Shown: positions 1-64,000, counted from the first letter of the stretch. The stretch: 64,000 nucleotides of DNA from Microtetraspora glauca (GCA_001570385.1 BBYL01000022.1:62001-126000); one strand, 5' to 3'. Numbers and translations: made by a program. The notes: generated by a model not told the origin, from the letters alone.

Positions 1-1019
1 CGACGACACCCCCGACGACACCCGCGGCGGCGACCTCCACGGGACGTCCCCGTACGGGCGGAGGACTGCGGCTCGGCCGCTTCAGGGACCTGACGCTGGT
101 GCCGGTCATCGTCGTCCTGCTCGTCGTGGGCGCGTTCGTGGACCCGGTGTTCCTCACCGTGGGCAACCTCACGAACGTGCTCCAGCAGCAGTCCGCGCTG
201 GCGCTGGTCGTGCTGGCCGAGGCGATGATCCTCATCGCGGGCAAGTTCGACCTGTCGCTGGAGTCGACCGTCGGCATGGCCCCCGCCATCACCGTGCTGG
301 TGATCCCGGCCACCACCGGGCAAGGGGCGGGGAGCGCGGGCCTGCTCGCGATCCCGCTCTGCCTGCTGATCGGGGCGGCCATCGGCGCGTTCAACGGCTT
401 CCTGATCCTCAAGTTCCAGCTCTCGGCCTTCGTCGTCACGCTGGCCATGCTGATCGTCGTCCACGGCCTGCATCTCGGGCTGACCGGCGGCAAGAGCCTG
501 TTCGAGCTGCCGGAGTCGATCATCTATCTGGGCGGCGCCACCTGGCTCGGCGTCCCCGCGTCGATCTGGATCGCGGGGGTGCTGTTCGCGGCGGGCATCG
601 TCGGCCTCGGCTACTTCAAGGCCGGGCGCGCCCTGTACGCCATCGGCGGCAACGCCGACGCCGCGCGGGCCGCGGGCGTCCGGGTGGACCGGGTGCTGTG
701 GACGGTGTTCATCATCGGCGGCGCGCTCGCCGCGCTCGCGGGCGTCCTCGAGACCGGCCGCCTCGGCGGCATCAGCGCCAACCAGGGCGTCGGCTGGATC
801 TTCATGGTGTTCGCCGCCGCCGTCATCGGCGGTGTCAGCATGGACGGCGGCAAGGGCACCATCCTCGGGGCGCTCACCGGCGTGCTGGTCATCGGCCTGG
901 TGGAGAACGTCCTCACGCTGAAGGGCGTGCCCGGCGAGTGGAAGCAGCTCGTCTACGGCGGGATCATCCTCGTCGCCCTCATGATCAGCCGGATCGCGGG
1001 CGGGAAGGCGCAGGACTGA
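1..1019 (+). CDS. Sugar ABC transporter permease (RbsC family), 5' end outside window
   Basis: The reading frame is open from base 3, so the start lies upstream; about 338 residues are visible. After a Pro/Thr/Ala-rich hydrophilic lead there are repeated hydrophobic segments and the family signature region near the end (VIGGVSMDGGKGT, where most relatives have GG-S--GG-GT). These are typical of BPD_transp_2 permeases of the ribose, rhamnose and xylose importers. It would form the membrane channel with an ATPase and a binding protein encoded upstream. Its stop TGA (1017-1019) overlaps the ATG of the aldo/keto reductase by one base, so the two are translationally coupled. The transported sugar cannot be read from the sequence; a deoxyhexose such as L-fucose or L-rhamnose would fit the partner gene. 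Confidence 0.9.
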   Translation, partial: TTPPTTPAAATSTGRPRTGGGLRLGRFRDLTLVPVIVVLLVVGAFVDPVFLTVGNLTNVLQQQSALALVVLAEAMILIAGKFDLSLESTVGMAPAITVLVIPATTGQGAGSAGLLAIPLCLLIGAAIGAFNGFLILKFQLSAFVVTLAMLIVVHGLHLGLTGGKSLFELPESIIYLGGATWLGVPASIWIAGVLFAAGIVGLGYFKAGRALYAIGGNADAARAAGVRVDRVLWTVFIIGGALAALAGVLETGRLGGISANQGVGWIFMVFAAAVIGGVSMDGGKGTILGALTGVLVIGLVENVLTLKGVPGEWKQLVYGGIILVALMISRIAGGKAQD

Positions 1020-1975
1020 TGGCGATCCCGGGCGTCGGCGGCGTCGAGCTGCCCCGGCTCGGCTTCGGCGGGGCCCCGATCGGCAACCTGTTCACCGCCG
1101 TCACCGACGATGAGGCACGGGCCGCGGTCGAGGCCGCCTGGGAGGCCGGTGTCCGCCTGTACGACACCGCTCCCCACTACGGCCTCGGCCTGTCCGAGCG
1201 CCGTCTGGGGGCGGCGCTCGCCGGGCGCTCCGGACACGTCCTGTCGACCAAGGTCGGCCGCCTGCTCGTGCCGTCAGGAACGGCGGGAGAGGCGGCCGGG
1301 CGCGACGACGAGGGCTTCGACGTGCCCGCCGACCGTCGCCGCGTGTGGGACTTCTCCCGCGACGGCGTGCTCAGGTCCCTGGAGGAGTCGCTGGAACGGC
1401 TCGGCGTCCCGTCCGTGGACATCGCGCTCATCCACGACCCGGACGGGCATCCGCGCGAGGCGCTGGAGGAGGCTTACCCGGCGCTGGCCTCCCTGCGCGA
1501 CCAGGGCGTGATCCGGGCCGTCGGGGTCGGGATGAACCAGTGGGAACTTCCCGCCCGGTTCGTCCGCGAGACCGACATCGACGTGATCATGCTGGCCGGG
1601 CGCTACACCATGCTCGACCAGTCCGGCCTCCCTCTGCTGGACGAGTGCGCGGAACGCGGGGTGCGGGTGCTGGCCGCCGGCGTCTTCAACAGCGGCCTGC
1701 TCGCCACCGACCGGCCGTCCGGCACGTTCGACTACCAGCCCGCTTCGGCGGAGCTGGTGGCCCGCGCCAGGGACATCGCGGCGGTGTGCGAACGGCACGG
1801 CGTCACCCTGCCCCAAGCCGCGGCCGCCTTCCCGCTGCGCCACCCCGCGGTCGCCACCGTCGTGCTCGGCGCACGGTCGGCCGCCGAGGTACGGCGCAAC
1901 GCGTCGCTCCTGGACCGGCCCGTCACCGGCGAGCTGTGGGACGACCTGATCGCCGAGGGACTGCTGGCGACCTGA
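1019..1975 (+). CDS. Aldo/keto reductase, aldose (L-fucose-type) dehydrogenase-like
   Basis: 318 residues, the usual size of the aldo/keto reductase superfamily. The start ATG at 1019 overlaps the permease stop. The TIM-barrel signatures are present: LYDTAPHYGLGLSERRLG near residue 40 holds the catalytic Asp and Tyr, STKVGR the Lys and ALIHDPD the His. This pattern resembles the D-threo-aldose/L-fucose dehydrogenase branch, which oxidises free aldoses with NAD(P) as the first step of non-phosphorylating breakdown. The coupling with a sugar permease supports a catabolic role on the imported sugar. The exact substrate is inferred. Confidence 0.85.
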   Translation: MAIPGVGGVELPRLGFGGAPIGNLFTAVTDDEARAAVEAAWEAGVRLYDTAPHYGLGLSERRLGAALAGRSGHVLSTKVGRLLVPSGTAGEAAGRDDEGFDVPADRRRVWDFSRDGVLRSLEESLERLGVPSVDIALIHDPDGHPREALEEAYPALASLRDQGVIRAVGVGMNQWELPARFVRETDIDVIMLAGRYTMLDQSGLPLLDECAERGVRVLAAGVFNSGLLATDRPSGTFDYQPASAELVARARDIAAVCERHGVTLPQAAAAFPLRHPAVATVVLGARSAAEVRRNASLLDRPVTGELWDDLIAEGLLAT

Positions 1976-2295
1976 CCCGGATGCCGGCGGACACCGTTGG
2001 CCGCCGACGCGACAGCCTGGCCAAGAAGCTGACCAGGGTCTCGGAGTCGCAACCGGCGGAATCACCCGGCCGAACCACCGACCCGAACCACGAACCGAAC
2101 CTTCCAGCCGATCAGGCGAAGATCACGAAAGATCGAGACATAACCGCAATTCCACGCTTTTTCTTGAATTTCGCAGTCAATGCCCGTTGGGTATGACTTT
2201 TCAGGTAGTAAACGGCGGCCGCTGAGGCGGCGTCCTCCTCCTGTGGGGGTGTGGGGCCCGACAGGTTCTGCTTCCGTATTCGGGGAGGATGTCCG

Positions 2296-3459
2296 TTGCC
2301 CGCATGGCCGAACGTCAGCCGCGCCGACGACCGCCGACTGCTGGAGGCGCTGCGGCGCGATGACGCGGAGGCGCCCGCCGGACTCTTCGACGCGTACGCC
2401 AACCGGCTGGCCGACTACGCCCATACCCTGCTGGACGACCAGGATCGGGCGGCCAGAGCCGTACACCAGGCGCTGGTCTCCGCGCGGGCGAGCGCGCGGC
2501 GGCTGAAGGACCCGGCACGCCTTCGTGCCTGGCTGTACGCGCTGGTCCGGTTCCAGTGCGCGGCCCGTGAACGCGGCAGGGCGGCGCCCGTCGCGGTGCT
2601 CGACGACCCGGAGGATCCGGAGACGGCGGCGCTGGTGCGCGACGCCCTCGCCGAGCTCGGGCAGAACGAGCGCGAGATCCTCCACCTGTCCGTACGGCAC
2701 GGCCTCACGCCCGCCGAGGTCGGATCGGTTCTGGGGTTGACGTCACGGCAGACCACCGCGCGGCTCGCGCGGGCCAGGGACCGCATGGAGACCGCCGCGG
2801 CGGCGGTCGTCCTGGCCAGGACCGGGCGGGCGCACTGCCCAGACCTGTCGGCGCTGGTCGAATCGGGTCCCGACGGGTCCCCCGGGCCACTGCTGCGCAA
2901 ACGCCTGATCAGGCACATCGGCGGATGCGAGGTGTGCGCGGAGGGCAGGCGCAGGCACGTGTCCGCCGACCGGCTCCTCGATGCGATCCCCATCGCCTTC
3001 CCGCCGCTGTCGCTCCGCCGCGCCGTGATCGGCCAGGTGGTCGACAAGCCCGCCGTATACGGCGCCCCGATTGATCACTATCCTCCGGCCCCCCACGGAC
3101 CGGCGCCTCACAGCCCAGCGGTCCGCGCGGAGCCGAGTACGCGCGGGGGCCGGGCGACACACGGCGATCCAACACCTCGGGGAGCGGCGCCGGCGCGAGG
3201 GCGGCGGGGCAACCGGCACGGCAGACGGCGCGCCGGAGGACAGCGCGGTGGACAGCGCGGTGGACAGCGCAGGTGGAACGACCGGTGGAAGGGCAAGTGG
3301 CGGCGCGGGTGGCAGGGCGTGTGGCGCGGGCGGGCACCGGCTCTGGCCGCCCTCGCGTGCGCGGTCGTGATGATCGGTGTGCTGGGGGCCGTCAGGTGGC
3401 CGGGCGGGGGCGTCGGCGGGCAGGCGGGTGACGGGTGGGTGGGGGGGCGGGAACGGTGA
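2296..3459 (+). CDS. Sigma-70-family protein with anti-sigma-type zinc finger and membrane segment (N-terminal part of a split gene)
   Basis: I chose the TTG at 2296 because GGGGAGG lies seven bases upstream; an earlier in-frame GTG at 2251 adds residues unlike the family. Residues about 9-90 resemble sigma region 2 and about 105-175 region 4 (ALAELGQNEREILHLSV, then a helix-turn-helix). Near residue 207 HIGGCEVC looks like the HxxxCxxC zinc finger of anti-sigma factors. A basic, Gly/Arg-rich linker and one membrane helix (ALAALACAVVMIGVLGAV) follow. Then the frame stops inside a G-rich stretch (3441-3447). The C-terminal half seems to continue in another frame at 3435. A membrane-tethered ECF-like regulator is likely; target promoters are unknown. 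Confidence 0.75.
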   Translation: MPAWPNVSRADDRRLLEALRRDDAEAPAGLFDAYANRLADYAHTLLDDQDRAARAVHQALVSARASARRLKDPARLRAWLYALVRFQCAARERGRAAPVAVLDDPEDPETAALVRDALAELGQNEREILHLSVRHGLTPAEVGSVLGLTSRQTTARLARARDRMETAAAAVVLARTGRAHCPDLSALVESGPDGSPGPLLRKRLIRHIGGCEVCAEGRRRHVSADRLLDAIPIAFPPLSLRRAVIGQVVDKPAVYGAPIDHYPPAPHGPAPHSPAVRAEPSTRGGRATHGDPTPRGAAPARGRRGNRHGRRRAGGQRGGQRGGQRRWNDRWKGKWRRGWQGVWRGRAPALAALACAVVMIGVLGAVRWPGGGVGGQAGDGWVGGRER

Positions 3460-4193
3460 CCCCGCCGTACGGCGTGCTCGGTCTCGGCCCGGAGGGTCTC
3501 CCGCCCACGGAGTGGTTCTCAGGGAACTCCCAGGCGGGTGCCGGGGACAGCCCGTGGGCCGGTGGCGGCGGACCCGCGACCTCTCCCGGGCCCATCGCAG
3601 GGCCCACCGCATCCCACGGGTCTTCGAGCTCTCCCGGCCCCGCCGCGGAGCCCACCGCGTCCCCTGGCCCTTCGGCCGCGCCCCGCGGCTCGTCCGGTAC
3701 CACGCGCTCCCCCGAGCCGTCGCGGTCCCCCGAGCCGTCGCGGTCCCCCGAGCCGTCGCGCACGCCGAAGGCCGCGCGTACCAGCACACCCGCGAAGACC
3801 AGGGCACGAGCGCGGCCCACACGCTCTCCCACGCGGACCAGGCCCTCTCCCACGGGGACCACAAGGACCACCCCGACCACTCGGAGGGCGCCCCTGCTGT
3901 CGGCGAGTTGCCCGGGCGGGCTCGGGAAGGCGGCCGGCGGCGTGGTCACTCTGTCCGCCGGCAACGCCGCCATCTCGTGGACCGCGACCGTCCCCGACGG
4001 TGTGACGCTCCGGCCCGCCCAGGGCAGGCTCCGGGCGGGGGCAAGCGGCCGCATCACGCTGACGGTGCTGGATCCGGGCTCAGCGGGGAGCGCGCTGATC
4101 ACCTTCCGTTCCGTGGGCGGAAATCCGTACTGCCGGGTTTCCTGGGACGGCGACGCGCAGGATCAGGCGCGGTCGACGGCCGAACCTACTTGA
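3435..4193 (+). CDS. Proline/Ser-rich exported half with BACON-like domain, out of frame with the sigma-like gene
   Basis: The frame from the GTG at 3435 overlaps the end of the preceding gene by 25 bases and has no convincing ribosome site. It encodes about 110 residues rich in Pro, Ser, Thr and Ala, including three copies of an 18-bp repeat giving RSPEPS. A compact domain follows (LSASCPGGLGKAAGGVV to NPYCRVSWDGD) that resembles BACON/Ig-like extracellular modules with two cysteines. Placed after the membrane helix of the preceding gene it would be its outside part. The simplest reading is one gene of about 630 codons interrupted by loss of one G in the seven-G run, or a programmed -1 shift there. 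Independent translation is the less likely alternative. Confidence 0.6.
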   Translation: MGGGAGTVTPPYGVLGLGPEGLPPTEWFSGNSQAGAGDSPWAGGGGPATSPGPIAGPTASHGSSSSPGPAAEPTASPGPSAAPRGSSGTTRSPEPSRSPEPSRSPEPSRTPKAARTSTPAKTRARARPTRSPTRTRPSPTGTTRTTPTTRRAPLLSASCPGGLGKAAGGVVTLSAGNAAISWTATVPDGVTLRPAQGRLRAGASGRITLTVLDPGSAGSALITFRSVGGNPYCRVSWDGDAQDQARSTAEPT

Positions 4194-4368
4194 CCGCCAC
4201 ATTAACGTTTCTCGACATTTGGGATAAGATCGTCCCTTCCGGCGAGGCTCGGTAAACCGGGGGACAAGGCAATGCGTCGCCATTGACGCATGCCTGCTGT
4301 GATTGGTCCCATAAGTGGGCCCGCCAACCGCGTCACAGTGGCCTCTACCAGCCGGGAGACCAGGAGAC

Positions 4369-4734
4369 ATGGGTAGGAATCGGACCGTTCCCGTCGTCGT
4401 CCTCGCCGTGGCCTGCGCCGTTGGAGCGGTGCTCGCACTCGCCGACATCGAGACGCCGGTCCGCATGTTCCTGACGCCGCTCTTCCTTTTCGTGGTTCCC
4501 GGGGCCGCGGTCGCCGGACTGTTGCGTGATCGTGACCCTCTCTCGGTGCTGACAGTCGGCGCGGCCGCGAGTCTGGCCGTCAACGTCGTACTCGCGGAAG
4601 CCATGCTGCTCTTCGACGCCTGGTCGCCCCGTGCCGGGGTGGCGACGGTCGGCGTGCTGAGCTTCTTCTTGTGGATCATCCGGTCGCTGTACCGGGGACA
4701 GGCATCAGCCGAACGGGGGGCAGACACGAGGTGA
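4369..4734 (+). CDS. Small integral membrane protein of unknown function
   Basis: 121 residues from the ATG at 4369, preceded by GGGAG at 12 bases and AGGAGA directly before it. Four hydrophobic stretches alternate with short loops (VPVVVLAVACAVGAVLAL, FLTPLFLFVVPGAAVAGLL, a third around residues 57-80, VGVLSFFLWIIRSLY), so it probably spans the membrane three or four times. The C-terminus is charged and cytoplasmic by the positive-inside rule. No named family is recognised. It precedes a glycosyltransferase group after a 228-bp gap; a role in glycan assembly would be a guess from position only. Confidence 0.6.
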   Translation: MGRNRTVPVVVLAVACAVGAVLALADIETPVRMFLTPLFLFVVPGAAVAGLLRDRDPLSVLTVGAAASLAVNVVLAEAMLLFDAWSPRAGVATVGVLSFFLWIIRSLYRGQASAERGADTR

Positions 4735-4763
4735 TGACCATCCTGAACCGGACCGTACGACCG

Positions 4764-4796
4764 TCAGAACCCTTGGAATCCTCAGAACCCTTGGAA
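4764..4796. repeat. Two direct copies of a 15-bp word, 18-bp period
   Basis: TCAGAACCCTTGGAA occurs at 4764-4778 and again at 4782-4796. The copies lie between the small membrane protein and the first glycosyltransferase, outside any gene. Confidence 0.8.
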
Positions 4797-4820
4797 CCGA
4801 CGGTTCCCCTGTGGTACCAA

Positions 4821-4860
4821 CGCTAGCCGCACCCTCAGTTCGCTAGCCGCACCCCTCAGT
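4821..4860. repeat. Tandem duplication of a 19/20-bp word
   Basis: A 19-base word beginning CGCTAGCCGC at 4821 is followed at 4841 by a copy that differs only by one extra C. With the pair just upstream it makes this gap (4735-4962) unusually repetitive. No promoter could be assigned confidently here. Confidence 0.8.
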
Positions 4861-4962
4861 CCCTGCCCGTAAGACCGGGATGGAACTCGCCATTCCATCC
4901 AGTCGCGCCGGTCCGTCGGGGTCTCCGCTCATGACAGACCGCCCGGAAGGACATCCCGTCAC

Positions 4963-5784
4963 ATGAGTCCCGAGCACAGCGCCACCTCCCCGTTCGCCGC
5001 CCTGCGCCCGCTGCCGACTGGCGGCCGCTTCACCCCTCTTGGGCCCCACCTGGCCATCGCTCCCACGGTGAGCGTCGTCGTCCCCGCCATGAACGAGGCG
5101 GAGAACCTGCCTCACGTCTTCGCCACCCTGCCCTCCTGGATCCACGAAGTCGTCCTGGTCGACGGCCATTCGACCGACGACACCATCGCCGTCGCCCGGC
5201 GACTGCGTCCGGGACTGCGCGTGGTCAACCAGCGCGGGCGGGGCAAGGGGACCGCCCTGGCCGAGGGCTTCGCGGCCTGCACGGGCGAGATCATCGTGAT
5301 GATCGACGCCGACGGCTCGACCGACGGCCGCGAGATCATCCAGTTCGTCAGCACGCTGGTGAGCGGCGCCGACTTCGCCAAGGGGTCCCGCTACATCCCC
5401 GGAGGCGGGAGCGACGACCTCACGTTCACCCGCAAGCTGGGCAACACGTTGCTGCGCACGCTGGTCAACCGCATCTACGGCACCCGCTACACCGACCTGT
5501 GCTACGGCTACAACGCCTTCTGGGCCCGCCACCTGCCGGTGCTCGACCTCGACTGCGAGGGCTTCGAGGTCGAGACGCTGATGAACATCCGCGCCGCGCG
5601 GGCAGGTCTGCGGGTCCATGAGGTGCCGAGCCACGAGCGCTGCCGCCTCTACGGCGAGAGCAACCTGAACGCGGTGCGGGACGGCCTGCGCGTCCTGCGC
5701 ACGATCCTCAGGGAGCGGCGGCGCCCGACCGTGCGGCAACACGCCCCGGCCGCCGCGCAGGCGGCCGACCAGGGCGCGGCATGA
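4963..5784 (+). CDS. Family-2 glycosyltransferase, dolichol-phosphate-mannose-synthase-like
   Basis: 273 residues. After a short lead the GT-A fold begins at VSVVVPAMNEAENLP, the nucleotide-sugar entry motif. It is followed by VDGHSTDD and the metal-binding MIDADGSTDG (a DxD motif), then KGSRY typical of polyprenyl-phosphate glycosyltransferases. No membrane helix is visible, so it is probably a peripheral cytoplasmic enzyme loading a sugar onto a lipid carrier. The last four bases overlap the next glycosyltransferase (ATGA), so the two are co-translated. Sugar donor and acceptor are unknown. Confidence 0.85.
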   Translation: MSPEHSATSPFAALRPLPTGGRFTPLGPHLAIAPTVSVVVPAMNEAENLPHVFATLPSWIHEVVLVDGHSTDDTIAVARRLRPGLRVVNQRGRGKGTALAEGFAACTGEIIVMIDADGSTDGREIIQFVSTLVSGADFAKGSRYIPGGGSDDLTFTRKLGNTLLRTLVNRIYGTRYTDLCYGYNAFWARHLPVLDLDCEGFEVETLMNIRAARAGLRVHEVPSHERCRLYGESNLNAVRDGLRVLRTILRERRRPTVRQHAPAAAQAADQGAA

Positions 5785-6737
5785 CGTCTCTCCCGCCACC
5801 GAGGACCTCGGTCGTCATCTGCGTTTACACCGAGGACCGCTGGGACGACATCAGGGCCGCGGTCGAGTCGGTCCGCCGCCAGAGCCGCCCGGCGTACGAA
5901 CTGATCATCGTGGTGGACCACAACCCCGATCTGCACCTGCGGCTCAAGTCCGAGTACACCGACGCCGTCGTGGTGGAGAACGCCCACGAGCGCGGGTTGT
6001 CCGGCGGCAAGAACACCGGAGTGGAGACCGCGAGGGGCGACGTCGTCGCCTTCCTGGACGACGACGCGGTGGCCGACCCCGGCTGGCTGGCCGCGTTCGA
6101 GCCGGGCTTCGCCGATCCGGCCGTGGCCGGGGTCGGGGGTCTGACCCGGCCGCTGTGGGCCGTGGGCGGGCGTCCCCGCTGGTTTCCCGACGAGTTCGAC
6201 TGGACGGTGGGCTGCACCTATCGCGGCATGCCCGTCGAGCGCGCCCCGATCCGCAACGTGATGGGCGGCAACGCCGCGTTCCGCAGGGAGGTCGTCGGCG
6301 AGGTCGGTGGCTTCAGCACGGGCATCGGCCGCAACGTGCAGGGGCGCAGAAGCCGCCCGCTGGGCTGTGAGGAGACCGAGTTCTGCATCCGGCTGTCGCA
6401 GCGGCGGCCGGGGTCGGTGCTGCTGTTCGAGCCCGGCGCGGCCATCGGGCACAAGGTCTCCGCCGAGCGGGCGCGGTTCGCCTACTTCCGGTCCCGGTGC
6501 TACGCCGAGGGCCTGTCCAAGGCGATCGTCACGAGCAGCGTCGGCGCGGGCGACGGGCTGTCCAGCGAACGTGACTACACCTTCAGGACGCTGCCGCTCG
6601 GCGTGCTGCGCGGCCTGGGCGACGCCGTACGCGGCGACCTCGCGGGCCTGGGCCGCGCGGCCGCGATCGTGATCGGACTGGCCTGGACGACCTGGGGCTA
6701 CCTGGTCGGCGGCCTGCGCCTCAGGATCCGCCCATGA
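5781..6737 (+). CDS. Family-2 glycosyltransferase
   Basis: 318 residues, starting at an ATGA overlap with the preceding transferase. It opens with TSVVICVYTEDRWDD, has the metal-binding FLDDDAVADPGWL and the acceptor-side GGNAAFRREVVGEVGG, and the late EETEFCIRL (ED/EE motif). These are typical of inverting GT2 enzymes that build surface polysaccharides. A hydrophobic C-terminal stretch (AAAIVIGLAWTTWGYLVGG) may dock it to the membrane. It overlaps the deacetylase gene by four bases, so these three genes form one coupled unit. Confidence 0.85.
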   Translation: MTSLPPPRTSVVICVYTEDRWDDIRAAVESVRRQSRPAYELIIVVDHNPDLHLRLKSEYTDAVVVENAHERGLSGGKNTGVETARGDVVAFLDDDAVADPGWLAAFEPGFADPAVAGVGGLTRPLWAVGGRPRWFPDEFDWTVGCTYRGMPVERAPIRNVMGGNAAFRREVVGEVGGFSTGIGRNVQGRRSRPLGCEETEFCIRLSQRRPGSVLLFEPGAAIGHKVSAERARFAYFRSRCYAEGLSKAIVTSSVGAGDGLSSERDYTFRTLPLGVLRGLGDAVRGDLAGLGRAAAIVIGLAWTTWGYLVGGLRLRIRP

Positions 6738-7534
6738 CGAGAATCCCCATCCTGATGTACCACTCGGTGTCGGACCGGCCGACGGCCGAGACCCGCCCCC
6801 TGGCCGTACGCCCGGGGGACTTCGCCGAGCAGCTCGGCTACCTGCGGGACGCGGGGTTCACGCCGCTCACCGTGGCCGACCTGGTGGCGTCGCTGCACGG
6901 CACGGGCCCCGGGCTGCCCGACCGGCCGGTGGTGATCACATTCGACGACGGGTACGCCGACTTCCACGAGGAGGCGCTTCCGGTGCTCGACCGGCTGGGC
7001 TTCCCGTCCACGGTCTTCCTCACCAGCGGCTGGGTCGCGGACGCCGGTTCCGAGGCCGCGGGCCGTCCGCTCGGCCGGACGTTGTCGTGGAGCCAGGCCC
7101 GCGAAGCGGCCGAGCACGGCGTGGAGATCGCCGGGCACAGCCACAGCCATCCGCAGCTCGACCAGATCGGCGATCACGAGCTGCGGCAGGAACTCCGCCG
7201 TAACAAAGCGCTGCTCGAAGACCGTCTCGGTCGGCCGGTGACCACCATGGCCTACCCGTACGGCTATTCGAGCGCCCGGGTACGCAGGGAGGTGCGCAGG
7301 GCGGGGTACTGGGCGGCCTGCGCGGTGAGCAACGCGATCGCCGCCGACCGCCACGACCTGCTGGCCATTCCCCGGCTCACGGTGAGCCGGACGACCACGA
7401 TGGCCAGATTCTCGCTGGCGGTGCGGGACCGGGGCGTTCCTCTCGTCTACCTCAAGGAGCGCACGCTGACCAAGGGATACGCCGTGATCCGCCGCACGAG
7501 GTACGGCCTGCGCAAGATTGCCACTCGCCAGTAA
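6734..7534 (+). CDS. Polysaccharide deacetylase (NodB domain)
   Basis: 266 residues, ATGA-coupled to the glycosyltransferase. The NodB motifs are clear: ILMYHSVSD at the start, ITFDDGYADF (catalytic and metal-binding Asp pair), the metal-binding HSHSHPQL (HxxxH) and TMAYPYGYSSA. It would remove N-acetyl groups from an amino-sugar polymer or lipid-linked intermediate. No signal peptide is visible, so it may act on the cytoplasmic side or on a lipid-linked precursor; this is inference. Together with the two transferases it suggests synthesis of a partly deacetylated surface glycan. Confidence 0.85.
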   Translation: MTRIPILMYHSVSDRPTAETRPLAVRPGDFAEQLGYLRDAGFTPLTVADLVASLHGTGPGLPDRPVVITFDDGYADFHEEALPVLDRLGFPSTVFLTSGWVADAGSEAAGRPLGRTLSWSQAREAAEHGVEIAGHSHSHPQLDQIGDHELRQELRRNKALLEDRLGRPVTTMAYPYGYSSARVRREVRRAGYWAACAVSNAIAADRHDLLAIPRLTVSRTTTMARFSLAVRDRGVPLVYLKERTLTKGYAVIRRTRYGLRKIATRQ

Positions 7535-7609
7535 CAATCACGCGTCACGAGGTGTCAGCCCCGGCGCATAAGGGGAGAAACCAGGGCGATCGAGGATTGA
7601 GGGGGCACA

Positions 7610-8212
7610 GTGGCCCACGCATGGATGCCCGGCGCCAGCCGAATTCCCGCTCCCGAGGACTCCGGCCCCATGATCGGGGGAGTTCCGAGGGCCGTCTGGT
7701 TTATCTGGCCGACCGACCCTCTCGCGGTCTCGGCCAAGTCCGCCGCCCAACGCATGATCCAGCTCGGGTGCCCGGTCCACCTGGTCTGGAACCCCGTCAC
7801 CGGCGAGATCGCCCAGTCGCTGCCCCCCACTCGCGCGGCCCGCGGACTGCCGGGCGAACGGGGACGTGAGGGCAGGGTGTGCGTGCAGATCCGTGTGCTC
7901 GGCTCGGTGGAGCGGCCCTTCACCGACGGAAAGATGGACGGCCTGGACGACATCCTGACCTGGCTGGACTCCTGGCGGGTGCCCAGGCGCTGGCCGGCCG
8001 GTCCTCCCCTGCCCCCGCCGCACTCGCTGGCGGCCGAGCGCAGCCGCCGCCTCTGGGCGCGCGGCGGCCACTTCGGCCATTCGCAGGTGCCGGGGACGGT
8101 CGAGGGCGACCCCGGCGGCATCGACGTGCACCGGATCACCGGTGAGAGCGTGCCCACGTTCGAGGTGCCCCGCCCGCGTGAGGAGTTCCGCCTGCTGGAA
8201 CGGGCCTTCTGA
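7610..8212 (+). CDS. Putative N-acetylmuramoyl-L-alanine amidase-like protein, divergent
   Basis: 200 residues from a GTG preceded by a GAGGATTGAGGGGG stretch. The segment RGGHFGHSQVPGTVEGDPGG near residues 150-170 resembles the end of the PGRP/Amidase_2 fold, where H-x-x-x-P-x-N-x-H-x-DPG supplies zinc ligands; here the second His is replaced. The upstream part (WFIWPTDPLAVSAKSAAQRM) is not a recognised PGRP start, and no signal peptide is seen. It could be a substrate-binding relative without activity, or an unrelated protein. Its last codons lie inside the first unit of a tandem array. Confidence 0.5.
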   Translation: MAHAWMPGASRIPAPEDSGPMIGGVPRAVWFIWPTDPLAVSAKSAAQRMIQLGCPVHLVWNPVTGEIAQSLPPTRAARGLPGERGREGRVCVQIRVLGSVERPFTDGKMDGLDDILTWLDSWRVPRRWPAGPPLPPPHSLAAERSRRLWARGGHFGHSQVPGTVEGDPGGIDVHRITGESVPTFEVPRPREEFRLLERAF

Positions 8213-8301
8213 ACGGGTCTTCCGGACGGCTCTTCTGAGCGGCTCTTCTGAGCGGCTCTTCTGAGCGGCTCTTCTGAGCGGCTCTTCTGAGCGGCTCTTC
8301 T
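8198..8301. repeat. Eight-unit 13-bp tandem array between convergent genes
   Basis: The consensus unit is GAGCGGCTCTTCT. Five perfect copies fill 8237-8301. Three decayed copies precede them: 8198-8210 (GAACGGGCCTTCT), 8211-8223 (GAACGGGTCTTCC) and 8224-8236 (GGACGGCTCTTCT). The array begins in the last codons and stop of the amidase-like gene and ends in the stop codon of the MocR gene. Each unit contains GAGC-G-GCTC, a small inverted repeat. Thirteen is not a multiple of three, so it grew outside coding selection. Confidence 0.95.
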
Positions 8302-9709
8302 AAAGGTCCGGCAGCAGTTCGCGGATGACGGCGCAGCCGCGCCTGACGCCGTCGAGCGAGGCGGAGCCGTACCCCAGGACGAGACCGTGGGCGCGGACCG
8401 GCCCGTGGTGGTGGCGAGCGGTGGTGTCCAGCAGCACGCCCCGCGTCCGCGCCTCCTCCACGAGCGGGCCGACCGTACCCGCCGGCAGCTCGACGAGGAC
8501 GTGCAGGCCGGCGGTGTCGCCCTTCACCAGCGGCCCCAGGATCTCGACGACGGCCGCCCTGCGCCGCGCGTACTCCAGTCGTGTCCGGCGCAGGTGCCGG
8601 TCCAGGTCCCCGCGCTGGAGCAGGGTCAGGACGGCCCGCTGCACCGGGCCGGACGTACGGTCGCCGAGCAGCTTCCTGCGCGCGGCGATCCTCGCGAGCG
8701 GTTCCGGCGCGGCCACCAGCCAGCCGAGCCCGACGTCCGGGCTCAGCGACTTGGACAGGGTGCCGAGCAGCACGACCCGGGCGGGGTCGAGACCGTACAG
8801 CGCGGGCAGCGGCGCGACGTCGTACCGGAACTCCGCGTCGTAGTCGTCCTCCACGATGATCGCACCGGTACGGCGGGCCCAGGCGAGGAGCCGCTCACGC
8901 CGGGAGATGGGCAGCCGTCCGCCGAGCGGGAACTGGTGCGCCGGGGTCGTGTAGAGGACGTCCAGGTCGTCGGGCAGTTCCTCCACGATCACCCCCTGAT
9001 CGTCCACCGGGCAGGGGACGATCTCGGCTCCACGCGCCCGGAACACGTTCCTGGCGATCCGGTAGCCGGGCTCCTCCACGCCCGCGCGGGCGCCGGGCGC
9101 GAGCAGGGACGCGGCGACGAGATCGAGCCCGTGCCCGGTGCCCCGGGTGACCAGCACGTTCCCGGGACCCGCGGGTACGGCCCGCGCCCGTCGGAGGTGG
9201 TCGGCGAGCAGCGCGCGGAGGTCGGCATGCCCGAGGTGGTCGAGGGTGTCCCCGAGCGGCAGGTCCCCCGCGCGCCGCCAGGCCCGCCGCCAGGCGGCCA
9301 CGTCGTGGCCGAGCACCCACGGTCGCCCGGGCCGCAGGTCCACCAGGCCGGGGTCCATCGGGCCGGGGTCCATCGGGCCGGGGTCCGTCACGCCCGCGTG
9401 AGCCACGGGATCCGGGCGGACCGTGGCCCCCGTCACCGGATCGGGAAATGTCGTGATATCCGCGACGTACGTGCCGGAGCCGCGCCTGCCGTCGAGCCAG
9501 CCCTCGGCGTACAACTGCTGGTAGGCGTCGGTCACGACGGTACGGCTGACGCCGAGCAGGGCGGCCAGGCCACGACTGGAGGGCAGGCGCTCCCCCGCCC
9601 TCAGCGCCCCGTCGCGCATGGCCTGGCGGAGCTGGTCGGCCGTCTGTACGGCGAGCGCCACGGGTGAGCGCCGGTCCACGGCCAGCGGAAGGTCGGTGTG
9701 CGCCCGCAA
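8300..9709 (-). CDS. MocR/PdxR-type regulator: GntR winged helix fused to PLP aminotransferase fold
   Basis: 469 residues from a TTG with GAGGAACGGAAG upstream. Residues about 15-80 are a GntR helix-turn-helix (QLRQAMRDGALRAGERLPSSRGLAALLGVSRTVV). A linker with repeated GPMDPG units joins it to a fold-type-I aminotransferase domain; SKSLSPDVGLGW carries the PLP-binding Lys, with VEDDYDAEFRY before it. MocR regulators sense PLP or an amine through this domain. It is divergent from a pyridoxamine-oxidase-fold gene, a common actinobacterial pairing, so vitamin B6 control is plausible. Its stop codon falls at the end of the 13-bp array. Confidence 0.9.
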   Translation of the reverse strand: MRAHTDLPLAVDRRSPVALAVQTADQLRQAMRDGALRAGERLPSSRGLAALLGVSRTVVTDAYQQLYAEGWLDGRRGSGTYVADITTFPDPVTGATVRPDPVAHAGVTDPGPMDPGPMDPGLVDLRPGRPWVLGHDVAAWRRAWRRAGDLPLGDTLDHLGHADLRALLADHLRRARAVPAGPGNVLVTRGTGHGLDLVAASLLAPGARAGVEEPGYRIARNVFRARGAEIVPCPVDDQGVIVEELPDDLDVLYTTPAHQFPLGGRLPISRRERLLAWARRTGAIIVEDDYDAEFRYDVAPLPALYGLDPARVVLLGTLSKSLSPDVGLGWLVAAPEPLARIAARRKLLGDRTSGPVQRAVLTLLQRGDLDRHLRRTRLEYARRRAAVVEILGPLVKGDTAGLHVLVELPAGTVGPLVEEARTRGVLLDTTARHHHGPVRAHGLVLGYGSASLDGVRRGCAVIRELLPDL

Positions 9710-9757
9710 AGTGGTCTTCCGTTCCTCTCAGGAAGTGGCCATGTTCACCGGTCCACT
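9710..9757. promoter_or_regulatory. Candidate MocR operator between the divergent genes
   Basis: AGTGG occurs at 9710-9714 and again 24 bases on at 9734-9738, and its inverse CCACT at 9753-9757. Two direct half-sites plus one inverted copy is an arrangement expected for MocR dimers. The block sits between the two starts and overlaps where the promoters must lie. Confidence 0.4.
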
Positions 9758-9777
9758 CGGCTTCTAACGTAACGGAC

Positions 9778-10416
9778 ATGCTTTCCACCACACCCCGGAC
9801 CGTCCTTAACCGGTCCAAGCAGCGAGCCCGTACCGACCGCGCCGACCTGCACGCCGTCCTGGACGCCGGGATGATCTGCCACCTGGGCGTCCTGGTGGAC
9901 GGGGCACCGATGGTGATCCCCACCGGATACGGCCGGATCGGCGAGACGCTCTACCTGCACGGGTCCACGGGGGCCTCCTCACTGCGCGGCGCGCTCGCGT
10001 CGCAGGTCTGCGTGACGGTCACCCACCTGGACGGGATCGTGCTGGCCAGGTCGGCGTTCCACCACTCCGTGAACTACCGCTCGGCGATGATCTACGGCCC
10101 GGCCCGGGAGGTCGAGGACCCGGGCGAGCGCCTCGACGGCCTGCGCGCGATCACCGAGCAGCTGGCGCCCGGCCAGTGGGACGTGGTCCGGCCGCCCAGC
10201 CGGAAGGAACTGGCCGCGACGACCGTACTCGCCCTCTCTCTCGAGGAGGCGTCCGTCAAGGTACGGCAGGGGCCGCCGGTGGACGACGAGGAGGACTACG
10301 ACCTGCCGGTCTGGGCGGGGGTGCGGCCGTTGCTGGTCTCCTGGGGAGCCCCCGAGCCCGACCCTCGACTCGCACCCGGCATCCCTGTTCCCGCGCACCT
10401 CAGCCACACGCCATAG
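9778..10416 (+). CDS. Pyridoxamine 5'-phosphate oxidase-fold flavin-binding protein
   Basis: 212 residues from the ATG at 9778, which fits the domain start better than the longer open frame. DLHAVLDAGMICHLGVLVDG and PMVIPTGYGRIGETLYLHGS are the split-barrel signature; SVNYRSAMIYGPAREV follows. The fold binds FMN or F420, and members include putative pyridoxamine oxidases and nitroimidazole-type reductases. Divergence from a MocR regulator suggests it is that regulator's target and that it handles a B6 vitamer. Activity is not proven by sequence, as many of this family are not true PNP oxidases. Confidence 0.8.
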   Translation: MLSTTPRTVLNRSKQRARTDRADLHAVLDAGMICHLGVLVDGAPMVIPTGYGRIGETLYLHGSTGASSLRGALASQVCVTVTHLDGIVLARSAFHHSVNYRSAMIYGPAREVEDPGERLDGLRAITEQLAPGQWDVVRPPSRKELAATTVLALSLEEASVKVRQGPPVDDEEDYDLPVWAGVRPLLVSWGAPEPDPRLAPGIPVPAHLSHTP

Positions 10417-10506
10417 GGGCTTCGTGAGTGAATTTCACGACTTTTGCGTTTATTTCGTGATCAATCACTAAGCTACGGTCTCGTCATGGGCCGATGAGGA
10501 GACCGG
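10417..10506 (+). promoter_or_regulatory. Upstream region of the kinase operon with GTGAT/ATCAC palindrome
   Basis: GTGATCAATCAC (10457-10468) has perfect five-base arms and is followed by TAAGCT, a possible -10. A second, looser pair (CGTGA and TTCACG) lies just upstream. No regulator is assigned. Confidence 0.3.
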
Positions 10507-12111
10507 ATGTACGGGCAGACGGGCGCCTGGAGTGCCCCCGGATATACCGAGATACGTGAGCTTGGCACGGGGGGCGGCGGGCGTGTCGTCCTCGCCAGGC
10601 ACGACGCCGACGGCATACCGGTGGCGATCAAGTACCTTTCCGGGGAGCTGCGCTCCGACCTCAACTTCGTCGGCAGGTTCCGGCACGAGGCGCACCTGCT
10701 CGCCCTCATGGAACCCAGCCCGCACGCCGCCCGCTTCTACGAGTACATCGAGGCGCCGCACGGCGCCGCCATCGTCATGGAGCTCGTGGACGGCGTGTCG
10801 CTGCGCACGATGCTGCGCTCGGAAGGGCCGACCGGGCCGGAGGCGGCCCTCGCCGTACTGAAGGGCTCGCTGCTCGGGCTGGCCGCCGCGCACGCCATCG
10901 GGGTGGTCCACCGCGACTACAAGCCCGAGAACGTGATGGTCGAGGCCGACGGCATGAGCAAGCTGGTCGACTTCGGCATCGCCGCGCGGGCCGGCGAAGG
11001 GGTGAGCGCCTCCGGCACGCCGCCGTACATGGCCCCGGAGCAGTGGTCGGGCAGCCCGGCGAGCCGGGCCACCGACGTGTACGCCGCCGCCGTGGTCTTC
11101 TTCGAGTGCCTCACCGGCACCCGTCCCTTCCGGGCGCAGAGTTTGCCCGCGCTCGCCCGCCAGCATCAGTCCACGCCTCCCCCGGTCGAGGAGGTGCCCC
11201 ACGCGCTCCAGGGGCTGATCGAGCGCGGCATGGCCAAGAACCCGGCCGACCGGCCGCCCTCGGCCGAGGCGTTCCTGCGGGAGCTGGAGTCCGTCGCCAC
11301 CGAGGCGTACGGCCCGGCGTGGGAGGAGCGGGGACGGCGCCGCCTCGCGGCGCTCGCCGGCCTCCTGCTCCCGTTCTTCCCGCTGACCGAGGAGGCGCCC
11401 GAGGCCAGTACGGCTCTCGCCGAGACGCACCTCGGCGGCAGCGCCCTCACCAAGGTCAGCGTCAGGATCGGCCTGGTGGCGGTCTCCCTGGCGGTGGTCG
11501 CCGGAGGCACCGCCGCGCTGGTCGGGTCGTTCAGCGGCGCCACGCTGCAGGCGGGGACGACGATCGAGACGCCCGGCCGGACGCCCAAGGATCTCGGGAT
11601 CGTCGACGAGGAGACCGCGGATCCCCAGACGGCCGAGCCCGAGGTGTCGCCGTCGCCGAAGGCGTCGAAGTCGCCCTCCCCCTCCCCTTCGCCCAGCCCC
11701 GCGTCGGCGACCACGAGCGCCCCGCCGGTGGCCCCGACGGCGAAGCCCTCGCCGAGCAGGAAACCGACCCCGGCCCGGACGCCGACGTCCAGGCCGACTC
11801 CCCGGCCGAGCCGGTCGACGCCGGAGCCGGACGACACGGTCAACATCCCCGACCTGCCGACGGGAACGTCCACGCCGACCCGGCCGCAGACTCCCACGAC
11901 CACCGCGCCGACGTCCTCCCCGACGGACACGGTCCGGCCCACGGAGACCTCGACGACCACGGAGCCGCCCCGGATCACCTCGGAGCCGGTGCCGTCGGCC
12001 CCCGCGTCGGTCCCGATGGCGGCGTTCGCCCTCGGCCTGGTGACGACCGGGCTCGTTCCCGCCACACTTGCCGTGAAGAGGATGACGGGACGGCACCGGA
12101 GGCGGCGATAG
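10507..12111 (+). CDS. Membrane-anchored Ser/Thr protein kinase (Hanks type)
   Basis: 534 residues, with GAGGAGA before the ATG. The kinase domain spans about 1-270: glycine loop LGTGGGGRVV, Lys42 (VAIKYL), catalytic HRDYKPENV (Asp137), DFG at 155-157 and APE at 176-178, so it should be active. A first membrane helix lies near residues 320-345. A Pro/Ser/Thr-rich stretch of about 170 residues and a last hydrophobic segment with an Arg-rich tail follow, so the PT-rich part is probably outside the cell. It has no PASTA repeats. The next gene starts at the following base and encodes a kinase-like protein lacking catalytic residues. Confidence 0.92.
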   Translation: MYGQTGAWSAPGYTEIRELGTGGGGRVVLARHDADGIPVAIKYLSGELRSDLNFVGRFRHEAHLLALMEPSPHAARFYEYIEAPHGAAIVMELVDGVSLRTMLRSEGPTGPEAALAVLKGSLLGLAAAHAIGVVHRDYKPENVMVEADGMSKLVDFGIAARAGEGVSASGTPPYMAPEQWSGSPASRATDVYAAAVVFFECLTGTRPFRAQSLPALARQHQSTPPPVEEVPHALQGLIERGMAKNPADRPPSAEAFLRELESVATEAYGPAWEERGRRRLAALAGLLLPFFPLTEEAPEASTALAETHLGGSALTKVSVRIGLVAVSLAVVAGGTAALVGSFSGATLQAGTTIETPGRTPKDLGIVDEETADPQTAEPEVSPSPKASKSPSPSPSPSPASATTSAPPVAPTAKPSPSRKPTPARTPTSRPTPRPSRSTPEPDDTVNIPDLPTGTSTPTRPQTPTTTAPTSSPTDTVRPTETSTTTEPPRITSEPVPSAPASVPMAAFALGLVTTGLVPATLAVKRMTGRHRRRR

Positions 12112-13497
12112 ATGGATGACGGCGGTTCCATCGCGGGGCACCGGCTGACCGGACGCGCCCGATCAGGCGAGCTCGGCACCTGGAGCGAGGCGATCTCTCC
12201 CGAGGGAACGCCGTCGGGCGTGCTGCGGTTCGACCCCGGGCTGGTCGCCGCACCGGCCGCCCGCGAGCGGCTGGTCGCCGCGGTGAGCGCCGACCGCCGC
12301 CTGTGGCAGGCCGGGCAGGCCGGGCAGGCCGGTCTGCTCCCCGTCGTGGACCTCGTCACCGCCCGCGGTGACATCTGGCTCGTCACCGGGCGTGGCGCCA
12401 TGCCCGTGGTCGCCGACCTGCTCGCCCAGGGCGGGCCGCCTCCCGGCCCCGGCGGGGTGGCGACGATCCTGATGGACACCGCCCAGACCCTGCTGGCCGT
12501 ACACGCGGCCGGGCTCGCCCACGGCGCGGTGCACCCCGGCACGATCGTGATCGGTGAGGACGGTTCGGCCCTGCTGGCCGAGCGCGGGCTGCTCGAGGCG
12601 CTGCGCGGGGAGCCCGCGTCACCGGAGGGGGACATCACGGCCTGGGTCGCGCTCGCCCGCGGCCTCGCGGCGAGCTGGGCGGACGGCCCGGCGGCCGCCC
12701 TGTTCGACCAGGCCGCGTCCGCCGCGGCGGCCCGCGGGCTCGCCGCCGCCCGCGACACCCTCGTCGCCGGGCGCGACCTGCTGCCCCAGGGGTTCACGAC
12801 CAGGGACCAGCTGATCCGTACGCTGCACTGGTGGTCGGCCTCCGCCGTCCCCACCGCCCCCGCTCCCGGTACGGCACCGCCCGCCAGGGAGACCACCGGG
12901 GAGGCCGTCACCCTGCTGCGGCTCCCGGACCCCGCGCCCGGTACGGCGGCTCCCACCGACGTGGTCATGCGGTTCGGTCCCGGCGTGCCGACGGAGACGA
13001 CGGCGGCGCAGATCTGGCGCTCCGGCGCCACCACGCAGTTCGCCGAGGAGACGGGCCGTGATCGAACGCCCGGCCGGCGGAACGGGCGGCGGGCCAGGCG
13101 CGGGGCGTGGGCGGGATCGCTGCTGCTCGCCATGCTCCTCGCCGTGGTCATCCTGTGGTTGCGCTTCCAGCCCGCCACCGAGGTGCTCGTCCAGAAGGTG
13201 GACGTGCGCGGTCCCAAGAAGGCGGTCGCCTGCGACGGCACGGCGATGCTGGTCGGCACGGTCACGACCAACGGCGGCGCGGGCAGCATCCGCTACGTCT
13301 GGGTGCGCAGCGACGGGGTGCGGATGACCGAGCGGGAGCAGAAGGTGCTCTCGGGGGACACGTCGGTGAAACTTCCACTGCGCTGGCAGGTGACGGGTTC
13401 CGGCGATTTCAAGGGCGTGGCCACGCTGCGGGTCCTGTCGCCGACCTCTTCGGGAAAGCCGCTGCAGGACAAGGCGTCCTTCTCTTATCGGTGCTGA
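12112..13497 (+). CDS. Membrane pseudokinase-like protein with exported C-terminal domain
   Basis: 461 residues. Residues about 1-230 follow the layout of a bacterial kinase C-lobe. Where HRDxKPxN is expected the protein has HGAVHPGTIVI (137-147), so the catalytic Asp is Ala and the Asn is lost. The DFG position reads LLAERG. A single membrane helix (GSLLLAMLLAVVILWL) near residue 335 leads to about 110 outside residues with cysteines at each end, probably Ig-like. It directly abuts the active kinase gene, so a scaffold, sensor or substrate role for that kinase is likely. Fold assignment rests on motif position; a structure prediction would decide. Confidence 0.65.
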   Translation: MDDGGSIAGHRLTGRARSGELGTWSEAISPEGTPSGVLRFDPGLVAAPAARERLVAAVSADRRLWQAGQAGQAGLLPVVDLVTARGDIWLVTGRGAMPVVADLLAQGGPPPGPGGVATILMDTAQTLLAVHAAGLAHGAVHPGTIVIGEDGSALLAERGLLEALRGEPASPEGDITAWVALARGLAASWADGPAAALFDQAASAAAARGLAAARDTLVAGRDLLPQGFTTRDQLIRTLHWWSASAVPTAPAPGTAPPARETTGEAVTLLRLPDPAPGTAAPTDVVMRFGPGVPTETTAAQIWRSGATTQFAEETGRDRTPGRRNGRRARRGAWAGSLLLAMLLAVVILWLRFQPATEVLVQKVDVRGPKKAVACDGTAMLVGTVTTNGGAGSIRYVWVRSDGVRMTEREQKVLSGDTSVKLPLRWQVTGSGDFKGVATLRVLSPTSSGKPLQDKASFSYRC

Positions 13498-13611
13498 TCA
13501 GTGGCGATCGCGATTTGACCTCTCTTTCACGTGTTCTCACAGGAACATCGGAGATAACTGACGTTTTCTGGCAATCTCATGATGAGTTCCGGGATTGCTA
13601 ATGTGGCCCGC

Positions 13612-14598
13612 ATGACGACGACGCCCGCCGGCTGGTACCCCGATCCGTACGGCTCTCCCCAACTGCGGTGGTGGGACGGTTCCCAGTGGACCGACGCCAC
13701 GCACGCGACGGAGCAGCAGGGCGGTTACCAGCAGCAGCCCGGCGGCCAGCAGCAGGGCGGTGAGCAGCTGTGGGGCCCCTCGCCGCAGACGGCGCAGCTT
13801 CCCGTTCCCGACTTCGGGGCACAGCCGCCGAAGTCGTCGTCCCCCTGGCCGTGGCTGCTCGGCGGGCTCGCGGTCGTCGTGGTGCTCGCCGTGGTGGCGG
13901 TCGCCGGGCTGTTCGTCGTCCGGACCCAGACCGACGGCGCGGTCGCCAAGCCCGGCACGGAGATTACGGAGCCGCCGCTCGATCGCACGGTCCCCCCGCA
14001 GGAGACCGAGTCGCCCCCGCCCCAGCAGCAGCTCACCGAACTGCCGCAGCCGTCCGGAGGCCGGATCTCCGACGCGGTGACAGGGCTGTCGTACGCCTAC
14101 CCGGGCCAGCCGTGGATCGTCCCGAAGGCCGCGGAGGTCAACAACCCGAACAACGTGAAGATGCCGGTGTGGTCGAGCGGCTACCAGGCACTCTCCCAGC
14201 AGAACTTCGACGGCCAGAACAGCGACTGGGTGGCCTCCGTCTACACGGCGCCGCTGCCGTCGTACTTCCCGTACAGCGGCACGCAGGATCTGCGGAACCT
14301 CACCGGCGCGGTCCTGGTGGCGTACGAGCAGGACTTCTACTCTCCCCAGCACGTACGGAAGATCCTGAGCAACAAGGCGATCAAGGTGAGCGGCCGCGAC
14401 GCCTGGATCACCGAGTTCGAGATGGACTTCAGCGAGGAGTCCAAGCGCAACGGCTGGAAGTGGAAGACCGAGAAGGGTGCGTTCATCCTGGTGGATCGTG
14501 GTGAGGGCATGCAGCCGGCCATGCTCTACGCCTCCGTGCCTGACAATCTCGACCAGTCGGTGCTCCAGCGGGTGGTGGACTCCCTCCAAGTGAGTTGA
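13612..14598 (+). CDS. DUF2510-domain single-pass membrane protein
   Basis: 328 residues. I start at the ATG at 13612 because the DUF2510 motif ([21 protein letters not shown]) begins five residues later. A Gln-rich linker follows, then one membrane helix ([23 protein letters not shown], residues about 80-103) and an extracellular domain of about 220 residues. The outer domain has no recognised family; it resembles the lipoprotein-like domains often found with DUF2510. The gene follows the kinase pair in the same direction after 114 bases, so it may be a kinase substrate, but that is only positional inference. Confidence 0.75.
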
Positions 14599-14620
14599 AC
14601 GCCCTACTACGCTGGGTCTC

Positions 14621-15217
14621 ATGACTGACCTGCTGGTCTGGATCGACTGTGAGATGACCGGGCTCGACCTCGGCCGTGACGCGCTCGTCGAGGTGGCCTG
14701 TATCGTCACCGACGGCGAGCTGAACCAGCTTGACGAGGGCGTGGACATCGTCATCAAGCCCCCGCCCGAGGCGCTGGCCCAGATGTCCGAGGTGGTCCGG
14801 GAGATGCACACCGCCTCCGGCCTGTTGAACGCGCTCCCCAGCGGGGTGACGCTGGCCGAGGCGGAGACCATCGTGCTGGAGTACATCCGCTCCCATATCG
14901 GCGAGCCGAAGAAGGCGCCGCTCTGCGGCAACTCCATCGCCACGGACCGTTCGTTCATCGCCAGGGACATGCCGCTCGTGGACGGGTTCCTGCACTACCG
15001 CATGATCGATGTCTCCTCGATCAAGGAACTTGCCCGCCGGTGGTACCCCCGCGCCTACTTCGCCTCCCCGGAGAAGCAGGGCGGCCACCGGGCGCTGGCG
15101 GACATCACCGAGAGCATCCGGGAGCTGCGCTACTACCGCGCGGCCGTGTTCGTGCCGCATCCGGGCCCCGACACCGCCACCGCCCGCGAGGTCGCCGAGG
15201 CGATTTCCACCCAGTGA
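14621..15217 (+). CDS. orn: Oligoribonuclease
   Basis: 198 residues, full length for Orn. The DEDDh exonuclease motifs are all visible: [10 protein letters not shown] at the start (two acidic metal ligands), the central acidic region ([16 protein letters not shown]) and the C-terminal HRALADI with the catalytic His. It degrades two- to five-nucleotide RNAs, including pGpG from cyclic-di-GMP turnover, to mononucleotides in the cytoplasm and is generally essential. A TACGCT hexamer seven bases before the ATG and no strong ribosome site suggest leaderless transcription. Confidence 0.97.
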
Positions 15218-15311
15218 CGGCGATCCGCGCCATCCTCCGTGCGCGGCACGGCATGACGACTCCGAAATACCGCTACACTTTTCTCGTACGCCGCTGAGAG
15301 CGGCGGACATG

Positions 15312-15384
15312 GTGGGTGTAGCTCAGCTGGCAGAGCGCCAGGTTGTGGTCCTGGATGTCGTGGGTTCAAGTCCCATCACTCACC
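15312..15384 (+). tRNA. tRNA-His (GTG)
   Basis: The cloverleaf folds cleanly: acceptor GTGGGTG (15312-15318) pairs with CACTCAC (15377-15383), and the anticodon stem CCAGG/CCTGG encloses TTGTGGT with anticodon GTG at 15345-15347. The T-arm is GTGGG-TTCAAGT-CCCAT. A G at 15311 opposite the discriminator C (15384) gives the G-1:C73 pair unique to tRNA-His. CCA is not encoded. Confidence 0.97.
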
Positions 15385-15391
15385 CTGTGAA

Positions 15392-15427
15392 GACGGCCGG
15401 TCCGAAAGGACCGGCCGTCGGCTTTTC
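15392..15427 (+). terminator. Rho-independent terminator after tRNA-His
   Basis: A perfect 12-bp stem GACGGCCGGTCC (15392-15403) / GGACCGGCCGTC (15408-15419) closed by a GAAA tetraloop is followed by a short T run (GGCTTTTC). It ends the tRNA transcript eight bases downstream of the gene. Confidence 0.9.
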
Positions 15428-15522
15428 CCCCAAAGGTGGATTGGGGGCGTTATGCTCGCTCTCAACCGCTACGCCGGAAGCGCGGGGGGCCTCGGCGATC
15501 TTGAGTCTGCCCGGGAGGCCGG

Positions 15523-15738
15523 ATGAGAGTCGACGACCGCACCCAGACGAGTCTGAGCAAACGCGAGGCCGAGGTCATGGACCTGATCGCCGTGGGGCAT
15601 TCCAACGGGGAGATCGCCCAGCGGCTGTTCCTCAGCGAGAAGACGGTCAAGAACCACGTCAACCGCATCTACGCCAAGCTCGGGGTCGAGTCGCGGAACG
15701 CGGCGATCAACCACTGGCGCGACTCGACCGACTCCTGA
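15523..15738 (+). CDS. Solo LuxR-type helix-turn-helix protein
   Basis: 71 residues, little more than a GerE/LuxR DNA-binding domain: [21 protein letters not shown] is helix one and two, and [21 protein letters not shown] the recognition helix and dimer helix. There is no receiver or sensor domain, and the frame is open only a short way upstream, so it is a genuine short form rather than a truncated response regulator. Proteins of this type occur in actinomycetes and may act as partners of full-length regulators. The preceding GGGAGGCCGG supplies a ribosome site. Confidence 0.8.
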
Positions 15739-15772
15739 GCCCTGCGGGTCCGCCCCCGCTCAGCTCCCCCGC

Positions 15773-17053
15773 TCAGCTCGGGGTGAGGACCTGCCTGAGG
15801 CGGGCCAGGCCGTACTCCAGCTCGTCCGGCTGCACCGACAGCGCCGGGCGGAGCCGTATCGACCGTTCTCCTGACGGCAGGACCAGCACTCCGGTCTCGT
15901 CCTCGTCGCGCAGCCGCGCGATCACGGCCGCCCGGTCGGGCACGTCGAAGGCGCACATCAGGCCGCGTCCACGGGCGTTGGTGACCAGGCCCTCGGCCTC
16001 CAGCGTCTGGAGGCCGGACAGCAGCTTCTCCCCCAGGATCGCCGCCTTCGGGATCAGCTCGTCCCGCTCGATGATCTCCAGCATCCGGCGCGAGCGGACC
16101 ATGTCGACGAGCCCGCCGCCCCAGGTGGAGTTGATCCGGCCGCTCACGTTGAAGACGTTGTCGGGGATCAGGTCCACCCTGCGTCCGGCCATCACCCCGC
16201 CCACCTGGGCCTTCTTGGCGAAGACCACGATGTCGGGCGCCAGGCCGAGCTGCTGGTACGCCCAGGAGGTGCCGGTCAGCCCGACGCCGGTCTGGACCTC
16301 GTCCATGACGAACAGCGCGTCGTTCTCGTGGCAGAGGGCCTGCATCGCCTGGAGGAACTCGGGACGCATGTGGTTGTCCCCGCCCTCGCCCTGGATGGGC
16401 TCGGCGATGAAGCAGGCGATGTCGTGGGCGTTGCGGGCGAACGCGTCCCGCGCCTGCGCGAGCGCCCGCTCCTCGGCCGCCTCCACGTCACCGAAATGGA
16501 CGGCCGGCACGTCGATCCTCGGCCAGGGGAACTTGGGGAAGCGGTCGGTCTTCACCGGATCGGTGTTGGTGAGGGAGAGCGTGTAGCCGCTGCGGCCGTG
16601 GAAGGCGCGGGTGAGGTGGAGGACCTTGGTGCCGAGGCCGGGATGGCGGCCGTGGGCCTCGTTCCAGCGGCTCTTCCAGTCGAAGGCGCACTTCAGGGCG
16701 TTCTCGACGGCGAGCGCGCCACCCTCGACGAAGAACAGGTGGGGCAGGTCGGGGTCGCCGAGTACCCGGTGGAAGGTCTCGGCGAACTCGGCGAGGTGGG
16801 TGGTGTAGAGGTCGGGGTTGGCGGGCTTGTTCGCGGCCACACGCGCGAGCAGGGCCATGAACGCGGGGTCGTCGTCGAAGGGGTTCATCCCCAGCGGCGA
16901 CGAGGCGAAGAACGTGTAGAAGTCGAGATATCTCCGGCCGTCACGCGCGTCGACCAGCCAGGAGCCCGCGCTCCTGTCGAGATCGAGCACCAGCCGGAAA
17001 CCGTCGACGAGCAGGTGCCGGGCAAGGACTTCGTGCACGGCGTTCGGGTCCAT
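15773..17053 (-). CDS. lat: L-lysine 6-transaminase
   Basis: 426 residues with GGAGGCGAC before the ATG. It is a class-III PLP aminotransferase: FFVEGGALAVENALKCAFDWK, the PLP-contacting MDEVQTGVG and the Schiff-base Lys in VVFAKKAQVGG. The N-terminus (VLARHLLVDGFRLVLDLDRSAGSWLVDA) and overall length match lysine epsilon-aminotransferases rather than ornithine or GABA enzymes. It converts L-lysine and 2-oxoglutarate to piperideine-6-carboxylate and glutamate. This is the entry to alpha-aminoadipate, used in lysine breakdown and in beta-lactam producers. The partner dehydrogenase is not in this window. It shares its strand with an upstream PBP gene, but the 108-bp gap makes co-transcription uncertain. 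Confidence 0.92.
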   Translation of the reverse strand: MDPNAVHEVLARHLLVDGFRLVLDLDRSAGSWLVDARDGRRYLDFYTFFASSPLGMNPFDDDPAFMALLARVAANKPANPDLYTTHLAEFAETFHRVLGDPDLPHLFFVEGGALAVENALKCAFDWKSRWNEAHGRHPGLGTKVLHLTRAFHGRSGYTLSLTNTDPVKTDRFPKFPWPRIDVPAVHFGDVEAAEERALAQARDAFARNAHDIACFIAEPIQGEGGDNHMRPEFLQAMQALCHENDALFVMDEVQTGVGLTGTSWAYQQLGLAPDIVVFAKKAQVGGVMAGRRVDLIPDNVFNVSGRINSTWGGGLVDMVRSRRMLEIIERDELIPKAAILGEKLLSGLQTLEAEGLVTNARGRGLMCAFDVPDRAAVIARLRDEDETGVLVLPSGERSIRLRPALSVQPDELEYGLARLRQVLTPS

Positions 17054-17161
17054 GTCGCCTCCACATTGAGCCGGGACAACACGATTCCCTCACAAGCGGT
17101 GTCAAATGTGAAGACTTTCCCGCTAGCTGACCGTCCTGGAGAACGTTTTACTACCGCCTTG

Positions 17162-18805
17162 CTACAACGCACGGAGGAACCGCGCGGCGATCGGCACCGC
17201 GGCGTTGCGCCCGGTGCCGCCGTGCTCCACGAACACGGCGAACGCGAGGTCACCCCGGTAGCCGATGAACCACGCGTGATCCGCTCCTCCCTGCCAGTCC
17301 TCGGCGGTGCCGGTCTTGCCGGAGACGCCGTCGGGCAGCTCCGACCCGGCCGCGGTTCCCTCGGTCGTCACCGCGCTCATCAGCGCGCGCAACCCGGTCG
17401 CCGCCTCACCGCTCAGCGGCACGCTCGCGGGCTGGGCGTGCCCCTCGATCCGCTCCGCCGTGTCGGCGGGGAGCAGCCGCGGCGGCCGCCAGGAGCCGCT
17501 CTGCACCGCCGCCGCGACCGTCGCCATGCACAGCGGGCTCGCCTCCACCGTGCCCTGCCCGAACGAGTCCTCCGCGAGCGCGTCGGAGTTCTCGGGCCGC
17601 TTGAGGCTGCCGCAGGTCCCGCCGACACCCGTGGCGAGGCGGGCGCCGAAGCCGAAGGCACCCGCCTGTTCCACCAGTTTGTCGGCGCTCACCATCTGGA
17701 CCGCGAGCCGCGCGAACGTGGTGTTGCACGACAGCGCGTACGCCTGGCGGAGCATGACGCTCCCGTGGTCCTTGTCCTGGTAGTTGTCGATCGTCCGCCC
17801 GTTGGGGATCGTGTAGGTCGCCGGGCAGGGCACCTGCGAGTCGGCGGTCAGCCCGGCGTCCAGCAGCGCGGCGGCGGTGACCGTCTTGAAGGTGGAGCCG
17901 GGAGCGTACTTGCCGGTGAACGCGCCCTTGCCGCCCAGCCGGTCGGCGACCGCGACCACCTCGCCGGTGGAGGGCCGCACCGCGACGATCGCGGCCGGCT
18001 GCTGGACCGGGTCCAGGGCGCGGGCGGCGGACGCCTGGGCGAACGACTCGATCGTGGTCCGGGTCCCCTCCTGCTTGTCCACGCGTCTCTCCAGCATGAC
18101 CCTGGGCTCCTGCCCGGGGTTCCTGAGCTCGACGGTCCACCCCACCTTCGTGCCGGAGGGCGGCTGCGGGATCCTCATCGCGAGATCCGAGAGGTACGGC
18201 TCGGCGTAGTTCTCGTGCGGGAACGGCTGCCCCTCCTTGGTGAGGAACCGCGCACCGGACACCGGCTGGTCGATCCGGACCAGTTCGCCTCCTTCGACCA
18301 GGTCCGGATGCATCACCGAGGGGGTCCAGAGGACCTTCCAGGTCAGATCCCGTACGGCCAGGCGCAGCGTCGAGGCGAAGTCCCAGGTGCCGCCGTATCC
18401 GTCCACCTTCCGCGCGCCGGTGAAGCTCACCTCGGCCGTGTCCTGGCCGGTCATGGTGAGATCGCCCGGCGTGAGCCGGACGATCCGGGCGGAGACGGCG
18501 TCGTCGAGCTGCCGGTGCCGGTCGGCGAAGTCGTCGGGCGGCTCGTCCACGAGCTCGCGCATCGACTCGTAGTCGCCGATCGCCCAGTCTCGCAGGTAGG
18601 TGTCGGCCGTCTCCCTCGGCGTGCCCTCGACCCGCTGCTCCGCCGGCGACGGTGACGAGGGCGGCGTCGGCGTCGGCCTGAACACGAGCTGCGTGGGGTC
18701 ACCGGCCCCGGCCTCGTCCCTCCCCGACAGGACGAGGCCCGTGACACTCGTGACGATGATGGTGACGACCACGCCGACGAGGGCGAGCAACGCCCGTCTG
18801 CGCAT
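17162..18805 (-). CDS. Penicillin-binding protein with NTF2-like domain (class B-type transpeptidase)
   Basis: 547 residues from the ATG at 18805, with AGGAGAAACC directly upstream. A membrane anchor (ALLALVGVVVTIIVTSVTGLVL) is followed by a MecA_N/NTF2-like domain (about residues 60-170). A linker domain comes next and then a transpeptidase with all three motifs: STFK (Ser nucleophile), SCN and KTGTAE. It would cross-link peptidoglycan outside the membrane. The NTF2-like domain is shared with low-affinity PBPs, so reduced beta-lactam sensitivity is possible but not shown. The lysine aminotransferase next door could hint at a beta-lactam link; no biosynthetic genes support that here. Confidence 0.9.
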   Translation of the reverse strand: MRRRALLALVGVVVTIIVTSVTGLVLSGRDEAGAGDPTQLVFRPTPTPPSSPSPAEQRVEGTPRETADTYLRDWAIGDYESMRELVDEPPDDFADRHRQLDDAVSARIVRLTPGDLTMTGQDTAEVSFTGARKVDGYGGTWDFASTLRLAVRDLTWKVLWTPSVMHPDLVEGGELVRIDQPVSGARFLTKEGQPFPHENYAEPYLSDLAMRIPQPPSGTKVGWTVELRNPGQEPRVMLERRVDKQEGTRTTIESFAQASAARALDPVQQPAAIVAVRPSTGEVVAVADRLGGKGAFTGKYAPGSTFKTVTAAALLDAGLTADSQVPCPATYTIPNGRTIDNYQDKDHGSVMLRQAYALSCNTTFARLAVQMVSADKLVEQAGAFGFGARLATGVGGTCGSLKRPENSDALAEDSFGQGTVEASPLCMATVAAAVQSGSWRPPRLLPADTAERIEGHAQPASVPLSGEAATGLRALMSAVTTEGTAAGSELPDGVSGKTGTAEDWQGGADHAWFIGYRGDLAFAVFVEHGGTGRNAAVPIAARFLRAL

Positions 18806-18865
18806 ACGGTTTCTCCTGGGGGGTCGGAGTGCTCCCCTCGATATACCACGCATAGGGGGCAAAGG

Positions 18866-19699
18866 GTGCAAGAACCGGTCCAGGGCCGCTATCCGGTGAC
18901 ATTCGGCGAGGTGGAGCTGCTGCGCGACCTCGACCGGCCGGACGGGTGGATGCTCGTGATGAGCGGCGTCGCCCAGTCGTACGTGGACCTGGCCGATCCG
19001 ACCTACCTCGACTTCGACTACGTCCGGCTGATGGCGGAGGTGATCGGCTGCCTCCCCGAGGGGCCGCTCGACACCGTGCACGTCGGCGGCGGGGCGTGCA
19101 CGCTGCCGCGCTACCTGGCCGCGACCCGGCCGGGCTCGCGGCACATCGTGGTCGAACCGGACGCCGGGCTGGTCCAGCTCGTCCGCGACCAGCTCCGGCT
19201 GAAGTCGGTGCCCCGGTTGAAGGTACGCGTCCTCGACGGCCGCGCGGCGGCCGCCGGGCTGAACGACGCGTCAGCGGACCTGTTCGTGCTCGACGCGTTC
19301 TCCGGCGCCGTCATGCCCGCCGAGCTCGCCACCGCGGAGTACATGGCCGAGGTGGCGCGCATCCTCCGGCCGGACGGCACGCTGCTGATCAACGTGGCGG
19401 ACGGCAAGGGCCTGCCGTTCGCCAGGCGGCTGCTCGCCACCGTGCTGGGCGCGTTCCGCCACGTCGTGCTGCTCGCCGAGCCGGGCATCCTGCGCGGCCG
19501 GCGCTTCGGGAACCTGATCGTGGCGGCGTCGGCGGCCGAGCTGCCCGTCGGCCCGCTCACGCGCCGGGCCGCGGGCGGCCTCACCCAGGCCAGGTGCCTG
19601 TACGGGAAGGAGCTGACGAACTTCGTCGCCGGCGCCGCCCCGATCCGCGACGGCGAGCCGGTCGTCTCGCCGGTGCCGCCGCCGGGCCTCTTCGACTGA
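18866..19699 (+). CDS. Spermidine-synthase-like methyltransferase-fold protein
   Basis: 277 residues from a GTG preceded by AGGGGGCAAAGG. The Rossmann fold of the SpeE family is visible: DTVHVGGGACTLPRYLAATRPGS is the nucleotide-binding loop, HIVVEPDAGLVQLV the acidic ribose contact and VLDAFSGAVMPAEL corresponds to the active-site D-A-F-x-G. The protein lacks the N-terminal strand domain of polyamine-making enzymes, and actinomycete relatives are usually of unknown substrate. It starts 60 bases from the divergent PBP gene. True aminopropyl transfer is doubtful. Confidence 0.8.
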   Translation: MQEPVQGRYPVTFGEVELLRDLDRPDGWMLVMSGVAQSYVDLADPTYLDFDYVRLMAEVIGCLPEGPLDTVHVGGGACTLPRYLAATRPGSRHIVVEPDAGLVQLVRDQLRLKSVPRLKVRVLDGRAAAAGLNDASADLFVLDAFSGAVMPAELATAEYMAEVARILRPDGTLLINVADGKGLPFARRLLATVLGAFRHVVLLAEPGILRGRRFGNLIVAASAAELPVGPLTRRAAGGLTQARCLYGKELTNFVAGAAPIRDGEPVVSPVPPPGLFD

Positions 19700-19713
19700 C
19701 GGCAGACCGGAGA

Positions 19714-19989
19714 TCAGCTCGCCCCGCGCGCGGTCACGATCTCGTCGATGCGGGCGGCCAGCGTGTGGTCGAGGTCGGTCAGGCCGCCCGCGTCGTGTGT
19801 GGTGAGCGCGAGGTGCAGGGTGCGCCACCTGATGTCGATGTCGGGGTGGTGGTTCATCGCCTCCGCCTGCTCCGCGATGTCGTCGACGATCGCGATGGCC
19901 GTACGGAAGTCGGGGGCGGTCACGGTCCTGCGGATCGTCTCGCCGTCACGGTGCCAGTGGGGTGACTGCCGCTCAGTTGACTCGCTCAT
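19714..19989 (-). CDS. 4a-hydroxytetrahydrobiopterin dehydratase (PCD/DCoH)
   Basis: 91 residues, full length for the family. The core motif EAMNHHPDIDIRWRTLHLALTTHDAGGLT contains the two adjacent active-site His residues and the conserved Trp region. The enzyme dehydrates the 4a-carbinolamine formed by aromatic amino-acid hydroxylases. No such hydroxylase lies in the window. It lies downstream of the ABC importer on the same strand, ending the run, and converges with the spermidine-synthase-like gene. Confidence 0.92.
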   Translation of the reverse strand: MSESTERQSPHWHRDGETIRRTVTAPDFRTAIAIVDDIAEQAEAMNHHPDIDIRWRTLHLALTTHDAGGLTDLDHTLAARIDEIVTARGAS

Positions 19990-20022
19990 GCCTCCAGGAC
20001 ATCACGAGACCCTGGGGACGCG

Positions 20023-20886
20023 CTATTTGAGCGCGCCCGCGGTCAGCCCCGACTGGATCTGCCGCTGGAAGACGATGTAGACGATCAGCATCGGGATGAT
20101 CGCCATGCTCAGCGCCGCGAACAGCCCCGCCCAGTCGGCCTCGTAGCCGGCGTTGGTGGAGATGTTGGCGACGCCCTGGGTGATCAGCCACTTGTCCTGG
20201 GCGTCTCCCGGCAGCAGCACGATCGGCAGCAGGTACTGGTTCCACTGGCCGAGCACGTTGAAGATCGTGATGCTGATCAGGCCGGGTTTGGCCATCGGCA
20301 TCATGACCTGGAAGAACGTACGCGTGTGCGAGGCGCCGTCCATCATCGCGGCCTCGGCCACCGAGGTCGGCAGCGTCTTGAAGAACGCCGTCAGGAAGAA
20401 CACCGAGAACGGCAGCGAGTACGCGACGTAGACGATGATCACACCGGTGTGCGTGCCGAGCAGTCCGAGATTCTTCACGGTGAGGAACAGCGGGACCAGC
20501 GCGAGGAAGACGGGGAACGACAGGCCCGAGACGAACAGCAGGTAGATCACCTTGCTGCCGAAGAACCGGTACCGGGCCAGCACGTACGCCGCCATCGAGC
20601 TGAGCAGCATCGTGAAGAAGGTGGCCACCGCCACCACGAGGATGGTGTTGATCATGTACTGGCCGATGTGGGCCTTGGCCCAGGCCCGGCCCCACGCGTC
20701 CCAGTGGAAGTTCGCCGGCAGCCCCAGGGGGTGATCGCCGAAGATCTCCGTGTTGGTCTTGAAGGAGCCGAGGAACGTCCAGACGATCGGATAGATCACC
20801 AGGATCGCCCACACGGCCAGGGCCAGGTGCGAAAGAGCGCCGAAGACGCCGACCTGGCCGCCACGTCGCTGCGGGGGACGTGCCAT
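20023..20886 (-). CDS. Sugar ABC transporter permease (MalG type)
   Basis: 287 residues from the ATG at 20886, two bases after the stop of the MalF-type gene. It has six predicted membrane helices and the EAA loop (VAEAAMMDGASHTRTFFQVMMPMAKPG) that contacts the ATPase. The ATPase is not encoded in this cluster, as usual for actinomycete CUT1 importers that share a common MsiK-type ATPase. It forms the channel with the next gene and the lipoprotein. Confidence 0.93.
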   Translation of the reverse strand: MARPPQRRGGQVGVFGALSHLALAVWAILVIYPIVWTFLGSFKTNTEIFGDHPLGLPANFHWDAWGRAWAKAHIGQYMINTILVVAVATFFTMLLSSMAAYVLARYRFFGSKVIYLLFVSGLSFPVFLALVPLFLTVKNLGLLGTHTGVIIVYVAYSLPFSVFFLTAFFKTLPTSVAEAAMMDGASHTRTFFQVMMPMAKPGLISITIFNVLGQWNQYLLPIVLLPGDAQDKWLITQGVANISTNAGYEADWAGLFAALSMAIIPMLIVYIVFQRQIQSGLTAGALK

Positions 20887-20888
20887 GT

Positions 20889-21836
20889 CTAGAACTCGAT
20901 CCTCTCGCGCCGGGTGACCCGCAGGGTGAGAGCGGCGAACGTCAGGGTCAGGAAGAACAGGGCGACGCCCATCGCGGATGCGTAGCCGTACTTGGAGAAG
21001 GTGAACGCCTGGCGCCAGATCTCCAGCGGCAACACCGTGGTCGCGTTGTCGGGGCCGCCCCGGTCCACGGAGAGGACCTGGACCAGGGCGAACCCGTCGA
21101 ACGCGGCGATGCCGAGATAGACCCAGCCGACCTGGAGCGTGTCCCAGAGCAGCGGCAGGGTGATCTTGAAGAAGAGGGTGAACCGCCCCGCGCCGTCCAG
21201 CGCCGCCGCCTCGAACACGTCCTGCGGAATGGACGACATCCCGGCGGAGAAGAGCACCACGTAGAACCCGACGGCCTGCCAGACCATCACGCCGATGATC
21301 GTCCACAACGCGAGGTCGGGGTTGATCAGCCAGCCCACGGGATCGATCCCCACGGCCCCGAGCGCGCTGTTGAGCACGCCGCTCTTGTCCGGGCTGAGGA
21401 TCGCCTGGAACAGTACGCCGACGATGGCGACGGCGAGGACCTGCGGGAAGAAGAACACGATCTTGTAGAAGGCCGCCCCGGGAACGCCGGTGCGCCGCCC
21501 GTTCCGCTGCCCGCCCCCGACGTTGAGCAGGAACGAGAAGAACAGCGCGATGGCGATGGTGGCCAGCGGCATGACGAGCAGCAGCAGCCCGTGATGGCGC
21601 ACCGCCGGCCAGAAGGCACCGTCGTCGAACAGCTTCGTGAAGTTCTCGAAGCCGATGTAGTCGAAGTTCGGCGAGATGCCCTTCCAGTTGGTCAACGCGA
21701 TCTGGAACGCCTGGATGTACGGCCCGACCACGAAGACGGCATAGAGGACCAGCGGCGCCGCGAGGAAGGACAGGATGAACCCGTACCTTCTCAGCGCCAT
21801 CGGGGACGGGGCGTGCGCCAGCTTGCCATGCCGCAT
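20889..21836 (-). CDS. Sugar ABC transporter permease (MalF type)
   Basis: 315 residues with six predicted membrane helices and an EAA loop near residue 200 (DVFEAAALDGAGRFTLFFKITLP). The start lies four bases after the stop of the binding-protein gene, so all three genes form one operon. The family imports oligo- or monosaccharides; the sugar cannot be told from sequence. Confidence 0.93.
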   Translation of the reverse strand: MRHGKLAHAPSPMALRRYGFILSFLAAPLVLYAVFVVGPYIQAFQIALTNWKGISPNFDYIGFENFTKLFDDGAFWPAVRHHGLLLLVMPLATIAIALFFSFLLNVGGGQRNGRRTGVPGAAFYKIVFFFPQVLAVAIVGVLFQAILSPDKSGVLNSALGAVGIDPVGWLINPDLALWTIIGVMVWQAVGFYVVLFSAGMSSIPQDVFEAAALDGAGRFTLFFKITLPLLWDTLQVGWVYLGIAAFDGFALVQVLSVDRGGPDNATTVLPLEIWRQAFTFSKYGYASAMGVALFFLTLTFAALTLRVTRRERIEF

Positions 21837-21840
21837 GGGA

Positions 21841-23289
21841 TCACGCGGTCCGCTTCTGCTTGGTGATCGAGCTGTCGGCCTTGGTCTTGTCCGCGGCCTT
21901 CTGCATGTTGGCGCAGAACTGGTCGGCGGTGATGCGGCCGAACATGAGCGCGTTGGTCTGCTTGCGCAGCTCGGTCTCCAGCTCCTTGTACCACTGCTCG
22001 AAGTTGGACCAGGTCACCACGTTGGCGCCGGCGGCGTTCTGCGCGGCGACCACGCTCTCGACGCCGGGCGAGAGGGTGAGGCCCTCGGTGGCGCCGACCA
22101 CGACGGTGAGGCTCTTGGTCTTCTCGGTGAAGGACTTGGCGGCTTCCTTGGAGAGCATGACCCGCATGTACTCCAGACCGCCGTTGACGTTCTTGCCCTT
22201 GGCGGCGAGGACGAACGGCTCGCTGGCCACGGCCCGGATCGCCCCGTACGGCATCGCGTCCGACGCCCCGACCGACGGGGTCGCCGCCATGGCGTACTCG
22301 AACGTGGCCGGGGTGTCCTTGGCCTGCTCGGACTCCAGCCAGGAGCCGGAGGGGTAGAGCGCGACCTTGCCCTGGTTCTGCTGGGTCTGGACCTGGGTGT
22401 GGATCAGGCCCTCGTAGGACTTGTCCATGTACTTGCCGATCTCGGCCCAGGCCGCGGCCGCCTGCTTGACCGCGTCGTTGGTCCAGGCGCCGTCGACGAG
22501 GTTGTCGATGTCGATCAGGACCTGGTTGCCGGCGATCTTCGCGGCGGTGATCAAGATCATCCAGTACTGGTAGTACGAGGCGTTCTTGCCCGCGTACGCG
22601 TACGGGGTCATGCCCTTCGCCTTGATCTGGTCGGCGAGGGTCTTGAACTCGTCGAACGTCTTCGGCGGTGTCCAGCCCTCCTTCTCGAAGAGCTTGGCGT
22701 CGTACCACAGCCCGTAGGCGGTGAAGACGTAGTTGAGGATGTACGGCTTGGCGGGGTCACCGGCCAGGCCGGACTCGATGGTGCCGGGGACGATGGTGTC
22801 CTTGACCTTCTTGCTCGGGTCGTCGATCGACGGCGCCTCGAACAGCGGGGTGAGGTCGAGGAGCTGGCCCGCGGCGACGAGCGAGCCGGTGTCGAGGTTG
22901 TCGGTGCCGGAGTTGTTCACGACGTCGGGCACGTCGCCGCTGGCGAAGCGCGGGGTGAGGGTCTGGGCGATCGTCTGGATGCCCTGGTGGGTGATCTTCG
23001 CCTTCGGGAACTCCTTGACGTACAGCGGCTCGTGCGACTGGGTCGCGTACTCGTCGCTGTAACCGCCCTTGAAGATCACCACTTCGAGGGGAGCGTCGGC
23101 CTTGACGCCGAACGGGTTGGTCTCCGACTTCGCCGCGCCGGCGGCGGCGGAGGGGGTCGGCTCCGAGGAGCCGCCTCCGGACGTGGCGCAGGCGCTGAGC
23201 AGGCCGGCCGCGGGGCCGGCGACGAGTGCGGTGAGGCCGATGCGGTGCATCATCTGGCGGCGGGTGATCTCGCGAGGCGTGTTGGTCAT
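21841..23289 (-). CDS. Extracellular sugar-binding lipoprotein of ABC importer
   Basis: 482 residues. The N-terminus has twin arginines (TRRQMM), a hydrophobic core and a lipobox LLSAC, so it is probably a Tat- or Sec-exported lipoprotein anchored at Cys34. The mature part is an SBP_bac_1 family protein of usual length. It captures the sugar outside the cell for the two permeases just downstream. Promoter and operator-like elements lie in the divergent gap between it and the aldolase gene. Confidence 0.92.
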   Translation of the reverse strand: MTNTPREITRRQMMHRIGLTALVAGPAAGLLSACATSGGGSSEPTPSAAAGAAKSETNPFGVKADAPLEVVIFKGGYSDEYATQSHEPLYVKEFPKAKITHQGIQTIAQTLTPRFASGDVPDVVNNSGTDNLDTGSLVAAGQLLDLTPLFEAPSIDDPSKKVKDTIVPGTIESGLAGDPAKPYILNYVFTAYGLWYDAKLFEKEGWTPPKTFDEFKTLADQIKAKGMTPYAYAGKNASYYQYWMILITAAKIAGNQVLIDIDNLVDGAWTNDAVKQAAAAWAEIGKYMDKSYEGLIHTQVQTQQNQGKVALYPSGSWLESEQAKDTPATFEYAMAATPSVGASDAMPYGAIRAVASEPFVLAAKGKNVNGGLEYMRVMLSKEAAKSFTEKTKSLTVVVGATEGLTLSPGVESVVAAQNAAGANVVTWSNFEQWYKELETELRKQTNALMFGRITADQFCANMQKAADKTKADSSITKQKRTA

Positions 23290-23312
23290 CCAACTCTCCC
23301 GGGGGGGGACAA

Positions 23313-23329
23313 TTAGGAAAGTTTCCTAA
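23313..23329. promoter_or_regulatory. Perfect 17-bp palindrome upstream of the ABC importer operon
   Basis: TTAGGAAAGTTTCCTAA is symmetrical around a central G and lies 24 bases upstream of the lipoprotein start. Words of this kind (TTAGGAAA/TTTCCTAA) resemble operators of ROK-family sugar repressors. No regulator is encoded beside it. Confidence 0.65.
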
Positions 23330-23381
23330 ACGATTGCTGGAACGTACGGCGAGCCGCCAAGCGCGTCAAGGGTCCCTGGTC

Positions 23382-23391
23382 GGTCTAGACC
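23382..23391. promoter_or_regulatory. GGTCTAGACC palindrome (HutC/DasR-like operator core)
   Basis: A perfect 10-bp palindrome whose sequence equals the core of GntR/HutC-type sites such as those of DasR (TGGTCTAGACCA). It lies in the middle of the divergent region between importer and aldolase. Confidence 0.5.
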
Positions 23392-23493
23392 AATCTGTGA
23401 TCCGACTGCGACGTCCCGTGCCCGACTATCGGAGGGTATATCGATGTTTAAGCAGCTAAAAGGCCCTATCAAAAGTCGGATGATGGGATCTAG

Positions 23494-23507
23494 CTGGTAT
23501 AGACCGG
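23494..23507. promoter_or_regulatory. Second, degenerate HutC-like site near the aldolase start
   Basis: CTGGTATAGACCGG differs from the GGTCTAGACC core at one position and sits 36 bases before the aldolase ATG, where a repressor would block its promoter. Confidence 0.4.
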
Positions 23508-23543
23508 AGTGCGATATCGCGGCTGATCACCTAAATTGGCGGC

Positions 23544-24167
23544 ATGTGGGATCTTCGCCGGGAATTGTGTGAGTACGGCCGTAGAGCCGCCGATCTGGGG
23601 TTGGTCATCGGGACCTCCGGCAACCTCAGCGTCCGGGAGGGAGACCTGGTCGCGGTCACCCCCTCCGGCGTGGCCCTCGACCGGCTCAGACCGGAGGACT
23701 GCCCGATCGTGGACATCGAGGGCCGCCTCGTCGAGGGCGACGCGCGCCCCTCGTCGGAGACCCCGATGCACCTGGCGGTGTACGCCTCGACCGGCGCGGG
23801 GGCCGTCGTGCACACCCACTCGGTCTTCGCGACCGTGGTGGCGACGACCATGACCGAGCTGCCGCCGATCCACTACAACGCCCTGTTGCTCGGAGGCGCG
23901 GTCCGCGTCGCGCCCTACGCGACGTACGGCACGCCGGAGCTGGCGGAGAACGTGCGCGCGGCGCTTACGGGGAAGCAGGGCGCGCTGCTGGCCAACCACG
24001 GCGGGGTCACCATCGGCCCGACCCTGGAGAAGGCGTTCGAGGCGACCCGGTTGCTGGAGTGGCTGTGCGAGGTCTACGTGCGGGCGCTCGGCGTGGGAAC
24101 GCCCGCCGTCCTCAGCGAGGAGCAGCTCGCGGCCGTGGTCGAGCGGGCTCTCAACCCGCCGGGATGA
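23544..24167 (+). CDS. Class II aldolase, L-fuculose-1-phosphate aldolase type
   Basis: 207 residues, full length for the zinc-dependent family. GTSGNLSVREGD, the acidic SSETPMHLAVY (catalytic Glu), the metal-binding VVHTHSVFATVVA (HxH) and LANHGGV carrying the third His are all present. It splits a ketose-1-phosphate to dihydroxyacetone phosphate and an aldehyde; fuculose, rhamnulose and deoxyribulose phosphates are possible substrates. It is divergent from a sugar importer with shared operator-like sites, which suggests the imported sugar feeds it. Its last 17 bases overlap the end of the convergent DUF885 gene. Confidence 0.85.
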   Translation: MWDLRRELCEYGRRAADLGLVIGTSGNLSVREGDLVAVTPSGVALDRLRPEDCPIVDIEGRLVEGDARPSSETPMHLAVYASTGAGAVVHTHSVFATVVATTMTELPPIHYNALLLGGAVRVAPYATYGTPELAENVRAALTGKQGALLANHGGVTIGPTLEKAFEATRLLEWLCEVYVRALGVGTPAVLSEEQLAAVVERALNPPG

Positions 24168-25743
24168 CCGCCCGCCGGGCCAGACCGAGAGGAAGGCCGC
24201 CGCTCCCGGCGATCTGATCGTGGAACTTGCGGAGGTCTCCGGAGAAGTCCTCGCGGATGCGCTGGATCTCCAGCGCTCCGGTGAGGTAGGACGGCGCCTG
24301 GGTGGGCCACGCGCAGTAGCGGCTGACCTCGCCCTTGGCGGTCCCCGGAGACAGCGACGCCTTGGTGGCCATGAACGTCTCCGCCTCCTCGATCGTCATG
24401 TCGCCGCAGTGCAGGGCGGTGTCCACGACGATCCGGGCGGCCCGGAAGATCCGGCAGTCCAGGTGGGCCAGCTCGGTCGCCGGTGTGTCGAAGTATCCCT
24501 GCTCGTGCAGCACGCCCTCGACGTACAGCGCCCAGCCCTCGAGGAAGTACGGCGTGCGGAAGATCTTGCGTACCTTCCGGGGGTTGGCCGCCAGCCATGC
24601 CAGGTGCCAGTGGTGCCCGGGGTAGGTCTCATGGACGGCGATCGACGGCATCTGCGCCCGCGAGTTGGTGCGCAGACGCTGCCGCACCTGCTCGGGGGTG
24701 TAGCCGTCCGGCGTGAACGGCACGAAGAAGACGCCGGTCCTGGACGCGCTGAGCGGCGGCGGCGCGAGATAGTTGGCCACCGCCAGGATGGGCCGCTGGA
24801 ACTCCGGCGACGGCAGGACGTGGCACTCCTCGCCCTCGGGGAAGGTCACGAGGCCGCGGTCGCGGACGAAGTCACGGGCGCGCAGCGTCTCCGCCTCGTA
24901 CTCCGCGCGCATGGCCTCCAGGGTCTCGGGATGGTCGTCCATGAGGGACTCCATCGCGGCCCGCCAGTCCTCACCCCAGGCGCCGTCGCCGAGGCGCCCG
25001 GCCACCTCGCGCATCCGGGCGTCGATCTCGTCCCAGGCCCGGAGCCCCTTCTCGTGCAGCTCGGCGGCGCCGTACCCGAGCATTTCCCGCTCGCGGAGCA
25101 GCGTGGAGTAGAGCTCCTCCCCCATGCGCCAGGTCCCGCCCGCCCTGAAGCCGTCGAGGAAGGTGACGAACGCGTCGAACGCGGCGGCGGCCGGCTCGGC
25201 CGCCGCCGCCAGCCGCGCGCGCAGGACGGGGTCGGCCACCTCGCCGGGGACGGTCTCGGTGAGGAAGCGCCGTGCCGTACGGGCCTGGTCCAGGCCGCGG
25301 GTGACGAGCAGGCCGGCGGCGAGGTCGGGGTCGAGGTTCTCCCGGCAGGCGGCGAGCACGTCGGGCACCTCGGCGAGCCGGGCGACGGCTGCCTCAACCA
25401 GCTCGGCCTCCGGCTTCAGCCGCTGCTGGAACGGCGTGAACAGGGAACCGAAGATCGCCCCCAGGTACGGCGCGGGATCGCGCCGCCACTCCGGCCAGCG
25501 GGCGCTCGCCACGGTCCCGCGCAGCTGCGAGGTGACGAGATCGCGGTCGATCTCGTCCTCCACGGTCGCGGCCGGCTCGGCGGACAGCCGCTCCAGCCAG
25601 CGCTCCGCGGCGCGCTCCCTGGCCGTGAACCCGGCCTCGCTGAAGTCTCCGAGGGTGCGGTCGTATCCGTCCGCTCCGAGCAGGGCGGCCCGGACCGGGT
25701 GTTCGGCGAAGTACCAGCCGACGAACTCATCCAGCAGCGTCAT
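24151..25743 (-). CDS. DUF885 family putative metallopeptidase
   Basis: 530 residues from the ATG at 25743, the usual length of DUF885. The metal-binding signature HETYPGHHWH near residue 350 is the family form of HExxH, and GWALYVEG downstream supplies the third ligand region. No signal peptide is visible, so it is probably cytoplasmic. Members are thought to be gluzincin-like peptidases; substrates are unknown. The 3' end overlaps the aldolase gene on the other strand. Confidence 0.85.
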   Translation of the reverse strand: MTLLDEFVGWYFAEHPVRAALLGADGYDRTLGDFSEAGFTARERAAERWLERLSAEPAATVEDEIDRDLVTSQLRGTVASARWPEWRRDPAPYLGAIFGSLFTPFQQRLKPEAELVEAAVARLAEVPDVLAACRENLDPDLAAGLLVTRGLDQARTARRFLTETVPGEVADPVLRARLAAAAEPAAAAFDAFVTFLDGFRAGGTWRMGEELYSTLLREREMLGYGAAELHEKGLRAWDEIDARMREVAGRLGDGAWGEDWRAAMESLMDDHPETLEAMRAEYEAETLRARDFVRDRGLVTFPEGEECHVLPSPEFQRPILAVANYLAPPPLSASRTGVFFVPFTPDGYTPEQVRQRLRTNSRAQMPSIAVHETYPGHHWHLAWLAANPRKVRKIFRTPYFLEGWALYVEGVLHEQGYFDTPATELAHLDCRIFRAARIVVDTALHCGDMTIEEAETFMATKASLSPGTAKGEVSRYCAWPTQAPSYLTGALEIQRIREDFSGDLRKFHDQIAGSGGLPLGLARRAVIPAG

Positions 25744-25802
25744 GGTCCTCGACTCTATCCGCGACACTGAATCATGAAACCCCCTAAACGAGGAGCGAAC
25801 CG

Positions 25803-27029
25803 GTGCCTCTGCAGATGATCGGCGCCCCCGGCGACCCCGACCTGATCCGGCTGCCGTGGGACGTCCCGCTGGAGCAGTGGCCCGACCACCACCTGGTGAC
25901 CCTGCCGCGCGGCATCTCCCGGCACGTCGTCCGCTTCGCCCGGCTCGGGGGACGGGTCTACGCCATCAAGGAGATCAGCGAGCGGTACGCCAAGCGGGAG
26001 TACAAGCTGCTGTGGGACCTGGCACGGCTGGACACCCCGGCGGTCGAGCCGGTCGCGGTCGTCACCGGGCGCACCGACGCGGACGGCGACGAGCTGGACT
26101 CCGCGCTGATCACCCGGCACCTGCAGTTCTCGCTCCCCTACCGGGCCGTGCTGTCCGGGTCGGTGCGGCCCGACACGCTGACGCGGCTGCTCGACGCCCT
26201 CGCCGTGCTGCTCGTACGGCTGCACCTCACCGGCTTCTACTGGGGTGACTGCTCGCTCTCGAACACGCTGTTCCGCCGGGACGCCGGGGCGTTCGCCGCG
26301 TACCTCGTGGACGCCGAGACCGGCGAGCTGCATCCGATGATCAGTGAGGGGCAGCGGACCCACGACATCGACGTCGCGCACGTCAACATCTACGGCGAAC
26401 TGCTCGACCTGGAGGCGGGCGACCTGCTGCACCCGTCGATCGACCCGCTGGTCTTCGCCGAGCAGATCGTCGAGCGGTACGAGCGGCTGTGGAGCGAGCT
26501 CAACTCCGACGAGATCATCGAGGAGGTCGACTGGCACATCGTCGACCAGCGGATCAGGCGGCTGAACTCGCTCGGCTTCGACGTCGCCGAGATGATGGTC
26601 CGCAGGAAGGCGGGCACGGGGCGGCTGATCGTCCGGCCCAAGGTGGTGGACGCGGGGCACCACCAGCGCCGCCTGCTCAGGCTGACCGGCCTGGACGTCG
26701 AGGAGAACCAGGCCAGGCGGCTCCTGAACGACCTCGACTCGTTCCGGGTGTCGAACGGCCTGCGCCACGAGGACGAGGCGATCGTCGCGCACCGCTGGCT
26801 GGCCGAGGTGTTCCAGCCGGTGGTGACCGGGATCCCGGCCGAGCTGCGGCGCAAGCTGGAACCCGCCCAGCTCTTCCACGAGGTCCTCGACCACCGCTGG
26901 TTCATGTCCGAGGCGGCCGGCGGCGACGTGGGCCTGGAGGCCGCCCTCCGGTCCTACGTCGAGAACGTCCTGGTCTTCAAGCCGGACGAGAACGCGGTGA
27001 TCGTCACCTCCGACCCGCTGTCCCCCTGA
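25803..27029 (+). CDS. DUF4032 protein with kinase-like fold
   Basis: 408 residues from a GTG with GAGGAGCG upstream. The N-terminal 200 residues look like a lipopolysaccharide-kinase/APH fold: VYAIKEISERYAKREYKLLWDL holds a candidate ATP-binding Lys, and GFYWGDCSLSNTLF matches the H-G/D-x-x-x-x-N catalytic loop with Asp and Asn kept. AAYLVDAETGEL is the metal-binding Asp. The C-terminal 150 residues are the DUF4032 module. Substrate is unknown. It ends exactly where the convergent DUF523 gene ends. Confidence 0.85.
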   Translation: MPLQMIGAPGDPDLIRLPWDVPLEQWPDHHLVTLPRGISRHVVRFARLGGRVYAIKEISERYAKREYKLLWDLARLDTPAVEPVAVVTGRTDADGDELDSALITRHLQFSLPYRAVLSGSVRPDTLTRLLDALAVLLVRLHLTGFYWGDCSLSNTLFRRDAGAFAAYLVDAETGELHPMISEGQRTHDIDVAHVNIYGELLDLEAGDLLHPSIDPLVFAEQIVERYERLWSELNSDEIIEEVDWHIVDQRIRRLNSLGFDVAEMMVRRKAGTGRLIVRPKVVDAGHHQRRLLRLTGLDVEENQARRLLNDLDSFRVSNGLRHEDEAIVAHRWLAEVFQPVVTGIPAELRRKLEPAQLFHEVLDHRWFMSEAAGGDVGLEAALRSYVENVLVFKPDENAVIVTSDPLSP

Positions 27030-27518
27030 TCACCTGTCCCGTAGATGGCGGGCGGCCCCGGCGATGTCGTCCTCGTCGAAGACCCGGACGCCGTTCTGTT
27101 CGAGGAGGGCGGTGGTCACCCCCTGGCCGGGCGTCGTGCGGCCGGTGAACGTGCCGTCGTAGACGCGCAGCGAGCCGCATGACGGGCTGCCCTCCTTGAG
27201 GATCGCCACCCGGGCGCCGGAGGCTCGGGCGGCGTCGAGCGCCCGCCGCGCGCCGGCGAGGAACGCCTCGGTCACGTCGTCGCCGTCCGGCGTCACGATG
27301 CGCGCGGTCCCGGCGAGAACCGCCGCGCCGCCGGCGCCGCCCTCGATCTCCGCCGGGGGCCGGGGTACGGGGAGCCCACCCGCGACTTCTGGACAGAACG
27401 GCACAAGCCGCCCCTCGGAGTTCCAGGTGGCGAGAAGCTCGTCCTCACTCGTCTTGGCACCGCCGTCGTAGCGCACCCGTCGGCCGAGCAGGCATGCGCT
27501 GACCAGGACTCGTTCCAT
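27030..27518 (-). CDS. DUF523 family protein
   Basis: 162 residues with the typical start VLVSACLLGRRVRYDGG, the VPFCPEVAGGLPVPRPPAEI block and ILKEGSPSCGS. The conserved Cys residues in each block suggest metal or thiol chemistry, but no reaction is established for the family. The stop abuts the stop of the DUF4032 gene without a spacer. Confidence 0.9.
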   Translation of the reverse strand: MERVLVSACLLGRRVRYDGGAKTSEDELLATWNSEGRLVPFCPEVAGGLPVPRPPAEIEGGAGGAAVLAGTARIVTPDGDDVTEAFLAGARRALDAARASGARVAILKEGSPSCGSLRVYDGTFTGRTTPGQGVTTALLEQNGVRVFDEDDIAGAARHLRDR

Positions 27519-27733
27519 AAGCCCTATTCTCCCCTACCCGTAACCCAAAATATCCGAATAATCTTCACAATCGCCGGTAAATACAAGTCTTCTATGCAGT
27601 GGGATAATTCTTCTCCTAGAACGGCCAATCCTTATATCTCACCTCATATCCCACTGGACTGTGCGGACTCCGCGCGTATCGCCTTCTCTAGTGTTGGCCG
27701 CGCCGTATCGACGACCCGGCGAGGGAGTTGCGC
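27519..27733. promoter_or_regulatory. AT-rich intergenic region with a 10-bp inverted repeat
   Basis: This 215-bp gap is clearly richer in A and T than the rest of the window. CAGTGGGATA (27597-27606) and its exact complement TATCCCACTG (27647-27656) are 40 bases apart. It must hold the promoters of DUF523 and of the roadblock operon. The arms could be operator halves or a leader stem. Confidence 0.5.
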
Positions 27734-28105
27734 GTGATCGGGATAGAGGACTGCCTTTCGGAGGCCATGACGATTCCCGGCGCGCTCGACGCGATTCTCG
27801 TGGATCACACCAGCGGCATGGCGGTGGCCGCCGAGGGTGTCCCCTACCCGGAGGGATCGGCCGCCGGGCTGAGTGAGGCGTTCCGCGCCACGCTCGACGG
27901 GCTCGCCCTCTCGACCCCCGATGGAACGATCCGAATCGAGGACGTGATCGTCACCACGGACCGGGCCTACCACCTGATCAAGCCCATGGAGACGATGTTC
28001 GACGGGCCGCTGCTCATCTGCCTCCGGCTGGATCCCGAACGCGCGAACCTGGCCCTCGCCCTGCGCAGGCTCCAGGCCATCTCCCACCGGCTGATCGCCT
28101 CGTGA
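27734..28105 (+). CDS. Roadblock-like protein A
   Basis: 123 residues from the GTG at 27734, six bases after GAGGGAG; a TTG six bases earlier is possible. The pattern GALDAILVDHTSGMAVAAEG, IRIEDVIVTTDRAYHLIKP and LRLDPERANLALALRRLQAI matches the last gene of the same operon block by block, so the two are paralogues of a roadblock/LC7-type fold. Such proteins form homodimers that regulate small GTPases or polarity systems. No GTPase gene is present next to it. It is the first gene of a four-gene unit. Confidence 0.7.
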   Translation: MIGIEDCLSEAMTIPGALDAILVDHTSGMAVAAEGVPYPEGSAAGLSEAFRATLDGLALSTPDGTIRIEDVIVTTDRAYHLIKPMETMFDGPLLICLRLDPERANLALALRRLQAISHRLIAS

Positions 28106-28108
28106 GCC

Positions 28109-28987
28109 ATGGCGACCTCGACCCTCGACTCCGTACTCGCCGGACTCGCGCAGGACAAGGCCACCGGGTCGCTCCGGGTGGGCCGCAACGGGACGATCTT
28201 CCTCACCCGCGGCCGGGTGTCGTACGCCGAGTGCACCGGCACGCCGAACGTGGAGGAGCTGCTGACCGCGTCCGGCCGGATCAGCGCCAACGCCGTCAGG
28301 AAGGCGCGGCAGGTGGTCAGCGCGGACCCCGACCCCGTGAACGGGGGCGACCTGCTGGTCGGCAAGGGCGTACTCACCCGGGGAGAGCTGGAGTTCTGCG
28401 TGCTGGGGGCCACCCTTGACGCCTCGTTCTTCCTGCTCGACACGGCACTCGACACGACGGGAGCCCGGCCGGGGCCCCGCTCCCGGTTCAGGGACGGGGA
28501 ACGGCACTGGCTCGGCACGCACTGGTTCTTCGACGTGCCCGGCCTCTTCCGGGAGTGCCGGCGGAGGAAGGCCCGATTGGACCGAGCATGGCCGTCGACC
28601 GAACTCGACACGCAGCCGGTGATCCCCGTACGGCGCATCCCCGGCAGGCACGTGGTGCTGACCGCGGTGCAGTGGGAGGTGCTGCTCGGCGCGGACACCA
28701 CCGCCACGCCCGCGGAGCTGGCCCGCCGCCTCGGACGTCCCGCCTACTCGACGCTGCTCGCCGTACGGGAGCTGGGGGCGGCCGGGCTCCTCGCGACGCG
28801 GGTGGAGCCGGCCGCGCCGTCCCCGCCGACGCTGCCCCGACGCGGCGATCGCTCCGGCCCGCGGGCCGAGCTGCGGCCCGGATCAGGGCAGGACGCCGCG
28901 GAGCCGTATCTGCCGCAGGTCAGCGCCGACCCGACCGACGTGAACCTGCTCATCAGGCTGCGTGACGCACTGGAGGCGCTGCAGTGA
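28109..28987 (+). CDS. DUF4388-like protein with C-terminal winged-helix-like domain
   Basis: 292 residues, three bases after the roadblock-like gene. Residues 1-115 (LDSVLAGLAQDKATGSLRVG, FLTRGRVSYAECTG, GDLLVGKGVLTRGELEFCVLG) resemble DUF4388, a domain of predatory and gliding bacteria linked to signalling. Residues about 170-235 (RRIPGRHVVLTAVQWEVLL, ELARRLGRPAYSTLLAVREL) look like a winged helix. A basic Pro-rich linker and a short helical tail follow. It may act as a scaffold or transcriptional output for the surrounding roadblock proteins; this is inference. Confidence 0.65.
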   Translation: MATSTLDSVLAGLAQDKATGSLRVGRNGTIFLTRGRVSYAECTGTPNVEELLTASGRISANAVRKARQVVSADPDPVNGGDLLVGKGVLTRGELEFCVLGATLDASFFLLDTALDTTGARPGPRSRFRDGERHWLGTHWFFDVPGLFRECRRRKARLDRAWPSTELDTQPVIPVRRIPGRHVVLTAVQWEVLLGADTTATPAELARRLGRPAYSTLLAVRELGAAGLLATRVEPAAPSPPTLPRRGDRSGPRAELRPGSGQDAAEPYLPQVSADPTDVNLLIRLRDALEALQ

Positions 28988-29391
28988 TCACGTGGCTCAA
29001 GCGGGCCGGAAGGGGCATTGCGATGGATCTGCGCGGCGAAATACACGAGGAGATGCTCCTCCTCAGGGAACGCGCGCCCGAGATCACCGGCACGCTCACC
29101 TGCACGGTGGACGGGATGCTCGTCGCGACCGACCTCGGCGGCCATACCGAGCAGGTCGCGGCGCTCTCGTCCGCGCTGCTCTCGATGGCCCGCCGGATGA
29201 CCGACCTCGTCCAGGCCGGCGCACTCGAGGAGACCCTGATCTCCGGCACCCGTGGGTACACCGCGTGCTATGCCGCGGGCCCCAAGCTCGTCCTCGCCGT
29301 TCTCGCCGGGCCGGGGGCCAACCTCGGCCTGCTCCGGATCGAGGGTCGCAAGACGGCGGCCAAGCTCGCCGCCATCGTCGAACGCGAATAG
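28984..29391 (+). CDS. Roadblock/LC7 domain protein
   Basis: 135 residues from a GTG that overlaps the preceding stop (GTGA); an ATG at 29023 with GGAAGGGG upstream is the alternative start. EITGTLTCTVDGMLVATDLGGH and GYTACYAAGPKLVLAVLAG followed by ANLGLLRIEGRKTA are clear roadblock/LC7 signatures. In actinomycetes such proteins usually sit in conservons with a histidine kinase, DUF742 and a GTPase; here those partners are missing. Confidence 0.8.
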   Translation: MITWLKRAGRGIAMDLRGEIHEEMLLLRERAPEITGTLTCTVDGMLVATDLGGHTEQVAALSSALLSMARRMTDLVQAGALEETLISGTRGYTACYAAGPKLVLAVLAGPGANLGLLRIEGRKTAAKLAAIVERE

Positions 29392-29402
29392 GAGAAACGC
29401 AC

Positions 29403-29774
29403 ATGGCGAACATCGACATCTCTCTCAAGGAGATGATGGCGGTCGACGGCGCGCTCGGCGCGGTCGTCGTGGACTACAGCAGCGGCATGGCGCTCGGCAC
29501 GCACGGAGGCTCCAAGGATCTCGATCTCCAGGTCGCGGCCGCGGGCAACACCGAGGTGGTCAAGGCCAAACTCCGCACGATGGAGTCGCTCCAGCTCAAG
29601 GACGCCATCGAGGACATCCTCATCACGCTCGGATCGCAGTACCACATCATCCGCCCGGTCACCGGGCGCAGCGGGAAGGGCCTGTTCCTCTATCTGGCCC
29701 TCGATCGAGGCAGGTCCAATCTCGCGATGGCCCGGCACCAGCTCAAGGCCATCGAGGAGCGCCTGGAGATCTGA
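29403..29774 (+). CDS. Roadblock-like protein B (paralogue of protein A)
   Basis: 123 residues from the ATG at 29403 with AGGAGAAACG upstream. It has exactly the same length as protein A and matching blocks (GALGAVVVDYSSGMALGTHG, AIEDILITLGSQYHIIRP, LALDRGRSNLAMARHQLKAI). It closes the operon before a strong hairpin. An A/B pair plus a third roadblock protein suggests hetero-oligomers. Confidence 0.75.
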   Translation: MANIDISLKEMMAVDGALGAVVVDYSSGMALGTHGGSKDLDLQVAAAGNTEVVKAKLRTMESLQLKDAIEDILITLGSQYHIIRPVTGRSGKGLFLYLALDRGRSNLAMARHQLKAIEERLEI

Positions 29775-29780
29775 CCCTGG

Positions 29781-29812
29781 CAGGGAGGCCGCCGGCGCGG
29801 GCGGCCTCCCTG
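29781..29812 (+). terminator. Hairpin terminator of the roadblock operon
   Basis: A perfect 13-bp stem CAGGGAGGCCGCC (29781-29793) / GGCGGCCTCCCTG (29800-29812) with a six-base loop, seven bases after the stop. There is no T run, as common in high-GC bacteria. Confidence 0.8.
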
Positions 29813-29824
29813 TCAGCATGTACC

Positions 29825-29842
29825 GTTGTAGTAGTGCAACTA
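29825..29842 (+). promoter_or_regulatory. Candidate MarR operator at the MFS start
   Basis: GTTGTAGTAGTGCAACTA overlaps the start region of the MFS gene; GTTG and CAAC are mirrored and the TAGTTGCACTAC form on the other strand resembles MarR sites. The MarR gene is coupled downstream, so autoregulation is likely. Confidence 0.4.
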
Positions 29843-31261
29843 ATGAATCGCCGACGGCGGATCCTGGTGCTGCTCATCTGCTGCACCAGCCTGCTGATCG
29901 TGTCCCTCGACAACACGATCGTGAACGTGGCGCTGCCCGCGCTCGGGCGGGACCTGCACGCCCCGGTCTCCGGGCTCCAGTGGACGATCGACGCCTACAC
30001 GCTCACGCTCGCGAGCCTGCTCATGCTGTCGGGGTCCACCGGCGACCGCGTCGGACGGCGGCGCGTCTTCCAGGTCGGGCTGCTCGTCTTCACGTGCGCG
30101 TCGCTGCTGTGCAGCATCGCGCCGACGCTGGAGTGGCTGGTCGCGTTCCGCGCGCTCCAGGCGATCGGTGGTTCGATGCTCAACCCGGTGGCGCTGTCCA
30201 TCATCACCAACACGTTCACCGACCCGCGCGAGCGCGCCCAGGCGATCGGCGTGTGGGGCGGCGTCGTCGGGATCAGCATGGCCCTCGGCCCCGTCGTCGG
30301 CGGCCTGCTCACCGACAGCGTCGGCTGGCGGGCCATCTTCTGGATCAACGTGCCGATCGGCCTGGTCGCGGTGCTGCTCACCTGGCTGTTCGTCCCCGAG
30401 TCCAGGTCGGAGCGGCCGCGCCGGATCGACCCGGTGGGGCAGATCCTCGTCATCGCCCTGCTGGCCTCCCTGACGTACGGGATCATCGAGGGGCCCGGCC
30501 TCGGCTGGTCGTCGGGCCTGATCATCGCGTGCTTCGCCGTCGCCGTACTCTCCCTCGTCGCGCTGATCGTGTACGAGCCGCGCCGTGAGGACCCGCTCAT
30601 CGACGTGCGCTTCTTCCACAGCGCCCCGTTCTCGGGGGCCGCGGCCATCGCCGTGGCGAGCTTCGCCGGGCTCGGCACGTTCCTCTTCGTCAACACGCTC
30701 TACCTTCAGGACATCCGCGGGCTGTCGGCCCTGCACGCGGGACTGTGCATGCTGCCCACCGCTCTGGCGACGCTGATCTTCGGACCTCTGTCCGGACGGC
30801 TGGTCGGCGCCCGCGGGCCTCGGATGTCGCTGCTCGCGGGCGGCGTCTGCGTCACGGTGGCGGGCGTGCTGCTCGCGCAGGTCACCGTGGTCACTCCCAT
30901 CCCGGAGCTGCTGGTGATCTATCTGATCTTCGGGCTCGGGTTCGCGGTGGTGAACCCGCCGATCACCAACACCGCCGTCTCCGGGATGCCGCTCTCCCAG
31001 GCCGGCGTCGCCGCCGCCGTCGCGTCGACCAGCCGCCAGGTCGGCCAGTCCTTCGGCGTGGCCATCGCCGGCTCGGTGATCGCCTCCGCCGTACACGTCC
31101 CCGGGTTCACCCGGGCCAGTCACGTGGCCTGGTGGATCGTCGCCGCGTACGGGCTGATCGTCCTGGTCCTCGCCCTGGTCACCACCAGCGGCTGGGCCAA
31201 GGCCACCGCCGAGCGTACGGCGGCCCGGCTGACGCCGCACGAGCCGGTGAGGTCGCGATGA
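29843..31261 (+). CDS. MFS drug transporter, DHA2 (EmrB/QacA) family
   Basis: 472 residues from the ATG at 29843; an in-frame GTG at 29834 would add three residues. No ribosome site is seen, so it may be leaderless. Predicted 14 membrane helices, with LDNTIVNVALPALGRDL and WTIDAYTLTLASLLMLSGSTGDRVGRR (helix 2-3 loop, motif A) and motif C-like GPVVGGLL. This places it among proton-driven multidrug exporters. The gene overlaps a MarR regulator by four bases, a usual drug-response pair. Confidence 0.93.
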   Translation: MNRRRRILVLLICCTSLLIVSLDNTIVNVALPALGRDLHAPVSGLQWTIDAYTLTLASLLMLSGSTGDRVGRRRVFQVGLLVFTCASLLCSIAPTLEWLVAFRALQAIGGSMLNPVALSIITNTFTDPRERAQAIGVWGGVVGISMALGPVVGGLLTDSVGWRAIFWINVPIGLVAVLLTWLFVPESRSERPRRIDPVGQILVIALLASLTYGIIEGPGLGWSSGLIIACFAVAVLSLVALIVYEPRREDPLIDVRFFHSAPFSGAAAIAVASFAGLGTFLFVNTLYLQDIRGLSALHAGLCMLPTALATLIFGPLSGRLVGARGPRMSLLAGGVCVTVAGVLLAQVTVVTPIPELLVIYLIFGLGFAVVNPPITNTAVSGMPLSQAGVAAAVASTSRQVGQSFGVAIAGSVIASAVHVPGFTRASHVAWWIVAAYGLIVLVLALVTTSGWAKATAERTAARLTPHEPVRSR

Positions 31262-31677
31262 GCGAGGACGTGGCGGCGCGCGTGTGGCGCGGGATGCGCG
31301 GCCTAGTGCTCGAACGCCACGAACGGCGCAAGGAGGTCTGCGACGCCCTCGGTATGAGCTTCATCCGGGTCAAGGCCCTGCGCCTGCTCGCCCCGGGGCC
31401 GCTGACCCTGCGCCGCCTGGCCGAGCGGCTCGCCACCGACGCCCCCTACACCACGATCGTGGTGGCGGACCTCGAACGTCGCGGGCTGGTCGAGCGCGCG
31501 CCCCATCCCGAGGACCGTCGAGCCAAGATCGTCTCGATCACACCGGAGGGGGTCACGGCCGCGGAACTGGCCGAGCGCATCCTCGGCGAGCCGCCCTCGG
31601 CCCTCCTCGCGCTCGATCCGGCGGACCTCGACGCCCTCGACCGCGTCATCGCGCGGCTCCTCGCGGCCGGTTCCTGA
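31258..31677 (+). CDS. MarR family transcriptional regulator
   Basis: 139 residues, starting at an ATGA overlap with the exporter. The winged helix is visible: LRLLAPGPLTLRRLAERLATD, the recognition helix DAPYTTIVVADLERRGLVER and the wing HPEDRRAKIVSITPEG. It probably represses the exporter and itself until a drug or phenolic ligand binds. Confidence 0.92.
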   Translation: MSEDVAARVWRGMRGLVLERHERRKEVCDALGMSFIRVKALRLLAPGPLTLRRLAERLATDAPYTTIVVADLERRGLVERAPHPEDRRAKIVSITPEGVTAAELAERILGEPPSALLALDPADLDALDRVIARLLAAGS

Positions 31678-31687
31678 CGGTCCCCTC

Positions 31688-31999
31688 TCAGTCCGTGGGA
31701 AGGAGGGTCCCCAGCGGCCCGAGGTCGAGGTTCAGGTCCGCGGGCTCCAGCCCGAACCGCTCGCACAGATCGGTCATCGCCTCTTCGAGACGCATCAGTG
31801 TCAGGCCCAGCGTCTCGATCTGCTCGTCGGACAGGTCGCCCTGGTCCATCCGCCGGATGCACTGGCGCTCCACCAGCTGGCGGACGAGCTCGACGAGGGT
31901 CAGCACCAGGCGGCTGAGGTCGCGCTCCACCGCCTCGCGGTCCGCCTCGATGCGCAGGCGCGGCGCCCTCGACCGCGGCTCACCTCCAGGCCGGCTCAT
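31688..31999 (-). CDS. gvpK: Gas vesicle protein GvpK
   Basis: 103 residues. IEADREAVERDLSRLVLTLVELVRQLVERQCIRRMDQGDLSDEQIE is the conserved GvpK core, followed by LGLTLMRLEEAM. GvpK is an accessory protein needed for assembly of the gas-filled shell. It is the last gene of the operon, overlapping gvpS by 20 bases, and converges with the MarR gene after ten bases. Confidence 0.95.
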   Translation of the reverse strand: MSRPGGEPRSRAPRLRIEADREAVERDLSRLVLTLVELVRQLVERQCIRRMDQGDLSDEQIETLGLTLMRLEEAMTDLCERFGLEPADLNLDLGPLGTLLPTD

Positions 32000-32228
32000 C
32001 GTCGAACCTCACGTTCGTCATGCCCGTCGTCTCCGCGGTGATGGATGTGATCAGCGCGCGCAGGGAGATGCGTACGAGCTCGACGTCGGCGATCGACAGG
32101 ACCAGATCTCCTGTGATGACGACACCTCCCGCGAGCAGCCGGTCCAGCAGGTCGACGAGCGCCACGCGCTCGGCGGGAATCCGGCCCTCGGCCGCCATCA
32201 CGGCGCCTCTCGGCTCAGGGGGCGCCAT
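31980..32228 (-). CDS. gvpS: Gas vesicle protein GvpS (GvpA/J family)
   Basis: 82 residues from the ATG at 32228, with AGGAGG seven bases upstream inside gvpL, which it overlaps by 14 bases. The GvpA-family core is visible: LVDLLDRLLAGGVVITGDLVLSIADVELVRISLRALITSI. Its short C-terminus and its place between gvpL and gvpK match GvpS of Streptomyces rather than the main shell protein. Confidence 0.88.
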   Translation of the reverse strand: MAPPEPRGAVMAAEGRIPAERVALVDLLDRLLAGGVVITGDLVLSIADVELVRISLRALITSITAETTGMTNVRFDDEPAWR

Positions 32229-33018
32229 GGCGCGCCTCCTGGTCGTCGGTCAGCTCCGTGAAGGAGTACGGCGGCCAGGGGCCGCTGAGCTCCACGTCCG
32301 TCCCCTGCTCGCGAAATCGGGAGACCAGCGCCGCGAAGTCCGGGCCGCGGTTCTCGTCGACGAGGTACGCGCCGTTCAGGACCATCCACTCGTCGCGTCC
32401 GGACAACTGCGGGTCCTGAGCCCGGTGCCTGCGGCCCATGACGGCGACATCCAGCAGAGCGGTGTGGACGCGCTCCCCGCGGGCGACCGCGTCGCGCCAG
32501 GCCGCCTCACGGTCGCGCAGGCTCGCCTGGCGCCGTTTCAGGTACGCGAGCCCCGGCCGGGCGCCCGCCTCGCCCCCTGTGCCGCCCCCTGCTCCGCCCG
32601 AAGCCGCCGACGGCGCGGCGGGATCGACGTACACCTTCACACCCCATTCGTTCCGGCCGGTCACCCGGGAGAGCGCCTCGGCGAAGTCCGCGCCCCGCCG
32701 GCGCAGCAGATCGCGCACCTGCTCGTCCCCGCTGTACACGGTCACGAGCCGGACGGGGGCGGTCGGTCCGGTCGCGGCCACCGCCGCCACGACGCCGTGG
32801 TGCGCCCGAGCGGTCTCCCCCAGCCAGTCCAGCTCCTCCATCGAACGGCGCAGCGGCTCCTCCCCGAACTGGTCCAAGGGGACGGTGCTCACGTAGGCGA
32901 GCAGGCCGCCTTCCGCGATCACCCGGACCGGCGCGCCGCCCACGCCCGTCAGCCCGCCGGGAGGGCGCCGCCCCCCGTCCCCGGCGACCGCGTAGAGGTA
33001 GGTGCCGACGTCAGCCAC
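32215..33018 (-). CDS. gvpL: Gas vesicle protein GvpL (GvpF/L family)
   Basis: 267 residues from a GTG whose first eight bases overlap the gvpJ stop. The start VADVGTYLYAVAGD, the GGLLAYVSTVPLDQF block and the C-terminal LNGAYLVDENRGPDF and LSGPWPPYSF are typical of the GvpF/L family. These proteins bind nascent shell subunits during assembly. A Gly/Ala-rich insert lies near the middle. Confidence 0.92.
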   Translation of the reverse strand: MADVGTYLYAVAGDGGRRPPGGLTGVGGAPVRVIAEGGLLAYVSTVPLDQFGEEPLRRSMEELDWLGETARAHHGVVAAVAATGPTAPVRLVTVYSGDEQVRDLLRRRGADFAEALSRVTGRNEWGVKVYVDPAAPSAASGGAGGGTGGEAGARPGLAYLKRRQASLRDREAAWRDAVARGERVHTALLDVAVMGRRHRAQDPQLSGRDEWMVLNGAYLVDENRGPDFAALVSRFREQGTDVELSGPWPPYSFTELTDDQEARHGAP

Positions 33019-33439
33019 GGTCGTCTCCGCGTCTGCGCTGTTCGGGCGGGCGGTGCCGTTCGGACCGGCGCTCCTCGACGACCTCGCCCTGGATCTCGTC
33101 CGAGCCGCCGAGCGCCAGCCGCTCCTCCACCGCCGCGAGGCGCGCGCGCAGCCGGCGGTTCTCGTTCTCCAGCTCACGGTCGCCGCCGGTGAGCCACGGG
33201 TCGTGCTCCCACCAGTCGATGCCGAGCTCACGAGCCGTGTCCACCGAGGCGATCAGCAGCCTCAGTTTGATCGTCAGCAGCTCGATGTCCAGCAGGTTCA
33301 CGCGGATGTCCCCGGCGATGACGACGCCCCGGTCGAGGACGCGTTCCAGGATGTCGCCGAGGTTCGCGGCCTCACGTTGCCGCGGCACCGCCCCGTACGT
33401 GTCGCGGAGCACGGGCCGGGCGTGTGTCGGATCGGTCAT
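33011..33439 (-). CDS. gvpJ: Gas vesicle protein GvpJ (GvpA family)
   Basis: 142 residues, ATGA-coupled to gvpO. The GvpA-family domain (LGDILERVLDRGVVIAGDIRVNLLDIELLTIKLRLLIASVDTAREL) is followed by a charged, helical C-terminal tail of about 60 residues absent from the shell protein. That tail and the partner gvpL place it as GvpJ, a minor component thought to act at vesicle tips or nucleation. Confidence 0.9.
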   Translation of the reverse strand: MTDPTHARPVLRDTYGAVPRQREAANLGDILERVLDRGVVIAGDIRVNLLDIELLTIKLRLLIASVDTARELGIDWWEHDPWLTGGDRELENENRRLRARLAAVEERLALGGSDEIQGEVVEERRSERHRPPEQRRRGDDRG

Positions 33440-33822
33440 CTCGGAACGCCCTCACCATCGTCGATCATGCCGCGCCGGTAGCGCCGCACCCTCCGGTAGG
33501 ACAGCAGGTCCCCGTCGCCGTCCATCTCGGCCTCGTACAGCGCCAGCATGTCCCCCGACGAAGGGACGCGGCGGTCCTCGACGACCTCGACGTGCACGAC
33601 CCAGCCCTCTCCCATGGGCTCCACAAGGGTGACCGCCTCGGTCTCCTTGGCGGTCAGCCGGGAGATCAGGCGCAGGCCGGTCTCTCCCGCCGTCGCGGCG
33701 GTGAGCGTTCCCGGGTGCGGTTCGGCCCGCTGCTCGGGGACCCGCCGCTCGTCGTCCCTGGGCACCACGTGCACGGCGTCCGGCGGCGCGGCGCGCTCGA
33801 TGTGTCTGCGACCCGGAGGCAC
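33436..33822 (-). CDS. gvpO: Gas vesicle protein GvpO
   Basis: 128 residues. The conserved half is the C-terminus: EAVTLVEPMGEGWVVHVEVVEDRRVPSSGDMLALYEAEMDGDGDL and YRRVRRYRR. GvpO is required for vesicle formation or control of gvp expression in other organisms. Its N-terminal 45 residues are charged and poorly conserved. It lies between gvpG and gvpJ, not at the head of the operon as in Streptomyces. Confidence 0.92.
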   Translation of the reverse strand: MPPGRRHIERAAPPDAVHVVPRDDERRVPEQRAEPHPGTLTAATAGETGLRLISRLTAKETEAVTLVEPMGEGWVVHVEVVEDRRVPSSGDMLALYEAEMDGDGDLLSYRRVRRYRRGMIDDGEGVPR

Positions 33823-33828
33823 GGTCGG

Positions 33829-34056
33829 TCACCTCCCTCCGCTCATCCTGCGCACGACCTGTTCGATCGCCAGGGCCTCCTCCTCCGCGGAGATCCGTCC
33901 GGCGGCCCTGGCCTCCGCTATCTCCTCCAGCTCACGCCGGGCGATCGCCGGGTCGTGGAGCTCGCGCTCGGCCTGCTCCTGTATCACCTCGCCGAGCTTG
34001 ATGACCCCGCGAAGCGGCAGCAGCGGCCAGCCGAAAAGGAGCTCTCCCAGTCCCAC
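33829..34056 (-). CDS. gvpG: Gas vesicle protein GvpG
   Basis: 75 residues, full length. LLFGWPLLPLRGVIKLGEVIQEQAERELHDPAIARRELEEIAEARAAGRISAEEE is the typical GvpG pattern: a hydrophobic start then a helical region. It is an assembly accessory protein and lies directly after gvpF with a three-base gap. Confidence 0.95.
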   Translation of the reverse strand: MGLGELLFGWPLLPLRGVIKLGEVIQEQAERELHDPAIARRELEEIAEARAAGRISAEEEALAIEQVVRRMSGGR

Positions 34057-34059
34057 GGG

Positions 34060-34872
34060 TCAGCCTCCTCGCTCTTTCGGCACCACGAAGTCGTACGGCG
34101 CCAGCGGACCGAGCAGGCGCAGTTCGACCTGCCCCGCCCAGTCACCTCCCACTTCGTCCAGTGCCTGCCGCAGCTCGGCCTGCCGGCCGGTCTCCATGAG
34201 GAGGGCGAGGTGCACGGCGTCCCGTTCGTGGGACGGCTCGCGCACGAACGCGGCGGCGGCGAGCGGGCTGAGACGCTCGGCCAGCGCCTGCGTGTCCGCG
34301 TCGCGTTTGGCGGCGATCGCCTGCGAGACGATCTCACCCAGCCGGATGCGGGCGTCCCGGGTGGCGTCCTCCGGCCGGCCGCGGATCTCCTCGCGCAGGC
34401 GCCGCGCCTCCGGGTTCGCGTCCAGGATCTCCGTGAGCACGGCCTGCTCGACGTAACGGCCCTTGACGACGTACTCCGCGCGCCCCTCGAGCTCCCGCAG
34501 CGCGGCGAGGAACTCCTCCTCGTAGGGCGAGAGCAGCTCCTCCACGACGGCCTCGGAACTCGCCATCACCGCGCCGAACCGGAACGGCAGGACGGGCACC
34601 TCCGCCGCGGTGGCGTCGAGCAACGCCTCGTGGGCCAGCAGATCGGCCGACGTGCCGAGCGGGCGCTCCAGGTCCACGTCGCTCACCAGGGCGGCGACCG
34701 GGCCGTGCCGTACGAGCCTGATCCGCCGGGGTGGGTCGCCCACCCCCGTGGCCTCGGGGTTCACCACCACGTCGGCCGGAACCACTCCGTAGACGTAGCA
34801 GCTCTCTCCCTGCGCGAGTCCCTCGGCAGGGCCGGGCGTCGTGCCCTGTGAAGCCTGGGTCGATGTCGACAT
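34060..34872 (-). CDS. gvpF: Gas vesicle protein GvpF
   Basis: 270 residues from the ATG at 34872. CYVYGVVPADV opens the family domain; the VPVLPFRFGAVMASSEAVVEELL block and the C-terminal LRLLGPLAPYDFV complete it. GvpF is the GvpF/L member that contacts the GvpA subunit. The gene starts ten bases after gvpA. Confidence 0.94.
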   Translation of the reverse strand: MSTSTQASQGTTPGPAEGLAQGESCYVYGVVPADVVVNPEATGVGDPPRRIRLVRHGPVAALVSDVDLERPLGTSADLLAHEALLDATAAEVPVLPFRFGAVMASSEAVVEELLSPYEEEFLAALRELEGRAEYVVKGRYVEQAVLTEILDANPEARRLREEIRGRPEDATRDARIRLGEIVSQAIAAKRDADTQALAERLSPLAAAAFVREPSHERDAVHLALLMETGRQAELRQALDEVGGDWAGQVELRLLGPLAPYDFVVPKERGG

Positions 34873-34882
34873 TCCGGTCCCC

Positions 34883-35278
34883 TCACCGCCGCCGGGGCGC
34901 GTCCGAGCGCTCGGCGGTCTCTCCGCTGACGAGGTCGTGCAGTTTCTCCCCGGCGGCTTCCAACGCCCCCTGGGCCACGCCCTTCGCCTTGTCGGTGATC
35001 GCCCCCTGCTTCGCGTCGTGAACCAGCTCGGGCAGTCCCTCCTGCTGGCCGCCGATGTCCAGCCGGTTGACCGCGTCCGCGAAGCGCAGATAGGTGTCCA
35101 CACTGGCGATGACGGCCCGGGCGTCGATCGTGAGCACCTCGATGCCGACGAGTGACACGCGAACATAGGCGTCGATCACGAGCCCCTTGTCGAGGATCGT
35201 GTCGATCACATCGGCCAGGCCCGTCGCCGACGGGCGCTCGATGCCCCCGCCACCGGACGCCTGCGTGGCTATCGTCAC
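34883..35278 (-). CDS. gvpA: Major gas vesicle shell protein GvpA
   Basis: 131 residues. The shell core is well kept: [56 protein letters not shown]. The C-terminal extension of about 50 residues is typical of actinomycete GvpA and absent from cyanobacterial GvpA. The protein polymerises into the gas-permeable ribbed wall. No gvpC or gvpN gene lies in the cluster, as in other actinomycetes. Confidence 0.93.
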
Positions 35279-35298
35279 TTTGATCCCTCCTCGGCGCT

Positions 35299-36462
35299 TC
35301 AGCCTCTGTGCCGGCCGTGCGTCCTCAGCGACATGCGGCGCGGAGCCGCGTGCACGGGCCCCTCCTCCTCGGTGGGTCGACGCTGCACGGGAGGCCGATG
35401 CTCCCGCAGCCGGGCTTCCTCCGTCGGCGTGCGCTCTTCCGGACGCTCCGCGGTGGGCTCGGCGGCGGCCTCCGCGGTGGGCTCGGCGGTGGGCTCGGCG
35501 GTGGGCTCGGCGGCGGCCTCCTCGACAGGCTCCCCGGCCTCCCCGGTAGGCTCCTCCGCCTCCTCCGCCCGCTCCTCCTTGAGCGCGGCCTCCTGATCCT
35601 TCACGACGCGGCCCTCATGGATCTCGCCGCGCCATCCCTTGACCTCGTCGGGGTGCAGCAGGTCCTGCGTCATGACGTGGCGGCGGAAGTGCTTCAACTC
35701 CAGCCGCGCGCGGCGGCCCTGGGCCCGCCAGATGTTGCCGGTGCGCTCGAACATGCCCTGCGGGTGGTACTCCAGCACGAGGAGGACCCTCGTGAGCTCG
35801 GGCGCGAGCTCGTGGAAGGTCACCGCGCCGTCGACGTAGCCCTTCGCTCCCTTGGAGCGCCAGATGATCCGTTTATCCGGCACCTGCTCCAGGATCTTCG
35901 ACTCCCAGGTCCGGTGCGACCAGAAGACCTGGGCCTTCCAGTCGAGCTTCTCGTCCGCCTTCTGCTCGACGGTCTCGACCTTCTTCATGAAGCCGGGGAA
36001 GTCCTGGAACTGCGTCCACTGGTCGTAGACCACGCGCAAGGGAGCGCCGACGTCGATGGACTCGACGATGGTGGTGAATCGCAGCTTCTTCGGCTTTCCG
36101 CCGCCCTTGCCGGGGAGCGCCGCCTTCAACTTCTGCTTGATCTTCTCCTTGGCGAAGGTCATCATCCCCGCCACCGCGGGTGACGGCCCGTCGCCCGAGC
36201 GTCCGGTCACCGCGCTCAGCAGTCCCGAGCCCTCGTTCTCGACGTAGCCGGTGAGCCGCCCCGCGAGTCCCTCGACCTTCCCGGCCGCGGACGTCAGGAG
36301 CCGCTGTCCGGCCGCCGACGCGAGGTTCCGCATCTCCTTGTTGAGCCGGCTCATGGGCTCATGGACGGCACCCGACAAAGTGCCAGAAACCGCCCCCTTG
36401 ACCGTCTCCTGGGCCTTTTCCTGGGCCTTGCGGCCCTTCTTCAGTCCCTCGGTCACCGACAT
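35299..36462 (-). CDS. GvpZ-like SRPBCC-domain protein of the gas vesicle cluster
   Basis: 387 residues from the ATG at 36462, chosen because GGAGGTGA lies five bases before it; a GTG nine bases earlier is possible. The first 120 residues are helical and amphipathic. Residues about 130-275 are an SRPBCC/START-like domain ([55 protein letters not shown]). The tail contains [12 protein letters not shown] repeats encoded by short direct repeats. It corresponds to GvpZ of Streptomyces clusters by content; its role is unknown. Confidence 0.75.
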
Positions 36463-36467
36463 CGGGC

Positions 36468-36989
36468 TCACCTCCGCGCACGGGTGACGGGCGGGGTGGC
36501 GCGTTCGCGCCCGGGCGGCTCCTTGGCGGGCCCCCTCGCGGGTTCGGCCTCGCGCTCCTCCTCGCCGGTTTCGTCGTACTCGCCGTATTCGACGTACTCC
36601 TCCTCGGCCGGCCGGCGCGTCCGCGGTACGGTCGGCTCCTCCGCCCGCTCCTCGCCGCGCGGTACGCCCGGACGCCGCAGCGCCTCGGCCCGCTCGTGGA
36701 GCCGGTCGCTCAGCGAGTCGATCTGCCGGCTGGTCGCCGCGACCGCCGCCGCCTTGCCGACCTCGATCAGGTCACCCCGGACACGTTCGGTGAGCTCCTC
36801 GAGTTCCGGCGAGGAGCCGAGCGCCTTGATGCCCTGCTGCAGCAGGCCGCCCTCCCCCGACTTCGCCTTCGACTTGAACCGTTTCGCCGCTCCGGCCAGG
36901 GCGAGGCCGGCGGCCATGCGCAGCTTGTGACGCCGTCCGAGGTAGTAGCCCACCGCGACGGCCAGTGCCATCTGCAGTCTGTCCTTCAT
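36468..36989 (-). CDS. GvpY-like small membrane-associated protein
   Basis: 173 residues. A hydrophobic N-terminus (LQMALAVAVGYYLGRR and MAAGLALAGAAKRF) is followed by a helical region and an acidic/basic low-complexity tail. It lies five bases before the GvpZ-like gene and matches the position of GvpY with GvpZ in Streptomyces. It is the first gene of the operon, so the gvp promoter must lie upstream of 36989. Confidence 0.65.
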   Translation of the reverse strand: MKDRLQMALAVAVGYYLGRRHKLRMAAGLALAGAAKRFKSKAKSGEGGLLQQGIKALGSSPELEELTERVRGDLIEVGKAAAVAATSRQIDSLSDRLHERAEALRRPGVPRGEERAEEPTVPRTRRPAEEEYVEYGEYDETGEEEREAEPARGPAKEPPGRERATPPVTRARR

Positions 36990-37371
36990 TTGGCGCCCCT
37001 TCCTCCGGGCGTCCGCTCGTCTGGCGGCGGGATATGGCCGTCGGATGGGGAGGCGCCTCAGGAGCTGGCCTCTGGTTCTTGAGGGAGACGTAACTACCGA
37101 GCGCCCCCTCCCCTAAGGCGGGATACGGAAACCCGGATAGCGAAGCATCGGACAAACTTGACGTCCGCCAAACTGGGCGGAATCACGGTTCTGCCTCCGG
37201 GCCGAACAGCCGGCACGTCGGGCACCGTGACCCGCCTTGACGGAATCGATGCGCATCCATGGCCCAACCTCGCCCCGGCCCCAATAGTTCTGCGCCTCAA
37301 AGGGGGTAACTGACGACATAGGTACCAAAAAGCAACAAGGCCGCTAGAAAAGGTCAAGGCGGGGGATTCAC
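36990..37371. promoter_or_regulatory. Divergent region between gas vesicle and Asp23 operons
   Basis: No gene is seen in these 382 bases. On the plus strand GTTC (37287-37290) and GGGTAA (37304-37309) are 13 bases apart, resembling promoters of stress sigma factors of the SigB type. A small perfect hairpin TCCGCC/GGCGGA lies at 37164-37181. No clear gvp promoter could be picked on the minus strand. Confidence 0.4.
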
Positions 37372-37857
37372 ATGACCGAGACCAATGCGCCAACGGTTCA
37401 GGGCGTACCGGGACAGAGGGAGGGCACTCCCGGCCAGGCGACCATGGGCGGTGGCACCAGCCTGGTGACCGACCGGGGCCGTACCACCATCTCCGAGGAC
37501 GTCGTCGCGAAGATCTCGGGCGTGGCCGCCAGAGAGATCTCCGGGGTCCATGACTTCGGCACCGGCCCGGCCCGCGCGATGGGGGCGCTCAAGGGCAGGC
37601 TCGGCGCCGAGAACGGCGTCACTCGCGGCATCTCCGTGGAGGTCGGCGAGCGCCAGGCCGCGGTGGACATCGACCTGGTCGTGGACTACGGCGTGGCCAT
37701 CCCGGACCTCGCCTCGGCCGTACGCGACAACGTGATCTCCGCGGTCGGGCAGATGTGCGGGCTGGAGGTGACCGAGGTCAACGTCACGGTCGACGACGTC
37801 TACCTGCCGTCACAGGAGGGGGGCGCCGGCTCGGGGGAAGGAGCACGGGTCCGATGA
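37372..37857 (+). CDS. Asp23/Gls24 family envelope stress protein
   Basis: 161 residues with the complete family core: RTTISEDVVAKISGVAAREISGV, a middle AVDIDLVVDYGVAIPDLASAV, and EVTEVNVTVDDVYLP at the end. A flexible lead of about 30 residues precedes it. Asp23 proteins are soluble and are tethered under the membrane by AmaP; an AmaP gene closes this operon. It opens the operon and couples by ATGA to the next gene. Confidence 0.95.
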   Translation: MTETNAPTVQGVPGQREGTPGQATMGGGTSLVTDRGRTTISEDVVAKISGVAAREISGVHDFGTGPARAMGALKGRLGAENGVTRGISVEVGERQAAVDIDLVVDYGVAIPDLASAVRDNVISAVGQMCGLEVTEVNVTVDDVYLPSQEGGAGSGEGARVR

Positions 37858-38237
37858 GCGCGAGCGAGGGCCTGCCGGCCCCCGGTAACGCTCTGGCGGA
37901 CCCGACGCCTCCCGACCCGGCTCCCGATCCGGCTCCCGGCCCGCCTCTGACGGGCGCGGACGTCAAGCGGATCGCCGAGCGAGCGGCCTCCTGCCCGGAC
38001 GTCGTGGCACTCTCCGGTGGCCCGTTCGGAACGGTCGCCGCCTACCTTCCCGGCGAGACGGTCCCAGGGATCTCCGTACGGGAGACAGAGATCGAGATCC
38101 ACGCGACCGTCCGGTACGGAAGGCCGATACCCGAGATCGCGGCCGAGATCCGCGACGCCGTCGCCCCTCTGACGGGCGGCAGACATGTGAACGTGACGGT
38201 CGACGACGTCACCGGCACGGAACAACCAGGAAGGTGA
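37854..38237 (+). CDS. Asp23-like protein with Pro-rich lead
   Basis: 127 residues, starting in an ATGA overlap. Residues 1-30 are Pro/Ala/Asp repeats. The rest (IAERAASCPDVVALSGG, VRETEIEIHATVRYGRPIPEIAAEIRDAV, HVNVTVDDVTG) keeps the Asp23 pattern in shortened form. It is a divergent paralogue of the first gene. Confidence 0.8.
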   Translation: MSASEGLPAPGNALADPTPPDPAPDPAPGPPLTGADVKRIAERAASCPDVVALSGGPFGTVAAYLPGETVPGISVRETEIEIHATVRYGRPIPEIAAEIRDAVAPLTGGRHVNVTVDDVTGTEQPGR

Positions 38238-38244
38238 GATCAAC

Positions 38245-38430
38245 ATGAACCAGTTCCCCGTTTGGTCGGTCATCGGACTCGCCTTCGGCACGGTCCTCGG
38301 GATCGTCGGCGCCTTCGGCGGGCTCAACGCCTTCCTCATCGTGCTGGTCCTCGGGGTGGTCGGCTTCTTCGTCGGCCTCGTCCTCGAGGGCGGCGTCCAG
38401 ATGCCGACGCTCCGGGCACGGCGGCAATGA
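38245..38430 (+). CDS. DUF2273-like small membrane protein
   Basis: 61 residues with two membrane helices (VIGLAFGTVLGIVGAFGGL and AFLIVLVLGVVGFFVGLVL) joined by a short loop. DUF2273 proteins accompany Asp23 and AmaP in many Gram-positive bacteria and help hold Asp23 at the membrane. AAGGTGAG precedes the start; the last four bases overlap the next gene. Confidence 0.88.
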   Translation: MNQFPVWSVIGLAFGTVLGIVGAFGGLNAFLIVLVLGVVGFFVGLVLEGGVQMPTLRARRQ

Positions 38431-38765
38431 CCACCGAGCGTGCGGGCGTGGCCGGGCACGGCGCCACCACGGTCACCGGCCGCGCGTTCACGAAGATCGC
38501 GACGGAGGTGGCCGCGGACGACGACCGGCTCGCGGAGCGGCCGCAGGTGACGGCATCCGTCAGCGGAGCCGTCGCCGCGGTCCGGCTCGGCCTCGCCGTG
38601 CGTTACCCGGCCTCCGTTCCGCAGGTCGCGGCGGACGTACGGGAGCGGCTCAGAAGCCGCGTGCACGCCCTGACCGGCATCACCGTGGAGAACGTCGACA
38701 TCGACATAGTCCGGCTCGTACCGGGACCGAGGAGTGGCCATGACGACTCCCCGCACGGGGTCTGA
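38427..38765 (+). CDS. Asp23-like protein, short form
   Basis: 112 residues from the ATG in an ATGA overlap. TGRAFTKIATEVAADDD, AVRLGLAVRYPASVPQVAADVRERL and ITVENVDIDIVRLV correspond to the three Asp23 blocks with stronger drift than the second paralogue. Three Asp23-type genes in one operon suggest a mixed oligomer. Confidence 0.75.
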   Translation: MTTERAGVAGHGATTVTGRAFTKIATEVAADDDRLAERPQVTASVSGAVAAVRLGLAVRYPASVPQVAADVRERLRSRVHALTGITVENVDIDIVRLVPGPRSGHDDSPHGV

Positions 38766-39372
38766 ACCCTTTGAGACCCCCCGACCACCTGAGACCCCCC
38801 GACCGCCCGTCCGCGCGTCCGCGCGTGGCCGGGGCGCGGCGCGGTTCTTCCGCACCAGGCGGAAGGTCCCCGCCGCCATCATGGCGATCATCCTGCTGGC
38901 GATCGGGGTGCTGACCGCGATCGAGACGATCTCGGCGCTGTTCGGCCACCCCGCGAAGATCGTGCCGTACAGCCAGGTGGCGGACTTGGCCCGCGCCGCG
39001 ACCTGGCAGGACAACGCCGTCATGGCGTGCGCCGGAGCCCTGGGGATCATCGGGCTGGTGCTTTTGCTGATCGGGCTGGCCCCGGGACGCCCCCGGCTGG
39101 TGCCGCTGCGCAGCGGCGATCCCGACATGATCATCGGGATGCCGCGGCGCATGCTGGCCCGGGTGCTCGGCGCGGTCGCCGGCCAGGTCGACGGGGTGCG
39201 GCGAGTCCGGGCGAAAGTACGCGGACGGCGGGTGACCGTACACGCGGGCAGCGACCTGCGTGACATGTCCGCGCTGCGTGACCGGGTGGAGGCCGCCGTG
39301 GACGACGAGCTGGCCAAGCTCGCGCCGGTCGGCCGGTACACGGTGCGGACCAAGGTGAGCGGACCAAGGTGA
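38740..39372 (+). CDS. DUF6286 membrane protein
   Basis: 210 residues from the ATG at 38740, seven bases after AGGAG; a GTG two codons earlier is too close to that site. A Pro-rich lead is followed by two membrane helices (AAIMAIILLAIGVLTAIETI and MACAGALGIIGLVLLLIGLA). A cytoplasmic Asp23-like domain completes it ([29 protein letters not shown]). It is found in actinobacterial Asp23 operons. The gene overlaps the preceding one by 26 bases. Confidence 0.82.
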   Translation: MTTPRTGSEPFETPRPPETPRPPVRASARGRGAARFFRTRRKVPAAIMAIILLAIGVLTAIETISALFGHPAKIVPYSQVADLARAATWQDNAVMACAGALGIIGLVLLLIGLAPGRPRLVPLRSGDPDMIIGMPRRMLARVLGAVAGQVDGVRRVRAKVRGRRVTVHAGSDLRDMSALRDRVEAAVDDELAKLAPVGRYTVRTKVSGPR

Positions 39373-39382
39373 GGGGTGTCTC

Positions 39383-39976
39383 ATGAGACGAGGAAAGGCG
39401 TTCGGCCGGGGCATCGCGTGGGGCAATCGCACCGGCCTGGCCCTGCTCGGCCTCCTCCTCTTCGCGGCCGGCGGCGCCGCCCTGGCACGCGGCCTGGGCG
39501 TGTTCGGCGCGGACGCGGCCAGGCAGCCGTTGTTGCCCGGCTTCGTCACCGCCTTCGCCCGCTCCACCTCCTGGTTCTGGCCGGTCGTGGCGATCGGGGG
39601 CGTCGTGCTCGCGCTCATCGGGCTGAGCTGGTTGCTCGCCCTGCTCCGTCTCGACCGGTTGCGGCGGATCCGTCTGGAGTCCGGTCCTTCCGGTGTCACC
39701 GAGATCGGCGGCAGGCAGGCGGGTGAGGCACTGGCCGGGCAGGTGAGCGGCTATCAGGGCGTGCGGCGGGCCAAGGCCACGCTGCGCGGGAAGCCCGACG
39801 CCCCCGCCCTGGACCTGCGCGTGACCTCACAGGACCCCGCGAACCCGGACGCCCTGATCGCCCGGCTGCACGACGAGGCGGTCCCCGACCTGCGCGCCGC
39901 GCTCGGCGTACGCCGCCTGCCCGCTCTGGTCAGGCTGGACTTCACCACCCGCAAGCGGACCCGCGAGGTTCACTGA
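39383..39976 (+). CDS. amaP: Alkaline shock response membrane anchor AmaP
   Basis: 197 residues. Two membrane helices (GLALLGLLLFAAGGAALA and FWPVVAIGGVVLALIGLSWLLALL) frame a short outer loop; the cytoplasmic C-terminus (GEALAGQVSGYQGVRRAKATLRG) has an Asp23-like fold. AmaP anchors Asp23 beneath the membrane. It is the sixth and last gene of the operon and ends seven bases from the convergent P450 gene. Confidence 0.88.
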   Translation: MRRGKAFGRGIAWGNRTGLALLGLLLFAAGGAALARGLGVFGADAARQPLLPGFVTAFARSTSWFWPVVAIGGVVLALIGLSWLLALLRLDRLRRIRLESGPSGVTEIGGRQAGEALAGQVSGYQGVRRAKATLRGKPDAPALDLRVTSQDPANPDALIARLHDEAVPDLRAALGVRRLPALVRLDFTTRKRTREVH

Positions 39977-39983
39977 GCTCCCG

Positions 39984-41231
39984 TCAGGCGAGCGTGACGG
40001 TGACCGGGAGCTCCTTGATGCCGTTGACGAAGTTGGAGCGGACCCGGCGGATGTCCCCGGCGAGCCGGATGTCGGCGAGGCGCGGCAGCAGCTCCTCGAA
40101 CATGATCCGGATCTCCAGGCGGGCGAGCGCGTTGCCGAGGCAGAAGTGCGGGCTGCCCTTGCCGAAGGTGATGTGGTCGTTGTCCTGACGGGTCACGTCG
40201 AAGGTGTAGGGCGACTCGAAGGCCCGCTCGTCGCGGTTGCCGGAGGCGAACCACATGACGACCTTGTCGCCTTCGGCGATCTTCTGCCCGTGGATCTCCA
40301 CGTCCCGGGTCGCCGTACGGCGGAAGTGGTAGACCGGGGAGGCCCAGCGGAGGAACTCCTCCACCGCGTTCGGCATCAGCGAGAGGTCCTGCCGGAGCTT
40401 CTCCGCCTGCTCGGGGTGCTCGATCAGCGCGCGCATCGTGTGCGAGATCGCGTGCCGGGTGGTCTCGTTCCCGGCCACCACGAGCAGCAGGAAGTAGTTG
40501 TCGAAGTCGGTCGGCGAGAGCGCCACACCGTCGGCGGGGGTCTCGTTGACCAGCTTGCTGACGAGGTCGGTGCCGTCGCCGCCGCGCCGCTGCCTGGCCA
40601 GCTCGCGGCCGTACTCGAAGACCTCGAGGGAGGCGGGGCTGCGGAACGGCAGGTCCCGGTACTTCTCGCTCTCCGCGCTGTGCAGCAGCACGTCGGCGTA
40701 GTCGGGGTCGGTGTTGCCGATGATGCGGTTGCCCCAGTCGATGAGCTGCTGGGTGTCGTCCGCCGGCACGTCGAGCATCTTCGCCAGGACGTTGATCGGG
40801 AAGTCGGCGGAGACCTCCTTCACGAAGTCGAACGTGCCCTTGGCGAGCGCGGCGTCCAGGGTCCGGGCGGTGAGCCCGCGCAGGAAGACCTCGTACCCGG
40901 CGACGGCCCTTGGGGTGAACTCGCGCTGCAGGATGCGGCGCAGCACGCTGTGCCGGGGGCCGTCGGTCTCCAGGATGGAGCGGCGGATGGTGGCCTGCCG
41001 GTCGTCGACCTCCTCGAGGTTGGTGAACTTCATCGAGGTGAAGGTCGCCGCGTCACGGTCCACGCGCACGATGTCGGCGTGGCGGGTGAGCGACCAGAAA
41101 CCGCTGCCGTGCTCGCCCTCGTCCTGCCAGTGCACCGGGGCCTGTTCGCGCAGCACGTCGAACATGCGCCACGGGGTGTCGCCGTCGAGGAACTTGTCGT
41201 TGTCCGCCAGGTCGACGTCTTCCAGGCGCAT
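39984..41231 (-). CDS. Cytochrome P450, bacterial class I
   Basis: 415 residues with CTGGAGGACC before the ATG. I-helix [11 protein letters not shown]-helix E-x-x-R (EEFLRW) and the heme loop [16 protein letters not shown] (Cys thiolate) are all intact. The loop has the one-residue-longer form of the CYP124/125/142 clan. A class-I P450 needs a ferredoxin and a reductase; both are encoded in the same cluster at 49.9-51.3 kb. It follows the ligase gene on the same strand, so the substrate may be the ligase product. Substrate is inferred only. Confidence 0.92.
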
Positions 41232-41270
41232 TGGGTCCTCCAGAAAGGGGTTGGTGAGAAGTGCGGGTGA

Positions 41271-42608
41271 CTAGAGGTGGTAGGCGTACTCGCGGAACTC
41301 CCAGTCGGTGATGAACTGGGAGAAGCGCTCGACCTCGTTGCGCTTGTAGGCGAGGTAGGCGGCGGTGAACTCCTTGCCGAGCACCTCGCTCAGCGCCGTG
41401 TCGGCGCCGAGGGCGTCCAGCGCGACGGGCAGCGACATCGGCAGTACGGGGGCCTTGCTGGTGTCGTAGCCGTAGCCCGACAGCGGGGCGGGCGGCTCCA
41501 CGCGGTCGCGGATGCCGAGGTAGACGGCGGCGAGCAGGCCCGCGATGGCGATGTAGGGGTTGGCCGAGGCATCGCCGAGCCGCACCTCCAAGCGGGCGCC
41601 GGCGCCGCGCTCCGGCGGCACCCGCAGCATGGCGCTGCGGTTGTCCAGGCCCCAGTCGATCAGCCAGGGGGCGAGTGTGTCGGGCCCGAACCGCTTGTAG
41701 GAGTTGATCGTCGGGTTGAGCAGGGCGGCGAGCGCGGGCGCGTGCGCGAGGATTCCCCCGATGGCGTACCTGGCGCTCTCCGACAGCCCGTACGCCCCGG
41801 AGGGGCCGTCGAAGACGTTGCGGCCGCTCTCGTCCACGCACGAGAGGTGGATGTGGAAGCCGGAGCCGCCCTCGTCGTTGAACGGCTTGGCCATGAAGGT
41901 CGCCAGCAGGCCGTCGCGGCGGGCCAGCTCCTTGATGGCGGACTTGAAGCGGAACGCCCGGTCGGCCGCGTCGACCGCCTCGGAGTGGTGCAGGTTGATC
42001 TCGAACTGGCCACCGGAGAACTCGTGGTTGCCCATGGTGACGCCGAGGTCCATCCCGCGCAGCGTGCGGAGGGTGCGCAGCACGTGCGAGCCCTTGTCGC
42101 CCTTGGCGCCGACGACGTAGACGTTGCCGGGCGCGTCGTCGTACCGCTTCCAGCCGGCGCCGTCGGGCTCCATCAGGAAGTACTCCAGCTCGGGGCCGAC
42201 CACGCCGGTCAGCCCGAGCTCGGCCAGCCGGGCGGCGGCGGCGCGGACCACCTCGCGCGGCGATTCGGGGAACGCCTCTCCGGTGGCCGGGTTGACCGCG
42301 TCGCCGAGACAGTACGCCACGCCGGGCTCCCAGGACAGCGGGACGAGCGTGGACAGGTCGGGATGGATCGAGATGTCGGGGAGGCCCTCGTCGAGGCCGC
42401 CGGGCACCGGGACGACGTCGCCCTGGGGCGAGGTGTAGTAGACCGCGCGGCAGAACGCCACGCCGCTCTCGCACACGTCGGGAAGCCGCTCCACGAGCAC
42501 GTCCTTGCCGCGGTCGGTGCCGATGAGGTCGGGATAGCCGATACGGACGACGTCGACGCCCTGCTCCTTCAGGCGCTGGACGGTCCGTTCCGCGGATTCC
42601 GTACTCAC
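41271..42608 (-). CDS. Glutamine-synthetase-like gamma-glutamyl-amine ligase
   Basis: 445 residues from a GTG with GAGGAGG five bases upstream. The GS catalytic signatures are present: GVVGPELEYFLM and NHEFSGGQFEINL (metal-binding Glu residues), GSGFHIHLS (ATP/metal) and NPTINSYKRFGP. The second motif and short N-terminus match the PuuA/IpuC/GlnA3-type ligases that join glutamate to an amine, rather than ammonia-assimilating GlnA. Neighbours (permease, glutaminase, P450) support a catabolic role for an amine. The amine is not known. Divergent from the ADC-like gene. Confidence 0.85.
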   Translation of the reverse strand: MSTESAERTVQRLKEQGVDVVRIGYPDLIGTDRGKDVLVERLPDVCESGVAFCRAVYYTSPQGDVVPVPGGLDEGLPDISIHPDLSTLVPLSWEPGVAYCLGDAVNPATGEAFPESPREVVRAAAARLAELGLTGVVGPELEYFLMEPDGAGWKRYDDAPGNVYVVGAKGDKGSHVLRTLRTLRGMDLGVTMGNHEFSGGQFEINLHHSEAVDAADRAFRFKSAIKELARRDGLLATFMAKPFNDEGGSGFHIHLSCVDESGRNVFDGPSGAYGLSESARYAIGGILAHAPALAALLNPTINSYKRFGPDTLAPWLIDWGLDNRSAMLRVPPERGAGARLEVRLGDASANPYIAIAGLLAAVYLGIRDRVEPPAPLSGYGYDTSKAPVLPMSLPVALDALGADTALSEVLGKEFTAAYLAYKRNEVERFSQFITDWEFREYAYHL

Positions 42609-42640
42609 GTGGCCTCCTCGATAGTGCCAGGACATGGGGG

Positions 42641-42764
42641 GTTCATTTGGGTGCAAACAATACGCGCGAAACCGGCGGACAACAAGAGCCCACCAATCGA
42701 AGATATCCAGGGGTTGCTCGTGACAACCCGCAGCTCAGCACATATCGTATGGACCCAAATGAAC
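42641..42764. promoter_or_regulatory. Divergent operator region with TTTG-N4-CAAA site and 12-bp mirrored arms
   Basis: TTTGGGTGCAAA (42646-42657) is a TTTG-N4-CAAA palindrome next to the ligase start. GTTCATTTGGGT (42641-42652) recurs as its exact complement ACCCAAATGAAC (42753-42764) near the ADC-like start. TATGGACCCAAA (42748-42759) is a near-palindrome with one mismatch. The arrangement can block both promoters. Confidence 0.65.
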
Positions 42765-42788
42765 TGTCGTGACCCTCAAGGAGGCGCC

Positions 42789-43598
42789 GTGGCGAAGCTG
42801 CGCGGTTTCTACACGCCCAAGACCGCGACCGGCCGGTCCTCGCTGGTTCCCAGCCCGCCCTGGTACTACTCCGGCGACCTGCTCACCGTGGAGTACCGCA
42901 CCGATCCCGCCAAGGTGGCCGCGCTACTCCCCGATCATCTCTCGCTCGCCGACGAGGACCCCGGAGCGGTGGCCGTGATCTGGGCGGACTGGCAGTCGTG
43001 CTCCGGCGGGCAGGAGGAGCTCCTCGACCCCGTCCGGTCGCAGTACAAGGAGTGCTTCGTGGTGGTGCGCTGCTCCCACCAGGGGCAGACCTACTCCCGC
43101 TGCGTCTACATCTGGGTGGACAAGGACTTCGCCATCGCCCGCGGCGCGCACCAGGGCTATCCGAAGAAGCTCGGCTCCATCCACATGACCCGCCCGCACC
43201 CGTTCGGCCAGGCCGCGCCGCGGATCGGGGAAGGGGGCGTCTTCGGCGCCACGCTCGCCGCCGCCGACCGGCGGCTCGCCCAGGCCGTCGTACGGCTGCG
43301 CGAGCCCAGCGAGACCAACGGGTTCGTCAACGGCCACCCGATGGCCCACAACCGCTGGCTGCCGTCCATCGAGCCGGGCAAGGGGCTGGCCCTGGACGAG
43401 CTGATCGTCACGGCCGGGGCGTCCTTCGAGGGTGGCCAGGCGTGGACCGGCGACGCGGAGATCGAGCTGTTCGACGCGCCCACCGAGGAGCTGGCGGACC
43501 TCACCGTGGACGAGGTCATCGGCGGCTACTACCGCCAGGTCGGCGTCGTCTGGAACGGCGGCACCCTGCTCGAGTCGGGCACCTCCGGCGCGGAGTAG
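42789..43598 (+). CDS. Acetoacetate-decarboxylase-superfamily protein
   Basis: 269 residues from a GTG with AAGGAGG upstream. GYPKKLGSIHM carries the Lys pair whose first Lys forms the Schiff base in acetoacetate decarboxylase, so the catalytic centre is present. Relatives in other bacteria act as aldolase-dehydratases on pyruvate instead of decarboxylases, so the reaction is uncertain. Within a ring-cleavage cluster a role on a 2-oxo acid product is plausible. It ends before a long bidirectional hairpin. Confidence 0.8.
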   Translation: MAKLRGFYTPKTATGRSSLVPSPPWYYSGDLLTVEYRTDPAKVAALLPDHLSLADEDPGAVAVIWADWQSCSGGQEELLDPVRSQYKECFVVVRCSHQGQTYSRCVYIWVDKDFAIARGAHQGYPKKLGSIHMTRPHPFGQAAPRIGEGGVFGATLAAADRRLAQAVVRLREPSETNGFVNGHPMAHNRWLPSIEPGKGLALDELIVTAGASFEGGQAWTGDAEIELFDAPTEELADLTVDEVIGGYYRQVGVVWNGGTLLESGTSGAE

Positions 43599-43622
43599 TC
43601 GCCCGTTGACATGAAGGGTTGG

Positions 43623-43666
43623 CATGAATAAGGAGGGCCGGGATTCCCCGGCCCTCCTTATTCATG
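43623..43666. terminator. Bidirectional terminator, perfect 20-bp stem
   Basis: CATGAATAAGGAGGGCCGGG (43623-43642) and its exact complement (43647-43666) enclose ATTC. It lies between the convergent ADC-like and permease genes; TTATTC on one side and AATAAG read in reverse give T-rich tails for both directions. Confidence 0.9.
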
Positions 43667-43675
43667 TTCGGACCA

Positions 43676-45154
43676 CTACTCCGCGGGAGGAGCGCCGTGA
43701 CCGATCTGGGCGTAGGTCCGCGGGTTGCTCGTCTTGATCCACACGCCGTACCCGATGCCGATGACACCGGCGAGCAGGACGAGACCGGGGATCAGCCAGT
43801 TCAGCACCGAGCCGTCGGGGGTGCCGAGCAGCGCCTGGAAGTTGACCACCGCGAGCACCAGGATGACCGCGAGGGCGGCACTGGACAACACCGGAGCGAC
43901 CACCCTGCTCCAGCCGTTCTCGCCCCGACCGTCCCGCCGGAAGTAGCCGATGACCGAGACCGAGGTGACAACGAGCAGCAGGATGACGCCGAGGGCGCCC
44001 AGGTTGGTGAACCAGTTGAACAGCGTGCCGGTCGGGTCGCCGCCGGACACGCCGAACAGCAGCACCACCGCGGCGGCGAAGATCGACTGGGTGAGCGAGC
44101 CCACGTACGGCGAGCCGTGGCTCGGGTGGGAGGCGCCCAGCTTGCCGGGGAGTACGCCCTCGCGGCCGAGCGCGAAGAAGTACCGGGCCACCGCGTTGTG
44201 GAACGACAGCAGCGCGGCGAACACGGCGGTCACCATGAAGACGTTGGCGAGCGTGGAGAAGCCGGAGCCGAGGGTCTGCTCACCGAGGATGAACACCAGG
44301 TCGGTGGCCTTCTCGCCGGACTCTGCGACGATGTTGTCCACGCCGGTTCCCATCGACATCGCCCAGGCGGTGAAGGCGTAGAACAGACCGATCACCGCGA
44401 CGGCGATGTAGGTGGCGCGGCTGACGGTCCGCTTGGGGTCGCGACACTCCTCGCTGTAGATCGCGCCGGACTCGAAGCCCATGAACGACGCCATCACCCA
44501 GCAGAACCCGGCGCCGACCGCTCCGGTGGTCAGCGCGCCCCAGGTGAACGGCTCGGCGGACAGGCCGGACGGCGCGTTGGAGACCTGGGCGAAGTCGAAG
44601 GCGAGCACGGTCAGGCTCTCGCAGATGAGCAGGACGGCCAGTACACGGGCGTTCAGGTCGATCCTGCGGTAGCCGAGGATCGCGATCAGCACCAGCGCGA
44701 CCAGCGAGCACACCCACCACGGCACGTCCAGGCCGAAGTGCGCGCCGAGGAGCCCGGAGGCGGCTGCGCCGAACAGGCCGTACAGGCCGACCTGCATCGC
44801 GTTGTAGGCGACCAGCGCGACGAAGGAGGCGCCGACGCCTCCGACCCTGCCCAGGCCCTGGGCGATGTAGGAGTAGAACGCGCCGGCGTTGGAGATGTGC
44901 CGGCTCATCGCGGCGTACCCGACGGAGAAGACCGCGAGCACGGTGGCGAGCACCAGATAGATGAGGGGCACGCCGATCACCCCGGTGGTGCCGTAGCTCA
45001 TGGGGAGGCCACCGGCGGCGACGGTCAGCGGGGAGGACGCGGCCACCACGAAGAAGACGATGTCCGGCACGCCGATACGACGGCGGGAGAGTTCGTGCGT
45101 GGCGGACTGTTCACCGGCCGAGAGCCGTCCGGTGGCGATTGCCTCATCGGCCAT
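43676..45154 (-). CDS. APC superfamily amino acid/amine permease
   Basis: 492 residues from the ATG at 45154 with GGAAGG upstream. About 12 membrane helices; FFVVAASSPLTVAAGGLPMSYG in helix 1 and FMGFESGAIYSEECRDPKRTV after helix 6 are typical of the APC family. It would import an amine or amino acid by proton symport. Its place between the ligase and glutaminase genes suggests it brings in the ligase substrate. Confidence 0.9.
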   Translation of the reverse strand: MADEAIATGRLSAGEQSATHELSRRRIGVPDIVFFVVAASSPLTVAAGGLPMSYGTTGVIGVPLIYLVLATVLAVFSVGYAAMSRHISNAGAFYSYIAQGLGRVGGVGASFVALVAYNAMQVGLYGLFGAAASGLLGAHFGLDVPWWVCSLVALVLIAILGYRRIDLNARVLAVLLICESLTVLAFDFAQVSNAPSGLSAEPFTWGALTTGAVGAGFCWVMASFMGFESGAIYSEECRDPKRTVSRATYIAVAVIGLFYAFTAWAMSMGTGVDNIVAESGEKATDLVFILGEQTLGSGFSTLANVFMVTAVFAALLSFHNAVARYFFALGREGVLPGKLGASHPSHGSPYVGSLTQSIFAAAVVLLFGVSGGDPTGTLFNWFTNLGALGVILLLVVTSVSVIGYFRRDGRGENGWSRVVAPVLSSAALAVILVLAVVNFQALLGTPDGSVLNWLIPGLVLLAGVIGIGYGVWIKTSNPRTYAQIGHGAPPAE

Positions 45155-45204
45155 GGCAACCTTCCATATTGGGTGGATCGGGGTTCGTGGCGAGATCGTT
45201 TGCA

Positions 45205-45238
45205 TACGTACGACCTGCCGTTTGGCGGATCGTACGTG
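45205..45238. promoter_or_regulatory. Imperfect palindrome between permease and MarR genes
   Basis: TACGTACGA (45205-45213) and TCGTACGTG (45230-45238) pair at eight of nine positions around a 16-base core. Next to it CAAATGAACT repeats a word from the ligase/ADC promoter region. Likely an operator for the permease and the MarR gene. Confidence 0.45.
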
Positions 45239-45281
45239 TACAAATGAACTTGACGCAAGAGTTGACATGAAAGGAGCCGGG

Positions 45282-45854
45282 GTGCCCGCGCACTATTCGT
45301 TGTCGGAGACCGAGGAGGCGGTGAAGCGCCGTCTGGGAGAGATCCCCGTCCGGCGCGAGGCACTCGCCGCCGTCTCCAACCTGTATCGCGCGGCCGCCGC
45401 GGTCCGGCAGCATCTGGAGAACTCCGCGCTACGCTCGGCCGACCTCACCTGGAGCGCGTTCGTCGTGTTGTGGGTGGTATGGATCTGGGAGGAGATCGAG
45501 ACCCGGCACGCCGCCGCCGAGGCGGGCATCTCCAAGGGCACGCTCACCGGCATCATCAAGACCCTGGAGTCGCGCGGCCTGGCGGAGCGCCGCCAGCATC
45601 CCGACGACGGCCGGCTGGCGCTACTGCGGCTCACTCCCGAGGGCCTGGCCCTGATGGAGACGCTGTTCCCCGCGTTCAACGACGAGGAGTCGTTCGTGGT
45701 GGGCGCGCTCAAGGACGAGGAGTCGCTCCACCTCGCCGACACGCTGCGCCGCATCGTCACCCACCTGGAGGAGCACGGCGAGGAGCGGCGGGAGAACCTG
45801 CGTCGCGACTCCCCCGCCCCGCCGCGTCGCGGCGGCCGCCGCCGGTCGAGCTAG
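45282..45854 (+). CDS. MarR family regulator of the catabolic cluster
   Basis: 190 residues from the GTG at 45282, seven bases after AAGGAG; an ATG at 45267 is the alternative. The winged helix is clear: ETRHAAAEAGISKGTLTGIIKTLESRGLAERRQHPDDGRLALLRLTPEG. The N-terminal extension is longer than usual. MarR proteins (HpaR/HpcR) repress homoprotocatechuate clusters in enterobacteria, so this gene is the best candidate for binding the repeated operators here. It converges with the glutaminase gene. Confidence 0.9.
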   Translation: MPAHYSLSETEEAVKRRLGEIPVRREALAAVSNLYRAAAAVRQHLENSALRSADLTWSAFVVLWVVWIWEEIETRHAAAEAGISKGTLTGIIKTLESRGLAERRQHPDDGRLALLRLTPEGLALMETLFPAFNDEESFVVGALKDEESLHLADTLRRIVTHLEEHGEERRENLRRDSPAPPRRGGRRRSS

Positions 45855-45860
45855 AGCCGG

Positions 45861-46559
45861 TCAGGCCGACCTGGCGGCCGTGACCAAGCCGTCGAAGACG
45901 CGCTGGTTGACGGGGTCGGTCGCCGCGGTGTCCTCGGGGTGCCACTGGACGCCCAGGAACCAGCCCGCCCTCGCGGCCCGCTCGGCGGCCTCGACCGTGC
46001 CGTCCTCCGCGTGGGCGGTGGCCACCAGGCCCTCCCCGAGCGACGACGCGCACTGGTGGTGGTAGCAGGACGCCTCCACCTTCTCCGCGCCGGTCACCCG
46101 GGCGAGCAGCGAGTCCGGCCGTACGCGCACGGGGTGGACGAGGTGGCGGTGGTCCGGCTCCATGTGCTGGCGCAGCCGCCCGCCGAGGGCCACGTTGACG
46201 ACCTGGAGCCCGCGGCAGATGGCCAGGGTGGGCAGGCCGGTGCGCAGCGCGTGCCGGGCCGCCGCGAGGTCGAAGGCGTCCTGCTCGGCGTCCACGTCGT
46301 AGACGCTCTCGTGCGCCGTGTCGTCGCCGTACGCCGAGGGGGCGAGGTCGCCGCCGCCGGGGAGCAGCAGCCCGTCCACGGCGGCCAACCGGCCCGCCGC
46401 CTCGTCCGCGCCCACGGGATGCATGAGGAAGGGCTCGCCGCCGGCGCGGTAGACGGCGTCGGCGAGCGCCCTCGCGGTCACCACTGCCGAGTAACGGAGC
46501 GCGGACGTGGTGGCGGCGAACCGTGAGGGAATCGCGATGATCGGCCGGCGATCGGGCAT
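45861..46559 (-). CDS. Class-I glutamine amidotransferase, PuuD-like gamma-glutamyl hydrolase
   Basis: 232 residues from the ATG at 46559 with AAGGAG upstream. The nucleophile elbow LAICRGLQVVN (Cys), the oxyanion loop LLPGGGDLAP and the His-Glu pair in VQWHPED make the full triad. It belongs to peptidase C26, which removes gamma-glutamyl groups from gamma-glutamyl-GABA. With a ligase of the PuuA type in the same cluster it probably removes glutamate after the amine has been processed. Confidence 0.88.
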   Translation of the reverse strand: MPDRRPIIAIPSRFAATTSALRYSAVVTARALADAVYRAGGEPFLMHPVGADEAAGRLAAVDGLLLPGGGDLAPSAYGDDTAHESVYDVDAEQDAFDLAAARHALRTGLPTLAICRGLQVVNVALGGRLRQHMEPDHRHLVHPVRVRPDSLLARVTGAEKVEASCYHHQCASSLGEGLVATAHAEDGTVEAAERAARAGWFLGVQWHPEDTAATDPVNQRVFDGLVTAARSA

Positions 46560-46579
46560 CCCAGTCTCCTTGCAGCTTG

Positions 46580-46591
46580 TTTGACTCCAAA
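46580..46591. promoter_or_regulatory. TTTG-N4-CAAA operator (glutaminase side)
   Basis: TTTGACTCCAAA, flanked by GTTTG and CAAACGA, lies 20 bases upstream of the glutaminase start. It matches the sites at 46636 and 42646. Confidence 0.65.
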
Positions 46592-46635
46592 CGATACCGT
46601 CATATTGACTCGCCGCGAGAGCGCGACCTAAATTG

Positions 46636-46647
46636 TTTGGAACCAAA
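46636..46647. promoter_or_regulatory. TTTG-N4-CAAA operator (dehydrogenase side)
   Basis: GTTTGGAACCAAAC is symmetrical; the TTTG-N4-CAAA core spans 46636-46647, 16 bases before the aldehyde dehydrogenase start and 56 bases from the other site. Confidence 0.7.
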
Positions 46648-46663
46648 CGACTTGGAGGGGCGG

Positions 46664-48118
46664 ATGGCCACTGTCGGGGATGTCACGGTCCAGGAGGATC
46701 ACTGGATCGGGGGCGAACGAGTCTCCTCACCTGCGACGTTCGACGATGTCTCGCCGATCGACGGACAGGTGATCGCGCGGGTCGCACGCGGCGGCGCGAA
46801 GGAGGCCGACGAGGCGGTCCGGGCCGCGACCAAAGCGTTCCCCGCGTGGGCGCGTACGAGCCGTGAGGAGCGGGCGCGTCTTCTGCACGCGATCGCCGAC
46901 GGAGTCGAGAAGCGGCTGGACCAGCTCGCGATCGTGGAGACGACCGACAACGGCGCTCTGCTTCGTTCGCACCTGCGTGGTGTGATGCCCCGCGTGGCGC
47001 ACAACTTCCGCTTCTTCGCCGACTGGCTGCTCGGCCTCGGGCACGACGACTTCGAGACCCGCGGGCACCGCAACCACGTCTCGTGGGATCCGGCCGGGGT
47101 GTGCGCCCTGATCACGCCGTGGAACGCGCCGCTCATGCTGGCCACCTGGAAGATCGCCCCCGCGCTCGCCGCCGGGGACACGGTCGTCCTGAAGCCGGCC
47201 GAGTGGTCGCCCCTCACCGCGTCGCTGCTGGCCGAGATCACCGCCGAGGCCGGGCTGCCCGACGGCGTGTTCAACGTCGTCCAGGGCTACGGCGAGGAGG
47301 TCGGCGCCCCCCTGGTCGCCCACCCCGACGTCCGCCGGATCAGCTTCACCGGATCGGTGCCCACCGCCCGGCACATCGCCCGGGCGGCGGCGGCCAACCT
47401 GACCCCGCTGTCCCTCGAACTCGGCGGCAAGTCCCCGCTGATCGTGTTCGCCGACGCCGACCTGGACCTGGCCGTGAACCTCGCGGTCGAGCAGTACGAC
47501 AACGCCGGGCAGGTCTGCCTGGCCGGGACCCGGCTGCTGGTCGAGGAGAGCGTCGCCGCCGAGTTCACCGAGCGGTTCGTCGCCAAGGCGGCCACGCTCC
47601 GCCAGGGCGACCCGCGCGACCTCGCCACCGACATCGGCCCCAACATCCACCGCGAGCACGTCGAGCGGATCGACGGGTTCGTCCAGCGGGCCATCGCCGC
47701 CGGAGCCACGCCCGTCATCGGCGGCGGCCCCAACACCGACCTCGGCGGCCTCTACTACCGGCCCACCCTGTTCACCGGCGCGGCCGCGGACAGCGAGATC
47801 GTCAACGAGGAGGTCTTCGGACCGGTCCTCACGCTCCAGACGTTCCGTACCGAGGAGGAGGCCGTCGAGATGGCCAACTCCACCAGGTTCGGTCTGGCCG
47901 CCACCCTGGCGACGGGGTCGCGCGAGCGGGCCGACAGGGTCACCGAGCGTCTCGTCGCCGGCACCGTCTGGGTCAACTGCTTCTTCGTCCGCGACCTGCA
48001 GGCCCCGTTCGGCGGCGCGCGCCAGTCGGGCGTCGGCCGCGAGGGCGGCGACTGGAGCTTCGACTTCTACTGCGACGTCAAGAACACCGTCACCGCGCCG
48101 GGAGGCTGGAATGGGTGA
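46664..48118 (+). CDS. Aldehyde dehydrogenase, HpaE/CHMS-dehydrogenase-like
   Basis: 484 residues from the ATG with GGAGGGG upstream. NAD-binding ITPWNAPLM and FTGSVPTA, general-base LELGGKSP (Glu) and nucleophile GQVCLAG (Cys) are present. Its length and its coupling to an HpaD-like dioxygenase fit 5-carboxymethyl-2-hydroxymuconate-semialdehyde dehydrogenase of the homoprotocatechuate pathway. Other semialdehydes remain possible. Its last eight bases overlap the dioxygenase gene. Confidence 0.87.
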   Translation: MATVGDVTVQEDHWIGGERVSSPATFDDVSPIDGQVIARVARGGAKEADEAVRAATKAFPAWARTSREERARLLHAIADGVEKRLDQLAIVETTDNGALLRSHLRGVMPRVAHNFRFFADWLLGLGHDDFETRGHRNHVSWDPAGVCALITPWNAPLMLATWKIAPALAAGDTVVLKPAEWSPLTASLLAEITAEAGLPDGVFNVVQGYGEEVGAPLVAHPDVRRISFTGSVPTARHIARAAAANLTPLSLELGGKSPLIVFADADLDLAVNLAVEQYDNAGQVCLAGTRLLVEESVAAEFTERFVAKAATLRQGDPRDLATDIGPNIHREHVERIDGFVQRAIAAGATPVIGGGPNTDLGGLYYRPTLFTGAAADSEIVNEEVFGPVLTLQTFRTEEEAVEMANSTRFGLAATLATGSRERADRVTERLVAGTVWVNCFFVRDLQAPFGGARQSGVGREGGDWSFDFYCDVKNTVTAPGGWNG

Positions 48119-49052
48119 AGTCGTCGGCGCGGGCATCCTCGCCCACGCCCCCACGATCATGCTGCCCCTTGAGGTCCGCAAGGAGCTCAACGAGGGCAAG
48201 GAGATCAGCATCGTCCCCGGGCTCCGGCGCCTGCGGGAGGAGGTCTTCGAGACCGTCGACTACGACACCGTGATCGTGCTCGACTCGCACTGGGCGACCA
48301 CCGTGGAGTTCGTGGTCACCGCGCAGGACCGGCGTTCCGGGCTCTTCACCTCGGAGGAGCTCCCGCGCGGCATGTGCCGGATCCCCTACGACTTCCCCGG
48401 CGACCCCGAGCTGGCCCGCCTGATCGCGGCCCAGCAGGAGAAGCACGCCACCTGGATCACCGCGATCGACGACCACCACCTGCCGATCTTCTACGCCACG
48501 GTCAACCTGTGGAAGTACCTCGGCGTACCCGGCAAGCGGTGGATCTCGATCGGCATGTGCCAGACCGCCGAGACCGAGGACAACCTCCGGCTGGGCCGCG
48601 CGGTAGGCGACGCCATCGCGGCGAGCGACCGCAAGGTCCTGCTGATCGCCTCGGGCGCGTTCTCGCACACCTTCTGGCCGCTGCGTCAGCTCCGCGCCCA
48701 CGAGTCCAGCGACCCCGTGCACGTCTTCTCCCCCGAGGCGCGTGCCGCGGACGAGGAGCGCATCGAGTGGATGCTGGCGGGCGACCACGCCCGCGTGCTC
48801 GACACGATGGAGGACTTCTACCGCTTCAAGCCCGAGGCGCGGTTCGGCCACTACCTGATGATGGCCGGGGCCCTCGGCGAGCACGACCTCATCGCGCCGG
48901 GGCGGCTCTACAGCGACTACGAGAACGCCACGGGCACCGGTCAGGTGCACATCTGGTTCGACCGGCCGGAAAGCGGCTTCGCCGCTCCGCAGGCCACCGA
49001 CAGCTCGGGCGACCCGTACCCCTACCCGTTCACCCTCGAAGGGACCCGTTGA
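48111..49052 (+). CDS. LigB-family extradiol dioxygenase, HpaD-like
   Basis: 313 residues, starting within the dehydrogenase gene. ILAHAPTIMLP has the first metal His, VLDSHWATTVEFV the second, and GLFTSEELPRGM, ASGAFSHTFW and the C-terminal GTGQVH follow the pattern of enterobacterial 3,4-dihydroxyphenylacetate 2,3-dioxygenase (class III). It would open a catechol ring next to the hydroxyls using Fe(II) and oxygen. The side chain of the true substrate is not known. Confidence 0.85.
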   Translation: MGEVVGAGILAHAPTIMLPLEVRKELNEGKEISIVPGLRRLREEVFETVDYDTVIVLDSHWATTVEFVVTAQDRRSGLFTSEELPRGMCRIPYDFPGDPELARLIAAQQEKHATWITAIDDHHLPIFYATVNLWKYLGVPGKRWISIGMCQTAETEDNLRLGRAVGDAIAASDRKVLLIASGAFSHTFWPLRQLRAHESSDPVHVFSPEARAADEERIEWMLAGDHARVLDTMEDFYRFKPEARFGHYLMMAGALGEHDLIAPGRLYSDYENATGTGQVHIWFDRPESGFAAPQATDSSGDPYPYPFTLEGTR

Positions 49053-49897
49053 TGCCCGAGTACCGCAGGATCCTCCTGGACGGCGCCGCCACCCAGGTAC
49101 GCCGGGAGGGTGACGAGCTGGTCAGCGCGGACGGCCGCGTGGTGGGCGTCGACGACGCCGTCCACCTGCCGCCGAGCGTGCCGAGCAAGATCGTCGCCGT
49201 CCACCTGAACCACCGCAGCCGGGTCGAGGAGTTCATGACCTCGCTGCCCCCGGCACCGACGTACTTCCACAAGCCGACCTCGTCGCTGAACGGCCACAAG
49301 GGCGCGATCGTCCGTCCCGAGCGGTGCAAGTACCTCAACTACGAGGGCGAGGTGGCCATCGTCATCGGCCGCACCGCGCGGGGCATCTCGCCCGAGGAGG
49401 CCGGGGACTACATCGCCGGCTACACCGTGGGCAACGACTACGGCCTGCACGACTTCCGCGACACCGACGCCGGATCGATGCTGCGGGTGAAGGGCTCCGA
49501 CACGCTCTGCCCGCTCGGCCCCGGCCTGGTCACCGACTGGGACTTCCACGGCAAGCGGCTGCGCACGTACGTCAACGGCACGGTCGTGCAGGACGGCTCC
49601 ACCGACGAGATGGAGTGGGACATGCACTACCTCGTCGCCGACATCGCCCGCACGATCACGCTCTACCCGGGCGACGTACTGCTGTCGGGCACCCCGGCCA
49701 ACTCGCGGCCGGTCCAGCCTGGCGACGTGGTCGAGGTCGAGGTCGAGGGCCTCGGCACGCTGACCAACCACATCGTCCAGGGCCCCGCCCCCATCCGTGA
49801 CGACTGCGGCGCCCAGCCCACCGAGTCCGAGGAGGTCATCTCGACCACCTTCGGCGGTGACTGGGAGTTCCGCGGCATCCGCGCCCCCAAGCGCTAG
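49052..49897 (+). CDS. Fumarylacetoacetate-hydrolase-family protein, HpaG/fumarylpyruvate-type
   Basis: 281 residues; the ATG overlaps the dioxygenase stop by one base. NYEGEVAIVIG supplies the metal Glu pair, YTVGNDYGLHDFRD the middle block and LLSGTPANSRP the closing loop. In homoprotocatechuate clusters this family acts as decarboxylase/isomerase on the ring-cleavage product; elsewhere it hydrolyses C-C bonds of acylpyruvates. Genes for the later hydratase and aldolase (HpaH, HpaI) and for HpaF are not seen in the window. Confidence 0.87.
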   Translation: MPEYRRILLDGAATQVRREGDELVSADGRVVGVDDAVHLPPSVPSKIVAVHLNHRSRVEEFMTSLPPAPTYFHKPTSSLNGHKGAIVRPERCKYLNYEGEVAIVIGRTARGISPEEAGDYIAGYTVGNDYGLHDFRDTDAGSMLRVKGSDTLCPLGPGLVTDWDFHGKRLRTYVNGTVVQDGSTDEMEWDMHYLVADIARTITLYPGDVLLSGTPANSRPVQPGDVVEVEVEGLGTLTNHIVQGPAPIRDDCGAQPTESEEVISTTFGGDWEFRGIRAPKR

Positions 49898-49926
49898 GCC
49901 ACACGCGTTAGAAGGAGTCAGTAAGC

Positions 49927-50115
49927 ATGAAGGTCATCGTCGACATGGACGTCTGCAAGGACCACGGGCAGTGCGTCTTCTCCGCCCCCGAGGTCTTCCA
50001 GATCAACGAGAACGGCCGGCTGGTCTTCGAGGCCGAGCCCGACGAGTCGCTGCGCGACGCCGTCGAGGAGGCCGCCGACGTCTGCCCGCTCCAGGCCATC
50101 ACGATCGAGGGCTGA
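49927..50115 (+). CDS. [3Fe-4S] ferredoxin, P450 partner type
   Basis: 62 residues with AAGGAGT upstream. DVCKDHGQCVFSAPEVF and DVCPLQAI give three cluster Cys (10, 16 and 53), the pattern of small 3Fe-4S ferredoxins that feed bacterial P450s. Five bases before the reductase gene, so the two are co-expressed. The only P450 in the window lies 8.7 kb away in the divergent part of the same cluster. Confidence 0.93.
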   Translation: MKVIVDMDVCKDHGQCVFSAPEVFQINENGRLVFEAEPDESLRDAVEEAADVCPLQAITIEG

Positions 50116-50120
50116 CGAAC

Positions 50121-51311
50121 GTGGGCCAGCGCATCGTGATCGCGGGCGCCTCCATGGGCGGCCTGCGCGCGGCCGAGCGGCTGCGCGCCTCCGGATTCAT
50201 GGGAGAAATCGTCGCCGTCGGCGACGAGACCCACATGCCCTACAACCGGCCGCCGCTCTCCAAGGAGGCACTCGCCTCCGAGGTGACCCACGAGGCGGTC
50301 GCGTTCCGGCTGCGCCCGGCCGTCGCCGACGTGACGTGGCGGCTCGGCGTCCGGATCGCCTCCGCCGACCTCGCGGCGGGAGCCGTACGGCTCGCGGACG
50401 GTGCCGAACTGGCCTACGACGGCCTGGTGATCGCCACCGGGATGCGGCCGCGACGGCTGCCCACGCCCGGCCCCGCGCTGGGCAGGCACGTCGTACGGAC
50501 CCTTGAGGACGCCTGCGCGCTGCGCGGCGAGCTGGGCCCGGACGCCCGCGTGCTGGTCATCGGAGCAGGATTCATCGGATGCGAGGTCGCCGCGACGGCG
50601 CGGCTCCTCGGCGCCGACGTGACCGTGGTCGCGCCGGAGGCGGTGCCCATGCGGCGCCCGCTCGGCGACGACCTCGGCGCCGCGCTCCAGCGGCGGCACG
50701 AACGGCAGGGGATCCGCTTCCTGCTGGGCCGTACGGTCGCCGCGTTCCTCGGCGAGGACCGGGTCACCGGTGCCGAGCTGTCCGACGGCACCCGCCTCGA
50801 CGCCAATGTCGTCGTTGAGGCGGTCGGTTCGGCCTCCAACACCGAGTGGCTGGACGGCAACGGCCTCGACCTGTCCGACGGTGTGCTGTGCGACAACGCG
50901 CTGCGCGTCGAGGGGCGGCCCGGGGTGGTGGCGGTGGGCGATGTGGCCCGCTTCCCCAACCCCCGCTACGACGGCGTGGCCCGGCGGGTCGAGCACTGGA
51001 GCATCCCGACCGACACGGCCAAGCGGGCCGCCGTCACGCTGATGACCGACCTCGGGCTGTCCGGGCACGACCCCGCGCCCTTCACGCCGCTGCCCACCTT
51101 CTGGAGCGACCAGTACGACCTGCGGATCCAGTCGTTCGGCACCCCGGCGCTCGGCGGGGACGACATCCGCGTCCTGGAAGGCGACCTCGACGGTGAGGTC
51201 GTGGTCGGCTACCACCGCGACGGGGCGCTCGTCGGCGTCGTGATGATCGGCCTTCCGTCCGCCGTCGCCCGCTACCGCGCCGAGCTGATGCGCGGCCCCG
51301 CCGCCGCCTGA
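50121..51311 (+). CDS. FAD-dependent ferredoxin reductase
   Basis: 396 residues from the GTG at 50121. It has two dinucleotide folds: IVIAGASMGGLRAAERLR for FAD and VLVIGAGFIGCEVAATARLLG for NAD(P)H, with VAVGDVARF at the second FAD contact. It belongs to the rubredoxin/putidaredoxin-reductase group. It would pass electrons from NAD(P)H to the ferredoxin and on to the P450. It is the last complete gene of the cluster. Confidence 0.93.
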   Translation: MGQRIVIAGASMGGLRAAERLRASGFMGEIVAVGDETHMPYNRPPLSKEALASEVTHEAVAFRLRPAVADVTWRLGVRIASADLAAGAVRLADGAELAYDGLVIATGMRPRRLPTPGPALGRHVVRTLEDACALRGELGPDARVLVIGAGFIGCEVAATARLLGADVTVVAPEAVPMRRPLGDDLGAALQRRHERQGIRFLLGRTVAAFLGEDRVTGAELSDGTRLDANVVVEAVGSASNTEWLDGNGLDLSDGVLCDNALRVEGRPGVVAVGDVARFPNPRYDGVARRVEHWSIPTDTAKRAAVTLMTDLGLSGHDPAPFTPLPTFWSDQYDLRIQSFGTPALGGDDIRVLEGDLDGEVVVGYHRDGALVGVVMIGLPSAVARYRAELMRGPAAA

Positions 51312-51327
51312 ACCCGGAGAACCCCCT

Positions 51328-51354
51328 ATGGCCACGCTCGACACGCGGGGATGA
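51328..51354 (+). other. Eight-codon ORF, possible remnant of a lost gene
   Basis: CCGGAGAACCCCCT precedes ATG GCC ACG CTC GAC ACG CGG GGA TGA. It has a ribosome site and a gene-like start (MATLDTRG) but stops at once, directly against the stop of the convergent gene. It may be the beginning of a further catabolic gene cut off by rearrangement. Confidence 0.3.
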
Positions 51355-52632
51355 TCAGCGACGCCTGAAGTGCTCGGCGAACCAGTCGCGCGCGAGCTCG
51401 GCGACGGCCTCGAGCGCGCCCGGTTCCTCGAACAGATGGGTCGCCCCCGGCACGATCCGTAGCTGGTTCTCGCAGCGGAGCCGCTGCTGGGCGGCCTGGT
51501 TCAGGCCGAGCACCACGTGGTCGTCGCCTCCGACGATGAGCAGGGTGGCCGCCCGAACGGCGGACAGCCGCTCGCCCGCGAGGTCCGGCCGTCCGCCGCG
51601 CGACACGATCGCCGCGACGTCGCCGTCAGGTTCCGCCGCCGCCCACAAGGCGGCGGCTGCTCCGGTGCTCGCCCCGAAGTACCCCACCGGCAGTCCAGCC
51701 GCCTCCGGCCGCGCCCGCAGCCAGCTCGTCACCGCCGCGAGCCGATCCGCCAGCAGCCGGATGTCGAACACGTTGGCCCGGTCGATCTCCTCCTCAGGGG
51801 TGAGCAGGTCGAACAGCAGCGTGCCCAGCCCCTCCCTGTTGAGCGCCGCCGCCACGTAGCGGTTGCGCGGGCTGTGCCTGCCGCTCCCGCTTCCGTGTAC
51901 GAAGAGGACGATCCCCTGCGCCCCATCCGGTACGGCCAGCCGGCCCGCCAGCGCGACACCCGCCGCGTCCACCTCGATCTCCCCGCTGAACCCCGGAGGG
52001 TCCACGGCCCGGTGGAGCAGCTCGACCACCTGCTCATCGCTGGTCTGCGGAAAGTCGGAGTACCAGGCGCCGATCGCGTACAGGTCATGCGGGGCCTGGA
52101 GGCACACCACCTCATCAGCGTCCTTGCGCAGGCCCGCGATCGTGTCGGGAGCGCCGACCGGGACCGCCAGCACGACACGTTCCGCGCCCTGCGCCCGGGC
52201 GACCCGGCACGCCGCCCGCGCCGTCCCTCCGGTCGCCACCCCGTCGTCCACCACGATGACCGTGCGCCCCTTCAGCTCGACCCGGGGACGTCCCCCACGG
52301 AATCGGCCCCCGCGGCGGATCAGCTCCTCCCGCTCGGCCTCCTCCACCTTCGCCATCTGCTCCTTGGTGACGCCGGCGAGCCGTACGATCTCGGGGTTCA
52401 GCACGCGCACACCGCCCTCCCCGATGGCCCCGAACCCGAGTTCCGGCTGGTACGGCACGCCGAGCTTGCGCACCACGATCACGTCGAGCGGAGCGCCGAG
52501 GGCTCTGGCCACCTCGTACGCCACCACGACACCACCCCGGGGCAGCCCCACGACGACCGCGTCGGCACCGCTGAGCCGGTCCCGCAGCCGCTCGCCCAGG
52601 CGGGTCCCCGCGTCACGCCGGTCAGCGAACAC
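51355..52632 (-). CDS. Phosphoribosyltransferase-alpha/beta hydrolase fusion
   Basis: 425 residues from a GTG. Residues 1-210 are a PRTase domain (VVGLPRGGVVVAYEVA, PRPP loop VIVVDDGVATGGTA). Residues about 220-425 are a dienelactone-hydrolase-like domain with nucleophile elbow YFGASTGAAAAL and late GATHLFEEPG (His). The same fusion exists in mycobacteria (Rv0571c type, in the dormancy regulon). Its joint reaction is unknown. The gene follows tetR by six bases and belongs to the exporter operon or its read-through. Confidence 0.87.
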   Translation of the reverse strand: MFADRRDAGTRLGERLRDRLSGADAVVVGLPRGGVVVAYEVARALGAPLDVIVVRKLGVPYQPELGFGAIGEGGVRVLNPEIVRLAGVTKEQMAKVEEAEREELIRRGGRFRGGRPRVELKGRTVIVVDDGVATGGTARAACRVARAQGAERVVLAVPVGAPDTIAGLRKDADEVVCLQAPHDLYAIGAWYSDFPQTSDEQVVELLHRAVDPPGFSGEIEVDAAGVALAGRLAVPDGAQGIVLFVHGSGSGRHSPRNRYVAAALNREGLGTLLFDLLTPEEEIDRANVFDIRLLADRLAAVTSWLRARPEAAGLPVGYFGASTGAAAALWAAAEPDGDVAAIVSRGGRPDLAGERLSAVRAATLLIVGGDDHVVLGLNQAAQQRLRCENQLRIVPGATHLFEEPGALEAVAELARDWFAEHFRRR

Positions 52633-52638
52633 GACCGC

Positions 52639-53268
52639 TCACCTCCCCACCGCGTGAGGTCCTTCCTTTCCGCCCTTCCCTGTCATCGGGGGCCGATGCG
52701 TCAGGAAGGGGCCGAGTAGCTCCTCCGTACGGGCGTAGACGGGAGCGTGCTCCGCGCCCAGCTCGATCATGCGGGCGGCCTTGTTCACGACGGCGTTCAC
52801 GAGTTCCGCGGTGGTGGCGGGATCCGGGAGTCCGAGGTCGGCGAGCGCGCCCACGAGCGGGCCGAGCAGTTCCTCGTGCATGACCTTGCTGGTGCTGTCC
52901 AGTTTCTCGCCCGGGGCGATGCCGGCCAGGGCACGCGCGACCGCGTGCTCACCCTCCGCGACCAGGCGGAGGTTCGCGTCGACGTAGGCGAGCACCCGAG
53001 CGCCCGGCGTGGCGGCTGCCTCCATCGCGCCGGTGACCCGCTGGGACCACCGGGGGAAGGTGTCCTCGATGAGCGCGTAGAGCAGGTCCTCCCTCGACCG
53101 GAAGTACTGGTAGACCGACGAACGGGCGAGCCCGGCCCTGGCGCCGACCTCGGCCAGCCCCGGAGCCCGGCTCGCGTCCTCGGCGAGGATGGCCCGCGCG
53201 GCGTCGAGCAGGGCCCGCCGCTGGGTGGCGCGATGTTCCGCGACCGTGGGCGCGGTGATGCGCGGCAC
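52639..53268 (-). CDS. TetR/AcrR family regulator
   Basis: 209 residues from a GTG. N-terminal helix-turn-helix: ARAILAEDASRAPGLAEVGARAGLARSSVYQYFRSREDLL. The C-terminal ligand domain is unclassified. It lies 37 bases behind the ABC ATPase gene, same strand, and probably controls that operon through the palindrome at 55201. Confidence 0.92.
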   Translation of the reverse strand: MPRITAPTVAEHRATQRRALLDAARAILAEDASRAPGLAEVGARAGLARSSVYQYFRSREDLLYALIEDTFPRWSQRVTGAMEAAATPGARVLAYVDANLRLVAEGEHAVARALAGIAPGEKLDSTSKVMHEELLGPLVGALADLGLPDPATTAELVNAVVNKAARMIELGAEHAPVYARTEELLGPFLTHRPPMTGKGGKEGPHAVGR

Positions 53269-53305
53269 GGGCCCTCCTCGATCTCTCCGCGGCCCCCGGA
53301 GCCGG

Positions 53306-54049
53306 CTAGGCGGGAGCCGTCTGGTCGGACAGGCGTCCGTCGGTCATCTCCACGATCCGGTCGCAGTGGGCGAGCACGTCATGGTCGTGGGTGACCATCA
53401 CGGTAGCAACCGCCGACCGCTTCGTCTCCCGCGCCAGCAGGGACACCACCTCATGGCTGCGGGCCCGGTCCAGCGCCGCCGTCGGCTCGTCGACGAGCAG
53501 CAGCGACGGCGTGGTCATCAGCGCCCGGGCGATGCCCACCCGCTGCCGCTCGCCGCCGGACAGCTGGTGCGGCCGGCGGTCGGCCTTGTGCGCCATGCCG
53601 ACCTCCTCCAGCAGTTCGCGGGGTTCGCGCCGGGCGAGGTCGGCGCCTCGGGTCAGATGGGTGACCAGGCGGAGCTGGTCGAGCACGGTCAGCGCCGGCA
53701 ACAGGTTGCCGGTCTGGAACACGAACCCGATGTGGTGACGGCGGTGGGCGGCACGCTCGGCCTCGCTCATCGCCCCGATGTCGCGCCCGTCGATCGTCAC
53801 GGTTCCCTCGTCGGGTGTGGTGAGCGCTCCCGCGACCGCGAGCAGGCTGGACTTGCCGGCTCCCGAAGGGCCGACGACCGCGACGAACTCCCCGGGGCGT
53901 ACGGCCAGGTCGACCGCGTCGAGCGCGGTGACGAGGCTGTCGCCGTCTCCGAGGCGCAGGGTCACCCCGGAGAGAGCGAGCCCGCTCCGCTCACCCGGCC
54001 CTCCGGGGTCCGTGGTGCTCGGGGAGGTGGTGGTGCCGGTGTGGTTCAT
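53306..54049 (-). CDS. ABC transporter ATPase (LolD/MacB type)
   Basis: 247 residues. Walker A GPSGAGKSS, signature LSGGERQRVGIARAL, Walker B LLLVDEP and the switch His in VMVTHDHDV are all present. The family energises FtsX-type permeases that export lipids, peptides or drugs. Its ATG overlaps the permease stop by four bases. Confidence 0.94.
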   Translation of the reverse strand: MNHTGTTTSPSTTDPGGPGERSGLALSGVTLRLGDGDSLVTALDAVDLAVRPGEFVAVVGPSGAGKSSLLAVAGALTTPDEGTVTIDGRDIGAMSEAERAAHRRHHIGFVFQTGNLLPALTVLDQLRLVTHLTRGADLARREPRELLEEVGMAHKADRRPHQLSGGERQRVGIARALMTTPSLLLVDEPTAALDRARSHEVVSLLARETKRSAVATVMVTHDHDVLAHCDRIVEMTDGRLSDQTAPA

Positions 54050-55176
54050 CGGTGGCCTCCCAGCGCGGCCAGCGGGTCGACGGCGGCGACGCGGACGATG
54101 GCGGCGGCCGCGCCGACCAGTCCGAGCGCGACGAGCAGGGCGCTCGCGACGGCGACGGCGGACGCCTCGAGCAGGAACGGCATGGCTCCGCCGCTGATGA
54201 GGGCGCCGAGCCCGACACCGATCAGCACGCCCGCGGCGGTGGCGCCCAGCAGGACCACGAGCGCCTGGAACAGGCCGTCCCGCAGCATGTACGGCTTGGA
54301 CGCGCCCATCGCCCGCAGCACGGCGAGCTCGTGCTTGCGCTGGATCGTCCACACGGTGAAGAACGCGCCGACCACCAGGGCGGAGATGGCGTAGAGGAAG
54401 ACCTGGATGAGGTTCAGCGTCGACGTCTCGGCGGTGTAGCCGGGTGACGCGGCGAAGGACGCCGCGAGCGTGAGGGCGCTGGTGCCGGCGGCCTTGTCGC
54501 CCGCCGCGAGGTCGAGTGTCGTCTTGTCCTCGGCCTTCAGCGCGACCGCCGTCGCCTCCGTCAGCGTCTCCGGGCGTACCTGGTCGTCCGGGCCCGCGCC
54601 GGCGTGGATCCGCCGCCATGTGTCCAGCGGCACGAAGGCGACGTCGACGTGGCCGAAGGTGTACTGGTCGGCCGTCACGCCGACGACGGTCAGCCGTGTC
54701 CCGATCCTGTCGAGAGTCACGGTGTCGCCGACGCGCAGACCGGCGTCGGTCGCGCTGGCGGACACGACGATGCCGTCGGGAGCCGCGAGCCCGCCGCCCT
54801 CGGCGGCGACCGGAGCGAGGAACGATCCGGGGGTCACTCCGAACAGGGCGAGGTCGATCGGCACGCCGCGGCTGCTGCGGGCGTTGACCAGGACGTTGCC
54901 GAACGGCTCCGCCTCCGCGACGCCCGGCCGTGCCTTCCACGCGTCCATCTGAGCGGTGTCGACCACGCTGCGCGAGAACGCGGCGTCGGTCTTGGTCCCC
55001 TCGTCGAAGGCGAACGCGGTCACCGGAAGGTTCTTCAACCCGGAGACGCCGTCGTTCACCAGGCCCGACGAGAGTCCGGACAGCAGGACCATCAGCACCG
55101 CGATGAGCGCGACCACACCTCCCATCAACGTGAAGCGGGCACGCGCGAACCGTAGTTCGCGCAACGCGAGAAACAT
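54046..55176 (-). CDS. FtsX/MacB-type ABC permease
   Basis: 376 residues from the ATG at 55176 with GGGAGGAG upstream. One membrane helix at the start (FTLMGGVVALIAVLMVLLSG), a large outside domain of about 200 residues, and three helices at the end with the AVLRAMGASKPYML loop. This is the usual MacB-like topology. With the ATPase it forms an exporter; substrate unknown. Confidence 0.92.
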   Translation of the reverse strand: MFLALRELRFARARFTLMGGVVALIAVLMVLLSGLSSGLVNDGVSGLKNLPVTAFAFDEGTKTDAAFSRSVVDTAQMDAWKARPGVAEAEPFGNVLVNARSSRGVPIDLALFGVTPGSFLAPVAAEGGGLAAPDGIVVSASATDAGLRVGDTVTLDRIGTRLTVVGVTADQYTFGHVDVAFVPLDTWRRIHAGAGPDDQVRPETLTEATAVALKAEDKTTLDLAAGDKAAGTSALTLAASFAASPGYTAETSTLNLIQVFLYAISALVVGAFFTVWTIQRKHELAVLRAMGASKPYMLRDGLFQALVVLLGATAAGVLIGVGLGALISGGAMPFLLEASAVAVASALLVALGLVGAAAAIVRVAAVDPLAALGGHR

Positions 55177-55200
55177 TTCCACTCCTCCCTGGAACACCCA

Positions 55201-55225
55201 AGTTCCCGACACAATGTTGGGAACT
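55201..55225. promoter_or_regulatory. Palindromic operator upstream of the ABC exporter
   Basis: AGTTCCCGACA (55201-55211) and TGTTGGGAACT (55215-55225) pair at ten of eleven positions around CAA. It lies 24 bases before the permease start, a fitting TetR site. Confidence 0.7.
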
Positions 55226-55306
55226 ATACCGACGCGATGTCGGGATGTTTCGGGACGGGTACGCGGGGGCCGCTAATTGTCGTAGGCGATCTCTACTGTC
55301 ACCGCC

Positions 55307-56707
55307 ATGACGAATGCCGTGCAGGCGTATTCCTACGCCGGACCCTCCATGCTCACCGAGGGCCACCTGGGGTTGTCGACGTCCGGAGGCAGGACCACCC
55401 GGGGTCTGCTTGAGCACCCCCGGTTCTTCAGCGGGGTGATCACCCAGGCGGCGCCCGCCGCGGGCGGCCTGCTCGCCGTGGCCGACGTGGCGCTGACCCG
55501 GTATCACCAGCCGCGTCCCGGGTGGACCCGCGACCCTGTGGTGACGTGTGACGGCGACCGGCTCAGGTTCGAGTCGTTCTCCGCGTGCGGAGGCGTGTAC
55601 GCCCGGCTCGACATGCTGGCTCCCGCGCTGGACGGGGAGGTCGTCGATCGGGGCACGACCAACGTCGACGTCAACCTCCCCCTCCGGGAGGCGCTGGCCC
55701 GGGTGGGCGCCCGCGACCCGCTGCATCTCGGGGTCGGCCATGACGAGCTGACCGTCACCACGCTCGACGGCGCCGTCGTGGAGAAGAAGGTGCCCCTGCC
55801 CGAGCGGTGGTTGCGCGGCTTCGCCGAGGTCCAGGTCATCGCCTCGGGTTTCGATCTGCGCGCCGAGCTGGCCGGGCCGCACGCCGTACGGTTCCTGCGG
55901 GGCCTGCCGAAGAAGGCGAACACCACCGTGTGGGCGGTCCCGGCGGGACGGGAGCTGCGACTCACGAGCGCTCCCACCCCCGGCGCGGTCTGCCTGGCGG
56001 GTCCGCACCGGCTCGCCACGATGCTGCCGCTGCTCCGCTTCGCCACGTCCCTGCGTGCGTACGGCCCGGCCGTGACGGCCGGGTCCCGGACGATGTCCGG
56101 CTCAGAGGTCGCCGCGAGCGCGTGGGAGCTGGAGCTGCCCGGCATGCGCTACACCCTGGCGATCTCGCCCGAGGCGTGGCGTGGTTTCTCCGGGGAGGGG
56201 GCCGTGCTCTCCGACCTGGCCACGGAGGAGGCCGCCGGGGACGCGGACGTGATCGGCATGCTGCTCAACTTCGAGCCCATCGTCGAAGTGGGGTTGCTCG
56301 CCGAGCGGTCGGGTCTGCCTCCGGCACGGGTGAAGGCCGCGCTGACCCAGCTCGGCGTCGCCGGGCGCGTGGGCTACGACCTGGCCGAGGCGGCCCACTT
56401 CCACCGTGAGCTGCCCTATGACCGCGACCACGTGCGCGCGCTCAACCCGCGGCTCGTCTCCGCCCGGGACCTGGTCGAGTCCGGTGCCGTGCGGGTGTCC
56501 GGGGACACCGCCGAGGTGACCTCGAACGGCGAGATCCGATGGGTACGGCTGAGCGACGGCTCGTGCACCTGCGCCTGGTGGTTCGATCACCGGGGGTCAC
56601 GCGGTCCGTGCAAGCACGTCCTCGCCGCGCGGATCGTCGGCGCCCGCACCGCCACAGAGAAAGCCGCGACGGATCAGGCTGCCCTCACGGGACCTGCTCT
56701 CACGTGA
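55307..56707 (+). CDS. SWIM zinc-finger protein
   Basis: 466 residues. The SWIM motif is at the C-terminus (CTCAWWFDHRGSRGPCKH: CxC...CxH). The preceding 400 residues have no recognised enzyme domain but include a winged-helix-like stretch near residue 335. SWIM proteins bind nucleic acid or partners. Bacterial relatives often occur with MoxR-ATPase/VWA systems and DUF6493 proteins; a DUF6493-like gene lies 5 kb away. It overlaps the Nudix gene by eight bases at the 3' end. Confidence 0.85.
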   Translation: MTNAVQAYSYAGPSMLTEGHLGLSTSGGRTTRGLLEHPRFFSGVITQAAPAAGGLLAVADVALTRYHQPRPGWTRDPVVTCDGDRLRFESFSACGGVYARLDMLAPALDGEVVDRGTTNVDVNLPLREALARVGARDPLHLGVGHDELTVTTLDGAVVEKKVPLPERWLRGFAEVQVIASGFDLRAELAGPHAVRFLRGLPKKANTTVWAVPAGRELRLTSAPTPGAVCLAGPHRLATMLPLLRFATSLRAYGPAVTAGSRTMSGSEVAASAWELELPGMRYTLAISPEAWRGFSGEGAVLSDLATEEAAGDADVIGMLLNFEPIVEVGLLAERSGLPPARVKAALTQLGVAGRVGYDLAEAAHFHRELPYDRDHVRALNPRLVSARDLVESGAVRVSGDTAEVTSNGEIRWVRLSDGSCTCAWWFDHRGSRGPCKHVLAARIVGARTATEKAATDQAALTGPALT

Positions 56708-57203
56708 CCGGTGGATCGGCCGGGCCGTCCCAGGCGTGCAGCGCGAATGGCTTCCCCGCCACGATGGCCCGTATGGCGTCCGCCGGATAGGCGATCATGT
56801 CGTCGGGGAGGGCGTCGAGCGGCCACCAGGCGATCTCCGAGCACTTGTCCGGCTCCGCGTTGTACGGCTCGGGATCCCATGCGGCGGCCATGAAGAACAG
56901 CCCGACCCGGTCGGGCGCCCGGTGCATGACGTGGGCGAAGGCCAGGTCGTCCGGCCGGATCGTCACGCCGATCTCCTCGGCCGCCTCGCGCACCGCCGCG
57001 TCGACGACCGACTCCCCCGCCTCCAGGTGGCCGCTCGGCAGGTGCCACATGCCGTCGCCGTAGCCGGTACCGGCCCGGCGCCCGAGCAGTACGGAACGGT
57101 CGCGGACGAGGAGCACGTGCACGTCGACGATGGCACGGAATCGGACCTTGGCCGTGTCGGCGGCGGCCGTGCGCTCCGGGCCGAAGTCGCCGGGCGTCAC
57201 CAT
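56700..57203 (-). CDS. Nudix hydrolase
   Basis: 167 residues. The Nudix box GHLEAGESVVDAAVREAAEEIGV is complete, with all metal-binding Glu residues. The family hydrolyses nucleoside diphosphates linked to X; here no substrate motif stands out. It overlaps the upstream SDR gene by seven bases. Confidence 0.93.
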   Translation of the reverse strand: MVTPGDFGPERTAAADTAKVRFRAIVDVHVLLVRDRSVLLGRRAGTGYGDGMWHLPSGHLEAGESVVDAAVREAAEEIGVTIRPDDLAFAHVMHRAPDRVGLFFMAAAWDPEPYNAEPDKCSEIAWWPLDALPDDMIAYPADAIRAIVAGKPFALHAWDGPADPPVT

Positions 57204-58498
57204 GGCGCCTCCGCGTAGTCCTTGAGGAAGACCCCGTGCACCGGATCACCGGACTCACCGCGCAGGATCGGGTCGTAGACGCGTGCCGCCCCGTCGATCA
57301 CGTCGAGCGGGGTCCTCCGGTCCAGCAGGTCACGCATCGGGACGGGGTTCTCGTCGGTGATCCACCCCGTATCCACGCTGCACAGGTAGATCCCCTCCTT
57401 CGCGAGGTCGGCGGCGCTGGTGCGGGTCAGCATGTTGAGCCCGGCCTTGGCCATGTTGGTGTGCGGGTGGCGTCCGGTCTTGTTGGCGACGGTGAACTGC
57501 CCTTCGACCGCCGACACGTTGACGACGTAGCGGCGCGGAAACGGCGTCGCGCGCAGCAGCGGCAGCAACCGGTCGATCAGCAGGAACGGCGCCACCACGT
57601 TGACGAGCTGGACCTCCAGCAGCTCGGCGGCGTCCACCTCGCCGATCCGCGCCGACCACGAGTTGCCCGCCGAGAGGTCGGGGAGGAGGCCGGACACGTC
57701 CGGGAGGCCCGGGTCCGACCCCCGCGCGGCCGGAAGGGCATCGTCGACCGGTGTGAATCCCGGCGCCGCCCACGCTCCCGCCGGGAGCCCGCGCCGCTCG
57801 CCGTCCGTCAGTGCCGCGTACGCCGCGGGAGGGCGGCGGAGCGTCTGGGCGGCATTGTTGATCAGGATGTCCAGCGGCTCGCCCGCCGCGAGGAGGTGGT
57901 CGGTGAGGCTGATGACCTGGCGGGGGTCGCGCAGGTCGATCCCGACGATCCGGAGGCGGTCCGACCAGTCCCCGGTCTCGGCGAAACGCCGGGCCGCGTC
58001 GCGGGGGAAGCGGGTGGTCACCGTGACGTGGGCGCCGTCTCCGAGCAGCTTCAGCGCGACGTGATGGCCGATCTTGGCGCGTCCACCGGTGACCAGCGCC
58101 CGCCGTCCGGTGAGATCGGCGCGGGCCGTACGGCGGGCCTTGTTGAGCGTGGCGCACGGGGGGCAGAGCAGGTGATAGAAGCCGTCCACCTGGAAGAACC
58201 CGCCCTTGCAGACGTAGCACCTGCGCATGCGGCGAAGCCGTCCACCTGGCCCGGGATCGTCCACGACGGGGGCGTCTATCAAGCGCTCCGCCGAGCCCAT
58301 GGCGGTCGCGGCGAGCACGGCGGCGTCGGCCGCGATGGTGTCGCGCCTGCGAGCTCTCTTGCGCCGGCGCTGGCCGTCACGCACCAGGGCGAGGGCGGCG
58401 CGCTCGACCCGCACGCGTTCGGGGTCGTCCAGCGGACGGTCACGCACCTCGTCGATCAGCCGCAGCAGGGCGGCGACGCCGTCCCCATCCCCGCCCAT
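57197..58498 (-). CDS. Zinc-ribbon SDR-fold protein without the usual catalytic Tyr
   Basis: 433 residues from the ATG at 58498 with GAGGAGGGG upstream. A helical, Arg-rich start is followed by a four-Cys ribbon (CYVCKGGF ... LLCPPCATL, about residues 93-118). Then comes a Rossmann SDR domain (ALVTGGRAKIGHHVALKLL, ILINNAAQT, NVSAVEGQF). Where YxxxK is expected it has TNMAK, so Tyr is Thr while Lys remains. It may be a non-enzymatic NAD(P) sensor or use another base. No precise function can be given. Confidence 0.8.
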   Translation of the reverse strand: MGGDGDGVAALLRLIDEVRDRPLDDPERVRVERAALALVRDGQRRRKRARRRDTIAADAAVLAATAMGSAERLIDAPVVDDPGPGGRLRRMRRCYVCKGGFFQVDGFYHLLCPPCATLNKARRTARADLTGRRALVTGGRAKIGHHVALKLLGDGAHVTVTTRFPRDAARRFAETGDWSDRLRIVGIDLRDPRQVISLTDHLLAAGEPLDILINNAAQTLRRPPAAYAALTDGERRGLPAGAWAAPGFTPVDDALPAARGSDPGLPDVSGLLPDLSAGNSWSARIGEVDAAELLEVQLVNVVAPFLLIDRLLPLLRATPFPRRYVVNVSAVEGQFTVANKTGRHPHTNMAKAGLNMLTRTSAADLAKEGIYLCSVDTGWITDENPVPMRDLLDRRTPLDVIDGAARVYDPILRGESGDPVHGVFLKDYAEAPW

Positions 58499-58512
58499 TT
58501 CCCCTCCTCGCG

Positions 58513-58588
58513 TGGGCCCGGCCGGATTCGAACCGGCGTCCTCTCTCCCCCGTCGAAGGAGGCGCGACAACCGCTGCGCTACGGGCCC
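58513..58588 (-). tRNA. tRNA-like sequence, isotype unclear
   Basis: On the minus strand a 76-base sequence has a perfect acceptor (GGGCCCG/CGGGCCC plus A), D-stem GCGC/GCGC and a canonical T-arm GCCGG-TTCGAAT-CCGGC. The middle is odd: the best anticodon stem CTCCT/GGGAG leaves loop TCGACGG, with C at the normally invariant T33 and GAC as formal anticodon (Val). Other registers read TCG or CGA with poor stems. It is three bases too long. It could be a real but unusual tRNA or a decayed one. Confidence 0.55.
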
Positions 58589-58642
58589 CAGGTGATGTTG
58601 ATCGACAACCTAGCCGATAGATCATTTCATTGCCACCCATGA

Positions 58643-58658
58643 TCGAACATACGTTTGA
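58643..58658 (+). promoter_or_regulatory. LexA (SOS) box upstream of the AlkB homologue
   Basis: TCGAACATACGTTTGA matches the actinobacterial SOS box TCGAAC-N4-GTTCGA at all but one position. It is directly followed by TAAACT (58660-58665), a possible -10 seven bases before the GTG start, so repression and leaderless translation are likely. Confidence 0.7.
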
Positions 58659-58671
58659 CTAAACTGGTGGG

Positions 58672-59295
58672 GTGATATTCCAGAGCTCGCTGCTGGACTG
58701 CGGCGACGAGATCGGGCCCGGCCCCCTGGGAGCGTCGGTGAAGCGCACGGTCCTGGACCATGGGGCGTGGATCGACGTCCGGCCGGGCTGGATCTCCGGC
58801 GCCGACACGCTGTTCGACCGGCTCGTCCACGTCGTGCCGTGGCATGCCGAGAAGCGGCAGATGTACGACCGGGTCGTCGACGTGCCCCGGTTGCTCTGCT
58901 TCTACGGCGAGGACCGTCCCCTTCCCGATCCCGCGCTCGACGAGGCCAGGAAGGCACTGGACGCGCACTACGCCGACGAGCTCGGCGAGCCGTTCCGCAC
59001 CGCCGGGCTGTGCCTGTACCGCGACGGCAGGGACAGCGTGGCCTGGCACGGCGACACCGTCGGGCGGGGTTCCACCGAGGACACGATGGTCGCGATCATC
59101 TCGATCGGGACACCGCGCGCCCTGCTGCTGCGCCCGCGCGGCGGCGGCCCGACGCTGCGCCACGACCTCGGCCACGGCGACCTCATCGTGATGGGCGGGA
59201 GCTGCCAGCGCACCTGGGAGCACGCCATCCCGAAGACCACGCGGGTGGTCGGGGCCCGGATCAGCGTCCAGTTCCGCCCGCGCGGGGTTCGCTGA
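58672..59295 (+). CDS. AlkB-like 2-oxoglutarate/Fe(II) dioxygenase
   Basis: 207 residues from the GTG at 58672. The double-stranded beta-helix ligands are visible: WHGDTVG (HxD), WEHAIPK (distal His) and the 2-oxoglutarate-binding ARISVQFR (Arg). LCLYRDGRDSVAWHGD is the AlkB substrate-loop pattern. The family removes alkyl groups from DNA or RNA bases. A LexA-type box at its promoter supports a DNA-damage role. Confidence 0.9.
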   Translation: MIFQSSLLDCGDEIGPGPLGASVKRTVLDHGAWIDVRPGWISGADTLFDRLVHVVPWHAEKRQMYDRVVDVPRLLCFYGEDRPLPDPALDEARKALDAHYADELGEPFRTAGLCLYRDGRDSVAWHGDTVGRGSTEDTMVAIISIGTPRALLLRPRGGGPTLRHDLGHGDLIVMGGSCQRTWEHAIPKTTRVVGARISVQFRPRGVR

Positions 59296-59384
59296 CTCCG
59301 CACGGCCGTTCTCGCTGTGACCCGTACCACTCAGATTTCCCGGTTTTGCGGTGAACCCGCCGGTCCGGAACAGTACCCAGAAGG

Positions 59385-60119
59385 ATGGACGACACCGACC
59401 CGGAGCTGCTGCGAGGCGTCGCCGCGGGAGACGAGCGGGCCTTCGAACACCTCTACAGGCGGCACGCCCCCGCGCTGCTGGCCTACGCCCAGGGGCTTCT
59501 CGGGGGCGAGCGCGTGTCGGTGTCCGCCCATCTGGAGGCGTGCCCGGCGTGCGCCGCCGAGGTCGAGTCATGGCGGCGGGTCGGCTCCGCCGTACGGGAA
59601 CGCGCCGCCGGGGTGCCCGCGCCCGCACCCGCCCTCTTCGCCGCGATCCTCGGCCGCCTGGGCCATCCCGCCGCACGCGAGGACACGCGGGTGGCCGTGC
59701 CCCGCTTCACCGCCGAGATCGGCGGGCGGCCGCTCCGTCGCGCCCTCGGCGTGCTCGCCCGCCAGCGTGCCCTGATCGGCTGGCCCGTGTGGGCGCTGTC
59801 CGCGTCCGTCCTCGCGATCGGTACGGCACTGGCCGCGCTGGGGCCCGCCGGGTTCGCGGAACGGGTGCTCGGGACGGTCGTCCCGCTGGTCGCCGCGCTG
59901 GCCGTCGCGGGGCGCGCCTTCCCCCAGCTCACCGAGCGTGAATACGAGATCCTCGAACTCGTCGCTCGGGGGCTCGGCAACCAGGCCGTCGCCGCCCGAC
60001 TCCAGGTCAGCCCCAAGACCGTCGCGAACACGGTCTCCGGCATCCTCGTCAAGCTCGCCGTACCCGACCGAGCCGGTGCCATCGCGGCCGCACGCGACGC
60101 GGGTCTCGGCCGGACCTGA
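59385..60119 (+). CDS. Chimeric regulator: sigma-2 fragment, anti-sigma zinc finger, two membrane helices, LuxR HTH
   Basis: 244 residues. Residues 5-40 (DPELLRGVAAGDERAFEHLY) match the first helices of ECF sigma region 2. Residues 45-65 hold SAHLEACPACAAEVESW, the HxxxCxxC anti-sigma zinc finger. Hydrophobic segments lie at about 130-152 and 161-177. The C-terminal 60 residues are a LuxR/GerE HTH (QLTEREYEILELVARGLGN, SPKTVANTVSGILVKL). There is no sigma region 4. The two helices place both ends in the cytoplasm. It may be an in-frame fusion of sigma, anti-sigma and LuxR parts; function unknown. Confidence 0.7.
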   Translation: MDDTDPELLRGVAAGDERAFEHLYRRHAPALLAYAQGLLGGERVSVSAHLEACPACAAEVESWRRVGSAVRERAAGVPAPAPALFAAILGRLGHPAAREDTRVAVPRFTAEIGGRPLRRALGVLARQRALIGWPVWALSASVLAIGTALAALGPAGFAERVLGTVVPLVAALAVAGRAFPQLTEREYEILELVARGLGNQAVAARLQVSPKTVANTVSGILVKLAVPDRAGAIAAARDAGLGRT

Positions 60120-60191
60120 CGGGAACGCGTCCCTCCCGGCCGGGACGGCCGACACTGCCGTACGGGATGGGGGCGAGCGGACCCTCTTGGC

Positions 60192-60746
60192 ATGACGAGA
60201 ACACATGTATGGAACGCGTTCCCGCTCGCCGCCGCGGCCGCCTCGGTGGCCCTGTGGATCGTGCAGACGGTATGCGGGAAGCAGCACATCCCGTTCACCA
60301 CGTTCGCCGACTATCTGATCGAAGCGTGTTTCGCCCTGTCGCTGGCGACGGGTGCGCTCGCCGTGACCACGCTGCGCGCGGCGCACGCGACGGCCCCCGG
60401 CTGGGGCCGCCTCGGCGACGCCGGGGCCGCGCTGTACGGCCTGGGCCAGGCGTTGATCCTGATTCCCGCGACGGTCACGCTGGTCGCCGCCGACGAGCTT
60501 CCCGTACCGCAGACGCTGTTCCTGCCCGGCTTCGCGCTGTGGGCGGCGGGCACGGTGCTCGTCGCGGTCGGCGCCTACCGGGCCGGGGTGCTCCCTCGGC
60601 CCGTGGCGGTCCTCCTGCCCGCGTCGTTCGTGCTGATGGTCAGCCTCGGAGAGGCGGGCGCGCTGGTGACGGCCGCCACGTGGGCGGTGATCGGCGTACG
60701 GCTCCGCGGCGGGCCGCCACGGAACACGGAGCCGGTCAGCGAGTGA
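60192..60746 (+). CDS. Multi-pass membrane protein of unknown function
   Basis: 184 residues, six hydrophobic segments (from FPLAAAAASVALWIVQTV to EAGALVTAATWAVIGV) with very short loops, resembling DUF4386-type proteins. It follows the chimeric regulator on the same strand after 72 bases and may be its target; this is positional inference. Confidence 0.65.
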   Translation: MTRTHVWNAFPLAAAAASVALWIVQTVCGKQHIPFTTFADYLIEACFALSLATGALAVTTLRAAHATAPGWGRLGDAGAALYGLGQALILIPATVTLVAADELPVPQTLFLPGFALWAAGTVLVAVGAYRAGVLPRPVAVLLPASFVLMVSLGEAGALVTAATWAVIGVRLRGGPPRNTEPVSE

Positions 60747-60761
60747 GCTGCCCGGCCCGGC

Positions 60762-63410
60762 TCACGAGGTGAGCTGCCGGTGGAGGCGGCGGGCTTCCAT
60801 GGCGAACCTGGTCGATCCACCCCGCTCCACCACCGCGGCGAGTTCGGGGATGTCGGCGCGGGCCCCGGTGAGCTCGGCCGCCCTGGCGCCGGTGGCGAGG
60901 AGATCCGCCACGTTCGCCCGCGGCTTCTCTCCGGCCGCCGGCAGCAGCCCCCGCGACGCCTCGGCGACGATGTCCCACACGACGGCGTGCGCGCCGGCCC
61001 GGGAGGCGTCGTCCAGCACGGAGGTGATCCGGTTGAGCTTGACGAAGCCGTCGCGAACCAGCTCGCCGGCCGCCCTGCCGATCTCGGCGGTGGGCACGTC
61101 GCCGCGCGCGGCCAGCGCGATCAGGGCGTCGGTGGCCGCGGCCCGCTGGGCCGGATTCCGGTTTCCCATACCGACGACCAGCGCGTACGCCGTGGCAACG
61201 CCGACCGGGCCGTCCCCGTGGACGACCCGGGTGAGGGCGTCGACCTGCCCGTAACTTTCGTCCATGAACAGGGGGAGGATCTCGGCCATGTGCGCCGCCA
61301 TGACGTCACGGTGGGAGGGCATGACAGCGGGCCACCAGTCCAGGATCTGCGCATAGAACCACCGGTCCTCAGGATCCCGTGCGAAGAGTTCCCCGATCAG
61401 GGACGGCAGCGCCCCGTCAGGTAGCGCCGTACCGGACAGCCCCGTATCGGACGGCCCCGCGCCGGGCGGCTCGATCCGGGCGCGCAGCTCGCGGTACGGC
61501 GCACCGTCGCGGGACCGCCGGTCGTACCGCAGCTCGCATGACGCGACGGGGTCCGGCAGGCCGCCCCGCTCGATCCAGGCGGCGAGCTCCCGCCCTGCGG
61601 GGGACGACAACCTCGCGGCCCGCGCGACCACGTCCGGATCGGCGGAACGGGGCAACCGGAGAAGGGCCTGCTGGAAGTCGGCGGGCAGCGGCGGGACTCC
61701 GGCCGCCTCCAGCAGCTCCATCCGGGTGACCAGCGTGTCCGGGGCGATGTGCCCGGTTCCCGACGTGGGCGTCGCCAGCAGGACGGGGCGGCGCTCCCCG
61801 GCCTCGAACAGCGTGACGATCTCCCGCACGCGCTCCCTGATCAACTGGTCGATCGGGTGCGGTCGCTCGCCGTAGGGGTGCGGCCGGCTCTTCGACGTGC
61901 GGGCGCGTGACCGGCTGTCCTCGACGGAGGCGAACATCAGGGCCGCCCGGCAGAGCAGCGCGTACGGCTTCTCGTGTTCGACGAAAGGCGTGTAGCAGTA
62001 GGCGTGGGAGGCGAGCACCTCTCGCAGCGGGTCGAGCGCGCTCCTGAGGGTGTCCGGTTCGCGGTCCGCCCACTCCACCAGCCCGGCCAGGATCCGTTCG
62101 AACTCCTCCGAACCGAGAGGCCACCGGAACGCGCCGATCGCCCGGACCAGTTCCTCGGGCGACGAGAACGGCGGCGGCGGAACCGGGGGCGCGGTGACCA
62201 CCAGGACCGGAACGGGCGGCCGGATCGGCGTCACCACGACCTCGCCGTACTCGGCCGCGATCTTCTCGCGCAGCTCGGCGGGAAGCGCCGCTGCCGCCTC
62301 GCGCACGGTGGACCGTTCCCGCTCCCCCGCGTGGCCCGCCAGGCCAAGGGCCGTCCGCACCGCACGCTCCTGAAGGGGCAGGACGTCCTGACCGAAGATC
62401 GCCGACAGCGCGGCGAGCCCGGACGCGGCCCGGGAGGGCTCCCGGCGTACGGCGTCGCCGATCCAGCCCATGAGCGCGAGGAGGAGCTTCCGCTCGGCCC
62501 GGAACGACAACTCCTCCGCGGCTTCGGCGAACATGTCGTCGGACAGGCGGCCTTCCGCCTCCAGCCGCCTGACCTGCGCCAGCGCCGTCTCGGCCACCAC
62601 GAGCGGCGCCACCGGGAGCATCCGGACGTAGTCGGTGACCCGCTCCTCCGCCTCGTCGAGGGTGGGATCGAGCCGGTCGTGCAGCTCGGCCAGCGTGGGG
62701 AGAGCCGACGGCCCGTCGCTCAGCAGCCGTCCCACCACCCGGTCCAGGATCACCGGCCGGTCGAGGATGCCCGCGTCGACCATCCGGACGATGACATCGA
62801 TCTGCGCTCCGAAGAGGGCGGACCCCAGGCCGTCCGCCTCGAACGCGTGCGGCATCAGCCGGGCGAACAGCGGATCGTCGGTGATCCGCTCCAGGTGAGC
62901 GGGTTCCAGGCCGTGGGCGGCCGTCCCGAGGGAGCGCAGCCAGCCGAGCATGAAGGCGTCGTTCGCGGGCGGTTCGATCCCGGTCTCGCGGACCAGGCTC
63001 GCCGCGATCCGCCAGTGTGGGATCTCCGCGCCCACCTGGGGTGCCCGCAGCCGATCCACCATCCGGCGGGCGAGGTCCGCGCGCCACGGCTCGGGCCGCT
63101 GCCGCAGCAGCCCGAGGATGCGCCCGGCGTCGGCCACGTGGTCGTCCCGCCAGCCGAAGTCCCGCCGGAACAGCCAGTTCGCCACCGCGGCGGGACCGGG
63201 CAGGCACGCTGCTCCCGCCACCCGCAGGGCCGGGATCTGCCTGCGCCACTCCCACCAGCCCGCGTGCACGCGTTTCTGCTCGGCCAGGTGGCGCGGCAGC
63301 TCGGCCGCCACGGTCTTCCTGCCCGACGCGTCGAGCGCGGTCACGAGCCGGAGGGTTCCGGCGGCGTCCCCCGCCTCGATCCGTCCGGCGACCTCCTGCC
63401 AGGGAGTCAC
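60762..63410 (-). CDS. DUF6493-like large repeat protein
   Basis: 882 residues from a GTG. It is largely alpha-helical, built of HEAT-like helix pairs without clear catalytic motifs (e.g. ILGLLRQRPEPWRADLARRMVDRL). The C-terminal third (ILDWWPAVMPSHRDVMAAHMAEILPLF, ALVVGMGNRNPAQRAAATDALIALAARGD) matches the pattern of DUF6493 proteins of Streptomyces. These often accompany SWIM proteins; one lies upstream in this window. No signal or membrane segment is seen. Confidence 0.7.
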   Translation of the reverse strand: MTPWQEVAGRIEAGDAAGTLRLVTALDASGRKTVAAELPRHLAEQKRVHAGWWEWRRQIPALRVAGAACLPGPAAVANWLFRRDFGWRDDHVADAGRILGLLRQRPEPWRADLARRMVDRLRAPQVGAEIPHWRIAASLVRETGIEPPANDAFMLGWLRSLGTAAHGLEPAHLERITDDPLFARLMPHAFEADGLGSALFGAQIDVIVRMVDAGILDRPVILDRVVGRLLSDGPSALPTLAELHDRLDPTLDEAEERVTDYVRMLPVAPLVVAETALAQVRRLEAEGRLSDDMFAEAAEELSFRAERKLLLALMGWIGDAVRREPSRAASGLAALSAIFGQDVLPLQERAVRTALGLAGHAGERERSTVREAAAALPAELREKIAAEYGEVVVTPIRPPVPVLVVTAPPVPPPPFSSPEELVRAIGAFRWPLGSEEFERILAGLVEWADREPDTLRSALDPLREVLASHAYCYTPFVEHEKPYALLCRAALMFASVEDSRSRARTSKSRPHPYGERPHPIDQLIRERVREIVTLFEAGERRPVLLATPTSGTGHIAPDTLVTRMELLEAAGVPPLPADFQQALLRLPRSADPDVVARAARLSSPAGRELAAWIERGGLPDPVASCELRYDRRSRDGAPYRELRARIEPPGAGPSDTGLSGTALPDGALPSLIGELFARDPEDRWFYAQILDWWPAVMPSHRDVMAAHMAEILPLFMDESYGQVDALTRVVHGDGPVGVATAYALVVGMGNRNPAQRAAATDALIALAARGDVPTAEIGRAAGELVRDGFVKLNRITSVLDDASRAGAHAVVWDIVAEASRGLLPAAGEKPRANVADLLATGARAAELTGARADIPELAAVVERGGSTRFAMEARRLHRQLTS

Positions 63411-63604
63411 GCCGTCACCCCCGGCCGGTCCTGGGCCGCCAGCCCCTGTCTCGTCATCGACATGGCCCGGACCATAGTGATCGACTCCGACAATCTCGGG
63501 AGCGCGGACCGGCCGCCCCGGCCCCGCCGTACGGAATCCCGTTTGACGCCCGCCCGCACCGGTGGCCAGGATCTGCGGAGCGGTCGGAGACGAGGAGGAC
63601 GGAC

Positions 63605-64000
63605 ATGCAGGTCAGAGCGGCACGCGCGGACGAGGCCGAGGTGCTGAGCGCGCTGGCGATCCGCTCCAAGGCGTACTGGGGGTACGACGAGGAGTTCATG
63701 GCCGCGTGCCGGGACGAGCTCACCATCTCGGCGTCCCGGGTCGGGACCGTACGCGCCACGGTGGCCGAGCGGGACGGGCGCGTCCTCGGCTTCGGCACGC
63801 TGGAGGGCGAGCCGCCGGAGGGCGCGCTGGGCATGCTCTTCGTCGCCCCGGACACGATCGGGCAGGGCGTCGGCCGCCTCCTGTACGAGCATGCTGTGGC
63901 GACCGCGCGGGACCTCGGCTTCACCCGTCTGACGATCGACGCGGACCCGAACGCCGAGGCGTTCTATCTGGCGATGGGCGCCGTCCGGATCGGCGGCACC
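63605..64000 (+). CDS. GNAT acetyltransferase, 3' end outside window
   Basis: The frame from the ATG at 63605 (GACGAGGAGGAC upstream) stays open to the window end, 132 codons. MQVRAARADEAEVLSALAIRSK is the usual GNAT start. LGMLFVAPDTIGQGVGRLLYEHA is motif A, whose Q-G-V-G-R is the acetyl-CoA pyrophosphate loop, and NAEAFYLAMGAV is motif B. Only the last strand and tail should be missing. Substrate unknown. Confidence 0.88.
   Translation, partial: MQVRAARADEAEVLSALAIRSKAYWGYDEEFMAACRDELTISASRVGTVRATVAERDGRVLGFGTLEGEPPEGALGMLFVAPDTIGQGVGRLLYEHAVATARDLGFTRLTIDADPNAEAFYLAMGAVRIGGT

Follow-up and report, generated by a model that had tools for sequence, protein, structure and literature searches.

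Results

The window analysed is a 64,000-nucleotide stretch from Microtetraspora glauca (GCA_001570385.1, BBYL01000022.1:62001-126000), in which the genes of interest occupy positions 39984–51311. A Pfam scan of the ORFs in this block located every gene that the initial annotation had named there (a ligase, a glutaminase, a permease, a P450 chain, an ADC-like enzyme, HpaE/HpaD/HpaG-like enzymes and a MarR regulator); start codons throughout are our choice, and that of the permease was set by eye. The minus strand carries a CYP124/125-like cytochrome P450 (39984–41231; PF00067), proposed to hydroxylate the ring of gamma-Glu-tyramine, and a GS-like ligase (41271–42608; PF00120, 329 bits), a putative gamma-glutamyl-tyramine synthetase. 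On the plus strand lies an ADC-family enzyme (42789–43598; PF06314, 199 bits), for which we propose Schiff-base hydratase/retro-aldolase activity in the role of HpaH plus HpaI, and beyond it are an APC permease (43676–45154, minus strand; PF00324, 106 bits, and PF13520), the candidate amine importer, a MarR regulator (about 45267–45854, plus strand; PF01047, 44 bits), the presumptive operator-binding repressor, and a PuuD-like hydrolase of the class-I amidotransferase fold (45861–46559, minus strand; PF07722, 172 bits) that may act on gamma-Glu-GABA. The rest of the block, all on the plus strand, encodes an HpaE-like aldehyde dehydrogenase (ALDH; 46664–48118; PF00171, 534 bits), proposed to oxidise the ring-cleavage semialdehyde, a LigB-type extradiol dioxygenase (48111–49052; PF02900), proposed to cleave gamma-Glu-dopamine at the 2,3 position, an FAH/HpaG-like decarboxylase/isomerase (49052–49897; PF01557, 192 bits), and the ferredoxin (49927–50115; PF13370) and FAD ferredoxin reductase (about 50112–51311, start codon uncertain; PF07992, PF14759) of the P450 chain, so that P450, ferredoxin and FAD reductase make up a complete class I system. 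Within the block the scan matched no HpaF-, HpaH- or HpaI-like gene, in agreement with the absence reported initially, and likewise no amine oxidase or PuuB-like gene and no Rieske-type dioxygenase.

An NCBIfam scan covered 10 of the 11 block proteins (all except the reductase), and none of the 10 reached the cut-off of its namesake model. The best-scoring names were HpaE for the ALDH (533 bits, cut-off 638), HpaD_Fe for LigB (120, cut-off 316) and gamma-Glu-GABA hydrolase for the PuuD-like protein (73, cut-off 266). For the FAH protein the HpaG C-terminal model (202, cut-off 276) was second to PRK12764 (222, cut-off 444), and the MarR protein scored 42 bits against HpaR (cut-off 121). The ligase fell under the cut-offs for both GlnA (290 vs 429) and gamma-Glu-putrescine synthetase (260 vs 650), and the ADC-family enzyme under that of the MppR model TIGR04460 (181 vs 380).

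In GoaS enzymes the GSI ammonium-site loop (FDGSS, Asp50') is replaced and an extra N-terminal loop is present, according to a published account (PMC11335346). The block ligase has the corresponding change, an insertion of about 11 residues at the FDGSS loop when compared with the GlnA paralogues of the same genome. An Asp follows the insertion, its equivalence to Asp50 being alignment-dependent, and among 8 cluster ligases compared, three (L099, L113 and L083) lack it. Besides its PF06314 match, the ADC-family enzyme has the lysine characteristic of its superfamily: Lys126 aligns with Lys156 of MppR, which we take to be the Schiff-base lysine, and with the Lys of 6eej/4zbo/5upb. Both Lys126 and Lys127 are conserved in every one of the 18 sequences aligned; the structure model of this enzyme was poor (pLDDT 62.7) and was set aside. 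LigB joins its PF02900 match to the residues expected of a LigB-type extradiol enzyme, with H12, H60, H186 and E242 (presumably two His and a Glu, plus one catalytic His) invariant in 18 of 18 sequences and aligned with 8iq8, which was also the best fold match of its structure model (pLDDT 83.6). The best solved relatives of the P450 were CYP125MRCA (400 bits), CYP124 (276) and CYP125 (243–258).

Four copies of an 18-bp palindrome, TCGTTTGGNNCCAAACGA, lie in the block: before GS-P450 (42643–42660, 3 mismatches), ADC (42745–42762, 2 mismatches), PuuD (46577–46594, 2 mismatches) and the ALDH operon (46633–46650, 1 mismatch). Genome-wide, this operator pattern gave 9 sites vs 1 for the reversed pattern, and in the loci of 19 relatives it gave 81 matches vs 0 control matches. 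Outside the window, one copy is located 15 bp upstream of an amidotransferase gene with relatives close to the cluster elsewhere, and another 70 bp upstream of this genome's decarboxylase gene on contig C20. The latter departs from the pattern at 3 positions, and with that many mismatches roughly one match is to be expected by chance; none of the 11 further decarboxylase loci (6 from LigB genomes) has such an operator.

The gene set, initially read as a possible catabolic island, proved to be conserved together when other actinomycetes were searched, and it occurs in many soil and freshwater actinobacteria. For 65 distinct loci the sequence extends 9 kb or more to either side of LigB (well-flanked loci); among these, ADC, ALDH, LigB and FAH occur together in 60, the GS-like ligase in 56, MarR in 53, the P450 in 47 and PuuD in 42; ligase, P450 and the four core genes are all present in 46. 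These data support the view that glutamylation, P450 and ring cleavage form one coherent conserved unit. A P450 of at least 50% identity is missing from 18 of the 65, and none was found in the 24.9 kb of plasmid pSLUN1 examined. In two sets of well-flanked loci, 5 of 54 and 1 of 17 have Rieske genes in the neighbourhood of the cluster. Some loci carry a luciferase-like oxidoreductase. The cluster was also seen in small freshwater actinobacteria and on a Novosphingobium plasmid; searches in Novosphingobium turned up neither a PuuC-like ALDH nor a PuuD-like gene.

Of 99 distinct loci, 10 have a PF00282-like decarboxylase gene no more than 155 bp from a cluster gene, in five different positions, an arrangement limited to about a tenth of loci; an eleventh locus, L128, has a decarboxylase fragment 0.3 kb after LigB. 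On plasmid pSLUN1 the decarboxylase gene comes after ALDH-LigB-FAH. For the main type, tyrosine decarboxylases were the two best NCBIfam models in all four proteins tested, at about 120–135 bits, far under the cut-offs of 299 and 905. The C20 protein of this genome likewise reached neither (TIGR03811, 121 vs 905; TIGR03812, 120 vs 299); its relatives L122 and L099 do match PF00282. The decarboxylase of the freshwater type resembles diaminobutyrate decarboxylase more closely. Among 394 genomes of the class, LigB was present in 11 of the 19 with a main-type decarboxylase, as against 1.4 expected (Fisher's test, 3.7e-9, kinship ignored), and missing from the other 8. Without this genome the figure was 10 of 18 (2.8e-8, kinship ignored), and by genus 6 of 10 vs 0.94 expected (3.5e-5, kinship ignored). 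The tyrosine-decarboxylase-like partner genes of some genomes thus point to tyramine or a close arylethylamine as the likely substrate, the class of compound that the initial annotation had suggested.

Many relatives' clusters contain a second ALDH (31 of 65 well-flanked loci); there is none within the window and none at nine small-genome loci (0 of 9). That it would be PuuC-like or aminobutyraldehyde-dehydrogenase-like was predicted before the model scan, and the scan agreed: PuuC was the best NCBIfam model in 3 of 4 tested relatives (543–563 bits, cut-off 850), and the fourth, from a Microtetraspora (L073), scored 640 as an aminobutyraldehyde dehydrogenase, above the cut-off of 615. PuuC scores across the relatives' second ALDHs ranged from 543 to 568 bits, below 850. 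Typed by identity, 37 were of the PuuC type and 10 of the aminobutyraldehyde type among 106 loci (including 7 repeats). Both types fit gamma-Glu-4-aminobutanal as a product, and the position of the PuuC-type gene next to PuuD on two plasmids, a Streptomyces canus plasmid among them, fits hydrolysis at the end of the pathway. The best candidate in this genome is on contig C24 (689 vs 615). By eye, it adjoins genes resembling polyamine-transport genes.

Contig C21 carries a separate homoprotocatechuate (HPC) set, with type I HpaD (433 vs 321), HpaE (674 vs 638) and HpaH (367 vs 351) over their cut-offs and HpaI (321) below its cut-off of 369. Eleven larger cluster genomes were searched, and 10 had an HpaH-like and 6 an HpaI-like gene. 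The search also covered nine small cluster-bearing genomes, most of them MAGs whose completeness is not stated: HpaH was found in none, HpaI in one, and DmpE and DmpG over cut-off in none.

Discussion

We consider it probable that the block, under MarR control, directs the full degradation of tyramine or a closely related compound with the amine masked as a gamma-glutamyl amide; we infer the substrate, the ADC-family reaction, the point of deglutamylation and all of the steps from protein family and gene context. Tyramine would be imported by the APC permease, or made from tyrosine by the PF00282 decarboxylase, and converted by the GS-like ligase to gamma-Glu-tyramine, which the P450, ferredoxin and reductase would hydroxylate to gamma-Glu-dopamine. 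LigB would open this ring at the 2,3 position, the HpaE-like ALDH would oxidise the resulting semialdehyde, and the HpaG-like FAH enzyme would carry out isomerisation and decarboxylation with the amide still on. The ADC-family enzyme, via its Schiff-base lysine, may then hydrate the 2-oxo-alkenoate and split it by retro-aldol cleavage into pyruvate and gamma-Glu-4-aminobutanal, doing the work of both HpaH and HpaI; the computed formula balance from gamma-Glu-tyramine to these two products is exact. A PuuC-like or aminobutyraldehyde dehydrogenase, encoded within the cluster in many relatives and possibly by the candidate on another contig here, would yield gamma-Glu-GABA, from which PuuD would free GABA and glutamate. 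Throughout, the cap would prevent ring closure between the aminoethyl side chain and the newly formed aldehyde. The data themselves show which genes are present, their conservation as a unit, the operator they share, the association with a decarboxylase and the mass balance. In favour of the reading are also the second ALDH of the predicted type, the lack of HpaH in the nine small genomes and the separate HPC cluster; counting against it are the scores under the namesake cut-offs, the missing second ALDH of the window, the loci without a P450, the low share of loci with an adjoining decarboxylase, the HpaH-like genes of larger cluster genomes and the gaps in Novosphingobium. A literature search found no description of such a pathway, and we judge the chances slightly better than even that this is an undescribed route, widespread in actinobacteria, from tyramine (and from tyrosine via the tyrosine-decarboxylase-like enzyme) to pyruvate, CO2 and GABA, in which the amine stays capped through hydroxylation, ring cleavage and decarboxylation and an ADC-family Schiff-base enzyme replaces the hydratase-aldolase pair.

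The alternative that survives best, itself unlikely, is that glutamylation serves hydroxylation only: PuuD or a second amidotransferase would remove the cap before ring cleavage, LigB would cleave free dopamine, and free 4-aminobutanal (pyrroline) would go to GABA by aminobutyraldehyde dehydrogenase. There is precedent in aniline and 1-naphthylamine degradation, where the oxygenase substrate is the glutamylated amine (PMC11335346). The second ALDH of L073 is also of the free-aminobutyraldehyde type (640 vs 615). However, the PuuC type prevails among loci with a typed second ALDH (37 vs 10), and its place beside PuuD on two plasmids favours hydrolysis at the end. Moreover, a free aminoethyl chain beside a new aldehyde is expected to cyclise, as 2,3-cleavage of L-DOPA in lincomycin biosynthesis illustrates.

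It is quite improbable that the substrate is instead a methylated or substituted phenethylamine (hordenine, N-methyltyramine, methoxytyramine) from which the methyl group would be removed by the additional P450 and the one-carbon genes that some loci carry. Beside the cluster on the Streptomyces canus plasmid are a second P450 with ferredoxin, FolD, PurU and an aminomethyltransferase-family gene, and PurU-like genes occur in L120, L139 and partly L098; these are, however, only 3 of 106 loci, the window has none, and a tertiary amine would have to lose a methyl group before it could be glutamylated.

The initial annotation had the amine oxidised and deglutamylated first, feeding an HPC branch. 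With LigB cleaving 3,4-dihydroxyphenylacetate and C21 supplying HpaH and HpaI, this would account for the rank of HpaE (first for ALDH), HpaD_Fe (first for LigB) and HpaG C-terminal (second for FAH), and HpaH-like genes are indeed present in 10 of 11 larger cluster genomes. We nevertheless find it very doubtful. The branch is not supported because the same genome keeps a separate HPC cluster with its own HpaD and HpaE over cut-off, whereas the HpaD/E/G-like enzymes of the window are under theirs; the block has no matched amine oxidase or PuuB-like gene to perform the oxidation, and HpaH was not found in the nine small genomes with the cluster. It also leaves unexplained the PuuC-like ALDH of relatives, which, like the aminobutyraldehyde-dehydrogenase type, fits gamma-Glu-4-aminobutanal instead. 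What is supported of the earlier interpretation is one conserved glutamylation/P450/extradiol unit, probably for an arylethylamine; the HPC branch after deglutamylation is not. We regard as highly improbable an Atd-like pathway for an aniline-type aromatic amine, in which glutamylation would be followed by oxygenation to a catechol and then by meta cleavage: a GS-like enzyme, an amidotransferase-like protein and an oxygenase do match the Atd/Npa plan (PMC11335346), and an aldolase role has been proposed for ADC-superfamily proteins in the meta-cleavage of phenol by archaea (PMC7820114), but the oxygenase of the window is a P450, no Rieske dioxygenase being matched, and the PuuC-like ALDH and amino-acid decarboxylase partners would go unexplained.

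The capped tyramine pathway would combine parts of several known systems. With the HPC pathway (HpaDEFGHI) it shares the order of chemistry (LigB-type dioxygenase, HpaE-like ALDH, HpaG-like FAH), and the best solved relative of LigB is an HPC 2,3-dioxygenase (8iq8); it differs in its ADC-family enzyme in place of HpaH/HpaI, in the coupled glutamylation, and in scores under the cut-offs. The Puu pathway likewise has a GS-like ligase, a PuuD-like hydrolase and, as in relatives of the block, a PuuC-like ALDH, and gamma-Glu-4-aminobutanal and gamma-Glu-GABA are the proposed common intermediates; unlike in that pathway, no PuuB oxidase was matched, the aldehyde would derive from the aromatic ring, and ligase (260/650) and hydrolase (73/266) miss the cut-offs. 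The ADC-like aldolase MppR shares PF06314 and the aligned lysine with the block enzyme, which differs in missing the MppR cut-off and in its proposed catabolic, retro-aldol direction; Sbi00515 and Swit_4259 are further aldolases of this kind. ADC relatives of MppR have been proposed as aldolases in phenol degradation (PMC7820114). The aniline and 1-naphthylamine systems (AtdA, NpaA; GoaS enzymes) also place a glutamate cap before oxygenation (PMC11335346), whereas the block has a P450 rather than a Rieske dioxygenase, a side-chain amine, and a cap proposed to be kept past ring cleavage.

If this reading is correct, the HPC and putrescine pathways would join at gamma-Glu-4-aminobutanal, and aromatic amines would have a further degradation strategy, in which the capped amine is carried through ring opening and harvested as GABA. 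A function would be given to genes annotated as catechol 1,2-dioxygenase, glutamine synthetase family and acetoacetate decarboxylase family (plasmid copies), and a catabolic hydratase-aldolase role would be assigned to an ADC-like protein. The pathway, testable with a few purified enzymes, would connect the decarboxylation of amino acids with biogenic amines and GABA in actinobacteria of soil and fresh water.

Results

All eleven genes that the initial annotation had listed between positions 39984 and 51311 of the window were matched there by Pfam, and the block is thus real. It encodes a P450, a GS-like ligase, an ADC-family enzyme, an APC permease, a MarR regulator, a PuuD-like protein, an aldehyde dehydrogenase (ALDH), the extradiol dioxygenase LigB, an FAH-family protein, a ferredoxin and an FAD ferredoxin reductase; the window spans 62001-126000 of contig C22 in a genome of 9.27 Mb. 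An NCBIfam scan of ten of these proteins (the reductase was left out) returned the expected family names, but none reached the cut-off of its namesake: ALDH scored 533 bits as HpaE (cut-off 638), LigB 120 as HpaD_Fe (316), FAH 202 as the HpaG C-terminal model (276), the ligase 260 as gamma-Glu-putrescine synthetase (650), the PuuD-like protein 73 as gamma-Glu-GABA hydrolase (266), and ADC 181 as MppR (380). We thus conclude that the block's enzymes are related to, rather than identical with, those of known pathways.

Relative to the source genome's GlnA paralogues, the GS-like ligase has an insertion of ∼11 residues at the FDGSS loop, and the Asp that follows this insertion is missing in three of eight cluster ligases compared. 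The GoaS organic-amine ligases, according to PMC11335346, lack Asp50' and, in most members, carry an extra N-terminal motif. The loop features would fit an organic-amine substrate without naming the amine.

The ring-cleavage genes had been assigned to a homoprotocatechuate branch, an assignment that was not supported. The source genome has a separate homoprotocatechuate cluster on contig C21 (L157, 6150-12481) comprising a type I HpaD, HpaE, an HpaG-like/RraA fusion, HpaI and HpaH, and LigB belongs to a different dioxygenase class from that HpaD. The C21 proteins HpaD (433 of 321 bits), HpaE (674 of 638) and HpaH (367 of 351) exceed their cut-offs, with HpaI below (321 of 369). The best fold match of the predicted LigB structure (mean pLDDT 83.6) was the HPC 2,3-dioxygenase 8iq8, at 22% identity, followed by 2-aminophenol dioxygenases. 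Because all 18 of the orthologues compared conserve H12, H60, E242 and H186, as aligned with 8iq8, LigB should, on this sequence criterion, be active; its substrate is perhaps a related catechol.

At E<=1e-30, 28 of the 200 family genomes carried a LigB relative (one of these only partially matched), and at E<=1e-90 so did 30 of the 394 genomes of the class; 5 of 72,556 plasmid records had LigB as well. When each species was represented by a single genome, 454 relatives were confirmed. Among the best 80 of these 454, the closest named ones were from Microtetraspora (92-95% identical in LigB), and the rest included members from Streptomyces, Actinomadura, Nocardioides, Actinoplanes, Kitasatospora, Kutzneria, Rhodococcus rhodnii and freshwater actinobacterial MAGs. 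Combining these 80 with loci from 26 of the 28 family genomes (leaving out the window's own locus and genome G019) gave 106 loci, 99 of them distinct, and frequencies were calculated from 65 distinct loci in which LigB is flanked on both sides by 9 kb or more, shorter-flanked loci being excluded. Presence was scored at identity thresholds of 55% for ALDH and ADC, 60% for FAH, 50% for P450 and 40% for GS, PuuD and MarR. Searching other actinomycetes for the same gene set, a check suggested in the initial annotation, bore the cluster out: all four core genes occurred together in 60 of the 65 loci (ALDH in 65, FAH in 64, ADC in 60), accompanied by GS in 56, MarR in 53, P450 in 47 and PuuD in 42. 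Counting either PuuD or a second amidotransferase gave 45 loci, and 31 had a second ALDH. Because gene order varies among loci, the set seems to be kept together by function, and the cluster is almost certainly a conserved functional unit.

The LigB plasmids include pSLUN1 of Streptomyces lunaelactis, a mobilizable plasmid of Streptomyces canus, and one from the alphaproteobacterium Novosphingobium, whose proteins are 80% (FAH), 61% (LigB), 58% (ADC), 42% (P450) and 37% (GS) identical to those of the window. Loci from a groundwater MAG (L141) and Kineosporia sp. R_H_3 (L144) have P450, GS, second amidotransferase, LigB, ferredoxin and reductase genes, and ALDH, FAH and ADC were not found in their 14-kb stretches. 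Parts of the gene set also occur in two MAGs titled Bifidobacterium breve (L109 and L124); this title is probably mistaken, since the first piece of the decarboxylase from L124 shares 92% identity with its counterpart in a Lake Baikal acI genome. A luciferase-like F420-dependent oxidoreductase gene (TIGR03619, 183 bits, cut-off 167) lies near the cluster at L081 (11832-12785) and likewise at 28 further loci. Eight loci have an Amidohydrolase_3 gene close to the cluster, and that of L062 (835-2781) comes directly after a cluster-type operator (3 mismatches). A family of 505-residue proteins is encoded 3' of the reductase or decarboxylase gene in freshwater genomes (L126, 13247-14764; L120, 13264-14778; L124, 6220-7734), and the L126 member matched neither Pfam nor NCBIfam models at the thresholds applied. 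CHAT, methyltransferase, Fic, sulfatase and AMP-binding neighbours each occurred in one or two relatives and were taken as unrelated.

An 18-bp palindrome, TCGTTTGGNNCCAAACGA, lies 13-34 bp upstream of GS, ADC, PuuD and the ALDH operon (start codons were chosen by us). Chance occurrence was rejected on the counts for the whole source genome, which at up to 3 mismatches contains 9 sites as compared to 1 for the reversed pattern; an inverted-repeat search with a minimum length of 7 recovers one of the four operator sites. Outside the window, a site with 2 mismatches lies on contig C10, 15 bp before the gene for a second amidotransferase (L013, 6619-7329; PRK07053-like, 111 of 250 bits), which thus shares the cluster's operator and may hydrolyse another gamma-glutamyl amide; relatives of it matched in 39 searched loci, the source genome's own included, some partially. 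A site with 3 mismatches lies on contig C20, 70 bp before a decarboxylase gene (121896-123257) whose product is 77% identical to the decarboxylase of the Kibdelosporangium cluster. The matches on C6, C21 and C50, near or inside genes with no visible connection, are probably chance. In 19 of the 106 loci, chosen by us and including 4 repeats, the operator gave 81 matches and the control none, with 4 of the 81 away from mapped gene starts. Six sites were found on pSLUN1, five of them preceding APC, GS/MarR, ADC, a second ALDH-PuuD pair, and an ALDH-LigB-FAH-decarboxylase row; a search of the Novosphingobium plasmid found none. We infer that MarR binds this operator.

At some loci the cluster includes a PF00282 decarboxylase gene. 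With its two types taken together, at most 155 bp separate it from a cluster gene in 10 of the 99 distinct loci, in five different positions: 3' of FAH (L089, L083), of P450 (L099), of GS (L119, L122) or of the reductase gene (L120, L124, L139, L115), and between MarR and PuuD (L096). The L083 gene is partial, those of L083 and L096 were identified by tblastn similarity only, and that of L120 (11793-13217) is broken by one in-frame stop codon, with both pieces matching PF00282; L128, which has a fragment 0.3 kb 3' of LigB, was left out of the count. For the four first-type enzymes scanned, the two best NCBIfam models were tyrosine decarboxylases (∼120-135 bits against cut-offs of 905 and 299), and the freshwater type (L115) was closer to diaminobutyrate decarboxylase models. 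The nearest solved relatives are the aromatic amino acid decarboxylase 6ebn and the bacterial tyrosine decarboxylases 5hsi and 7cwx. Among the 394 genomes, LigB occurred in 11 of 19 with a first-type decarboxylase as compared to 1.4 expected (Fisher 3.7e-9), the other 8 lacking LigB; without the source genome the figures were 10 of 18 (2.8e-8), and by genus 6 of 10 as compared to 0.94 expected (3.5e-5); in 5 genera a single genome contained both genes. As the genomes are related, these values are not exact probabilities. The operator was absent at all 11 other decarboxylase loci, 6 of them in LigB genomes, where the 1.5 kb examined contained no cluster gene.

Discussion

P450-GS clusters exist for cyclic amines such as morpholine and piperidine, but reading the block as one of these leaves ring cleavage unexplained and was dropped. 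When homoprotocatechuate is degraded by the established route, its carboxymethyl side chain is recovered in succinic semialdehyde. With a glutamylated aminoethyl chain in its place, the same steps would yield pyruvate and gamma-Glu-4-aminobutanal, and the computed formulas balance, from gamma-Glu-tyramine (C13H18N2O4) through C13H18N2O5, C13H18N2O7, C13H18N2O8, C12H18N2O6 and C12H20N2O7 to pyruvate and C9H16N2O4. Because gamma-Glu-4-aminobutanal is the substrate of PuuC, and gamma-Glu-GABA, the corresponding acid, that of PuuD, such a route would account for PuuA- and PuuD-like genes beside a ring-cleavage set.

The family expected of the relatives' second ALDH was stated before four of these proteins were scanned against NCBIfam. 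PuuC was the best model for three (543, 549 and 563 bits, cut-off 850), and the fourth was best as an aminobutyraldehyde dehydrogenase (640 bits, above the cut-off of 615); that of the S. canus plasmid was also best as PuuC (568 bits). By identity, 37 of the 106 loci (repeats included) have the PuuC type and 10 the aminobutyraldehyde type. The window contains no second ALDH, the closest gene of the source genome being an aminobutyraldehyde dehydrogenase on contig C24 (689 of 615 bits), and none was found in the stretches examined of nine small-genome loci. The gene content of Novosphingobium fits the proposed route less well: neither of its ALDHs resembles PuuC (they score best as HpaE, 479, and Rv0768-type, 399), and no PuuD-like gene was found on the plasmid.

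The same nine cluster genomes (1.3-3.0 Mb, mostly MAGs of unstated completeness) bear on the later steps. HpaH was found in none, an HpaI-like gene in one (below cut-off), the hydratase DmpE over cut-off in none (2 marginal), and the aldolase DmpG over cut-off in none, being weak in 7 and also in 14 of 14 control genomes. ADC is present in eight of the nine loci, the ninth being a short contig. Hydration and cleavage are thus most naturally assigned to the ADC-family protein, and we lean, if modestly, toward a hydratase-aldolase role. Its Lys126 corresponds in the alignment to MppR Lys156 and to a lysine in each of the three further solved chains matched; all 18 sequences compared conserve it. 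The structure predicted for this protein was poor (pLDDT 62.7). Among 11 larger genomes with the cluster that were searched, HpaH-like genes occur in 10 and HpaI-like genes in 6, the sole match over cut-off being the source genome's HpaH. A literature search for an ADC aldolase-dehydratase gave no result; PMC7820114 reports two ADC-superfamily genes strongly induced in Saccharolobus on phenol and suggested as meta-pathway aldolases.

We found no description of the pathway in the open-access literature, where terms such as gamma-glutamyltyramine or gamma-glutamyldopamine do occur; with subscription papers outside this scope, it may be described elsewhere. PMC11002830 mentions both tyramine and glutamylation, in places that have no connection with each other.

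The substrate is quite probably an arylethylamine, and tyramine in particular is a reasonably good candidate; retention of the glutamyl cap through ring cleavage is favored to the same degree, and GABA is the likely end product. On the S. canus plasmid (L174), a second P450 with ferredoxin and the one-carbon genes FolD, PurU and an aminomethyltransferase family member lie beside the cluster (14672-16122 and 22181-24924), and PurU-like genes occur at L120 (1943-2797) and L139 (3216-4070). The second P450 and the one-carbon genes hint that some strains use methylated tyramines.
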